From Turritopsis dohrnii (taxonomy: Eukaryota; Cnidaria; Hydrozoa; Anthoathecata; Oceaniidae), in contig BQMF02000198.1 of assembly GCA_027922465.2 (NCBI GenBank), forward strand, positions 310,001 through 374,000: DNA of 64,000 bases, read 5' to 3'. Made by a program: the position numbers and the translations under genes. The notes under the pieces are model-generated. The model saw only the letters and a program-made list of their open reading frames with translations. It was not told the origin of the DNA and did not search any database. Position 1 is the stretch's first letter, and each line of letters opens with the position of its first letter. Shown piece by piece: positions 1-64,000 of the stretch.

Positions 1-2322
1 CCACACAATGACATCGCTGCAAATATTTTTTTTACACCAGCTGGTCATCGTGATCATTAAAATGTCAAAGTCTGTCAGTCATATGGCTATATATTGTCAG
101 TCAAGTCAAACTTGAAAAATGTAAACATTCCATTTCACTGTTATTGTGAAGGGAGCTGGAATGCTTTTTAATTTCATTGAATAACATGAAAACCAGTCCT
201 GCTGGTACCACTTATGTTTTCGTATTCAAGTATTTCGTGAACGAATGTATTCATATAACAAAGGAATTTTCAAAATTACCTTAGCAATGGTGGCCGTTCT
301 CCCTAGCAACAACAAATTGGTGAATAATCACTTAATATATACCTAAGTTTTCCTTTGTAGTCAATTGAGCATGAAACTAATATAAATAGTTGAGCATGTT
401 TTAAAGAGTATCCACATGCATGATTAAAAGCATGTCTTGCCTAACTCTAGGAGTGTTATAGCAAGCGCTATCAACTGTTATCAATCAATCATCGTATTTC
501 ACAAAACCTGATGGTACTTTCGTTTCAATAAAATTAATTCTGACCAGTCAAGTTGATCAATCATTAGAAAAAATACATGATCAGGTGCCTTATATCGTCG
601 GTCATTGACCCCTGACCGGTCGTTATTTGCAGCGCTGCAGTGAGAGACAGTTCTGCATTATTGATGTCAGATTCTTTGATGACGTTGATTTTTTTTTATC
701 AGTTTTTCAAGATTTACATACAACACTTACCACCATTCCAAGATTTTATACTATACGCAAATAAGTACTCGTGCATAGAATTGAGAGGGACACATCATCA
801 ACGAAATTAAAATCGGTAAAATATTTTACAGGGGATATAGGAAGGCGTTGATACATTTTTTTCAATATCAAAACCCGTAAAAAGCTTTTACGCTGGGTAC
901 TAATTTTATATAATACCTGATAACTAGTGTCCCATATTTTGGATTCTTTCTTTTTGTCCTTGTCACTTGAGGTTTATGCACTTTAGTCAACGATCAAACA
1001 AGCTGTTGTACATAAATTTTTGACAAATTCTATTAAAAACTTGTATATATATAATGTGATTTAATCACATGCTCGTATCTTACGACTGCAAAATGCGCTA
1101 CACACAAGAGAATTCCAGGAATTTTAATGAATTTGCAAAAGTATCGAATAGACAGCCAGGGTTTTTCACAGTTTTAGCTATGAGGTGTGAAGAGTAATGC
1201 GCATCATTTTCCACTTTTGAATGATCTTTGAGCATCGTGTAGAAATATTTCATATCACAAAAGAAGAATTTTATGATATTATGTACTTGTTATTATTTCT
1301 TTTATCGTGGAAAACTTGTTCCTAAATCTGCCATAACAAACGAAAGCTATTTCGAGGACAGATTTGTTCACATCAACACCTCAAAGAAAATTAAGTGGAT
1401 GGGAATTCATGTTTTATCAATAAGTTTCTTGTTTGAGAACTATATTAAGAAGATTGGTAACGAATTTAGTGTTGCTTGTCTAAAGTTCCTAAAGAATTCC
1501 CAATGAGGAGCTGCTGTGTTGTGAGGTAAATGCATGTGATGAAATTTTTCATGTGCCCACATGAGAAGAGCCATATGTTCCTGATAGAACTTTTATGCTT
1601 GATTTGTTTTGATTTGGAAATTTTACAACTATTACCATTTTGTTTAGTTTTTTGAGTTTTTCATTTTACTCTGCTTATACCTTGGTTTAGTTATCTAGCA
1701 TTTATCTAGTTCATCCTTGTTTAGTCATGGTTTTCTCATCCCATGCTAATCTTGTTTTTCTACCCCTGGCCACAGTTTGTTTTATATTCTATGATTGTTT
1801 GATATCATATTATGTGTAGTAACAGTAACTGTAGCACTGATGATGGTTACATCGAAAAGCTTTTGCTTATTTTAAATCCTGTTGTTTTTATTTTTCTGCA
1901 TACACATTTCTATGGCGAATATTTATTATATATTATTTAGTTTATTTTCTATATAGTCTTGTTAACAATATATTTGTTCAAAAGCAGTAAATCTACAGTT
2001 CTTTTTGTGGGAAGTTTCCTGGGGCGTTTTTGTGGTTAAATGAATGTGGTTTCAGGAATTTGAAGATAGAAGGAATGGCTTCGCTTATACATACCTTTAA
2101 ATGGCAATATCTCAGGAACAAAAAATGATTGATCCGAAAACTGATTTTCATCATTTCTAAAGCTGTTTCAAGAAACAAAGTTGTGAAAGTTTTAGTTTAG
2201 TTCCAATTTAAACGAATATTGTATTCTAATAAAAGTTTCAATTTGTGCGTTGGGAGCCTGTACTCTACTGATAACCTTGGATGTTATGATATAAATTAAT
2301 TAATATTTCTGTTACAATTTCA
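1..2322. other. Intergenic region, no gene recognised
   Basis: AT-rich sequence with short open frames only, none showing a recognisable domain or exon structure. The longest plus-strand frame (about 77 codons near 1273) has no similarity I can name. The last part before 2323 may be the upstream region or a 5' UTR intron of UBE2K. Confidence 0.6.
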
Positions 2323-2323
2323 T

Positions 2324-2325
2324 AG
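2324..2325 (+). promoter_or_regulatory. 3' splice acceptor just upstream of the UBE2K start (cis or spliced-leader)
   Basis: A T-rich stretch ending in TTTCATAG lies 9 bases before the UBE2K ATG. It could close a 5' UTR intron or be a spliced-leader trans-splice site, as known in hydrozoans. The sequence alone cannot separate these. Confidence 0.4.
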
Positions 2326-2334
2326 TTTGAAAGA

Positions 2335-2940
2335 ATGTCCAACATTGCAACTGCTCGGATAAAACGTGAGTTTAAAGAAGTTGTTGGCAGTGAAGAGGGC
2401 TCGAAGAACAATATCAAAGTTCAGTTAATTAACGATAGCTTTTCTCATCTTCAAGGTGAAATAAGTGGTCCTCCTGATACACCTTATGAAAATGGCCGAT
2501 TCTTTTTGGACATAATTATACCTGAAACATACCCCTTCAACCCACCAAAAGTTAAGTTTCTAACAAAGATATGGCATCCCAATGTGAGCTCCGTGACTGG
2601 CGCTATATGTTTAGACATACTAAAAGATCAATGGGCTGCAGCCATGACCTTAAGGACAGTTCTCCTATCCATACAAGCGCTACTTGCTTCACCTGAACCC
2701 GATGACCCTCAAGATGCTGTTGTCGCCCAACAATTCAAAGAGCAACCTGATGCTTTTTTAAGAACTGCAAAACATTGGACAACAACGTATGCCGGGGGAG
2801 ACCAGGAACTGGATGACGAGTGCAAGGAAAAACTCAAACAACTGGTAGATATGGGATTTGATTTAGAGAGTAGTCGAACTGCTTTATCAACACATTCTTG
2901 GTCAGTGGAGAGAGCTGTGGAAGCCCTCTTTAATAGCTGA
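2335..2940 (+). CDS. UBE2K: Ubiquitin-conjugating enzyme E2 K (E2-25K), class II E2 with UBA domain
   Basis: A 201-residue intronless frame, close to the usual length of about 200 residues for this family. The UBC fold covers residues 1-155: the HPN motif is at 81-83 and the catalytic cysteine is C92 in GAICLDILKDQW, the same position as in vertebrate UBE2K. Residues about 160-200 form a C-terminal UBA domain (LVDMGFD ... ALSTHSW), the feature that separates UBE2K from other E2s. It accepts ubiquitin from E1 and builds mainly K48-linked chains; the UBA binds ubiquitin. The start is fixed by family alignment at MSNIA. PEX6 follows 1.15 kb downstream on the same strand. The lack of introns contrasts with the exon-rich genes to the right, so a retained retrocopy is possible, but the frame is intact and all key residues are present. 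Confidence 0.96.
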   Translation: MSNIATARIKREFKEVVGSEEGSKNNIKVQLINDSFSHLQGEISGPPDTPYENGRFFLDIIIPETYPFNPPKVKFLTKIWHPNVSSVTGAICLDILKDQWAAAMTLRTVLLSIQALLASPEPDDPQDAVVAQQFKEQPDAFLRTAKHWTTTYAGGDQELDDECKEKLKQLVDMGFDLESSRTALSTHSWSVERAVEALFNS

Positions 2941-4091
2941 TGGCTCATAATGGAATTCTAGAATCTTGTTATAGTTCATGTTGTTTTGAATAATCGTCCA
3001 ACTGTTACTCATGCATCAGTGGCATCATTGAAGTTCTATAGTAGTCTTCACATTATTACAAAAAGAATGTTCATGTTGATGTGTCTAAAATACATTTTTT
3101 AGTATTAAGACGCCTTTGGACACATCTAGTTTTATACTGCTGCTCTTGTTAATAATAACATCATTTTAGCTCAATTTAATATGTACTTTGGACTGCGTGT
3201 TTTAGTCTCTTTTTCAACCAGAGGAAATCTATACGTCATCTTCCTGTTACCTAACGGCAGTTGAGTTTTTAACAAAATAATAATTGGAATATCCTATCCA
3301 TTTTAACAGTGTTTCCGAGATGTTTTAGGAGATCAGTTTTTTCAGCGGTTCTTCTATTGTTTTTTTAAAAAAAACATTCCAGGTGTAAATTAGATGAAAT
3401 TCAGTTTTTCTAACTAGTATGCTGGTCTGTGAAGCAAAATGTTCTAATGAATGATTATGGAATTAATGGTTGTTATTGTTTCAAATGCTACTTTAAAGCA
3501 TGGTTACTGAGGCATGCTTAAATGGTGGTACATTAGTCACACTGTCCTGTCCACCCTGTTGATAATGCCCTTCTTTCGCTTATTATGGCTTGTCTGTATG
3601 TTTCTGATTATACCTGAATACTATACTATGTATACTATGTTTTTGTAAGTAATTACAACGTGTAATTACAACGTGTTTTTCATGCCACAGTTATAAATAT
3701 CTCAATCTTCACACTCGATTGGTCTCACTGGGTGTTCTGACTTGACCAACATTCGGAAAATCACTGAATTAACGCCGGGGCATTCCATAAAACCCCCTGT
3801 TTGAGTATTTACATCTGAATTAGGGCTCAGTATAGGCTTTTTATTTTCTTTGGCCTTCGATCTCAAGAACATTTCAATGTTCTCATCCCTAAATATTCCA
3901 TTGATTTTTAACAATTGTTGTGTGGATTTATTTTTGCGAATTACGTCAAAAATATATTGCGTGGATTAAAAAAATTTATCCCAATAAGGTAAATCTTGCT
4001 GGTGTATTCAGTAATCCATTGCCAGGAATCAGTGTTTCTGCTTCATTTTGTTAAAGAACACAAAATAAACCGTCAATTTATTTATTTTTTA
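2941..4091. other. UBE2K-PEX6 spacer, probably UBE2K 3' UTR in part
   Basis: No coding signal is seen. The stretch starts right after the UBE2K stop and ends at a polypyrimidine-AG in front of PEX6. A candidate polyadenylation signal lies near its right end. Confidence 0.5.
4064..4069 (+). terminator. AATAAA polyadenylation signal between UBE2K and PEX6
   Basis: A canonical AATAAA lies about 25 bases before the PEX6 start codon. If it is used, the upstream transcript ends essentially at the PEX6 5' end, the arrangement expected for a trans-spliced gene pair. In AT-rich DNA the motif also arises by chance. Confidence 0.3.
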
Positions 4092-4093
4092 AG

Positions 4094-6454
4094 ATGCTTT
4101 TCCTCAAAGAAGACAACACTATCGCTGAAAACCACATTGGATATTTGACGCCTAAAACACTTCATCGTTTGAAGTTACTCAATCGAGCATGGGTTGTAGT
4201 CGCCCTGAACGAAGAAAACAACGCTGACGTATGCAAATCAATTTCTGAGAAGTTTGCTGTAATGGAGAAACGAAAAGATGATTTCATCTTGCAGCTTGTT
4301 GTTGTATCTCAGAATTTAATGGCGAACCATGTTAGTGAATTACTTGGTGATTTTGAAGACAGTACGGAGCAGACCGCGTACGAAGATGACACCGTCTATG
4401 TTTCATATGGAACGTTGTTTAACATCGCTGGCAGAGATTCGCGCATTTATGAGAAACTCACTAAACAGTGTCTTGTGGAGTTGCAAACACTTGATGAGTT
4501 TGATGCGCAGATGAAACAGATTTATGCGAGCAATGTCGACATTTCCCCGATTTCCTGTCCATTTGGTCAACTCAACGACGAGGAACTGTTAGCGAGTATT
4601 ATCAAGGAACATTTCTCCAAGCCAAAAATCTTGCAACGATTAGAACTGTTTTCTATTAAAATCGATAAGAGCATATATGGCCAGCTCGAACGCTTCTCCT
4701 TGTGGTTTCAGGTAAAATCAATAGAGCTCGGTCAAGATAGAATTTCACATTTGAAATCCAATGCCGTTTTCGTTGACGAACGCCACAGTAATCTTTATTT
4801 AACAAATTCTGTTAATTCAACTATACCCGTTTGTCCATGCACTTATCTCAACAACGACAGATTGGTTTCGTTGTACAGACATTCAAAATTTCAAGAGGCT
4901 TTCAACGATTTGGCAGAAAAAATTAATAATCTGTTTAAGATTGTGTTCAGTCAACTTGTGCCTTCCGAAAATGCGTCAATTCTATTGGAGGGTTGTCGAG
5001 GCGTCGGTAAAGGGATGTTTATACGAAGCTTATGTCAAACTAACTGTGTTCATTATCTCGAGGTCAACGCCTTCGATTTAGTTGGCGATTCGTTAGCCGC
5101 ATCTGAAAAAAGGATGGAACAAACTTTTGGGCTTGCTAAGCGCTCTTCGCCATGCGTTTTATATTTGAAGAACATCCACGTCTTAGGTAGAGACAAAGAA
5201 GGCTTCCACGAAGAACGGAGACTGATACAATGCCTGCATAAGCAAATACAGTCTGTTACGACGGAACAGCCGATCGTTGTAATCGGCAGTACGTACAACA
5301 CAAAAACAATGAGTGTTCGGTTTTTCTCGATGTTCCTTTATCATTTTGTAGTGGATGCTCCCCACCGACAACAACGATCTTGTCTCCTCGAAGCTTTGTG
5401 TGAGGGAATGGATATGTCTGGTTTTTGTATCGATGACATTGCGAAAAAGACAGCTGGTTTTGTGTTATCAGATTACATATCCTTACTTTGTAGAGTGTGG
5501 ACCAGAAATGTTGAAAATGGCTCAAAGCCACTTACGCAAGAGTTGTTCGAGTCGGTGATAGAAGAAATACGGGTTTTGAAGGCATCATCTGATGTGAAAA
5601 TTCCAAAAGTGTCATGGAATGACGTAGGTGGATTGCAGAAAGTTAAAGATCATATTCAGGATACGTTAGAGCTACCCTTAAAGTTTCCACATCTTTTTTC
5701 CAACGGGTTACGGAGATCCGGTTTGTTATTTTACGGACCGCCGGGTTGTGGTAAAACGTTGCTGGCCAAAGCAATTGCTACAGAATTCACTCTGAACTTT
5801 CATAGCGTGAAGGGTCCAGAGCTTATCAATATGTATGTCGGCCAGAGTGAAGAGAACGTCCGGGAAGTATTTCAAAAGGCACGAGCAATGGCACCTTGTG
5901 TCATTTTCTTCGATGAGATCGATTCACTGGCACCAAACCGTGGAAAAAGCGGCGATTCTGGTGGTGTATTGGACCGTGTCGTGTCGCAGTTGCTGGCTGA
6001 ACTTGACGGCATGCACGAGAATACCGACGTCTTTGTTATCGGTGCGACGAACCGCCCTGATTTGTTGGACCCTTCGTTGTTACGGCCAGGCCGATTTGAC
6101 AAAATGATATATGTCGGAATACCCGAAGGCGATGAGGAACGATCGAATATTCTCACTGCAGTAACAAGAAAGCTGAATCTCTCCGACGACGTCGACGTTC
6201 GTGAAATAGTGCGGTCTTGTCCTCCCAATCTGACTGGAGCTGATTTTTACTCTTTAGCGTCTCAGTCGATGATGAATTGCTTTCGTAGGTTGATAAGAGA
6301 CCACGAAGAAAACGGCACTCCATTGAATGCTGACGATGCAGTAGTTTGCTTGGCTGACTTTAACAAAGCGCTTGAAAATTTGGAACCGTCTGTATCTTTA
6401 CAAGAACTTGAAAGATACCAAACTATTGAAAAGGGATTTCTCGGCAAAACCTAA
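4094..6454 (+). CDS. PEX6: Peroxisome biogenesis factor 6, AAA+ ATPase (786 aa)
   Basis: An intronless 786-codon frame with two AAA+ modules. In D1 the Walker A is altered (G300-C-R-G-V-G-K306-G307, no Ser/Thr after Lys), and the Walker B position near residue 357 reads LKN instead of the acidic pair; a degenerate D1 is known for PEX6. D2 is canonical: Walker A G548-PPGCGK554-T555, Walker B FFD607-E608, and a second region of homology from G650 with R664 and R667. The stretch GPELINMYVGQSEENVREVF is a strong PEX6 signature. With PEX1 it forms the hexamer that pulls ubiquitinated PEX5 from the peroxisome membrane. The protein is shorter than human PEX6 (about 980 aa), and the missing part is N-terminal. 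The ATG follows a polypyrimidine-AG directly, so an upstream exon or trans-splicing is possible and the start is less certain than the rest. Confidence 0.95.
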   Translation: MLFLKEDNTIAENHIGYLTPKTLHRLKLLNRAWVVVALNEENNADVCKSISEKFAVMEKRKDDFILQLVVVSQNLMANHVSELLGDFEDSTEQTAYEDDTVYVSYGTLFNIAGRDSRIYEKLTKQCLVELQTLDEFDAQMKQIYASNVDISPISCPFGQLNDEELLASIIKEHFSKPKILQRLELFSIKIDKSIYGQLERFSLWFQVKSIELGQDRISHLKSNAVFVDERHSNLYLTNSVNSTIPVCPCTYLNNDRLVSLYRHSKFQEAFNDLAEKINNLFKIVFSQLVPSENASILLEGCRGVGKGMFIRSLCQTNCVHYLEVNAFDLVGDSLAASEKRMEQTFGLAKRSSPCVLYLKNIHVLGRDKEGFHEERRLIQCLHKQIQSVTTEQPIVVIGSTYNTKTMSVRFFSMFLYHFVVDAPHRQQRSCLLEALCEGMDMSGFCIDDIAKKTAGFVLSDYISLLCRVWTRNVENGSKPLTQELFESVIEEIRVLKASSDVKIPKVSWNDVGGLQKVKDHIQDTLELPLKFPHLFSNGLRRSGLLFYGPPGCGKTLLAKAIATEFTLNFHSVKGPELINMYVGQSEENVREVFQKARAMAPCVIFFDEIDSLAPNRGKSGDSGGVLDRVVSQLLAELDGMHENTDVFVIGATNRPDLLDPSLLRPGRFDKMIYVGIPEGDEERSNILTAVTRKLNLSDDVDVREIVRSCPPNLTGADFYSLASQSMMNCFRRLIRDHEENGTPLNADDAVVCLADFNKALENLEPSVSLQELERYQTIEKGFLGKT

Positions 6455-6739
6455 TGTTTTCTACAAAGTTTTACTAAAAAAGGGCACACCTTTTGATTTA
6501 TCTAAATTCCACGGCCCCAATTCACACTTTCTAAGTTTCAGTTTAAACCTTGATATTTTGTCAAATGTTACAGCCTGGCCTCACTTTGATGTGTTTTATA
6601 GACGGTAATTACATATCGGAAAATGAATATTGAAAAAATCTCAAAAATTTTAACTTAACTTTTGGGCGTTTATTATAGTACGGGCGTTTTAGAAGGGGTG
6701 CATATTTACAAAAGTTAATTTCTTATTTTCTTATTTTCA

Positions 6740-6745
6740 AATAAA
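6740..6745 (+). terminator. AATAAA polyadenylation signal, PEX6
   Basis: A canonical AATAAA about 285 bases after the PEX6 stop, on the same strand, with no coding sequence between. Confidence 0.5.
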
Positions 6746-7191
6746 TGAATAGAATTGTTTCATAACGCCATGTGTGTTTTCTTCATCGCTGTGTTACCCA
6801 TAGCGTTGTACATCTATCTTTTGATCCGTACACTCTGGGCGTATGGTTGAGTCATGCAAGGGCGTACATTTGAAGATTTGTATCATCAAGATCATTTATC
6901 AATCGTGTTTACGGGGAAATCCTGGCGTTGTTTTACATCAGTCAATATTTGCTATATACAGTTGAATCCTGCTATCCCAAGCTCTCAATGGATTGGATAA
7001 AACGTTCGAGATAAGGAGATTTATGCCGGAAAAAACTCTTGAAAAGGTTGGAGATTGACGAGAACCCTCTTACCCAATGTTTAATGCAGCCGACAGTGTA
7101 GTGGTTAATACCTTTCAGTGCGACCACTGCGATTCTTGTTCGGGTCCAGTCATGTCGTATCTGAATATTCCACTCCGATGCGTTTTAAAAG
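6746..7191. other. Spacer after PEX6, no gene seen
   Basis: No recognisable coding sequence. The small frame near 7077 runs into the left copy of a tandem duplication and is not supported as a gene. Confidence 0.5.
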
Positions 7192-7421
7192 CAGCTTTTC
7201 AGTCGATTGAGAGTCATCGACTGAATGCACACTGGCCTTCGGAGAAGTTAGAGCAATACGCCATACATATCTCTACTGGCGGTAAGTCAACTACTTAGTT
7301 GCAATCGGCGGTCCGGAGAAGCTAAAAAACTCCCCGGTTACTTATTCACTTATTTACTTACTAGTTATTATCTTTCCGGGTTTGTGGAGCTGCAGTGGAT
7401 GTTATCCCCTCAAATGTATAA
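7192..7421. repeat. Left copy of a 230-bp direct duplication
   Basis: This stretch, from CAGCTTTTCAG to CAAATGTATAA, reappears almost unchanged at 7551-7780. The differences are a few substitutions and one- or two-base indels, so the duplication is recent. The two copies bracket a piece of PEX6. Confidence 0.9.
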
Positions 7422-7550
7422 CTGTTAGCAAGTATTATCAAGGAACATTTCGCCAAGCCAAAAATCTTGCAAGTTCTCCTTACGGTTTCAGGTAAAATCA
7501 ATAGAGCTCGGTCAAGATAGGATTTCACATTTGAAATCCAATGCCGTTTT
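7421..7550 (+). pseudogene. Truncated PEX6 fragment (duplicated exon piece)
   Basis: About 130 bases match PEX6 coding bases 4584-4771 almost exactly, with the same orientation and order (both contain AATAGAGCTCGGTCAAGATA), but about 55 internal bases are missing after CTTGCAA. The fragment cannot encode a PEX6 domain. It lies about 1 kb after the parent gene's stop and sits exactly between two direct copies of an unrelated 230-bp segment, which points to a local duplication or repair event rather than reverse transcription. Confidence 0.9.
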
Positions 7551-7780
7551 CAGCTTTTCAGCCGATTGAGAGCCATCGACTGAATGCACACTGGCCTTCG
7601 GAGATGTTAGAGCAATACGCCATACATATCTCTACTGGCGGTAAGTCAACTACTAGTTGCAATCGGCGGTCCGGAGAAGCTAAAAAAACTCCCCGGTTAC
7701 TTATTTACTTATTTACTCACTAGTTATCATCTTTCCGGGTTTGTGGAGCTGCAGTGGATGTTATCCCCTCAAATGTATAA
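7551..7780. repeat. Right copy of the 230-bp direct duplication
   Basis: Second copy of the segment at 7192-7421, joined directly to the right end of the PEX6 fragment. Confidence 0.9.
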
Positions 7781-10700
7781 TTCGGGAAAATTTTGGGAAA
7801 TGTAACCAAATCAAGGCTAAAGTATGAAGCTGCGAAATCAATTCCGCCAGAAAGAGATTTGAGGTGACCGAAAAGTTACGCCCTTTAATTTCATTCCAAC
7901 CTCTTTTTCACTGAATTAGTCTCAATATGATGAAACACCTGAATGAAACATTTGAAAAAGTTATTAATATTTTATTGTCACTACAATCTCTTTAATTCTA
8001 TGTTTTTTTTAGAATTCCATCGGCTCGTAATTATGTGCGTCTGCACAGAAAGTTTGATTTTCTCGATTCTGCAATTTATTACGGAGTCAGTTCATTGAAT
8101 CTTTATTCAACGATTATTTGGACGTCTTTTGAGGCCTGGTAAAATGTAAACATTGTCATGAACAGCATGCTAGTTGTAGAAGTAATTCAACAAAGCTGTA
8201 GTGAAAAGCGTTGATGAAAACAATGTTTAAAGTTGGGTTGGGTGCAAGGGTGATACGCTCGGGTACTAAATCGTTAACTTGTCTGCTATGAACAAGTGTG
8301 ATCACATGGGGCAATCATCCGGCAAGCGAGAGGTCATAGGTTTGATTCCTACTCGATCCGTATCCAAAAAGAATCCAGTGAAACGATGTTTTCGCACCTT
8401 CGAAATTCTAGTTCAAGATCGCCGTCTTCACGACTCTTAGTCGATGATTTAAATTATTTCAAGCTTTCCCTGTATACAGGAATTGTTTGCGAAAATCGAA
8501 TTATTGATACCGATTCCAAGTTCCATTTTATGAAAATGTCGTTTACTAGCTCTTTTGTTATTCTCCAAAAACATATCCCATTTCAGCGACTTCACACAGG
8601 TGGCAATGTGAATGAATCGTGTTTTCCATTTGAATCTATTTTTTCATGAAGAACGCGTGTAACAAATCAACCCCACACAAATTAGGATATTTTCATTCAT
8701 GTTTGTATGCTTAGATCATCTGGAAATTATACCGAAAAATAAAGAGAGTGGATTTTCCAATGCTTGTCAATAACAGTTTCTTTCTCATATGGTAATGTTT
8801 CCAAGGATACCAACACGCTCCGTACAACATTGTTAACTTTCAGTGTAAGCGTACGAAAAGACTGACATCAAAAATTTGTGTTTATTCCATGTCTTATCAG
8901 AAACGTTTGTTGCACTTGCAGCTCTTGTGACAATGACAAAAGCTTGTTTACTAAACGCTGATTCTATCAAGTCATCGTTCAACGGAACTGAAGGACTATA
9001 ATAAAGCCACACCTTCTCTATATAAAACAACAGAAAATTCTGTAGTGAAGACCAGGCCATGCATCTTGTGTTCCATTGTAAAGGCTCTTTTCAAACAAGA
9101 TCGTTTCTTTGTTTCCATCATATATCTATCTATCTGCATAACACATTGATATCAATTGGAAGGAAACAAGAAAAAGAGGCTCTTTACGATTTTCCTACAC
9201 TATAATTTCTTCCAAGTCGCCATTTCACCAGAGCAAACTTTTCTTCTTACCGCAGGTTTTATTTACAAGTGTGAAGAAACAATTACAGTTTTGGTGTTGT
9301 GTAATAAACTGAAATTGCGAGAAATCCACAACAATATCTTCGAAAAATTCTCTACAGTATCAAGCCTCCCCATGGATTCTTCTCCGTGTATGAAACTGAC
9401 AGAAGGATCATTATAAGTGATTACAATCAAAGGAAATGCTCGTCTACTTACACAATTTCTATTCACAAGAATTACTAATTAATTAAAGAAAGCCAAACTT
9501 GTATAACATCGGTCATTTATCTAAAATAGCAACACGTAGTTAAGAATAAGGCATGTAGCTGTACAGCGGTCCAATCATAAACACGCATGCGCAACACAAA
9601 ATGTGGAAACTTAAAAGTTACTTCATTTCGTTGTACTGTTCTGTTTTTATTTTATTCATTGTATTTTTTGGTATTTTTTTATTCATTATATTTTTTGGTA
9701 TTTTTTTTCATTGTTTTCCTCAGACAAGGCATGTGCTTTATATATACAGATCTTTTTCCATGTGTCATATTATGTAAGTAGAGTAATAACATCATTATCC
9801 TTTTATGATACGGTGACTAATTTTATTTTTGTGAATATGTACATCAGGCACTGAAAAGGAGTGGGTACTACCCGCTCCAAGAAGAGACATGGTACCTAAA
9901 TGTTCTTTAAGCAGTACGACATCATTTTCAACAATTTTTTTTCAACAAATTAACACATTACGTTTCTTTTTGTTTCTTCTCTTCTAAAATCAAGATTTTT
10001 TAAAATGAAATCAGCCATGTTATAATGCCATTTTAATTCCTAGATCATTAAAGAGCACGTGGATAAAATTATCGGCCTCCTCATGGCATAGAATCATATG
10101 AAAATGCTATTGACAGAAATTGACAAAAACTGGACTCGATTCGATATTATATGGACAATCGTTGGTTTTAATTTTTGTTTGGGTTTCGTTCGATAGATAG
10201 CTAAAGACAACGAAGAAAATGCCTTCTCTCTCACTTCCCTTCCCATCATCCCCTGTTGTTACGTCATTGGGCTAAAATTTCAGGTATTTCTCCTTAAAAT
10301 CATAAACTTCATTATTGTTTTAGCATAGTTTCCCAAAGTCATTATGCAACAAAAATATCTCTGTTGTGAAACAAACGGAATGGTAATGCTGAATCAGTTA
10401 GATCTACTTGTCATCGTAACCCATAGCAACAACAGCTCGTCAAAGTAATTGGCTTAGAAAGTGTATCATACATTAATTTAATCATCTCGAAGTTAAATAA
10501 GAAAAGAAGATGTTTTGTAACACTTATTATCTGTAATTGAATGATTGAATACGTCTTATGTAACACACGCAATTAGAAGCTAATTGAAGTCGTTGGTCAT
10601 TAGAAAATATTTTCGTCTTTTTCGTAACTTCATAAAAAAAAAGTCAAGACGTAAAAGAAGTTGTTGTTTGTTATTTTTTACTCGAAAAGTTAGTGGCCAG

Positions 10701-12320
10701 TGCTGTGTGTTGACTTTCCGTTTGTTTACAAAGTAGTAACTGTTTACGTTATTTGTTTACGTTGTGTGTTTACGTTATTTGTTTACGTTGTTTTTCAGAA
10801 TCCCGAAAAAGTAAACTATCTTTTTAGAAGTAAATTCGAACTTTTACCTGTTGGATATTCAGAAAGATATTTAGATAGTCATCGAGATGGAGAGGAACCT
10901 TGATGCTTTTTTGTCATTATATATGAGAAGTTCTCATTGCTTTCGTTTGATTTCAAGAAGTTTAAGTTCGTCGTGTAGTGGAAACATTAAACTTTTTTAT
11001 ACGACGGGTCAAAAATCATGATGAATAATCGTCAAGCGATGAAATTGTAGCGATGAGCTTTTTTTTTTTTTTTTTTGCTTTTTGATCAAAAACAAAATAA
11101 TGTGTTCTTACTTTTCACAACATTTTCTGTTTCAGAATGTAGAGATCTTAAGGTTTAGATTGGGTCATTTTCGACAAAGTTTATGAATGATTTCATGCGA
11201 TTAGGATAAAATTTCACCGCGACTAGAGACCTATGGAGATAATTGCCCGTTGTGATAGTTGTATCGTGTATTAAGGAGATAAAATGAATAGGGGAACAGC
11301 TAATTAAAAGAACAATATGATTCAAGTTCGTATTCAATTTTAATCAGCCATTACCGAATTGTTTAATATCTAGAGATTTCATATGATATGATGGCTTTTG
11401 CATGTATCTTTTGCATAGTAAACTCGAAAAAGATGGTAGTCTTAATAGCGTAGAATATAATTTCAAACAATATTTTATCTGAGTAACTCGTGGCCATTTG
11501 TAATTGGTTAATTTATTGTCTGAAAATTACCTTGATCGTTTTCGTCAATAAAGTCATTTTTTCGTTTCCCGATATCTACTGGACGCCATTACTAGTCAAT
11601 TTTAATGTTGATTATAAAAAGTGTAGTTCTGTTAGTCTCAAAAAAATAATTCAAAAAAAAATATATATAAATAAAATAAGTACATAAGTCATCGTCCGGA
11701 TTTTTGTTTCGGATGCATAATCGGAATAACCGGATACAACTTTAATGTACAACATCCATTTTGGAAGCCATGAATCTATCAAGGTGGGAAAAAAACGAAA
11801 AGCTAATTAATATCTTTACTCTGTGGGCAAATGAATTAAAAAGTCACTGCGAAGGAGTACATTTCTATAGAAAAACACACACTATTTCAATGAAAATGTT
11901 CATCGTCGTAGTGACTTTTGATAATTTTGCCTAGAAAATATGTTTCAGAATAAGTCTTTAAAGATAGCGAACTGTTATAAATAAAACTTGGTAGATTGTT
12001 ATGGTACTTTCTCAAATATCCAAATGGCAAACGGCCATCCTTATCGGATGTTCGTATTTAGCGAGAGTCTTTCGCGAGTGGAGCAAACAAATCGACTTCT
12101 TGAAAGTTCGTGTTCCAAAAAGTTTGCTGTATAAGCTTGGCCGTGTGACGTGTGGTTAACTCCTAGCCTTTCTATGTCTTGATTTTTCATTGCGTTGGAC
12201 AGTGTGTGTTAATCATTAGGACGCAGGCTAACTGCATAGTCACGTGAGCTGAAGCATTGCAAAATGCATATCTGACAGTAACTCATCTACTCGGAGTAGG
12301 CAGGCAGATGGAACTAAACG
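7781..12320. other. Intergenic region, no gene recognised
   Basis: AT-rich spacer. It holds low-complexity tracts (TATTTTTTGGTATTTTTTT repeats near 9655-9715, GTTTACGTT repeats near 10743-10795, a poly-T run near 11059), one MITE copy, and a weak tRNA-like B-box near 8338-8351 that could mark an old SINE. No open frame looks like a protein. Confidence 0.6.
11822..11934. mobile_element. Foldback MITE family, copy 1
   Basis: About 113 bases with the family arms: GGGCAAA...AAAAGTCACTGCGAAGGAG on the left and GTAGTGACTTTTGATAATTTTGCC on the right, which are inverted copies of each other. Six more copies lie in the window. Confidence 0.8.
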
Positions 12321-12402
12321 CCATGGTTTGAAGTCAGACGACTAATACCCTAGTTACACAATGACCATGGTTTGAAGTCTGACGACTAACGCCCTAGTTA
12401 CT
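12321..12402. repeat. 44-bp-period direct repeat upstream of the FN3/LDLa gene
   Basis: Two copies of a 38-base unit beginning CCATGGTTTGAAGTC and ending CCCTAGTTAC, starting at 12321 and 12365 with two or three differences. They lie about 85-165 bases before the start codon, so they may fall in the promoter or 5' UTR. Confidence 0.85.
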
Positions 12403-12484
12403 TGCTCACATTCTTTTTTACTTTTTAGACCAAACAATAACATCAGCACAGAAATACACAATAAATAAATACATAGATTTTGAA

Positions 12485-12548
12485 ATGTGGATCCGGAAAC
12501 ATCTACTGTTTTGTGCTCTGAGCTGTTATCTCTTCTCCAGAGCTCAAG
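12485..12548 (+). CDS. Exon 1 of the FN3/LDLa gene: signal peptide
   Basis: This exon is too short for ordinary ORF detection. It reads MWIRKHLLFCALSCYLFSRA followed by Q: a basic start, a hydrophobic core and a small residue at the likely cleavage point. The donor is CAAG|GTAAT, phase 1, which fits the next exon at 12981. The start is the first ATG of this frame. Confidence 0.85.
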
Positions 12549-15500
12549 GTAATATAGCTAAACAGTCCATGTAATTAATTAGTATGTCAATTTTTTGAAG
12601 TAAACATTTCGCGTGAATGGCTGCAATAATCCCTTCCTTGTTTACTTAAATGCATAAAAATTAACTATGGAAAGTTTAAGTTTTTTTTGATGACTTGTAT
12701 TGTGTTGTTGTTGTTAGGTATTCGGGTGTAGAAGTTCTATCGATGAGTGTAAACTACACTTGTGGAGGAGAGAGCATTAAATACACTTCGGGGGAGTGTT
12801 TCTCTTTCCAAAAAAATACTTTGTTTAAAACCCATACACTTCTTGAAAGAGTTGGGTTCATAGAAGATATTGTTTCAGGGATACATTCGACGGGGTCTTA
12901 TGAAAAGATTTTATTCTATTCGTAAAGTTTTGTTTTTTTTAAAAAAAAAGACTTTTTTGTTATACTTTCGTTTATTTTAGGGCAACTCGGTCCAGTTCTC
13001 AATGTTACCGTATCACCTATATTATATGAAGAATCTTCTGCCGTTAACGTAACATGGCTTCCACCTACTAAAACAAATGGAGAGGACCCATCAACATTCA
13101 CATATAACTTTGAGTATTGCAGATTGAATCTCCCAGACACCTGCAAGAATATGAGTCTAACTTCTACTAGTGCAGAAGCTAAAACCTTAATGACATCTGA
13201 TTTATACCAGTATAAAATCACAGTGTTTGACTCAAAAATGATTGCTGGTGAAACATTGGAGGGTACATTTAGAACTGCTGCAAGAGGTGAGACAGTAGTA
13301 TAGGCCCTATACACAATACATAGCAATATCATTTTAAATGTTATAAAGGGTAGTTACTATGTTCGTTTGACAAATCGTTACCGTAAGACTTTTAAAGTGT
13401 AAACCTTTTGAAATGTGTTTGGATTAGTGAGGGTCAGGCTCGAGATTGGCCTCATTTATTCAAGTATTTTGATAAAAGTTTCCACCGTATTAATGTGATG
13501 GTAGCGATTTGTCAGATAAATATACTCGCTTTATCGCAGTACTGTAGACGCAAACTCTATCCTCAATCAATTTTGAAATGGTCTTCTCATACTAGCCGGC
13601 TAGCGAAATAGGAAAGAAACTCTGGGTACTAGGTTTACAAACCCATAAATCCATCTTTTTATTGGATAACGAAACCGAAAGCGAAACATAGAAAGATCGT
13701 GTAACATCATCATGAATTAGGCACTAACATTCATTCTTCATCTTTTTCACCAACAATATCTAGATACATGTCGCAGCACTCATTTCACTTGTGGTAGTCC
13801 TCAATGTGCCTTAAAAGAACGCTTATGTAATGGAATTCCAGATTGTGTTGATGGATCCGATGAAACTATAAGAGCAGGATGCAGTAAGTAGCACAAATCA
13901 ATTTAAAAAAAATACCATACGTATTTTATTGGTATTTTTACCAATAAAAATCAGCACAGTTTTGAAGCAATTATATCTGTTTATGAAACGTTTCAATGTC
14001 CCTACCAAACATGATCAGTAAAAAATGAAACAGAAGAATTTTCATTCATCTTCTTTGTATCTTTTTCTACATACCATAAAATAAAACTATACAAGTGGTC
14101 TGAAAAATCGGTTTCAGATTTGATGAGTTTATAACCAGTTTGTCTATAACCAAGATTTTTACTATAAAATTCTGGGCACTCTTTCCTTTCCTTCTTTCTT
14201 ATAGTATACTTGCCCAAATAAACATCTTTAACTTGCTAAGTGTTTAAAACTTTACTAAGTATGATCAAGTATGATCAAGTTTTGCAGCTTAGATCACAGA
14301 ATTCATGCCAGAATATTCCAGTATTTTAGTTCAACTTGTCCTTAATTTTTGGTGGATTTCAACTGCAAGTTGTTTCCATTCTGTTCTTAAGATTTTCACG
14401 ACAAATTTAGTTTTCAATAGTAAATTGATTTTCATTGTTATAATCCTGACCATCGGTTATATGATCAGTTGTAAAAGCTAGTTTTGATTTCTGCACGCAA
14501 TAAAGAAAAGCTTAAAATAATAATAAAGTTTGAAAAGTGAAGTTCTGAAATCTCCTAGTCTCAAATTGTTCCAAAATCGTTTCTTGCAAAAGAGACACCT
14601 AAGAGAATTAAGAATAATTTGATTTTGTTAAGGAAGTGTCGTAATGATAATGAATCATAAAATTGGAATCATCCTTTTATTTCCTTCATTAGGTTTGCCT
14701 CGTTCTAAAGTTACTGGTGTGACAGGGGTTTCTAAATCACCAACTTCCATTGAGATTACTTGGAATAAAATTACAAATTTAAATGATTTTCTAAAGAGTT
14801 ACCAAATCAGCAATGACAATACATCACTTATTGGAAGTATAAAACATCCAAAGAACCAGCCTGCCGTCACAACCTTGTCATATACATTTGATGGTCTTTT
14901 GTCAAATAAAATGTATTACTTCAAAGTCCGATCTGTTAATGGTGCTGGCAATGGGCCTTGGTCTGATACAATTTCAGTGCAAACACAGAAAGCTGGTAAG
15001 CTTGTCTTTGGGTATTTTTGTAGCGTCTGTTTAAACACACCCAAGTCTGGCAAATGTTAACTGTTGACATATTACTCCTTATGCAATTCCTTAAAGTTTT
15101 ATTGATTTTTTTCAGAGAAAGTTGGTGCAGTTTTTAATGTAACATTCAGTGATGTATTGTACGAAGAATCTACAAGTATTAAAGTATCATGGATGCCACC
15201 AATTAATGACAATGGAGAAGACCCATCAACATTCACATATAACTTTGAGTATTGCAGATTGAATCTCCCAGACACCTGCAAGAATATGTCATTGAATAAT
15301 ACTAGTGTGGAGATCAAAGAATTAATGCCATTGGATCTTCATCAATACAAAGTCACAGTATTTGACTCCCAAAAGGTTGCTGGTGAAATATCTGAGGGTA
15401 CATTCAAAACTAAACAGAGAAGTGAGCGTTGTTTATAATTATGTTATTGAGCTTTTATCATAATAGATTTTAGTGCTTTGTAACACCATGTTCCTTTGTT

Positions 15501-18500
15501 ACCTAGTTTAACTTTCTTGTGTCTTTTCCTCTACTACCATGTTACTTTGTGAAGATCAGCTTTGTTTAAGTCAGCTTTTTGTATTTAGATACATGTCGCA
15601 GCACTCATTTCACTTGTGGTAATCCTCAATGTGTCTTAAAAGGACGCTTATGTAATGGAATTACAGATTGTGCTGATGGATCTGATGAAACTATAAGAGC
15701 AGGATGCAGTAAGTTACATGCCTTGTCAGTTCTGAAAGTTGTATTCAACTTAAGGTTTATTATCATTATCACTAATGCATTTCCTCTAATAAATGATTGA
15801 AAAGATTTCAGACATTTACCAACTCTCCAACCCTGTAGCGTTTTTGAAGATACAAGAGTTTGGTTTGAATGTTCTTGCGCAATTAGTTACACATCAAAAA
15901 AATTAATGCAAACGTGGTAGAATTTTGTTGAAAACAAATAAAACTATTAACCTATTTAAACGATTTCTTGTTTAGCCTGTTTTTTTAATAAACATGGGTA
16001 TTTTCAAAATGCTGCATTTATTAGGAGATAGTGTTTATCAGAGGACAGTGACTATTACAAATGTTTGGCTATAAAGTGAAGCTTAATAAAAGGCGTCATT
16101 TTATCAGAGGGTAGCGTTTATTAGAGTAAATGCAGTAAAGTTTTCATCTCATACTACTACATTTCACTTTATTAATGGTTGTTCTTATTTGATTTAATTT
16201 TTCTTTAATTTGGAAAATTAATGAGCTCTTTGTATTTTCAAATTGTAACTTCTTTGTTCGTAATAATCTCAACTATCTTTTATTTTTTGTGATTGTCAAC
16301 TATCTCTATCTATAAGTTTTTTTTTCACAGCAAGAGTGCCACATTTATTGCATTATATAGTGTGTACCCATTTCATTATGGCTAATGTGTCAATGACATT
16401 ATAACTTTCTTTAGATACACCTCGCTCTAAAGTTACTGGTGTGACAGGGGTTTCTAAATCACCAACTTCCATTGAAATAACTTGGAATAAAATTACAAAT
16501 TTAAATGATTTTCTAAAAAGTTACCAAATCAGCAATGACAATACATCACTTATTGGAAGTATAAAACATCCAAAGAACCAGCCTGCCGTCACAACCTTGT
16601 CATATACATTTGATGGTCTTTTGTCAAATAAAATGTATTACTTCAAAGTCCGATCTGTTAATGGTGCTGGCGATGGGCCTTGGTCTGATACAATTTCAGT
16701 GCAAACACAGAAAGCTGGTAAGCCAACTACTGGATATTTTTATAGCATTTTTAAATTCACCCAATGTTGGAAAATAATATCAAATAGTGTCTTACCATAA
16801 TAATCTATAGAGTACTGAATTTTTAGAAAAAGTTGGTGCAGTTTTTAATGTAACATTCAGTGATGTATTGTACGAAGAATCTACAAGTATTAAAGTATCA
16901 TGGATGCCACCAATTAATGACAATGGAGAAGACCCATCAACATTCACATATAACTTTGAGTATTGCAGATTGAATCTCCCAGACACCTGCAAGAATATGT
17001 CATTGAATAATACTAGTGTAGAGATCAAAAAATTAAAGCCGAGGGATCTTCATCAATACAAAGTCACAGTATTTGACTCCCAAAAGGTTGCTGGTGAAAT
17101 ATCTGAGGGTACATTCGAAACTAAACAGAGAGGTGGGAATTTATGAATAATGTCTTTTCTCTTTAACATGATGTTAGTTTTCTTTAAGTGGTTTCAGAGT
17201 GTTTATTCCATGGTTGAATTAGTGATAAATGTTGGCCATCAGAACAAGAGGTTTGGGGTTCAACACTTGATGAATCATGCCAGCAACTATATCAGTGTGG
17301 ATTGATCTACTGCATGTAGCTATCATCTTGAGGATGAAATTGGTAGCAAATTGATTTAGCTTGAAAAACGTTTTTTTTAAACTTTCCATAGCCCAAATAG
17401 TGCTGCAAATGTCTTGATGTATGAAATACATTATAATCATTTCTAAAACCAAACCTGTAGGCATAATACTCACTGCTACTGTTTCCATTTCCACTGTATT
17501 TGACAAAGAGAGAAATTTCGTTAATTCATCTAAATTCTCCCTCTGAAAGAAAACTTTATAAACCATTTGATCTACATAAAGTCAAGTCCATTGCACGACA
17601 CCCATTGATCACAATCAGAACAGAAGAAGCAATCCTGGGTTAACATTAATAAAATAAATAAAGTTGTTTCAGTCATCCAGTTTTACTTGTGTGTGTGTTC
17701 CTCCCTTTTACAATGATAATTTATTACTCTACCTTGCTGGATTTTAGTTTTCACTGTTGTCACAACGTTTAAAACATTTTTTTGTAAAGACTCCTTCGTT
17801 TCTGCAATCCAGATAAATTTTATGTAGTTGTTTCATCAACTTACATAATTGAAACACTTCTGATGATGCAGCAAAATAATTCTTTAATCTTACCTTTCTG
17901 TTCAAAAATAAACAACTGGCCAAGCTAATGGGTTAGATTTCAGATGTTCAGTAGTTGATAATTGTTCATGTTTTGGGATGGAAATAAATCATCTGTATTA
18001 CTGAAACAAATACAACTACATTGGTAGCATTTTTTTACTGAACACTTATACCTAGTGAATCAAGTTTTGTAAAATGTTGCAACTATAATCATGATTTTTG
18101 TTTAGATGAGCTGAATCTTTATGTTATTTTTCTAATGTCATCTTTATTCTTTGTTTTTGTATTTAGATACATGTCGCAGCACTCATTTCACTTGTGGTAA
18201 TCCTCAATGTATCTTAATAGAACGCACCTGTAATGGAATTCCAGATTGTACTGATGGATCTGATGAAACCGCAAGAGCAGGATGCAGTAAGTAACACTTA
18301 CATTTGCTGTTATTTCTACTTACTTTTACACTTATTTCACTAAACTAGCTGCCAAAGCGGCATTGCTCGCCAAGCATGTTCAAGCTTGCCTTGTGTCGCA
18401 CGCCACCCAAATCAGCATACATTTTAGTCAAAATATTTCTTACGGGTTTTTATTTCGAAAATGAACCTGTGTCCCGTGTAAGCGTATAAACATTGTTGGA

Positions 18501-21500
18501 AGTACATTTACGTCTTTAGCGAACCCGATGTTGCTTTACACAGCTACTAAGCGGGCCCATTTGTTTTGTGGGCCCGACCTCGGGCCCGCTAAAGTTTTAG
18601 TTCATATATAGCAACTCACATAAAAGTTTTTTACGGGCCTTAATTTCGAAAAGAATGTGTGGAAGTCCTGTGTCGAAAATAGGTGACGAAAAATTCAATC
18701 ACGGAATTGTAAGTGGAAAGTGTATCCATGTAGTAGAGCTTGAAAAACTAATAAAAAAAGTGTATGGGATCGTTTAGCTACAACCAGCCGTTGCAGAGAT
18801 ATTGCCGACCAAAGATTTTGATGACGTCATAGCCGCAGTACCAAATAAAATTTAGGCCCAAATGTTGTGTCACCCCATCACCCGTATTGCAGACTCAAAA
18901 AAATGTATCTGTGTAACAATTTTTTGCCGTTTTCAGAAAGTCTGTTCAGATTTCGGACTGTTTGTTTATTCAGAATAGTTAATAACAGATCTAAAACTCT
19001 ATGCAAAATGTAATACGAAAAGGCCACTTTCAATATTAATTCACAATAATATTAACTTTTTTATACTTTTGAAATACTTTTAGAAGTTGTTTTTGCCGGG
19101 TTTTTTTGAAAACTTCCCAATTCAATCTTTAAAATTTTTATTATCAAGTTCGTAAAATATGCACAGAGAGCACATGAAATGTTTTCCAACCGATTTAGTT
19201 TACATTCTGAGGAAGTTGTAGAAGTAGCTTCTTAGATACTTTGAAGAATTTTAAACCCTGTCTTTATTTACTATTGCAATCGAAATATTATCATGAGAAC
19301 ATTCCTTATAGAGAAAATGTTGATGTTTAGCTGACTCTGGGAAAAAATTCTTGAATAAGAAGGTTAAGGCTTGATAATAAGCAAAACTTTGCTATGAAAA
19401 GAACTTTCAATATCACAGCAGAAATGTATGTAGTATCAACATTACTGGTGAATACGTCTTATCAATAAATGCATGAAAAATGCTCATTTCATTTAATAAA
19501 TATTAAACTGAAAGTTGAAGATATTAAAAAAAGCAAATGAAATTATCATAGCAGCACAAATTACTTCACTTGTTAATGAATTGACCCAAACATACATACA
19601 TACTGAAAGTATAAACATGTGCAAGATAATGGTGAACGATAAGTCTAATAAAACTGTTTTTCTGGCTCCAAAACGTCATAGTGAATTGAAAAGTGGTTGA
19701 AATTAATTTTAATAAATTAAAGGAGGGAGTAAGTTGGGGAATTCCAATTATATCAAATTATTTGTCACTGTACAATGCTCGGTCAAGTTATCACTGTATG
19801 GAACTGATTAGTTTTAAATTCACTTTGGAAAAGATGACATTGTTCAAAATAATCCTACAAAACACTCAACAGAGGCAGAATGATTTTAGTTTGGGATAAT
19901 CTTAGGAAAACAAACTTTGGATGATGATTAGAATCCAACCAATTATATACATACAATGAGATCACCAAAGCCTTGTGATAATATGGAGTGTAATATGTTC
20001 TAGGACACAATATAATCATGTTAGGAAAGAACATTGTCATAACAAAGTTTTATTGTGTCATTTGTCTTTTCGTGCACATTGATGTTACTTATAAGATTCT
20101 TCCAGTATTGAAAAGATTCAAGTGGTAATATGCAGACGTGTATCTAGAGGGTAGTTGCAACTTGTGGAGAAGCGCATTAACATAATTTGTAAATTCAGCT
20201 CATATTATCAATGGGATTATTTGAACCTTTTTCTTTTATGTTTTTCCTACACAAGTTGTGGCTTACCTCTGGACCCGCCACTGGCAGATTTAGTAGAAAT
20301 AGATTTTCATATTGTACATTATGTTGATTTAAGTTCTATATAAACAATATAATTTTTATCTTCTTGTAATCCTGGATTAAAATCTTTGAAATGCCAAAGT
20401 TTCTCATGCTCCTATTAATGCAAGTTATGAACAATTTCATGTAATATATATTTACTTAAATATGCACATTTCTGGCAAAATTTGGAAGGTGTGCACAAAG
20501 AACAATTGGAAGGTCCTGATATTAAAGTTGGCAGTTACTGGCAGATTTGGTCATAAATAGCCGAGGTCTTCAGCTTTTAAACAAGTTTGGTTGTATAGAT
20601 TTAATAGTTTAATAGTGTTGTGAAAGTCTTCAGCCTTTTTTCAAATGATTTTAGTTCACTTCTATCGAATATCATTTTATTCTCCATGTGAACCGTAAGT
20701 CAATTGTGATAGACCTGTTCTCACGTAAGCAATAAGAAAAGAATGGATAGTCGTTCAGATACCTTAGAAAATTGGTCATGCCATGAGGCTTCTAGTTGAA
20801 TTTAAAATGAAGCTTCTGAATGTTATAACACTTATTTTTTATATTATGTACTTTTACTATTCATTTTGAATAATTTCAGTCAACTTTAATATTTTGTGAT
20901 CTATCCATTAGTTTTTTTTTCGTAGTGAAATGGTGACATTTTACTGCACCTATTTCTATATGTCTAATCTGTATTGTTCCTTCTTTTAGATGCACCTCGT
21001 TCTAAAGTTACTGGTGTGACAGGGGTTTCTAAATCACCAACTTCCATTGAAATAACTTGGAATAAAATTACAAATTTAAATGATTTTCTAAAAAGTTACC
21101 AAATCAGCAATGACAATACATCACTTATTGGAAGTAAAAAACATCCAAAGAACCAGCCTGCCGTCACAACCTTGTCATATACATTTGATGGTCTTTTGTC
21201 AAATAAAATGTATTACTTCAAAGTCCGATCTGTTAATGGTGCTGGCGATGGGCCTTGGTCTGATACAATTTCAGTGCAAACACAGGAAGTTGGTAGGCCT
21301 TTTTATTTATTATTTTTATCCGAAATTTGATTGTAATGTTTTGATTCAATCAATCCTATTTCATATTGTTTGAGTCATATCAAAAGATATATCTAAAAAT
21401 GTTTTTTTTCTCATAGAAGCAATTGGTCCTGTTGTCAATGTTACAATATCTGAAATAATGTATGAGGAATCTTCTGCGGTTAATGTAACATGGCTTCCAC

Positions 21501-24500
21501 CTACTAAAACAAATGGAGAGGACCCATCAACATTCACGTATAACTTTGAGTATTGCAGATTGAATCTCCAAGACACCTGCAAGAATATGTCATTGAATAA
21601 TACTAGCGTGGAGATCAAAGAGTTAAATCGAAAGGATTTTTATCAATACAAAATCACAGTATTTGACTCCCAAAAGGTTGCTGGTGAAATATTGGAGGGT
21701 ACATTCGAAACTAAAGATAGAGGTAGGAATTTATGAATAATGTCTTTTCTCTTTAACGTGATGTTAGTTTTGTCCAAGTGAAATATTTGAGGGTATATGC
21801 AAAACTAAAGCGACAGGTGGGGTATTGCTGATGTGATTTGAATTTAGAACTTTAATTGAGTTTGAAGTGTACTTACAAAATGTTCAGTGGAAGCTTAATT
21901 TATGAAAAACGTGAAAAAGATTTATGTATTATTTTCATTGTCCTTTATTTTACAATATAATAGATTGCCTTTCTCTGCATTGGTTCATTGATTATTTGAC
22001 TGATTTTATAACAGATACATGTCGTAGCAATCAATTTACCTGTGGTAGTCCACAATGTGTACCTAATGACCGAAAATGTAATGGGATTGTGGATTGTGCT
22101 GATGGATCTGATGAAAGAAAGGGTGCTGGTTGCAGTAAGTTTTCGATTATTCTGAATTTAATATCTCACATTGATTGATCTTTTTTTTTTGAGCTTTTTT
22201 TTTAAAAGATCTGGTATTCATGGGTATTTTTGAGCACTTTTTTTACTCAAGATTAATTAAAAATAAAATTGTATTTGGTAAGCATTGCAGAATCATCATT
22301 TTTGTAGGTCCACCAGGAAAAGAAGATATCCCTGACGCTATGGAAACAGCACCAGGAAGTGTTACCATAACATGGAATAAGCCGAGAATTAATACAGATT
22401 TCATCGTAAGATTTGAAGTGCAAAATATTAATACAGAGCAAGTGAAGTCAGCGATTTATCCAATTAATCAGCCTGCCATTAAAAGTCTCAGTGTTGTGTT
22501 TACTGGATTAGCTGCAGGATTAGAACATTCATTCATTTTAAGAGGAGTTAATGAAGCTGGTAGTGGCGACTGGTCTGACCCAAAGAAAATACGAACCAAA
22601 GGTAGGGTCATTACTTACTATCTTCTCTTCAACTAAGAGCCTTTTCATCTGTTTTGTGACCCTGGTTCGAAACCCAACTTTCAGGTAGCCTCCAAATAGA
22701 TTTTACCACTTTCTGAAAAGTAGTAACCCGTGCATGCCTGTAGTCTGCTGCTTTTTAAAATTCGAGAAGCGCTTTAAACTGCTGCGACTAAAATTGCGAA
22801 CATTGGACATATTTTGTGTTTGTTCACCAGTCACAGGGATATATTTTTGTGAATGTATTCACCTATTATTCTAGCCTAGTTTGCATTGTCATGGTGCATT
22901 TTTAGGTAGTAGATTGATATACGTAAAGGAACAAGTTTAGAAGTAAATTCATACTATCCTAATTGTAATTTGTTTTGGTATCATTTTTCTTTCTTAAAAA
23001 AAATGTACACATTATTCATGACTATTTTATACTTCATAGTTTCAAGGGTAGATTTTTATCATGGGTTGAAGCCAACCATTTATATCATTAGTTTAGTTTT
23101 TAAAGTAGCTGTTAATCCCAATCCTTTAACAAAGGACTATCACGTTACTTTGTCTTATTTTCCCTCATGCGGTTTGTTATGACACTTATAAAATAATTGA
23201 TGTTACAATCACGTTTTTGATGTGCAACAGTCTATGTTGTTTCTTGAAACAACTCGTTGTCGTGGCTTGTTTCCTCAATGAAATTCACGAGCAAGGTAGG
23301 AAAGTTACATTTTCTTGATTCTATAAATTTTAAATATTCAATTGATAACCGTTCTGTTTATTTTTGTTGGTTCTCGAACAAGGGTCTCCCCTATATTTAC
23401 CTATGCAAGATCTTATTATCGGTTCAATGATGATTCTCTTGTAGTTGGAGCTGTTACAAATGTAACGGTTCATCCGATTCTGTACAAAGAACGAACAGCT
23501 GTCCGAATCGGGTGGATGCCACCAAAATATCAAGTTGGATTGAATGTTTCAACACTTCTTTATAATGTTACCTACTGCGAATTGAATTTGCCAGACACAT
23601 GCAAGACAACTGAGTTGAGCTCTCAAACCTTTCTGGAAGTCTTTGATTTGGATAGCAGACATCTTTATCAATATGTTATACATGTTTATACATCAAACCT
23701 TATTGAAGGAGACATCAAAGATGGGGCATTCAGAACCGCTTACAGAGGTATTAAGGCCCTTTTTTCTTTTAATCATATTTGAAGTAACAAATCTAAGTTG
23801 ATGCTTCCAAGTGAACGTTGTGATCCCATATTTTTCTTTCACGCTTTCTTTTATTAGATACTTGTCGAAATGACTCTTTTGCCTGTGGTAATCCTCAGTG
23901 TGTAGCAAATTTTAAGAAATGCAATGGTCGAAGTGATTGCGCAGATGGATCTGATGAGACCTCAAAAGCTTCCTGTCGTATGTTAATTTTTATTGTCTAA
24001 AAGTACCAACGGTACAAAAATAAAATTATGAAGAAGCAGTAGATAGAAATCAATGCAAGAATAGGCAAGGTTACGATGTTCTGATTGTCAAATAATAATT
24101 TAAAAGTTTGTTGCTCTGAAGGAATCTTTGATGTGACCAGGAAATCTTGAATGTTATTTTGTTCTTTTGTAGAGTTGCCTACTCGCATCCCGAAGATTCT
24201 TCTTGCAAAAGCCACGTCAAAAATGTCAGTTCAAATCACATTTTCTGTAATAAAATACCAGCCAGATCGAATCAAAACCTACCAAGTACAGAACACAAAT
24301 ACGTCAAGTTTGATGGATGTTCGGGTTCCTCCTCTCTCACCAGCTACTGTAAACTTAAGTGCCACTTTCAATGACGTCCTACCTGGTAGATATTTTGTTT
24401 TCCGTGTGCGAGCTGTGAATCCTACAGGTTATGGCGATTGGTCAACTCCTGAATCAGTGAAAACCCCCAGTGCAGGTAAAGTTTCCCAGCCGGCACAATT

Positions 24501-27500
24501 GTTAAAAAATCTCTGCGAAGGAGTGCATTTCTATAGAAATATACACAAAATTTCAATGCAAATGCTCTCCGTCGCAGCGACTTTTTGACGATTTTGCCCA
24601 CTGGGTTTATTGGTAGTTGATAAGTGAAATCCCCTTCGTAAGTACACGATTTTTTAATAAGAAGGCTTACAATTCAGAGATACAGAAAGCTTTGAAGGTG
24701 CTCACATTTTTAGATAATGTTTGGTTCTGAAGTTGCTTAATGGTTGTTGCATTTTCTGTATACTATCAGAACGGAAATGACTTAATGACTATATTTTGTT
24801 ATGACTGAAAAAAAACCCCTCATTTGCCATGGGCAACTATTTTATATAGGGTTGAGGACTCAGGGTAGCTTTGAGTCGGTTATTAGCTACAAAGAAAATC
24901 ATTTCGTGGTTGACGACAGCAATGTCCAAACTCTCATTGTTGATTTCTGATCTGGTCATTACTTTTGTCTGTGTTGTTTGTTTAGCCGTTGGATTAATCG
25001 GCCCCGTCGAAAATGTCAAATCCAGAGCAGTTTTGTATAGCGAGGCAACAGCTGTGAATATCACTTGGAGCGCTCCTAGCGAACTCAAAAACAACTCGTT
25101 GGATTCGCTAACATACGTGGTACGATACTGCAAAGGAATCGCATCGTGCTCAACTCCGGCATTGCAGATGTCGAAAAATTTTCTCGAAATTTCAGGGTTG
25201 ATTGAGAGAAGCACATACACATACATCATAACTGTTTACAATGAAAATGGAGAACACGACCCTTCTTTGTTTTACAAAGGGACATTTTCAACGAGTGCAT
25301 TAGGTGAGACTGTTATCGAAGCTTGAAGTTGAGGGAACGTTCAATTTCTACGAGAATTTACAATGAAACGTTTTTTAAAATTTGCACTCTGGTATTACTT
25401 TCCCGGATAAAATTAGAAATCTTTCAGCATGAAATTAGACGCTACAAATTGCCCGCTCAATTTTAAAGAGTATTGTGGTGATGACTCTCAAACGTAAAAG
25501 AACGACAATAGTTTTGTTTCATTATATTGATCTGTTCGATGTTACTTCTTATAGATACCTGTCGTTCGACGTGGCATCGTTGTGTCGTCGGACATAAGTG
25601 CATCCAACCAGATAGGGTTTGTAACGGCAGGTCGGACTGTGGTGACGCAAGTGACGAAAAAGTCGGTGCCGGTTGTGGTAAGATGACGTAGTGTTTTAAA
25701 ATTGTGTTTTGTGTGAACTATGGCGGTCATTATTATGTGACAGCCATTTTGGTCGGAGAACATTTTGTTGTCCAATTGTGTTTGAAAAATCTATCTGTGC
25801 ATGAAAGTGAAAGCATTTATAGTTGGGCAGGTTATTTCATTCGTGTTAATAACAACTTAAGACCTAGGTCCTTATAAGCTTCTCCGTCCTGTTAATCTAG
25901 TGCCCAAGATCGTTTTTGTCTAAAAAAACGCAAAAATTCTTTAGAATGAATAAAACAATGCGCCTCACATCAATTGTCGATCCCTCTTCTCTTTTTATCA
26001 AATTTTTCTAAGAATAGCGACTTAAAAAGGCGTATTCATTTCTGATTTAGCGCCCCCGCCCGACGTGAAGAATTTTATTGTACGCAATACAACAAACCAC
26101 ACCATTACGTTGCAATTTAAAGCCATCATAGCTCCATCACATCGCATTACCGGTTACGAAGTGCAGAATTATGTTACCAACGAGAAGAAACGTATCAGTC
26201 AAGGCTTAGTGGCGTTTCGACCGCCTATACAGGTTACATTCAGCAACTTGAAGTTTGCCACGCACTACCAGTTCAGAGTTGTGGCGATCAATCCAAGTGG
26301 CGTCTCTCTTCAACCCGCCATGCTCGACACTCATACTGTTGGAGGTAAGAAACACATTCCACTCGTACGTACACAACCTCATACGACATGTTTGTTAGGG
26401 AAAATTTATGGGAACGTGTGACCAATGTCATTGTGAGGTTTTTGAGTTGATTTTTGTCGTGGTTCAGTAAAATGTTCTTTGATGATGAACAGCGTTTGGG
26501 AAAGCATTTGGACAATGCTCCGTTGCAAGACTTTTTTTTATGCAATCCTTTCCCTTGTTTTGATTTGCGATAGTGATGATTTTGTGTGTTCATTTTCCAT
26601 AACAGATGTTTATTTTTCGAAGTCCTTTTGTCATGATAAAAGTACGCAATACTTAAGATCATATGGAAAAGACATGTTATTTATAAATAGCGAAGTTTTT
26701 TTTGTTCTGTTTTGTGTAAATTTTTCTCATCGTCTCATGTTTTGATCTCAAAATATATCTCGTTTGCTTTTCTTTTTTCTTTATAGCGGCAACAGGTCCA
26801 GTTCAAAACTTGAAAATTGTGCCAAAACCGCAGAATGAAATCAGAAGTGTGATTTTAACCTGGGATCCTCCCAAAAAGCTCTTCGATAACGATGTGGACG
26901 AATTGAAGTACTACGTTAGATTTTGCAGACTTAACTTGCAAAGTACCTGTAAGTTTACCCAACGCATGATGGCAAGAATGGTGGAGATTGGCGATTTAAA
27001 TCGAGGTGATCTATACCAGTTCGGCGTCTATACGGTGAACAAGTATAATGTCAGTAGTGAGATCTTGGAGAAGGCTTACATGACGAAATCTGAACGTAAG
27101 TGATTAAAATGTTAAAATCTCGTGATATCATTGGATTGTTTGATCAGTAAACGGTACCGGCTGGTAGCGTTGTGGTACAGTGCTCGCTTCCTGTCTGGGA
27201 GGTCGTGGGTTCAATCCCCGATCGATTCATGCCAGCGAGTATAACACTCCTATATATAATCACTCCACTCTGCTTAGCACTCAGCAGGAGAGTAGGGATG
27301 ATGTCTGGGGCGGTTGTCTAGTTCCTGTCATTACAACTTCCGTTGCCCAAATGGGTGCTTTAAGTGCTCTATGACCCTATTTGATGACAGTACCTTAAGG
27401 AACTGAAGATGCTATCCTGGGTAAACATTCAAAAATAAATAAATAAATAAATAAATTCAATGAGCTTAGAAGGTAAAACAAGATAGTATGAATGGCAGTT

Positions 27501-30500
27501 TTTCTTTTGCGTCTTGACGGTAATGTGATGGGAAGGAGCCAACAAGAAATGTTCAATGAAATCGTAAAAGAGTTTGAGAACGAAACTGCTATTTACATTT
27601 TTTGCTCGGGCTATTAAAGGTAGAAAATAAAGCATTGCATAATGGTTCTTTAAGAGATGAACCATAACCTTTACTCCTTGAAGTCCCAGAAGGGGTGTTT
27701 CGCCCACCCACCTTACCTGCAGGTGATATTTTGAATTAGAAAATTCTGTTGGACGGACTTCGATACTTTGAGAAGCTTTTAAAACTGACTAGTGTATATT
27801 AAGTTAAAATTGTTTAAATTATGTGAAACATAACCAGTTAAACTTTAAATGAAGCCTTTAATATTTACATTCGCCTAACTGCTACCGTAACAGTTCAAAT
27901 TTTAGTGAGTCTGTTGGATGGAAGAGATAGAATTTATACAATAAAGTTTTTTAATAACCAGTCAAGTTCCACCTCGAATAACAAACAAATGCGAAAAATT
28001 AGTTTATAATGCATAACTTGGATCCCTTTAGAACATTATCTTGTCAAAATTATATCCATATTGAAAATTTATTGGAACAAAAATCAAAGACTAAGATTGG
28101 TATAATGTCTGTTGGACGGAATCTGTTGGACGGAGCGATTGCAACAAATTTTTCAAGTAAACATATTTAATATTACAATAGCTAAAACTTGATTTATTTA
28201 CTATCAGTTAATTTTGATGGTATTTGAGATCTTGATGAAAATAAAATAAAAACAATTTTTAATGTATAAAGCTTCTAACAATCTATACAAACTTAACTCA
28301 ATTTTATGATGAAATTTATTGACATTTGGTAGTTTTCATCCAACAGACCGTCATTAAAGTTCCTAAAAGAACATGATAGCCAAAAACTATAAAAACTTTA
28401 GAAGGAGTGTTGCATTTAATCATTCCTTTCAATTTGGAATGTATAGGTTATAAACTGAGTGAATTTCATTTTTCAATGTTTGCAACACAATTCAAAATAT
28501 CACCAGCATTGGTATACGAATTGCTATAAATTTGCTATAAGCGTTCATCTTTGTTTGACTTTTCTTTTCAGTGACATGTCTTTCAAATCAATTTCAATGT
28601 TCGACGAAACGTCAATGTGTTCATAACAAATTTTTATGCGACGGCATTATGCAATGTGCCGGAGGAAGTGACGAAACGGCTGACGGTAATTGCAGTAAGT
28701 ATTAGAATTTCTATTATGTTTTTAATCTATACACGATTGATAGAAATGTTAAATTATTTTTTTGTTCTTTTGTTAGCTAAACCAGTGTTAAAACCGACAT
28801 CTGTCACCGTCAAAAAAGCGACAACGACGTCAATTACCATTCAATTCAAGCAAGTTCTTCCGCAAGACAGAGCGAAACGTTACGACATTCGGTTAACCGA
28901 TACGAAAACAAACGAAGTCAAAACGAACAGCGTTCCTGCCACGTTAGCTATTGGTGCGCCAAAGGAAACAGAATTCTCCAACTTGATTCCCGGTTCCTCG
29001 TTCGTTGCTCAAGTGAGAGCTGTTAATTTGGTCGGCTATGGTCCATGGTCGTCTGAAGTCGAAGTCGAAACAGTCTTAGGTTAGTTACTTGAAAGTCCCT
29101 GTTGTTTTCGGATGCAATAACCCAGTCAAAAAGTCACTTTGAAGAAGAGCATTTTCATTGAAATTGTGTGTAAATTTCTATTGAAATGCACTCCTCCACA
29201 GTGATTTTTTAGCAAATGTGCCGGCTGGGAAACCTTTCTCGATTTTCTGTCATCGTATAATCTAATGATAGAAACTATATTAATAAATTATAAAGTAATG
29301 AAATTTGTGAAACAACGAATCGCATGAAAGTGAGGTTAGGTATGAAACTCGGCCACCATTCAGCGTTTATGCTAGAGTTCGGGAAATGTCTAATATAACT
29401 TCGCAAAAGACTCTATTATAACCAATCCATTCTCATATAACAAACGTTAACGCCCTTCCATGTTTGGGTGTCTCTTTCATAACGCCCTTCCATGTTTGAG
29501 TGTCTCTTTCATGTTTCTCAAAATTAAAAAAAAAAAAAAAAATTAGATATTCGTTTCTTTTCCTTTCTCTATTTTTTACGCCTTTTTTAGTCAAAGTCAC
29601 TAATACTTTACGCCTTTTTTAGTCAAAGTCACTAATACTTTGCGCCTTTTTTAGTCAAAGTCACTAATACTTTACGCCTTTTTTAGTCAAAGTCACTAAT
29701 ACTTTGCGCCTTTTTTAGTCAAAGTCACTAATGCTTTACGCCTTTTTTAGTCAAAGTCACTAATACTTTGCGGTGATGTTTATTTTACAGAACAACCCAA
29801 GACGAAACCCGAGAAGATAACAGTGGTTAATAAAACTGTCAGCGAGTTCATCTTAACATTTGAACAACAAGTCAGTGATGGAGCTGCCCAGTACCAAGTT
29901 GAGATTCAATCAGGTGATACAACCTGGTACCAGACCTTCAACAAAACGGACCCAGCCTCCAAGGAAATGGTAACCATAAAAGGTCTCCAACCTGGTAAAA
30001 CATACAGTATGCGTGTCCGTGCTATGAATGAACTTGGAATGGGTCCATGGTCACAACCGTTCACAGCAAAGACTGGTAGGTGGACAAAAAAAAAACAACA
30101 CGATTTTCTGTTACTTCTGCGTTCGTTTTTTGATATAAGAAACACATTTATTTGTCACTGTCTTGAACTAAAAGACCCAACCCACTGCGAAGAAGAGCAT
30201 TTTTATAGAAATAGTGTGCATATTTCTCTTCAAATGTACTCCTTCGCATTGATTTCCCAGCAACTTTGCACACAGTTAAAGTTCTGAAATTCCAGAAATT
30301 TATTTATTTATTTATTGTAGTTTTTCTTTTAATTAACGTTTCAGTACCTGGTACCGACACAAGTGACGACGACGGTGGTTTGAATACCGGCGAAATTGTC
30401 GGCATCGTCATTGCTGCTGTTTTAGTTCTTATCATCATAACTTTAATAGTAGTGTATGTGAGGAAATCAAAGTCCCACGGTGCCGTGCGTTTTGGCAAAG

Positions 30501-30571
30501 ATTTTTACGGGATCGAAAACGGGGTGTCGAACGGATTTGACAATTCTGCTTACGAGATGGACAAAAAATAA
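12485..30571 (+). CDS. Single-pass membrane protein with seven FN3-LDLa-FN3 units (main isoform)
   Basis: Predicted exons: 12485-12548, 12981-13286, 13764-13883, 14693-14995, 15116-15421, 15589-15708, 16415-16717, 16827-17132, 18167-18286, 20990-21292, 21417-21722, 22015-22134, 22308-22601, 23445-23747, 23858-23977, 24173-24475, 24986-25303, 25555-25677, 26051-26344, 26787-27095, 28572-28694, 28777-29079, 29791-30075, 30345-30571. Together they give 1893 codons including the stop. The order is signal peptide, 7 x (FN3b, LDLa, FN3a), FN3, acidic linker, transmembrane helix, short tail. All internal exons are phase 1-1 and each encodes one domain. FN3b has two extra cysteines (EYCRLNLPDTC); the LDLa modules keep the calcium-binding core DCxDGSDE. 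Such modules mediate ligand binding or adhesion at the cell surface; the ligand is unknown. I do not recognise a named orthologue. Exon borders come from splice-site reading and could differ by a few bases. Confidence 0.88.
12981..14995 (+). CDS. Unit 1 of the FN3/LDLa gene (three exons)
   Basis: FN3b 12981-13286 (GQLGPVLNVTVSPILYEES), LDLa 13764-13883 (six cysteines, CNGIPDCVDGSDE) and FN3a 14693-14995 (ITWNKITNLNDFLKSYQI). The FN3a exon differs from its counterparts in units 2 and 3 by only about ten bases in 300. The intron from 13884 to 14692 holds no other feature I can name. Confidence 0.88.
15116..16717 (+). CDS. Unit 2 of the FN3/LDLa gene (three exons)
   Basis: FN3b 15116-15421, LDLa 15589-15708 and FN3a 16415-16717. 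The exons are nearly identical to those of unit 3. The intron before FN3a carries one copy of a hairpin-type repeat family (15880-16135). Confidence 0.9.
15880..16135. repeat. Dispersed repeat with TTTATTAGAGG motifs, copy 1
   Basis: About 255 bases that align with 42754-42963: both share AATTANTTACACATCA, AACAAATAAAACTATTAA, TTGTTTAGCCTGT and several GCGTTTATTAGAG-like blocks, and both end in AAATGCAG. This copy is more decayed and has lost the strong hairpin seen in the other. Confidence 0.8.
16827..21292 (+). CDS. Unit 3 of the FN3/LDLa gene (three exons)
   Basis: FN3b 16827-17132, LDLa 18167-18286 and FN3a 20990-21292. The intron from 18287 to 20989 (2.7 kb) is the longest in this gene. 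It includes a GC-rich patch near 18550-18590 with a GCGGGCCC/GGGCCCGC inverted repeat, but no gene I can support. Confidence 0.88.
21417..22601 (+). CDS. Unit 4 of the FN3/LDLa gene (three exons)
   Basis: FN3b 21417-21722 is close to units 2 and 3, and the first 50 bases of its 3' intron also match those after the unit 3 FN3b. LDLa 22015-22134 and FN3a 22308-22601 are clearly diverged (PPGKEDIPDAMETAPGSVTI). The block therefore joins a recently copied exon to older ones. Confidence 0.87.
23445..24475 (+). CDS. Unit 5 of the FN3/LDLa gene (three exons)
   Basis: FN3b 23445-23747 (VTNVTVHPILYKERTAVRI), LDLa 23858-23977 (CNGRSDCADGSDE) and FN3a 24173-24475 (KILLAKATSKMSVQITFSV). The same domain order and phase 1-1 borders as the other units. 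The preceding intron (22602-23444) has no supported feature. Confidence 0.85.
24485..24605. mobile_element. Foldback MITE family, copy 2 (near complete)
   Basis: 121 bases from CCCAGCCGGCACAATTGTTA to GACGATTTTGCCCACTGGG. The ends are imperfect inverted repeats and the whole can fold into one long hairpin. It starts only 9 bases after the donor of the unit 5 FN3a exon. Confidence 0.88.
24986..26344 (+). CDS. Unit 6 of the FN3/LDLa gene (three exons)
   Basis: FN3b 24986-25303 (AVGLIGPVENVKSRAVLYS), LDLa 25555-25677 (CNGRSDCGDASDEKVGAGC) and FN3a 26051-26344 (PPPDVKNFIVRNTTNHTI). In this LDLa the usual DGSDE is DASDE, with the acidic calcium ligands kept. Confidence 0.85.
26787..29079 (+). CDS. 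Unit 7 of the FN3/LDLa gene (three exons)
   Basis: FN3b 26787-27095 (FCRLNLQSTC keeps the cysteine pair), LDLa 28572-28694 (CDGIMQCAGGSDETADGNC; the usual aspartate in DCxD is replaced, so calcium binding may be weak) and FN3a 28777-29079. The intron from 27096 to 28571 holds a SINE and a probable inverted-repeat element. Confidence 0.85.
27152..27460 (+). mobile_element. tRNA-derived SINE
   Basis: An A-box-like GGTAGCGTTGTGG at about 27163-27175 is followed 32 bases later by a strong B-box GGGTTCAATCCCC at 27207-27219, the spacing of an RNA polymerase III promoter in a tRNA head. A unique body follows, and the element ends in an (AAAT)n tail at about 27430-27457. It lies in an intron of the FN3/LDLa gene in the sense orientation. 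No tRNA fold is complete, so this is a SINE rather than a tRNA gene. Confidence 0.8.
27720..28506. mobile_element. Probable non-autonomous element with 17-bp inverted ends and repeated CTGTTGGACGGA motif
   Basis: The left end CAGGTGATATTTTGAATT is the inverse of the right end AATTCAAAATATCACCAG (one mismatch). Inside, CTGTTGG(A/T)(C/T)GGA motifs occur near 27746, 27908, 28108 and 28123, with an inverse form near 28338. I see no transposase frame and no clear target-site duplication. Confidence 0.55.
29121..29229. mobile_element. Foldback MITE family, copy 3
   Basis: Begins CCCAGTCAAAAAGTCACTTT and ends TTAGCAAATGTGCCGGCTGGG, so it is inverted relative to copy 2. It lies 41 bases after the unit 7 FN3a donor. 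Confidence 0.8.
29449..29512. repeat. Two tandem 32-bp units
   Basis: AACGCCCTTCCATGTTTG followed by AGTGTCTCTTTCAT or GGTGTCTCTTTCAT, twice in a row. It lies in the intron before the FN3 exon at 29791 and has the same 32-base period as the next repeat, although the sequence differs. Confidence 0.85.
29575..29772. repeat. Six-copy 32-bp tandem repeat next to a splice acceptor
   Basis: The unit contains CGCCTTTTTTAGTCAAAGTC followed by ACTAATACTTTA. It recurs at 29579, 29611, 29643, 29675, 29707 and 29739 with single-base changes (TTTACG/TTTGCG). The array stops about 18 bases before the acceptor of the FN3 exon at 29791. Each unit carries a CCTTTTTTAG that looks like a 3' splice site. Confidence 0.95.
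29791..30075 (+). CDS. Membrane-proximal FN3 exon of the main isoform
   Basis: An FN3 domain of about 95 residues with conserved late core LQPGKTYSMRVRAMN and PWSQPF, phase 1-1. It follows the last LDLa-FN3a pair, has no LDLa partner, and leads into the transmembrane exon at 30345. Confidence 0.87.
30175..30274. mobile_element. Foldback MITE family, copy 4 (degraded)
   Basis: Contains ACTGCGAAGAAGAGCATTTT and TTCGCATTGATTTCCCAGCAA. The outer ends are eroded. It lies between the membrane-proximal FN3 exon and the transmembrane exon. Confidence 0.65.
30345..30571 (+). CDS. Terminal exon A: transmembrane helix and FDNSAY tail
   Basis: After the acceptor TTTCAG, the exon encodes VPGTDTSDDDGG, then GEIVGIVIAAVLVLIIITL with VVYV as a membrane helix, then a basic stop-transfer RKSK. 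A tail of about 35 residues ends in GFDNSAYEMDKK. The FDNSAY stretch fits the FxNxxY class of clathrin-adaptor/PTB-binding motif (FDNPVY in the LDL receptor). An AATAAA follows about 50 bases after the stop. Confidence 0.87.
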
Positions 30572-30620
30572 AATCTAAATGAGTCATGTAAATATGAATG
30601 AATGTATGCTTGAATGTTAA

Positions 30621-30626
30621 AATAAA
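30621..30626 (+). terminator. AATAAA polyadenylation signal after terminal exon A
   Basis: A canonical signal 49 bases after the stop at 30571. It supports exon A as a real 3' end of the gene. Confidence 0.65.
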
Positions 30627-31090
30627 GTTACCTCAACCTCCCCTTTAGTTCTTTTGTCTCAGTCCTCCCCCGTATAATACTGAAGACGGTAGGAAAGTCA
30701 CGTAGTGACTCCACTTGAAAATGTATGTTGTTATTTTTTTGTAAAAACCGTTTCAGTTATTTATTAAATTATTTTGGTTGATAAAAATGTATTAGTATTT
30801 TCGGAATACATTTATGTTGTTTTCACTTTTCGTCTGTTAGTTGTTTTATGTTATTGGATGAAAGAAAGTTACGTCTGCTTTATATAGCTTAAAAGAACCA
30901 ATCCCTGATGCGTTAGATAAATGTTTTTAGTATGCGCGCTGTTTTGGTTCAAGAGTTTCACGAAATTTCGCGTGTTTACTTTGCGTTATCTGGAGGCTAC
31001 CTGAACACTATCTAAAAGATTATAAATGTGATCGTATGTGCACATGTAAAGCCAACGTATTACCAGAATTTTTATTTGATTTTCTTTTAG

Positions 31091-33104
31091 GCGTAAGCTC
31101 CAATCAAGTTACTGCAAAAAGCACTGACGACAGCATATCTCTGACGTTCCCGCCTAATATTCCCAAAAGTGTTGATTACGTCGTAGAGATTGAATACAAA
31201 AGCGAGTTTTCATCGCCTTGGAAAACCATATCTTTCAACAAGACAAGTAGTGGTGCACAGGAAACTGTCAAACTAACACAGCTCAGTAATGGCACCTACT
31301 GGATACGCATGCGAACCAGGACTTCGCAAGGAATTTCCGCATGGTCTGACCCAGTCATTCAAGAAATAAGTAAGCTTTGTTTGAATTTAACGTAGGCGAG
31401 CGACTTTAGTTTTGAATTTAACGTAGACCAGCGACTTTAGTCTTGGCTAAAACTAAAACACTTCACAAAAATTTTTGAGACACCTTTTTTTTTTGAAATG
31501 AAAAATCCGAAAGTCATATGTGAGACCACACCCTCCATAATTCAATATTGTATATGGCTTCACATACAAAGGCAGAAAGCCACGTAGAAGACTTTAAACA
31601 AGTACAACTTTGAATTTTAGGGGAGGGGGAGGCTGTCTCGTATTTTTCGTGAACGATTGTAGATTGAGAAAAGTTTAAAATAGGAATAGGAGTTCTTGTT
31701 TTTTGTATGGCGTGAAATCTTCGGATTGTCCGCCCTATCTTACGACAACAGTACGATGAACCTTCGGTATTTCAAACTCTCTTAAGGTGTGAGTAAGGGA
31801 AAAAAACGTGTTTTTGTTTTTTAATTAATTCCTTTGACAGGAATATGTTTATATCAAGTATGATACATTTTTGGAAAGCTTATTTACATCTCTAAAAGCC
31901 CATGTTAAAAATTTTAAGGTAAACTAAAAATGTAAGATTTTAGAACGAGTCAAAGAAAATGAACCTTGTTGTAAAAACGTAGCTCCATTTACAAAACGAG
32001 TTAAGTTTAACTTATGTTTTTTACACTTTTGTAATCACAAGAGATAGAGTAAAAAACGGTTTTTTCTTTTTTTACTCAAACAAATTATTTTCAGAGTTAT
32101 TTTCAATTTCTCAAAAGTATCGTTTTCTGTTTTCATTTTTTTTGCTTTCAAGACTATAACTCATATTCTGTTCAAATTAAAAAGATAAAAAAAAACCGTT
32201 TTTAGATCTACCCTTCAGCTTGTCAGTAAGCCAAGTCTCACTGTCAGAGCTTTTTTAGTTTTGTAAATGAAGCATCAAACGTTAGTGGCTCTGACACGAA
32301 AAGTGAACACTGAAAAAAACAGCTTTAAAGATTTTTCTTTATTGCGTGAACTAATTAATTATTTATGAAACGGAATTTTGAAACAAAAGGATCAATACGC
32401 AACATGATCAATATGTTTTATTTTTTCATGGTCTTTAATGTACACAAATTAGCCGCTAATACAACGGTTTTGGAAAATAAACGGACTTCCCATCCACTTC
32501 CTGAAAAAATAGTTTCACCATTGGAAAATTCAGAGTTCCTTTCATCCTGATGTGCAAAAAAACTTTTTTTCAAAAATGTCAATGATTTTTCCCTTACTCA
32601 CACCTTAAGGTGGAACGTCTCGATTTTACGCGGAGACAATCTGTCATTTTATTTTAGAGAATTGAAGAACGAGTTTAGTTAAACCTCAGTTTAAACAGTT
32701 GTGCCAATCATTTATTTTTCTTTAAAAAAACACGACAACATTGAGTCATACTGTGGCATCTTTGTTTTTCAATCCTAATAAAATAAGGTGCTCCTCCGTT
32801 GCTGTTTCTAATAAAATAACATTCTCCTTTGTGCTGTTTCCCCCTCGAGCACATGTTTTAAACATCTTCATGATGACATTTCATTACAGAACATGATGAC
32901 AATAAAAAAGATGACGACGACGACAGCGGCTTGAGTGACGGTGAAATTGTCGGTATTATTGTGGGTGTGGCACTGGTAATGATACTTATCATCGTGTGTG
33001 TCGTTTGTATCAGGTCACGTGACCAAGGATCAGCAAGTATGGTGGAGAAAGGAAGAGCGAACGGTTACCAAAATTCTGCTTACGAATTGGAAAAGAAATA
33101 TTGA
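31091..33104 (+). CDS. Second terminal cassette: FN3 exon plus transmembrane exon B (alternative 3' end)
   Basis: Two predicted exons: 31091-31369 (an FN3 domain ending GISAWSDPVIQEI) and 32890-33104. The second encodes an acidic linker (KKDDDDDSGLSDGEIVGI), a membrane helix and a tail ending GYQNSAYELEKKY. Both are phase 1 at the upstream side, so the main gene could splice into them in place of, or after, the FN3 exon at 29791. The design copies terminal exon A: the same GEIVGI entry to the helix and the same NSAYE tail motif. It has no signal peptide of its own, so an alternative 3' end is more likely than a separate gene. A leftover partial duplication is also possible. Confidence 0.75.
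31786..32604. mobile_element. 819-bp TTAA-flanked terminal-inverted-repeat element (piggyBac-like MITE)
   Basis: A perfect 19-base terminal inverted repeat, GGTGTGAGTAAGGGAAAAA, lies at both ends and is bordered on each side by TTAA (31782-31785 and 32605-32608). TTAA target duplication is typical of the piggyBac superfamily. The interior has no transposase frame, so it is non-autonomous. It sits in the intron between the two exons of the second terminal cassette. Confidence 0.9.
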
Positions 33105-35198
33105 GGGGAAAGTATTTTTTTTAGTCTGGTTCCTTTGGAAACTATTTTTTAAAGCCTAGTGATCTAGTTGATTCTTTCATAAGCATTAACTTGTCGACAC
33201 TTCTTCCTGTCTGCTTGATCTTAAAGGCGTTGATACCATGGGCGTTAGATCAGCTTTTGATTCGTCATTGTATCGCCATCAACGGGCGGTGGAATTGAAA
33301 AGGACAACAAGGTTGTTAAATACACGCCAACATGATACCGAGTGATTTTATGACGAAATTTCAATTCGAAATTTTTTTTTTTTTTTGTTTTCTTTTTATG
33401 ATAGATTTATTGATGACAAAATGGAGTCCAAAAGATGCTATTTAAAGTTATTTGATTTATATATGTTTTTATACGCAACACTCTATCGAGAGATAATGAA
33501 AAATCCAGGAAAAATACATTGCTCCTTACAGCACACTTGACAGGAGGGAGTACAGAATACGATAGCTACATGAGTGATTTAATTCATACAATATTTAGAG
33601 GAAGATATGACTTTTTGTGTGTGGCTTTTCGAGTCAACTGATGTTCCACAGTTTTTATTAACTTGTTGCTTCAAGTATTAGGGAGATCATAAAAATCTTC
33701 AAACTTCTCCATAACTGGCAGTTCCCCTTTTCTATTATCTCTACAATAAACCGTACAACTACCACTACAACAAAAGATCAGTGTTTCAGTCGAAGAATGA
33801 AACAGTTTTGAAAACGAGACTTATATTCTTTATGTCGCTGGAAGAAATCTTTAAATGAATGACAAGTCCATTTCCGTTTTGAGACCATCAGCAAGAAATG
33901 GTAAAGCCCTTGAACAATTCGTTTTAGATAATTGAATTATTTTGGCTTATGTCTCGATCAATCAAATGCTCTTGTAAGAGTTTGCAAGGGAGCGTTTGAC
34001 AGTATTAAGACAAACTAGCTTCCATGAAAATTCGTGTTAGCCTTGTGGTTGTTGTATGTTGTTTTTGTAGGACCTGCCAACTCGAAACACATTTGAACGA
34101 TTTTGTACAAACTCTGAGTTGTGCATGTTTTACATTCCCCTTCCAATTTGTCGAAAAACACTGCGGGAGAGTACTTGTTTTATAGAAAGGTTCAAACATA
34201 CACTTCTTCTATGAAAATGTACTTCATCCCAGTGACTTTTAACGATTTTGCCCACTGGCTCCCGTCTTTCTGTCTTATTTATTTATTTTTTGTCTGTATA
34301 TTATGCTGCAAAATATTTCATTAGAATCTCTTTTTATATTTTCGACTAGTGTTTTTTATAGTTTGTTTTTTAGTTTCCCGACAGCGACATTGATACCCAT
34401 ATTATTTTATTGTTATTTTATTCATATTATATGATCTGTTTAAATTGGGTTGTTATCAATGAGGGAGGATCACTTTACGCCCACATTTGATTTATGGAGG
34501 GCGCAACATTACTTCATACATTCCACTAGAGACACCCTTTAGACTTGAATATCGCTCTTCAGTGTAGTGCTAAGTTGCGTGAACAATCCATACTGTTACA
34601 TTCACAGGTATGACTCGACCCACCTTTGTCCCCAGACTTTACGATGTAAATAACGACATCCTAGGTAAAAAGGTGAGTTCGACCAGGTGTTGCGCCTTGA
34701 CCACAACGCCACTGGTCAGTGTATTGAAGTGGAAAAGAAATTGACAATATGGAATAAACTTTGTGCTAATGTCACATAAAAAGAAAACTCCAGGATAACG
34801 TTTTATTGTTCTGGAATCAACGATGGTTGTACATGTTAAAATATAAAGTTCTATTAAAAGCTATACAAAATTCGGTCATAAAATCGACCACCTTCATGCT
34901 CAGACTTGCTCTCCTGGACTTTATTTCCAACCATCCCATTGTTATTAAAAGTCTGGGAAAGAAGTATGATAGATTGAAAAAAAAAATTCATACATAGTTT
35001 TTCGACATACTAAAGATATGTTTGGAAAAGAAATGCTAATCTCGATCCAATCTCGATAATTGAACGATACACTTCGATTATCGTATTTGTTAGGTAGTGT
35101 TAAGAATCTGGCAAAGACAAACATTGTCATAATAAAAAAAACCTTCTAACTATCGCATAATTCCATAATTTCACCGATCGCCTCTCATAACCGATTCC
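33105..35198. other. Spacer between the FN3/LDLa gene and the collagen IV gene
   Basis: The two genes converge here. No gene is seen. It holds one MITE copy (34143-34259) and a poly-T run near 33370; the rest is AT-rich unique sequence. Confidence 0.6.
34143..34259. mobile_element. Foldback MITE family, copy 5
   Basis: Left arm TTTGTCGAAAAACACTGCGG and right arm CCCAGTGACTTTTAACGATT followed by TTGCCCACTGG. The spacing and arms match the other copies. Confidence 0.75.
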
Positions 35199-35204
35199 TT
35201 TATT
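35199..35204 (-). terminator. AATAAA polyadenylation signal, collagen IV gene
   Basis: TTTATT on the plus strand reads AATAAA on the coding strand, 214 bases after the collagen IV stop. Confidence 0.45.
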
Positions 35205-35417
35205 TAAACTTCTACGTTCGGTGGAATATCACTTATATTTCTCACATAGAAGACATCACACAAGTAATTTGAAGTGTTTGTTTTCATTCAGTCAAATATA
35301 CACAAATCAAGTGCTGCAGTGAACATTTTTCTACTTAAGTTCTTGGCCACCATACAAAATAATTAATATCTTGTATCGATTTGCTTGCTCACTGCTTGTG
35401 GTGTACATTTTTTTAGT

Positions 35418-36643
35418 TTATGGATCGGGAGTGTTACTATCTCCACCGGTATTTTTAAGGCACACAGCACATCTACTAACGCGTTTACGCAATTGTCCAG
35501 ATTTTATTGTTTCAGGTTGAGGTACCTGGAATTGACTTTGTTCATCGATTGTCGAAAGCCAGAAACTCAATGTGGGTCCATAATACCAACAGGTGCCACG
35601 TCCGTGACATTCAATGAAAGGATTGACGCGGAAATCTTGAAGACACGAGCCTGAGGATGCCAACATTTGTCCAGCTCCTTCGGCACCGGCGCTGTTGTAC
35701 TATGGAGAGAAGAGAAATTGGATTTACTTACTACTGCACTTAGATAAACTGAACATGAGTTTATAGATGTGATTCTGCTATTTGTGTGAAGTAGCCAATG
35801 TAATTGATATACAGACATCAAATAGTTTATTCATCAGACAAGTATTATGATAAAGCCTATGACTTGAAGAATCCCGTATTAAACAGTATGGTGAAGAACA
35901 CTTACCATCAAGAAACTCCAGCCGTTCCACAGGTTGGACCATCCACTAGGACAGCTTGGAATTATGTCACTTTGACTATGAACTGCAAGCACATTAGCCG
36001 GGGCTTCGCACACCACACATCTAAAGGAAGATAGAAACATAAGAAAACATGCATTCAAAGTTTTTTTTTCGAAAGAACACTGTAATGACTGGAAATATTC
36101 TTATTTCAATTTTACCTGGATATGTAAGGCTCTACTTCACTTCCGGAAGCTGCTCTCATCATGTTCACTGGTTCTTCAGTACTTAACCAGAAAGAGTAAT
36201 CATTCCTTGATGCAACTGTGCATTGATTCTGTAAATCACAGAACATAAACGGCATGGTACTGAACCGTGTCAAACATGAGCCAGGTTTACCAAGATCTTG
36301 CCCAAAAGCACGTTCGTTTCCTTGTGCATATAAGAAACTGTAGCCTTCCCATAATTTAGCCATAGCATTTGGACATTGAGGAATCTAAAACAGTAATAAT
36401 AGAAATTAAATAGCAAAACAACACAGAACCATGAGTCACCAAACACAATGCAAATCCCGTCGTCAATATGGTACGAATGGATAAGATTTCATACATCTGT
36501 AGATTGACTGTGCTTGACAAGGTAAAAACCAAAGTCAGCCGATCCACTTCTTCCAGGAGGACCAACACTTCCTGGGTCTCCGATTGGTCCAGCAGCTCCT
36601 TGAGGTCCAGGTGGACCGTCGCGACCTCGTGGTCCGTCATCAC
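35418..36643 (-). CDS. Collagen IV NC1 domain (last four exons)
   Basis: Exons 36643-36495, 36384-36116, 36020-35906 and 35699-35418. The helix ends with GPPGRSG and NC1 begins [13 protein letters not shown]. Repeat 1 has the hallmark stretches [24 protein letters not shown] and [10 protein letters not shown]; repeat 2 has [25 protein letters not shown] and [11 protein letters not shown]. These are unmistakable C4 repeats, with cysteine positions as in other alpha(IV) chains. NC1 selects and trimerises chains and links trimers tail to tail. Confidence 0.97.
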
Positions 36644-39600
36644 CTATAATACAAATGGATTTCAATGCAAACTCATCCCATGCACTTAGATGTTTCAAAA
36701 TAGGAGCAAACGCAAAACTTTAGGTAATGAAGCTTACCATTGACTCCATTAGCACCAAACTGTCCTTTTTCTCCTTGGTTCCCTCTTGGTCCTTCTTCAC
36801 CTGGACTTCCCTTTGCACCATCAGGTCCTGGTGGCCCATCGTCACCAACTGGACCTTGCGGACCTCTAGCACCCTTTTCTCCTTTTTCACCTATTTATTA
36901 AAAAATGTATGTACAAATACACGTACACACAAACGGCAAACGATTGGGTGAAGCGTATTCATCCAATGTGGAAAAGCTTGAATATGAACTCACCAGTTCC
37001 TTCTGCTGGATCTCCTTTTGGACCAGGTGGACCTTCCCTACCAGGTTCTCCTACTTGACCGGGCGGTCCTGAACTGCCCTGATCTCCCTTTCGACCTTCA
37101 TCTCCTTTTGGACCGTCTTCACCTCGTAGACCAAATGCCCCTTCAGGTCCTGGAGCTCCCCTATCACCTTTATCACCAGTTGGACCTGGCGATACCTGTC
37201 CTCTATCTCCTGGTGGGCCTCTAGGTCCATCCTGTCCTTTCAAACCTTTCACTCCACGATCACCTTTTTCACCTCGTGATGACGGACAAGGTGGACCAAT
37301 AGGACCTAACGGACCTCTATCGCCTTTAGATCCTTTGTCTCCAGTTTGTCCAATAGTTCCTTCTGGGCCTCTGGGACCTTGTGCACCTGGCTCTCCATCT
37401 CTACCTGGTGGACCAAGTTCACCTTTGTCACCGACTATACCCGGTGAACCTGCTGGTCCCCTCTCTCCTTTCAAACCAGGTTCTCCAGATGTTCCATCAC
37501 GACCACGATCTCCTTTGCTACCTTTTGGTCCTATATCTCCCTTCTCACCTATAGATCAAAACGAATAATATATCTTATTGATGAAATCACAATATAAAAC
37601 CATAGGTTTGGTATTTTTTATCACATAGAATATCAACTGTTTGTATCTTACCATCCTCACCAATGTTGCCAATCACACCTGTATCTCCACGGTCACCTTT
37701 TGATCCGGTTGCTCCTCTATCACCCTGATCTCCTGGCTCTCCGGGATTTCCTATTTTGATATCCCCTATATTTTCTGTACCTTTAAGAATGTAGTCTTGA
37801 CCAGGAGGTCCTTGAGGTCCAGTTGGTCCGGGTGGCCCTTAAGCCAAAAAGAATTATCATTGAAACTTCAAACATCATTTAATCTGATTATTAATCTTAA
37901 TTAACTTCAATCCTACCTCGCAGCCCTTCGTTTCCCTTCAGGACAGGCCCTCGCGAACCTTTGGATCCAACTGGACCGCGATCTCCTTTCTCTCCTTTCG
38001 CTCCAAGAATTCCAGTATCACCTTTAGGTCCAGGTGGACCAGTAGGTCCTGGAGGACCTTCTAAACCTTGTTCACCAGAATCACCAATTGATCCTTTTTC
38101 CCCTGGATCTCCTTGAGGGCCACGAACACCTTCGGGGCCAAAAGCTCCATCTCGTCCTGTTGATCCTCTTTCACCCTTTTGACCTATTCAAACAATAATT
38201 GACTATTGTAAGAAATAACATCCACTTAGTGGAATGGAAAGATATGCAAAATCACGTTAGTAACCTTTTGATCCTGTGGGACCTGGATTTCCTCTATCAC
38301 CGGGAACACCTTTTTCACTTCCTTGACCAGGTTCGCCTTTGTCTCCACGTGGACCCTGTATACCTTCATCTCCGTCACGGCCAGGTTCACCTTTAGATCC
38401 GGGATCTCCACGTGAGCCCTTCGGACCTTGTACGTTACTGGAAGCACCTTGCGGGCCACGAGGACCAGATGATCCCTTATCACCTTTCTGCCCATTGTAT
38501 CCAGGTACTCCTCTATCACCTTTCGCGCCATCATCTCCTCTTGGACCTAAGAAACAACAAAGTATAATACCATACTGTCATAGTATAAAAACCAACAAGA
38601 AGAAAGGAATTGGAAATTAATGATAAACAAACCTGTTAATCCCGGTGGACCAACCACACCATCTTCTCCAGGTGGACCTGCCTTTCCAGGTACTCCATTT
38701 CGACCATCCGTTCCTGGTGGACCAGTATCTCCTTTATATCCAGGTCGCCCGGGCTCTCCCCTCCCTCCATCTTCACCTGGCTGACCCTTTTCACCTTTTG
38801 GACCAGTTATACTGTTACCTCGATCACCTTTATCACCACGATCGCCTACAATACCCTCACCATCTTTTCCATCATCTCCATCCCTTCCTGGTTCCCCTCG
38901 TACACCTTGTGGACCAGGTGGACCTCTTTCACCTTTGGTTGCATCACCAGGTTCACCTTTCTTACCTCTTGGTCCATCTTCACCTTGAGGACCATCCCTA
39001 CCTGCACATATTTAAACAAAATATTGTGTTTAAATAGCTGTTATACTTTTCCATTTTTCTAAACAATCGAGGTTAACAATCTATTTTACTTACCTAAAGG
39101 ACCTTTTTCACCTTTAATTCCGCTTTCTCCTGGTGGACCACGCTCTCCTCTTTCTCCATCTCGGCCTGGATCTCCTTTTGGAGCAGATGATCCTGGAGGT
39201 CCATCCTCACCTCTTTGTCCAGGTTTTCCAGCTTCTCCCTTTTCACCTTTAATTGGCCCTGGAGATCCTCTCGGTCCGGTTTGACCTTTAGCTCCGCGTT
39301 CTCCTTTGTCACCATTCTTGCCATCAGCACCTACACCAATGAAGAATGAATAATTATGGAGAGAGTTACATTTTGATGACTAAGGGAGTATATTAATATA
39401 CTCACCAACTTCTCCCTTTTGTCCTCGATCTCCTTTAAGACCTCTTTCTCCTAGGTCACCTTTATCACCATTACCAGGTTCACCACGTTGTCCATCTTCA
39501 CCTCTTAAACCTTTTGGTCCTTCGTTGCCAGACGGACCTTGGGGGCCCTGTGGTCCCGGTGGGCCTTGATTTCCTTTTGGACCCCGTTCACCTTTCAATG

Positions 39601-42600
39601 CATCAGGAAAAGGTTCTCCCTTAAGACCTTTCTGTCCTTGGGGACCTTGGAAACCCCTAGGTCCTTGTGGACCCTCAGGGCCTGTATCACCTTTAAATCC
39701 TCTAACACCGACACCTTTTTCTCCCTTTTCACCCTTGGCACCATTAACTCCATCAACACCATTGCGACCAGGTGCTCCATTATCACCACGCTCACCCTAA
39801 AACCAAGTATTTAAAACTTAGCTTCAAATGGATGGAATTTATTGAGCAGTCATAAAACGGACAATTCTAAAGCATACCGTTAGTCCATCAGCACCTGGTT
39901 TTCCTTGAGCTCCAGGATCGCCACGTTCACCTTGATCACCGCGGTAACCAATGGCACCTTCTTCTCCTGGTTTTCCATCGCTTCCTCTTTCTCCGCGAGG
40001 GCCTTGCACTGGAATATCTCTGCCTGCAATACCTTTCGGACCAGCGGGTCCTCTTTCTCCTTTCTCCCCATTTTCACCCTAGAAAATATACAATTTAAAA
40101 CTATTGAATATTTTAAGAACTTTGAAATTCTTATAGAGTCACTATAAATATGATATCATCTAATTTTTACCTGAGCACCTTGAGGCCCTCGCTCACCAGG
40201 ATCACCTTGTATTCCTCGAACTCCAGGCCCACCAGTAGCTCCTTTATCTCCTTGTTTACCATTGCCTCCATCAAGACCTCCCTGGCCTTTCAAACCTTTC
40301 TCTCCCCTAGGACCAGGCGGACATGAAGTACAAGGTGCACCTTTTTCACCTCTTGGTCCAGGTTTTCCTTGTGGTCCTTCAACTCCAGGTAAACCGGGTG
40401 GTCCATTTTCACCAGGCTTTCCAGGCAAAATTTCCTTACCAGTACTAGGGTCAGTTATTTTTCCTGGTGGACCCCGAGGCCCAGGAAAACCTCTTGCACC
40501 CTCTGCACCAGGTGGTCCACGGGGACCTGTGTCACCATCCATACCATCTTCTCCACGTAAGCTGATACCAGGATTTCCAGGAACACCTTTTTCGCCAAGG
40601 TCTCCTTTATCTCCGGGTGGTCCAGGTGGACCTTTCATACCAGGTTCACCTGGCTTTCCATTTTCCCCAACCGGACCAGCTGGCCCTGGTTCTCCACGAT
40701 CACCTTGTGGGCCTAATGGACCAGGAGGTCCATCACTACCAGTGGGACCTGGTGGACCTTGACGACCTTGTTGCCCATCATTACCAATTTGTCCAACTTG
40801 TCCTTTCTCTCCACTTTCTCCAGGCGGGCCTTGAATACTTTCTCCTCTTTCACCTTTTGTGCCATCACTTCCATCTGCGCCTCTGCTACCCTTCTCACCC
40901 TTCTCACCAGAAGGACCATCTTTTCCATCAGGACCTCTTTCGCCTCTTTCACCACGATTACCACTTGAACCAGAGGAACCTTTAATTCCAGCAGAACCCT
41001 AACAAAGACGAATAAAAACTAAATTTGTTTGCAATTCCTTTATTGTCATTCAATCGTTTCGAAACACTTACAGGTGGTCCAGCCGCACCAGCCTCTCCTT
41101 TATCACCTTTTGTTCCTGGTTCACCAGTTGGTCCAGGTGGTCCTGGATCCCCCGGTTGTCCCGGTTCACCATCTTTACCATCTTTTCCATCTTTGCCACG
41201 CTCACCTTCCGGTCCAATAATTGCTGTGACGTTCTTTCCAGCTGATCCTTCCCCAACGGATATGCACGACTTACCAGGCGGACCTTGTGGTCCACTTGAG
41301 CCCTTTTCACCTTTCTCTCCAATAATTGTGACATTAGATACACCTGGTTCACCTTTTTGACCTCTTGCTCCTCTTATACCCTAAAATTGAACAGAAACGT
41401 CATGCAATATACTCTTCATATCTGTGCCAGGACATCTGAAATGAATTATTTGTAAACTATTGATTACATTTTGTCCAGGTCGACCAGGTTCACCTTTAAG
41501 ACCAGCATTACCAGGATCACCTCGTTCACCCTTAATAAAGCAAGTAGAATGCACAGTTAGTAAAAATGAAAATTATAATTGGAAAGTCTTTCTCTTACTT
41601 GTTAGCATACCTGATCTCCATTTCTTCCAGGTTCACCTTTTGAACCTTTAAGTTTTGTGGCTGTACTATCTCCTGGTTCTCCTGGAGGTCCTGGAGGTCC
41701 TGTTAGACCCTGTCAAAATAAAAAAAAAAAAAATGAAAAATGAAAATCTATGCAGTAGAAGAATGATTACATCTAATAGATCACAGCACTTACCAAATCT
41801 CCACGGACACCATTCTGTCCACGTGGCCCAGACGGTCCGCGATCTCCCTAAACAAAAGTTGGCACAATTTGAATAAATACACATTTCCGTCAGATCATTG
41901 AAAAGGTTTAGATTGAAAACAATAAATGTATTTACCTTTGTCCCATTACAACCAGGCAAACCTGCTTCTCCTTGTCTGCCTTCATCACCTGGGGAACCCT
42001 GAATGTAGAATAAAGTTGAACTCCATAAACATTTTTCAAAAAAGGCAATTTCTTGTTATGTTCATTTTTAATGATATAATATGAAAACAACTTTGAAATC
42101 AATAAACCTACATGTCTTCCTGGTGTCCCAGGCAACCCAGGTGGCCCAACTTTTCCCTGTAGGCAGAAAAATAAAGAATTTTTAAATACACACAAAATTA
42201 GGGTTACTCTACATGTTATATAAATCGATTTTTGTGACTCAATTTTCACGATTTCGTTTTTTTCAACTCACTCGTTGTCCAGGTTCTCCTTGCATTCCAT
42301 TTTGTCCTGCACTCCCTTTTAATCCAGGAGTGCCAATTGGTCCTTCAGGTCCAGGGAATCCCTAAAAATGTTTTGTTAAAGATATGAACTTTTACACATT
42401 CACTCATTTTGAGCATATTAACTACCTATTCAAATGGTATTAGACTTACTGGTAACCCAGGTGGCCCTCTGTATCCAGGTGATCCTACAGATCCCTAATC
42501 GATAAAAAGATTTGCTTTTTAAAACTATTGCAAAGATCATACCTATTGTTTGGAAACAAAACATCATTTTCAATTCTGTAATCAATCGATAATGCACTAA

Positions 42601-45600
42601 CCCGATCTCCTTTCTTTCCAACGCACAAATTACTGCATGGAGAGCAAGATCCACCACACTATAAAAAATGAAATTAAAATCTTCGGATTAAAAGTGTCTT
42701 AGAAGAGCAATATCACTTTTCCGTTCTCTTCTATGAGATAAAAACCTTTAAAGCAATTAATTACACATCAAATATTCATGCAAACGTGAAAGAATTTGTT
42801 GATAGAAAACAAATAAAACTATTAAACTGATTCTTGTTTAGCCTGTCTTCTAATAAACGCCGCTTTTCAAGATGCGGCGTTTATTAGAGGGCGGCGTTGA
42901 TTACGCATGTTCGGCTAAAAGTGTGGCGTTTAATAGAGGGCGGGGTTTATTAGAGGAAATGCAGAATCCATTATTAATTAGAAATATTAATCTAACCTGT
43001 ATAATCAATTTATTAAAATACAAAATGGATGAATGTTTCAATGTGAAAGTGGTAGAAACTTTTGTTCTAACATCGAACATCGTAGAGGTCAGTTTAGCAT
43101 ACTGTCCAGATAACTAACGTTGAACGAAAAAAATAGTGCGCTATTTCTTTTTACAAGTTTTTTGTTCGTGATAACGAGATTATGCATTATGTCAATATCT
43201 CGATATGATTGAGAGTTCGTATAGCACACAGGCGTTTAAAATAGGTAAGGTAATCTTTGTTGCGTATGGTTTTAGGCTTAGTTCATACGGCGAATTGGAT
43301 GTAATATAAGTTCCATATAACTTTTCATATAAAATTTAAACCTCAAACTTTTGAATTCATTACTGTTATATAAATGCTCAACGGTGGAGGGTTAAAGCAA
43401 CCACAGAGAGCGGATCCGGTTGAATTTGCGTCGTGCAGTTTCAAAATCAAGGAATGAAACATACACTCTTCAATTATTTAGGATTCCCTGTCAATGATAT
43501 GTTTGTTTTTTCTTTCGGTCCTTTTCAACGAAAACCCTTTTCTTTGCACAGTACATTGCTGTCTTTTATGTTATTTAATCTATCATCCTAGTAGTCAAAT
43601 ACAAACAAAAAAGGAAAACCCCAAATTCTATTTGTCAATCTTGTTCCCAGAGCTTTTTTTTGATGTTTGCCAGAAGACCTGAGAACGAGATATGTTTGAT
43701 TAGACAAGAAGAAAGAAACAGAATACACTTGTGATTATAATATGAAGCAGACAATGCGTTTGTGTTTGCCGTTTCATGTGTTCTGTTATCAATCAAGACA
43801 CAAGACATGAGAGTAAACAAGGATTGAAAATAACACCCTTTCGTCCGCAAAGACCGAGGCTGCACGACACGTTGTGGAAATTTTCTTCTTCCCCCGAGCA
43901 TGCGCGTTTCAAGTATGACTCATATTTCCACAAAAGAATAGGGTGGCCACAAAACAATCTATTGGCCATCAAAGTTATAAAGATGAGAGCGCGTTAAGTA
44001 TCATCACTGTGATGTAAAAAGATCCCCTTCTGCTTTTACTTATAAAGTTTTTGTGAAGGCAATAAAAAGTCCCAGAAACAATTTTTTTGTTCTTGCAAAG
44101 CTGATACCCTGTGTGTAAATTCGTTGAAAAATCCCTGCGAAGAAGTCTATTTCTATAGAAATATACACGCCATTGCAATAAAACTGCTCTTCATCGCAGT
44201 GACTTTTTGACGATTCACTGGGTACTAGTGGTGTTTAGGACCGACGATGTCAATGCACACAAAGAACGTTTTATAACAAATGAATTTTGAAATAAAATGA
44301 CGGATTTTAATCGTCAAAAAAAAGTAATCGTGTCAACGAGCCTAATATCTTTCTAGTCGATGAACAAACAGTAACACACATAGATTCTGGTTTCGCACTT
44401 TCTAGTCGTCACAATTAGTAAAAAATGTCGGACAACGAAAAAATTTGTCGGAAATTCAGTAATGTCGTCACGGACAACATTGTCATGTCATTGACCGCAA
44501 AGAAAACCCTCTCATGACAAAATTTTCACGCAAAAGAAGACGTTTGAATGAAAGTTTTCAACATCTGCCACCCAAACGTGACCATGGAATTAGTATTTTT
44601 GACTTCTAAATAGTTCCATCTGCAATGATTATCGTATTAATACCGCAAAGATCTCATTGGAATCGCTCGTGATCACGCGATGTCCAGAAATCTTGTGAAC
44701 CTGTTTAGAAAAGTGAGCATTTGATTACGTAATGCCTCGCCCAATTCAAACTTCAAAAAGTTTTCACCGAAACGGTTGATGGATTGTAAGATAAACATGC
44801 CCAGAACATGTAGTTCAGCTGAATATTTCTCAACCCACAAACAGGAACTTCTTACGAGCTAGCTACTCGTGATTATTTGTTGTTGTTCCCACGACCATCA
44901 CTAGCAAAAACTAGTAATGCCTTTTTTTACAAGAGAAATCCATACTTGAAAATCTTTGGCCACCCTAGGTCTGTGGTTTCCAGGAAAATGTCAAAGTTTA
45001 CTACAAACGGACTCTCAATTAAAATCTTGGACAATCTTTAGGAAAGCAGCGGATTTTCATGCAAAGCGAAAAGGCTATTTCTTTTGATTGGTTGTTTGGT
45101 GCCAATGAAAAACAAAAAAAAAAAAACAAAAAAAAGAAAACGGGGAATGATTTCAACGTATTCGCTATCGGGTTTTGACGCAAACCGACTAAATGAATTC
45201 TCGCAAGAAAACTTCACTCATTGGGAAACTGGCTTTCGATCAATTAAATTTGTCGAACAAACTCTTTTTTCGGTGCACGTGAAGTTCAATCATCGCACGT
45301 TTCAGTATTTCACGAAATGGCGTTTTGTGCACAATAACTGGCGAGCTGCATCAACAGGTCTATCACATGTCTAACTTGTTTGATCTCAACAGTCAGGATG
45401 TATTTTTCCGTTGAATGCTTACCCTGATTACACGAGCACAAACATTGCCTCTAAAGTTTAGCTGAGTTAGGTATGTCTATAACGTGGATTCAACATAAGG
45501 AAAACTGGTTTTGTGTCAACGTAGGCGCCATTAACTGCACTTTCTTTGAACTAAAGCTAATAAAACAAATTGGAGCTTTTGTTTCACGTTTTTCAGCAAA

Positions 45601-47557
45601 TATTTGTGCCATGGTAAAAATGGTAGCCCTGCAGTCAGCTAACATTCACCCCTGTGAGAACGCAATCACAAAGACATTGTATTCTACACTTAGCCTTGTT
45701 GTAGGCGAGACAATACAAACATCGACAGGGTTGAGTTTTAATTCATTGTTGAAATTCGCTGTTCAATTGCACAAGAGGGATTATAACCTTAAACAACCTC
45801 GAATTTGTTTTTTAAAACTATTCAGATATAATTCTGTAGGATTAACTTTTTTTCTTTAACCGCCACTTCATATCAAACGAGCAAGCAATTATTTGAGTAA
45901 TCGAGACAATGAGAGTTCTTTTGTTCTCTGTTATACAGATATTTTGCTTCTCTAACAATTCCAGACAATCAGAACTTTTCGGTGAATATTCTTACAGTTA
46001 CGTTTGAACCAACGAGGCAAACGTTGTTTATAAACTCAATCACCAATTAATCTTGATGGACTGAAATTGTACCATATGTCAGTTTTATATCCTGCCGGGA
46101 TATGGAACAAAAATACATTTCCCGAGATTATTTAAAGAATAATTTTTCTTTATGTCTCATTCAGCCAACTGTTTGAATGACGTATAAAATGAAAATAAAC
46201 TATATCCTCCCATGTGTTGTGGACTAACGGATATACATATTTTTATTGTCAATCATATTCGAGATCTTCGCCTTTTTGTTTCTCGTTATTGACAATACGA
46301 ACGATACATTTTTCTTCACATATGTAAGAACTTATTTTCATATAAAACATATTTTGCTGATGACCTTAGAGACAAGTCGTCAGACTTTTTTTTATTGTTT
46401 TAAAGGAATTTCTACTTCCACTGATGACATATTTCCTTCTACGTTACAATGTTGTCATCTCAAAAATATGAGATATGATGTTTTTAAACGAGCGCATATT
46501 TTAGCTGAGCCAAACCACCATGTTTCAAAATATGGAGCTTAAAAAAAAAAGATAATGTGCAAAAAGATGTCGGAATCGGCCATTTAAAAAAAACGATCCA
46601 ATACCCTTGTCAACAGGGTGTCGAATAAATGGGTGTGAAAATTTTGGCGTTTTTCTGATGATAGTGTCTTTTGTTTCTATTCCCCGACAACATCGAAATG
46701 ATATCTGTCTTCATCAAATCAATTTCAATGACTTACGTAAATATTGTGATTTAGTCTCGTTTGCGAAAAGGATTTCTGTCTCTGTTTCCCATGAGCAAAT
46801 GAGATAAAATAGAAACAAAGTCAATGTATTTATTGAGTTATATGTCTAATCAGTAATGTCCTAGATATAGACAATAGGGAGCTGTTCGAAAAACAAAATG
46901 ATTTCTTAGATCTTATTGAAAACATCAGATATATAATACTTTACTCAAATGGGATTGTTAAAATTCAAATGTTAAAGATTCATAATTTTTTAGCACATTG
47001 TCACCAACTTTATTATAATCACTTTCTCAATAGGAACCAATTTTTTGTGTTTTGATTTGAAATAAATATCGTATCTATAATCAGTTCATTAATTTGTATA
47101 ATTAATTGACAATAAATAATATATTGAATGTGCCAATTGTTGTGATATTTAGAATTTCCCTTATTTTACTTTTGCGCCTGAAGTCTTTTCATCACAAACA
47201 TTTTGTAAATATTCAAATTTTCCTAACCGGGGGTAAAACTCTTAAAAAAAATCAAACAAAAAACAAAATAAAAATATTCATCTTTATAAACGATAACTTG
47301 TTTAAAAGTAATTTTTTCTTACTTGCTGATTTGAAACGACTTTTGAAAATACTGCTATTAAAACCACTTGCAGTAAGATGGATCTGTGTCCTAGCCTAAA
47401 AAAAAATGGACGACAAAAGATAAGAATAATCAGACATTAAAAATATTAATATGTCCAAAAAATATGTCTCAAATCGAAGAAATCAACAAAAGTATTGAAA
47501 CATGCACACACAAAAGATCGTTCTGAAGCAATTTTGAAATAAAACTTACCCCATCAT
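35418..47557 (-). CDS. Type IV collagen alpha chain (complete, 1729 aa predicted)
   Basis: Exons in transcription order (minus strand): 47557-47550, 47395-47323, 42658-42602, 42494-42450, 42361-42272, 42156-42112, 41998-41936, 41847-41794, 41709-41611, 41530-41468, 41380-41072, 40998-40171, 40078-39878, 39796-39406, 39330-39094, 39001-38633, 38546-38265, 38183-37917, 37837-37652, 37548-36994, 36890-36738, 36643-36495, 36384-36116, 36020-35906, 35699-35418. They sum to 1730 codons including the stop and keep frame throughout, close to typical alpha(IV) chains. The order is signal peptide, a short cysteine-rich 7S-like segment, a long Gly-X-Y helix with interruptions, and a C-terminal NC1 domain of two C4 repeats. 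The product is secreted and assembles into basement-membrane networks. The first exon borders and weak donors (GTTACT at 38264, GTTAGT at 42601) are the least certain parts. Confidence 0.92.
36738..42494 (-). CDS. Collagen IV triple-helical region
   Basis: Continuous Gly-X-Y coding in 19 exons. Interruptions include a CTSC pair near 40330 ([10 protein letters not shown]), PCPSSRG near 37285, [13 protein letters not shown] near 40450 and IKIG near 37755, as expected of collagen IV rather than a fibrillar collagen. From 42494 down to 39878 every exon starts with a whole glycine codon (phase 0); from 39796 onward the borders split a glycine codon (phase 1). The plus strand shows long proline/glycine-rich open frames here, which are only complements of the GGN/CCN codons. 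Confidence 0.95.
42602..47557 (-). CDS. Collagen IV 5' end: split signal peptide and 7S-like cysteine exon
   Basis: Three small exons. 47557-47550 carries only ATGATGGG before GTAAGT; 47395-47323 completes a signal peptide ([20 protein letters not shown], then KVVSNQQ); 42658-42602 gives [19 protein letters not shown], four cysteines in a short segment before the Gly-X-Y repeats, as in the 7S domain. The phases 2 and 0 fit exactly. The 4.7-kb intron 42659-47322 is far longer than the others and could hide a further small exon. Confidence 0.8.
42754..42963. repeat. Dispersed repeat with TTTATTAGAGG motifs, copy 2, with perfect hairpin
   Basis: Related to 15880-16135. It contains a perfect 13-base stem, TAATAAACGCCGC at 42851-42863 against GCGGCGTTTATTA at 42874-42886, with a 10-base loop, followed by more GCGTTTATTAGAGGGCGG-type blocks. 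Confidence 0.85.
44107..44222. mobile_element. Foldback MITE family, copy 6
   Basis: Left arm CCCTGTGTGTAAATTCGTTG and right arm CGCAGTGACTTTTTGACGAT followed by TCACTGGG. It lies inside the long collagen IV intron. Confidence 0.8.
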
Positions 47558-47603
47558 TGTCTTAAATTTGTTTTTAACTTCTCATCAGTGCGATGCGAAA
47601 CAA

Positions 47604-47611
47604 CTTTTATA
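47604..47611 (-). promoter_or_regulatory. TATA box of the collagen IV gene
   Basis: The coding strand reads CAGTATAAAAGTTG here. A start of transcription about 25-30 bases downstream would leave a 5' UTR of roughly 20-25 bases before the ATG at 47557. Position and sequence fit a core promoter. Confidence 0.6.
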
Positions 47612-48994
47612 CTGCTACACAGGCTAAAACACAACCACACAGAAAATATCCTACTCCTTTCGATGCGAGTAGTATTTAATGCGTATGTTTATTTCGCGAA
47701 TCCAAAACTTCGTTAAGAATGAAGCAATTTTTTTCTTTATACTGTATGGTGTTATGTTTTTATTTAGTGTCGCTTGCTAACATCCAACACAGTAAAATGA
47801 ATTGTCGGTTTATCGTTTTCTTCGAACAGTCACTCGGTTGTGGGGTTTTCCATGATAATAAACTTGACACTTTCCGGTTGTCAATCAACAAACGAATCGA
47901 ACAAAAAAACATGGCAGTATAAACAAAAGACCGTGACAAATCGTAACGAAACGAATTTGCGAAAGTTTGCGTCATTTACGCGACACATTTTTTCTCTCCA
48001 CAACTTTAAAGGAGAACGCCTTGGTAAAGTTTCTTGTTGGAATATATTATGACATTTCATACTCGATTTTAATATTAGAAGTATTTAAAATTCAAAATAA
48101 TAATTGAAAATATCAAAACTTGCATTGTTTAATAAAACAAAGATGTGAGTTCAAGAGGTATATTTCACCTTACCTTTCACTTCCACGAGAAGTGATATGT
48201 TTGTATATACCGAAAGCCGTCAATGAAATAGGCTTTACCTTTGCCATAATAATAAGAAATATCTCATTGCTTGTATCATTCATAAGCTTTAAGCTCTGTG
48301 TTTATAAATATGAATTATTTAGTAATTGATTAATTGGTTTCTCACCTCCAACAAGAAAGTCTATTTTTGTTTTTCAATATTTTTACGAATTGAACTCTTT
48401 ATTATTCTTACAAATATGAAACATTTTTGTCGAAAATTCGCGTATTTTGCTCATAAATATCATATTGTTATTTCTGTGTCATCTTTTCATGCAAAACACA
48501 AATTTTTAGTCCGACGATTACACAAAAGTTCATATCTCGTGTTCGAAAATTTCGAAACAATGGGATAATCAGGCAAAAATGTCGCAGTTGCGAAGCTTCA
48601 TGACGCATTATCGAATGTCAACGAACAATACAGTATTGTTATTTGTGTCTTTCATTCTATTATTTTGAAATGGACATTCCTCGCCCTATTTTTTTGTTTG
48701 GATAGAAGCTATGAAAACAAAGAAATAATAATGAGAAGCCGTGTCTCCGACGCGTCGTTGAACTGAATGTAATCAACATCAGTTTTCGGTTCATGAAGTT
48801 CTCGTGTTCGAAGAAGTTACGCTGAATAATAATAAAAAAAAATTAAAGAGGACTTCGTTGCCGAATCGTCGTGCTGTTAGAGAAATATCTTTCTTTTCAG
48901 TAAAAGAGAATTTGAGTTGGACATGTTTATGTGAAGCTGTTGCAATAGAATTTTATAATATTCCTAGTAATTTTAATATCGAGAAGATTCAAAA
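47612..48994. promoter_or_regulatory. Divergent intergenic region between the two collagen genes
   Basis: About 1.4 kb between the start codons of the collagen IV gene (minus) and the VWA/WAP/collagen gene (plus). No gene is seen in it. It must hold both 5' regions and is a candidate bidirectional promoter. I see no TATA motif at a convincing position for the plus-strand gene. Confidence 0.45.

Positions 48995-64000
<15,006 letters not shown>

Follow-up and report, generated by a model that had tools for sequence, protein, structure and literature searches.

Sidekick, DSCAM, neogenin and those receptor phosphatases that carry FN3 arrays all have long FN3 stalks and a single transmembrane (TM) helix. 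SorLA (SORL1) has LDLa and FN3 modules, a single TM and an F-x-N-S-x-Y motif in its tail, which reads FANSHY and has been described as binding Vps26 (PMC4584283). LDLa modules and an NPXY-like tail motif also occur in the LDL receptor and LRP, and the LDLR version of the motif is given as FDNPVY (PMC4584282). Cnidarian membrane proteins include Alr1 and Alr2 of Hydractinia, whose loci are described as part of an allorecognition complex (PMC3276163); these proteins are reported to have immunoglobulin-like domains, with 200-250 residues in their cytoplasmic tails (PMC7563517).

We analyzed a stretch of 64,000 nucleotides from the hydrozoan Turritopsis dohrnii (the window), in which one gene shares features with each of these systems. 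Membership in SorLA, LDLR/LRP or Alr was nevertheless rejected, based on domain content and order. The SorLA protein compared (P0071) has a run of LDLa modules and then a run of FN3 domains, whereas the gene in the window alternates FN3b, LDLa and FN3a seven times, FN3b and FN3a being two distinct types of FN3. SorLA-type matches also carry VPS10 (PF15902), and most additionally have the YWTD repeat (PF00058). By contrast, PF15902 has no match in isoform A of our predicted protein, and its four matches in the genome are on contigs C32, C216 (two) and C245, with none on C198, the contig of the window. The contig with two VPS10 matches additionally bears an LDLa cluster.

LDLR and LRP have EGF and YWTD modules where this gene has FN3, and neither PF00058 nor the EGF families are among the Pfam matches of isoform A (E<=0.1). 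Compared to Sidekick, DSCAM, neogenin and the receptor phosphatases, the gene has an LDLa module in every unit and a cysteine-paired FN3b, and Pfam gives no match in isoform A to PF07679, PF13927 or the phosphatase families, nor to PF00047 or PF07686 (E<=0.1). The Alr proteins are set apart by their description: here, the ectodomain consists of FN3 and LDLa, and the tails have only 30-36 residues. Protein searches, in each of which around 8000 candidates were scored after an exact-word preselection and with a length limit, found no named family with the FN3b-LDLa-FN3a order, and one of these searches, for which the query was the older half of the protein, found no relative of this layout. Similarly, the titles and abstract openings covered by a literature survey mention no named family of this order; in passages of two papers, FN3 and LDLa are merely named among many domains (PMC8242945; PMC12716839). 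These results fit a preliminary description of the locus, which had suggested an undescribed receptor or adhesion protein, but they do not establish its further proposal that the protein is lineage-specific. An Rfam scan of the window found no family reaching its gathering score.

The gene is on the forward strand. Positions 12485-30571 contain the exons for a signal peptide, for seven FN3b-LDLa-FN3a triplets, for an extra FN3, and for a TM with a short tail. The signal-peptide exon (12485..12548; MWIRKHLLFCALSCYLFSRAQ-G) has a hydropathy peak of 2.06 over 12 residues and ends in a phase-1 donor. The extra, membrane-proximal FN3 (c1; 29791..30075) is cysteine-free and is not part of the triplets. 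It is followed by an exon with TM1 and cytoplasmic tail 1 (30345..30571), which ends in NGFDNSAYEMDKK and is followed by an AATAAA at 30621. Further downstream are a second membrane-proximal FN3 (c2; 31091..31369), which is probably an alternative to c1, and an exon with TM2 and cytoplasmic tail 2 (32890..33104), which ends in NGYQNSAYELEKKY and whose nearest AATAAA is at 33745.

The spliced exons form a single open frame with only a terminal stop, both when the chain ends in TM1 (isoform A, 1892 amino acids) and when it ends in TM2 (isoform B, 1886 amino acids). A third chain that uses both of the last FN3s (c1+c2+TM2) is likewise open, with 1981 amino acids. All splice sites are canonical over both 3′ ends (AG at 25/25 acceptors and GT at 24/24 donors), and the internal exons are all multiples of three that are joined in phase 1. 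The domain order, the exon phases and the two terminal pairs can be read directly from the DNA.

The seven tandem triplets and phase 1-1 borders of the preliminary description are borne out by these junctions, by the uninterrupted frame that its listed exons give when spliced and by the Pfam fn3 and Ldl_recept_a matches. Its equation of the triplets with the whole ectodomain is right as to the seven triplets, but the FN3 at 29791-30075 follows outside them. Its gene end, 33104, belongs to the second FN3, TM and tail pair (31091-33104) and is one of two possible ends, the other being 30571. A division of the triplet units over separate genes is disfavored by the single signal-peptide start, the unbroken phase-1 joins and a TM query that matches contig C198 only at the two terminal exons.

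At E<=0.1, 12 Pfam families match isoform A. The Ldl_recept_a model (E 3.9e-61) matches all seven LDLa exons (13764..13883, 15589..15708, 18167..18286, 22015..22134, 23858..23977, 25555..25677 and 28572..28694). These modules probably bind calcium, although the seventh has MQC in place of the xDC of the others, and so lacks the usually acidic residue at what is presumably a calcium-binding position. The fn3 model has an E-value of 7.8e-103. Only 11 stretches pass E 0.1 on their own, compared to the 15 FN3 exons in our gene model, and several FN3b exons are individually too weak at this threshold. The Ig_Rha78A_N and Ig_J_second models also pass their cut-offs, but on FN3 stretches.

Of the 58 cysteines in isoform A, 42 are in LDLa, 14 are in FN3b and two are in the signal peptide. 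In the window, a cysteine pair is present in all seven FN3b exons and in no FN3a exon, as was originally proposed; the seven FN3a exons are entirely free of cysteines. The FN3b exons are at 12981..13286 (with YCRLNLPDTC), 15116..15421, 16827..17132, 21417..21722, 23445..23747 (diverged), 24986..25303 (YCKGIASC) and 26787..27095 (FCRLNLQSTC). Their cysteine spacing is C-x7-C in 6/7, with C-x5-C in the sixth. An AlphaFold2 model of an FN3b exon, based on a 7-row alignment, has a confident FN3 fold (mean pLDDT 93.7). In this model, Cys46 is located toward the end of strand C (residues 40-47), and strand C′ (55-59) begins just after Cys54, making it plausible that the pair closes the C-C′ loop as a disulfide.

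The best reading of this architecture, with the function inferred from sequence, is a calcium-stabilized receptor for adhesion or uptake that has a tail motif like those of LDLR and SorLA. One gene would encode a type I single-pass surface receptor of roughly 1890 residues, in which 22 extracellular domains form a long stalk above one TM helix. Each LDLa, probably calcium-bound, would be held between a disulfide-bearing FN3b and a plain FN3a, so that a ligand on the matrix or another cell, if repeated or multivalent, could bind at seven similar sites. We estimate a probability of roughly 0.6 for the whole proposal, namely a type I receptor with seven blocks, alternative 3′ ends, LDLa-based ligand sites, an endocytic-type tail and homogenization of exons.

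The protein might instead function purely in adhesion, with the FN3/LDLa stalk joining cells or anchoring them to the matrix, and the tail holding PTB-type scaffolds rather than directing uptake. This alternative is possible, if clearly less probable. Many named matches outside of LDLa proteins are adhesion or receptor proteins, e.g., sidekick and receptor phosphatases. Moreover, the FN3b model has 146 matches to PDB structures at E<=0.001, which, among the matches listed, are mostly FN3 domains and include those of sDscam, sidekick-2, neogenin and PTPRZ. However, the likeness to adhesion proteins is of the generic FN3 kind: identities are mostly 20-31% and extend over only a small portion of the query, and FN3b also matches titin and cytokine receptors, among others. 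A PDB sequence search with an FN3b profile also finds generic FN3 proteins, with titin at the top. In addition, purely adhesive proteins seldom contain LDLa modules.

The receptor reading includes a choice at the 3′ end: c1+TM1 or c2+TM2 are probably alternative ends of one gene, likely selected by alternative splicing. The choice would alter the membrane-proximal FN3 and the tail, while the remaining ectodomain would stay constant. The TM1 and TM2 exons are identical at 32/68 residues, and c1 and c2 at 25/88 (28%), which is not far above the level for unrelated FN3 domains. The latter two are sisters in a 70-row tree (100/91), with a long branch for c2 (2.77), and c2 scores 24.8 bits with Pfam fn3, slightly under the cut-off of 25.

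It is also conceivable, but rather unlikely, that there are two adjacent genes, the first ending at TM1 (30571) and the second being a truncated gene or remnant with only c2 and TM2. Consistent with this, TM1 and c2 are separated by a 519-bp gap that contains the AATAAA at 30621, and inspection by eye showed that the open frame of c2 has an in-frame ATG upstream of this exon. However, the residues from this ATG, MCTCKANVLPEFLFDFLLG, make a poor signal peptide by eye, and c2 and TM2 are open, have AG/GT junctions and keep the tail motif. Moreover, in the related gene on contig C77, TM/tail exons are likewise present as a tandem pair, whose acceptors are in phase 1 as judged by eye.

Both tails finish in [F/Y]-x-N-S-x-Y-E. 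Tail 1 contains FDNSAY, an instance of the SorLA FxNSxY motif, while tail 2 has YQNSAY, in which Tyr replaces Phe; binding is only predicted. In the shared NSAY, Ser takes the position of Pro in the LDLR/LRP internalization motif NPXY. The tail motif is short and was chosen after the fact. The tails' likeness to FDNPVY and FANSHY suggests that they may direct adaptor- or retromer-based uptake and recycling. Neither the tail of gene 1 on contig C295 nor the first C77 tail contains the motif, and in the second C77 tail there is just an NSKY close to the membrane. Among the receptor proteins compared, P0071 has the motif, but P0030 and P0163 do not. An identity of the tails as ITAM or ITIM was rejected by eye, given an acidic residue at +3 after Tyr.

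The copies within the window are of mixed age. Protein identity is 95-98% among FN3a exons 1-3 (14693..14995, 16415..16717 and 20990..21292) and 96% between FN3b exons 2 and 3, while units 5-7 are diverged (the remaining FN3a exons are at 22308..22601, 24173..24475, 26051..26344 and 28777..29079). The first three FN3a exons have a dS of 0.01-0.07, and the FN3b exons show a patchwork. Introns adjoining FN3a 1-3 have 72-76% aligned identity, but shuffled sequence reaches 67-69%, so plain intron identity was dropped as a measure of divergence, and identities for intron pairs of unequal length were left out. Some relatedness remains between the introns: one of three intron pairs beats all 200 shuffles (20.8 against 2.7), and blastn extends the match between a1-b2 and a2-b3 across the intron (90.9% over 748 bases). 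Regardless, the exons are more alike than the introns, having remained similar while the introns drifted, and gene conversion may be the source of this homogenization. Together with the symmetric phase-1 exons, it could permit the number of triplets to expand and turn over.

The protein belongs to a multi-locus family in this genome. The preliminary description was correct in that there is one open chain, but it treated the protein as a single one, overlooking both the duplicated 3′ end and its relatives: FN3b queries (n=2) match seven contigs. In two of these, C77 and C283, the sequence that aligns within 20 kb is mostly 88-96% identical (pieces 80.6 to 95.9%); they may represent two haplotypes of the same locus, in which case there are six family loci. 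In the 70-row tree, FN3b separates from the rest (100/99), giving two lineages, FN3b and FN3a, that appear to predate the separation of the loci; the fifth FN3a of the window clusters with the FN3a of C295 and C275. The regular FN3b-LDLa-FN3a order occurs seven times in the window, seven times on C295 and four times on C275 (one broken), and is less regular on C77. In stretches around the family loci, the cysteine pair is present in 42/47 FN3b matches, 0/23 FN3a matches and 0/4 FN3c-type matches (at least 60 residues at E<=0.01), although these rows are not independent, given that the profiles were built from exons of the window and that near-copies are among the rows, as are both C77 and C283. 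The family is a clean case of receptors made by repeating one three-exon cassette. Ig domains occur upstream at C77 and C275, linked by position alone.

A role as a recognition receptor for self/non-self, gametes or microbes, in which array expansion and homogenization create copy-number or sequence variants in the population, is doubtful. Such turnover could be reflected in the patchwork FN3b exons of the window, in the several related loci, with the upstream Ig domains, and in the near-identical arrays elsewhere, namely the four 1263-bp registers on C295 (99.5-100% identical) and the units on C275 (97.5-99.4% where aligned), all in a single assembly. However, the high identity of FN3a 1-3 means that the young units in the window show no hypervariable domain there, and for Alr1 and Alr2, known from hydroids, the domains described are immunoglobulin-like (PMC7563517). 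More speculatively, there could be a hydrozoan receptor system other than Alr whose arrays gain, lose and convert cassettes at several loci, with C-terminal exons chosen separately, such that individuals would differ in the number and sequence of cassettes at the cell surface and use these to recognize self, gametes or microbes; we consider this a long shot. Should the arrays prove variable among individuals, the family would offer a testable candidate for a hydrozoan recognition system outside the immunoglobulin-type allorecognition genes. If not, there is still an unmatched LDLa/FN3 receptor layout with two natural C-termini and a tail that may be SorLA/LDLR-like.

Finally, it is highly improbable that the near-identical units are misjoined repeats of the assembly: FN3b 2 and 3 share 297/306 bases and FN3a 2 and 3 share 298/303, but the LDLa-to-FN3a introns of units 1-3 differ in length (809, 706 and 2703 bp), indicating separate pieces of DNA. 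This doubt is stronger for C295 and C275 than for the window. In line with a cnidarian origin, a neighboring PEX6-like gene has its closest named relatives in Hydractinia symbiolongicarpus (53% identity) and Hydra vulgaris (47%).

Splicing 24 forward-strand exons of the window gene yields a protein of 1892 residues (isoform A). It comprises a signal peptide exon (12485-12548), seven FN3b-LDLa-FN3a triplets (12981-29079), a membrane-proximal FN3 exon (c1, 29791-30075) and a transmembrane/tail exon (TM1, 30345-30571). With both 3′ ends of the gene included, all 25 acceptors are AG and all 24 donors are GT, and the internal exons keep phase 1, in agreement with the phase 1-1 borders of the preliminary description. 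That description treated the triplets as the whole ectodomain; the seven units stand, but the FN3 at 29791-30075 comes after them. Pfam recovers all seven LDLa modules (E 3.9e-61) and fn3 (E 7.8e-103), with 11 stretches individually passing E 0.1 versus 15 FN3 exons modelled. Isoform A also has 33 N-glycosylation sequons (overlapping count). The long stalk, in which FN3 domains flank each LDLa module, and these sequons would suit a putative role in binding a repeated ligand.

At E≤0.001 the first of two protein searches matched 94 proteins (best 117 bits) and the second, using the older half of the molecule as query, 65 (best 143 bits), at ~25% identity. Each scored ~8000 candidates whose length was 0.55-1.75 times that of the query, and could therefore have overlooked relatives that are distant or shorter. 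All matches whose Pfam list includes both FN3 (PF00041) and LDLa (PF00057) carry VPS10 (PF15902) too; the one exception, P0161, carries YWTD repeats (PF00058). Therefore, judging by Pfam lists, none of the proteins matched among these candidates has the FN3b-LDLa-FN3a layout. The sequence points to a modular LDLa/FN3 receptor whose layout we could not match among the proteins searched.

An AlphaFold2 model of FN3b 1, from an alignment of the seven window FN3b exons, has seven strands and a mean pLDDT of 93.7. In the PDB it best matches FN3 domains, those of fibcon, sDscam, sidekick-2, PTPRZ, and growth hormone and cytokine receptors. Cys46 falls close to where strand C ends and Cys54 immediately ahead of C′, so the two could plausibly form a disulfide that closes the C-C′ loop. 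The proposed restriction of this cysteine pair to FN3b was borne out (42/47 FN3b matches, 0/23 FN3a), although these rows are non-independent because the search profiles were built from window exons. The five FN3b matches lacking the pair by the search pattern are three from contigs C77/C283 (other spacing or none), one from C37 and one further from C283.

We searched the genome (436 Mb, 891 contigs) for the family. With FN3b 4 as query and a cut-off of E≤1, 43 matches fell on C198 (the window's contig), C275, C295, C77, C283, C124 and C37; a C77 FN3b-LDLa query at E≤0.01 gave 56, of which one each lay on C95 and C216 and the rest on these seven contigs. Of the seven C295 triplets, five are spaced exactly 1263 bp apart; four of these five registers are 99.5-100% identical, introns included, and the fifth is 87% identical position by position. 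A long retroelement-like open frame adjoins this array (C295:359876-362443, by eye). The four C275 units are 97.5-99.4% identical where aligned, and one has broken LDLa and FN3a frames. Downstream are a CBM_14 chitin-binding frame (C275:411447-411686, reverse strand, E 2.4e-7) and, on the same strand, Thr/Ser-rich frames. If these and the triplets form one gene, its product may be secreted and chitin-binding. The C77 version has diverged further and is less regularly ordered: several of its units read FN3b and LDLa as a single open frame, and two Ig domains lie upstream. C283 is 88-96% similar to C77 in most aligned pieces; of this pair, the Ig check covered C77. On C37, three blocks (413001-418000, 477001-482000 and 484001-490000) contain FN3b (and LDLa) exons of the C77 type that have diverged and share a single orientation, which suggests a tandem gene group; a transmembrane exon was seen in one block.

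The FN3 tree was built on 70 rows, after matches <20 bits or <60 residues had been dropped. It splits 47 FN3b rows from 21 FN3a and 2 FN3c at a branch supported at 100/99, though the tool flags few columns and long branches. Window FN3a 5 clusters with C295 FN3a (95/82) and next with C275 FN3a (97/91), consistent with entire triplets having been duplicated.

Within the window gene, dS is 0.01-0.07 among FN3a 1-3, 0.04-0.11 among LDLa 1-3 and 0.03 for FN3b 2 versus 3, compared with 0.64 for FN3b 1 versus 2. The pairs FN3b 1/2 and 1/4 are patchworks, in which 36-base windows of 97-100% adjoin windows of 47-67%. The short a-to-b introns have 72-76% aligned identity, where shuffled sequence gives 67-69%. 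Of three pairs, two have scores in the span covered by 200 shuffles and the third clearly exceeds it, and one blastn match extends across an intron. The exons thus remain similar next to introns that have diverged further, a pattern expected of gene conversion. Alternatively, codon selection could keep the exons alike.

A second FN3 exon (c2, 31091-31369) and transmembrane/tail exon (TM2, 32890-33104) lie 3′ of TM1 on the same strand. c1 and c2 share 25/88 residues, and the two TM/tail exons 32/68; c1 and c2 pair in the tree at 100/91, one being a long branch. The tails end in NGFDNSAYEMDKK and NGYQNSAYELEKKY. AATAAA occurs at 30621 after the first end and at 33745 after the second, there far more distant from the stop. 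We read c1+TM1 and c2+TM2 as probable alternative terminal exons; the chain c1-c2-TM2 is likewise an open frame. Tandem TM/tail exons also occur in a related gene on C77, one near 988.6 kb and one near 989.2 kb; judged by eye, each has a phase-1 acceptor. The intron directly 5′ of c1 contains ~6 copies of a 32-base unit (29575-29769, 96% matches), which might influence 3′ end use.

The tail motif of the window gene resembles LDLR FDNPVY (PMC4584282) and SorLA FANSHY, which is present in P0071 and whose binding to Vps26 is described in PMC4584283. The motif is short and was chosen after the fact. No such tail motif occurs in P0030 and P0163, the other two receptor proteins compared, and neither C295 gene 1 nor C77 has its full form in the tail. 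The resemblance is a lead.

A PEX6-like gene (4094-6453, forward strand) is a single open frame of 786 residues. Among its 12 matches the only named animals are Hydractinia symbiolongicarpus (53% identical) and Hydra vulgaris (47%), and four proteins without a name match at 43-53%. A hydrozoan is thus the most probable source of the genome, another medusozoan a less likely one. By eye, ~7424-7560 repeats parts of this gene (around 4578-4770) beside a duplicated flank and looks like a fragment copy. Also by eye, we noted a ubiquitin-conjugating-enzyme-like frame (2336-2940, forward) and a collagen IV-like gene (35421-40100, reverse), in which many Gly-X-Y frames accompany NC1-like ones near 35.6 and 36.2 kb. 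A dispersed repeat of ~80-100 bases occurs in both orientations at 29131-29230, 24484-24583, 56960-57056, 11837-11917, 30183-30269 and 44119-44205, besides three weaker matches. Copies are 78-86% similar to the first, and three lie inside introns of the receptor gene.
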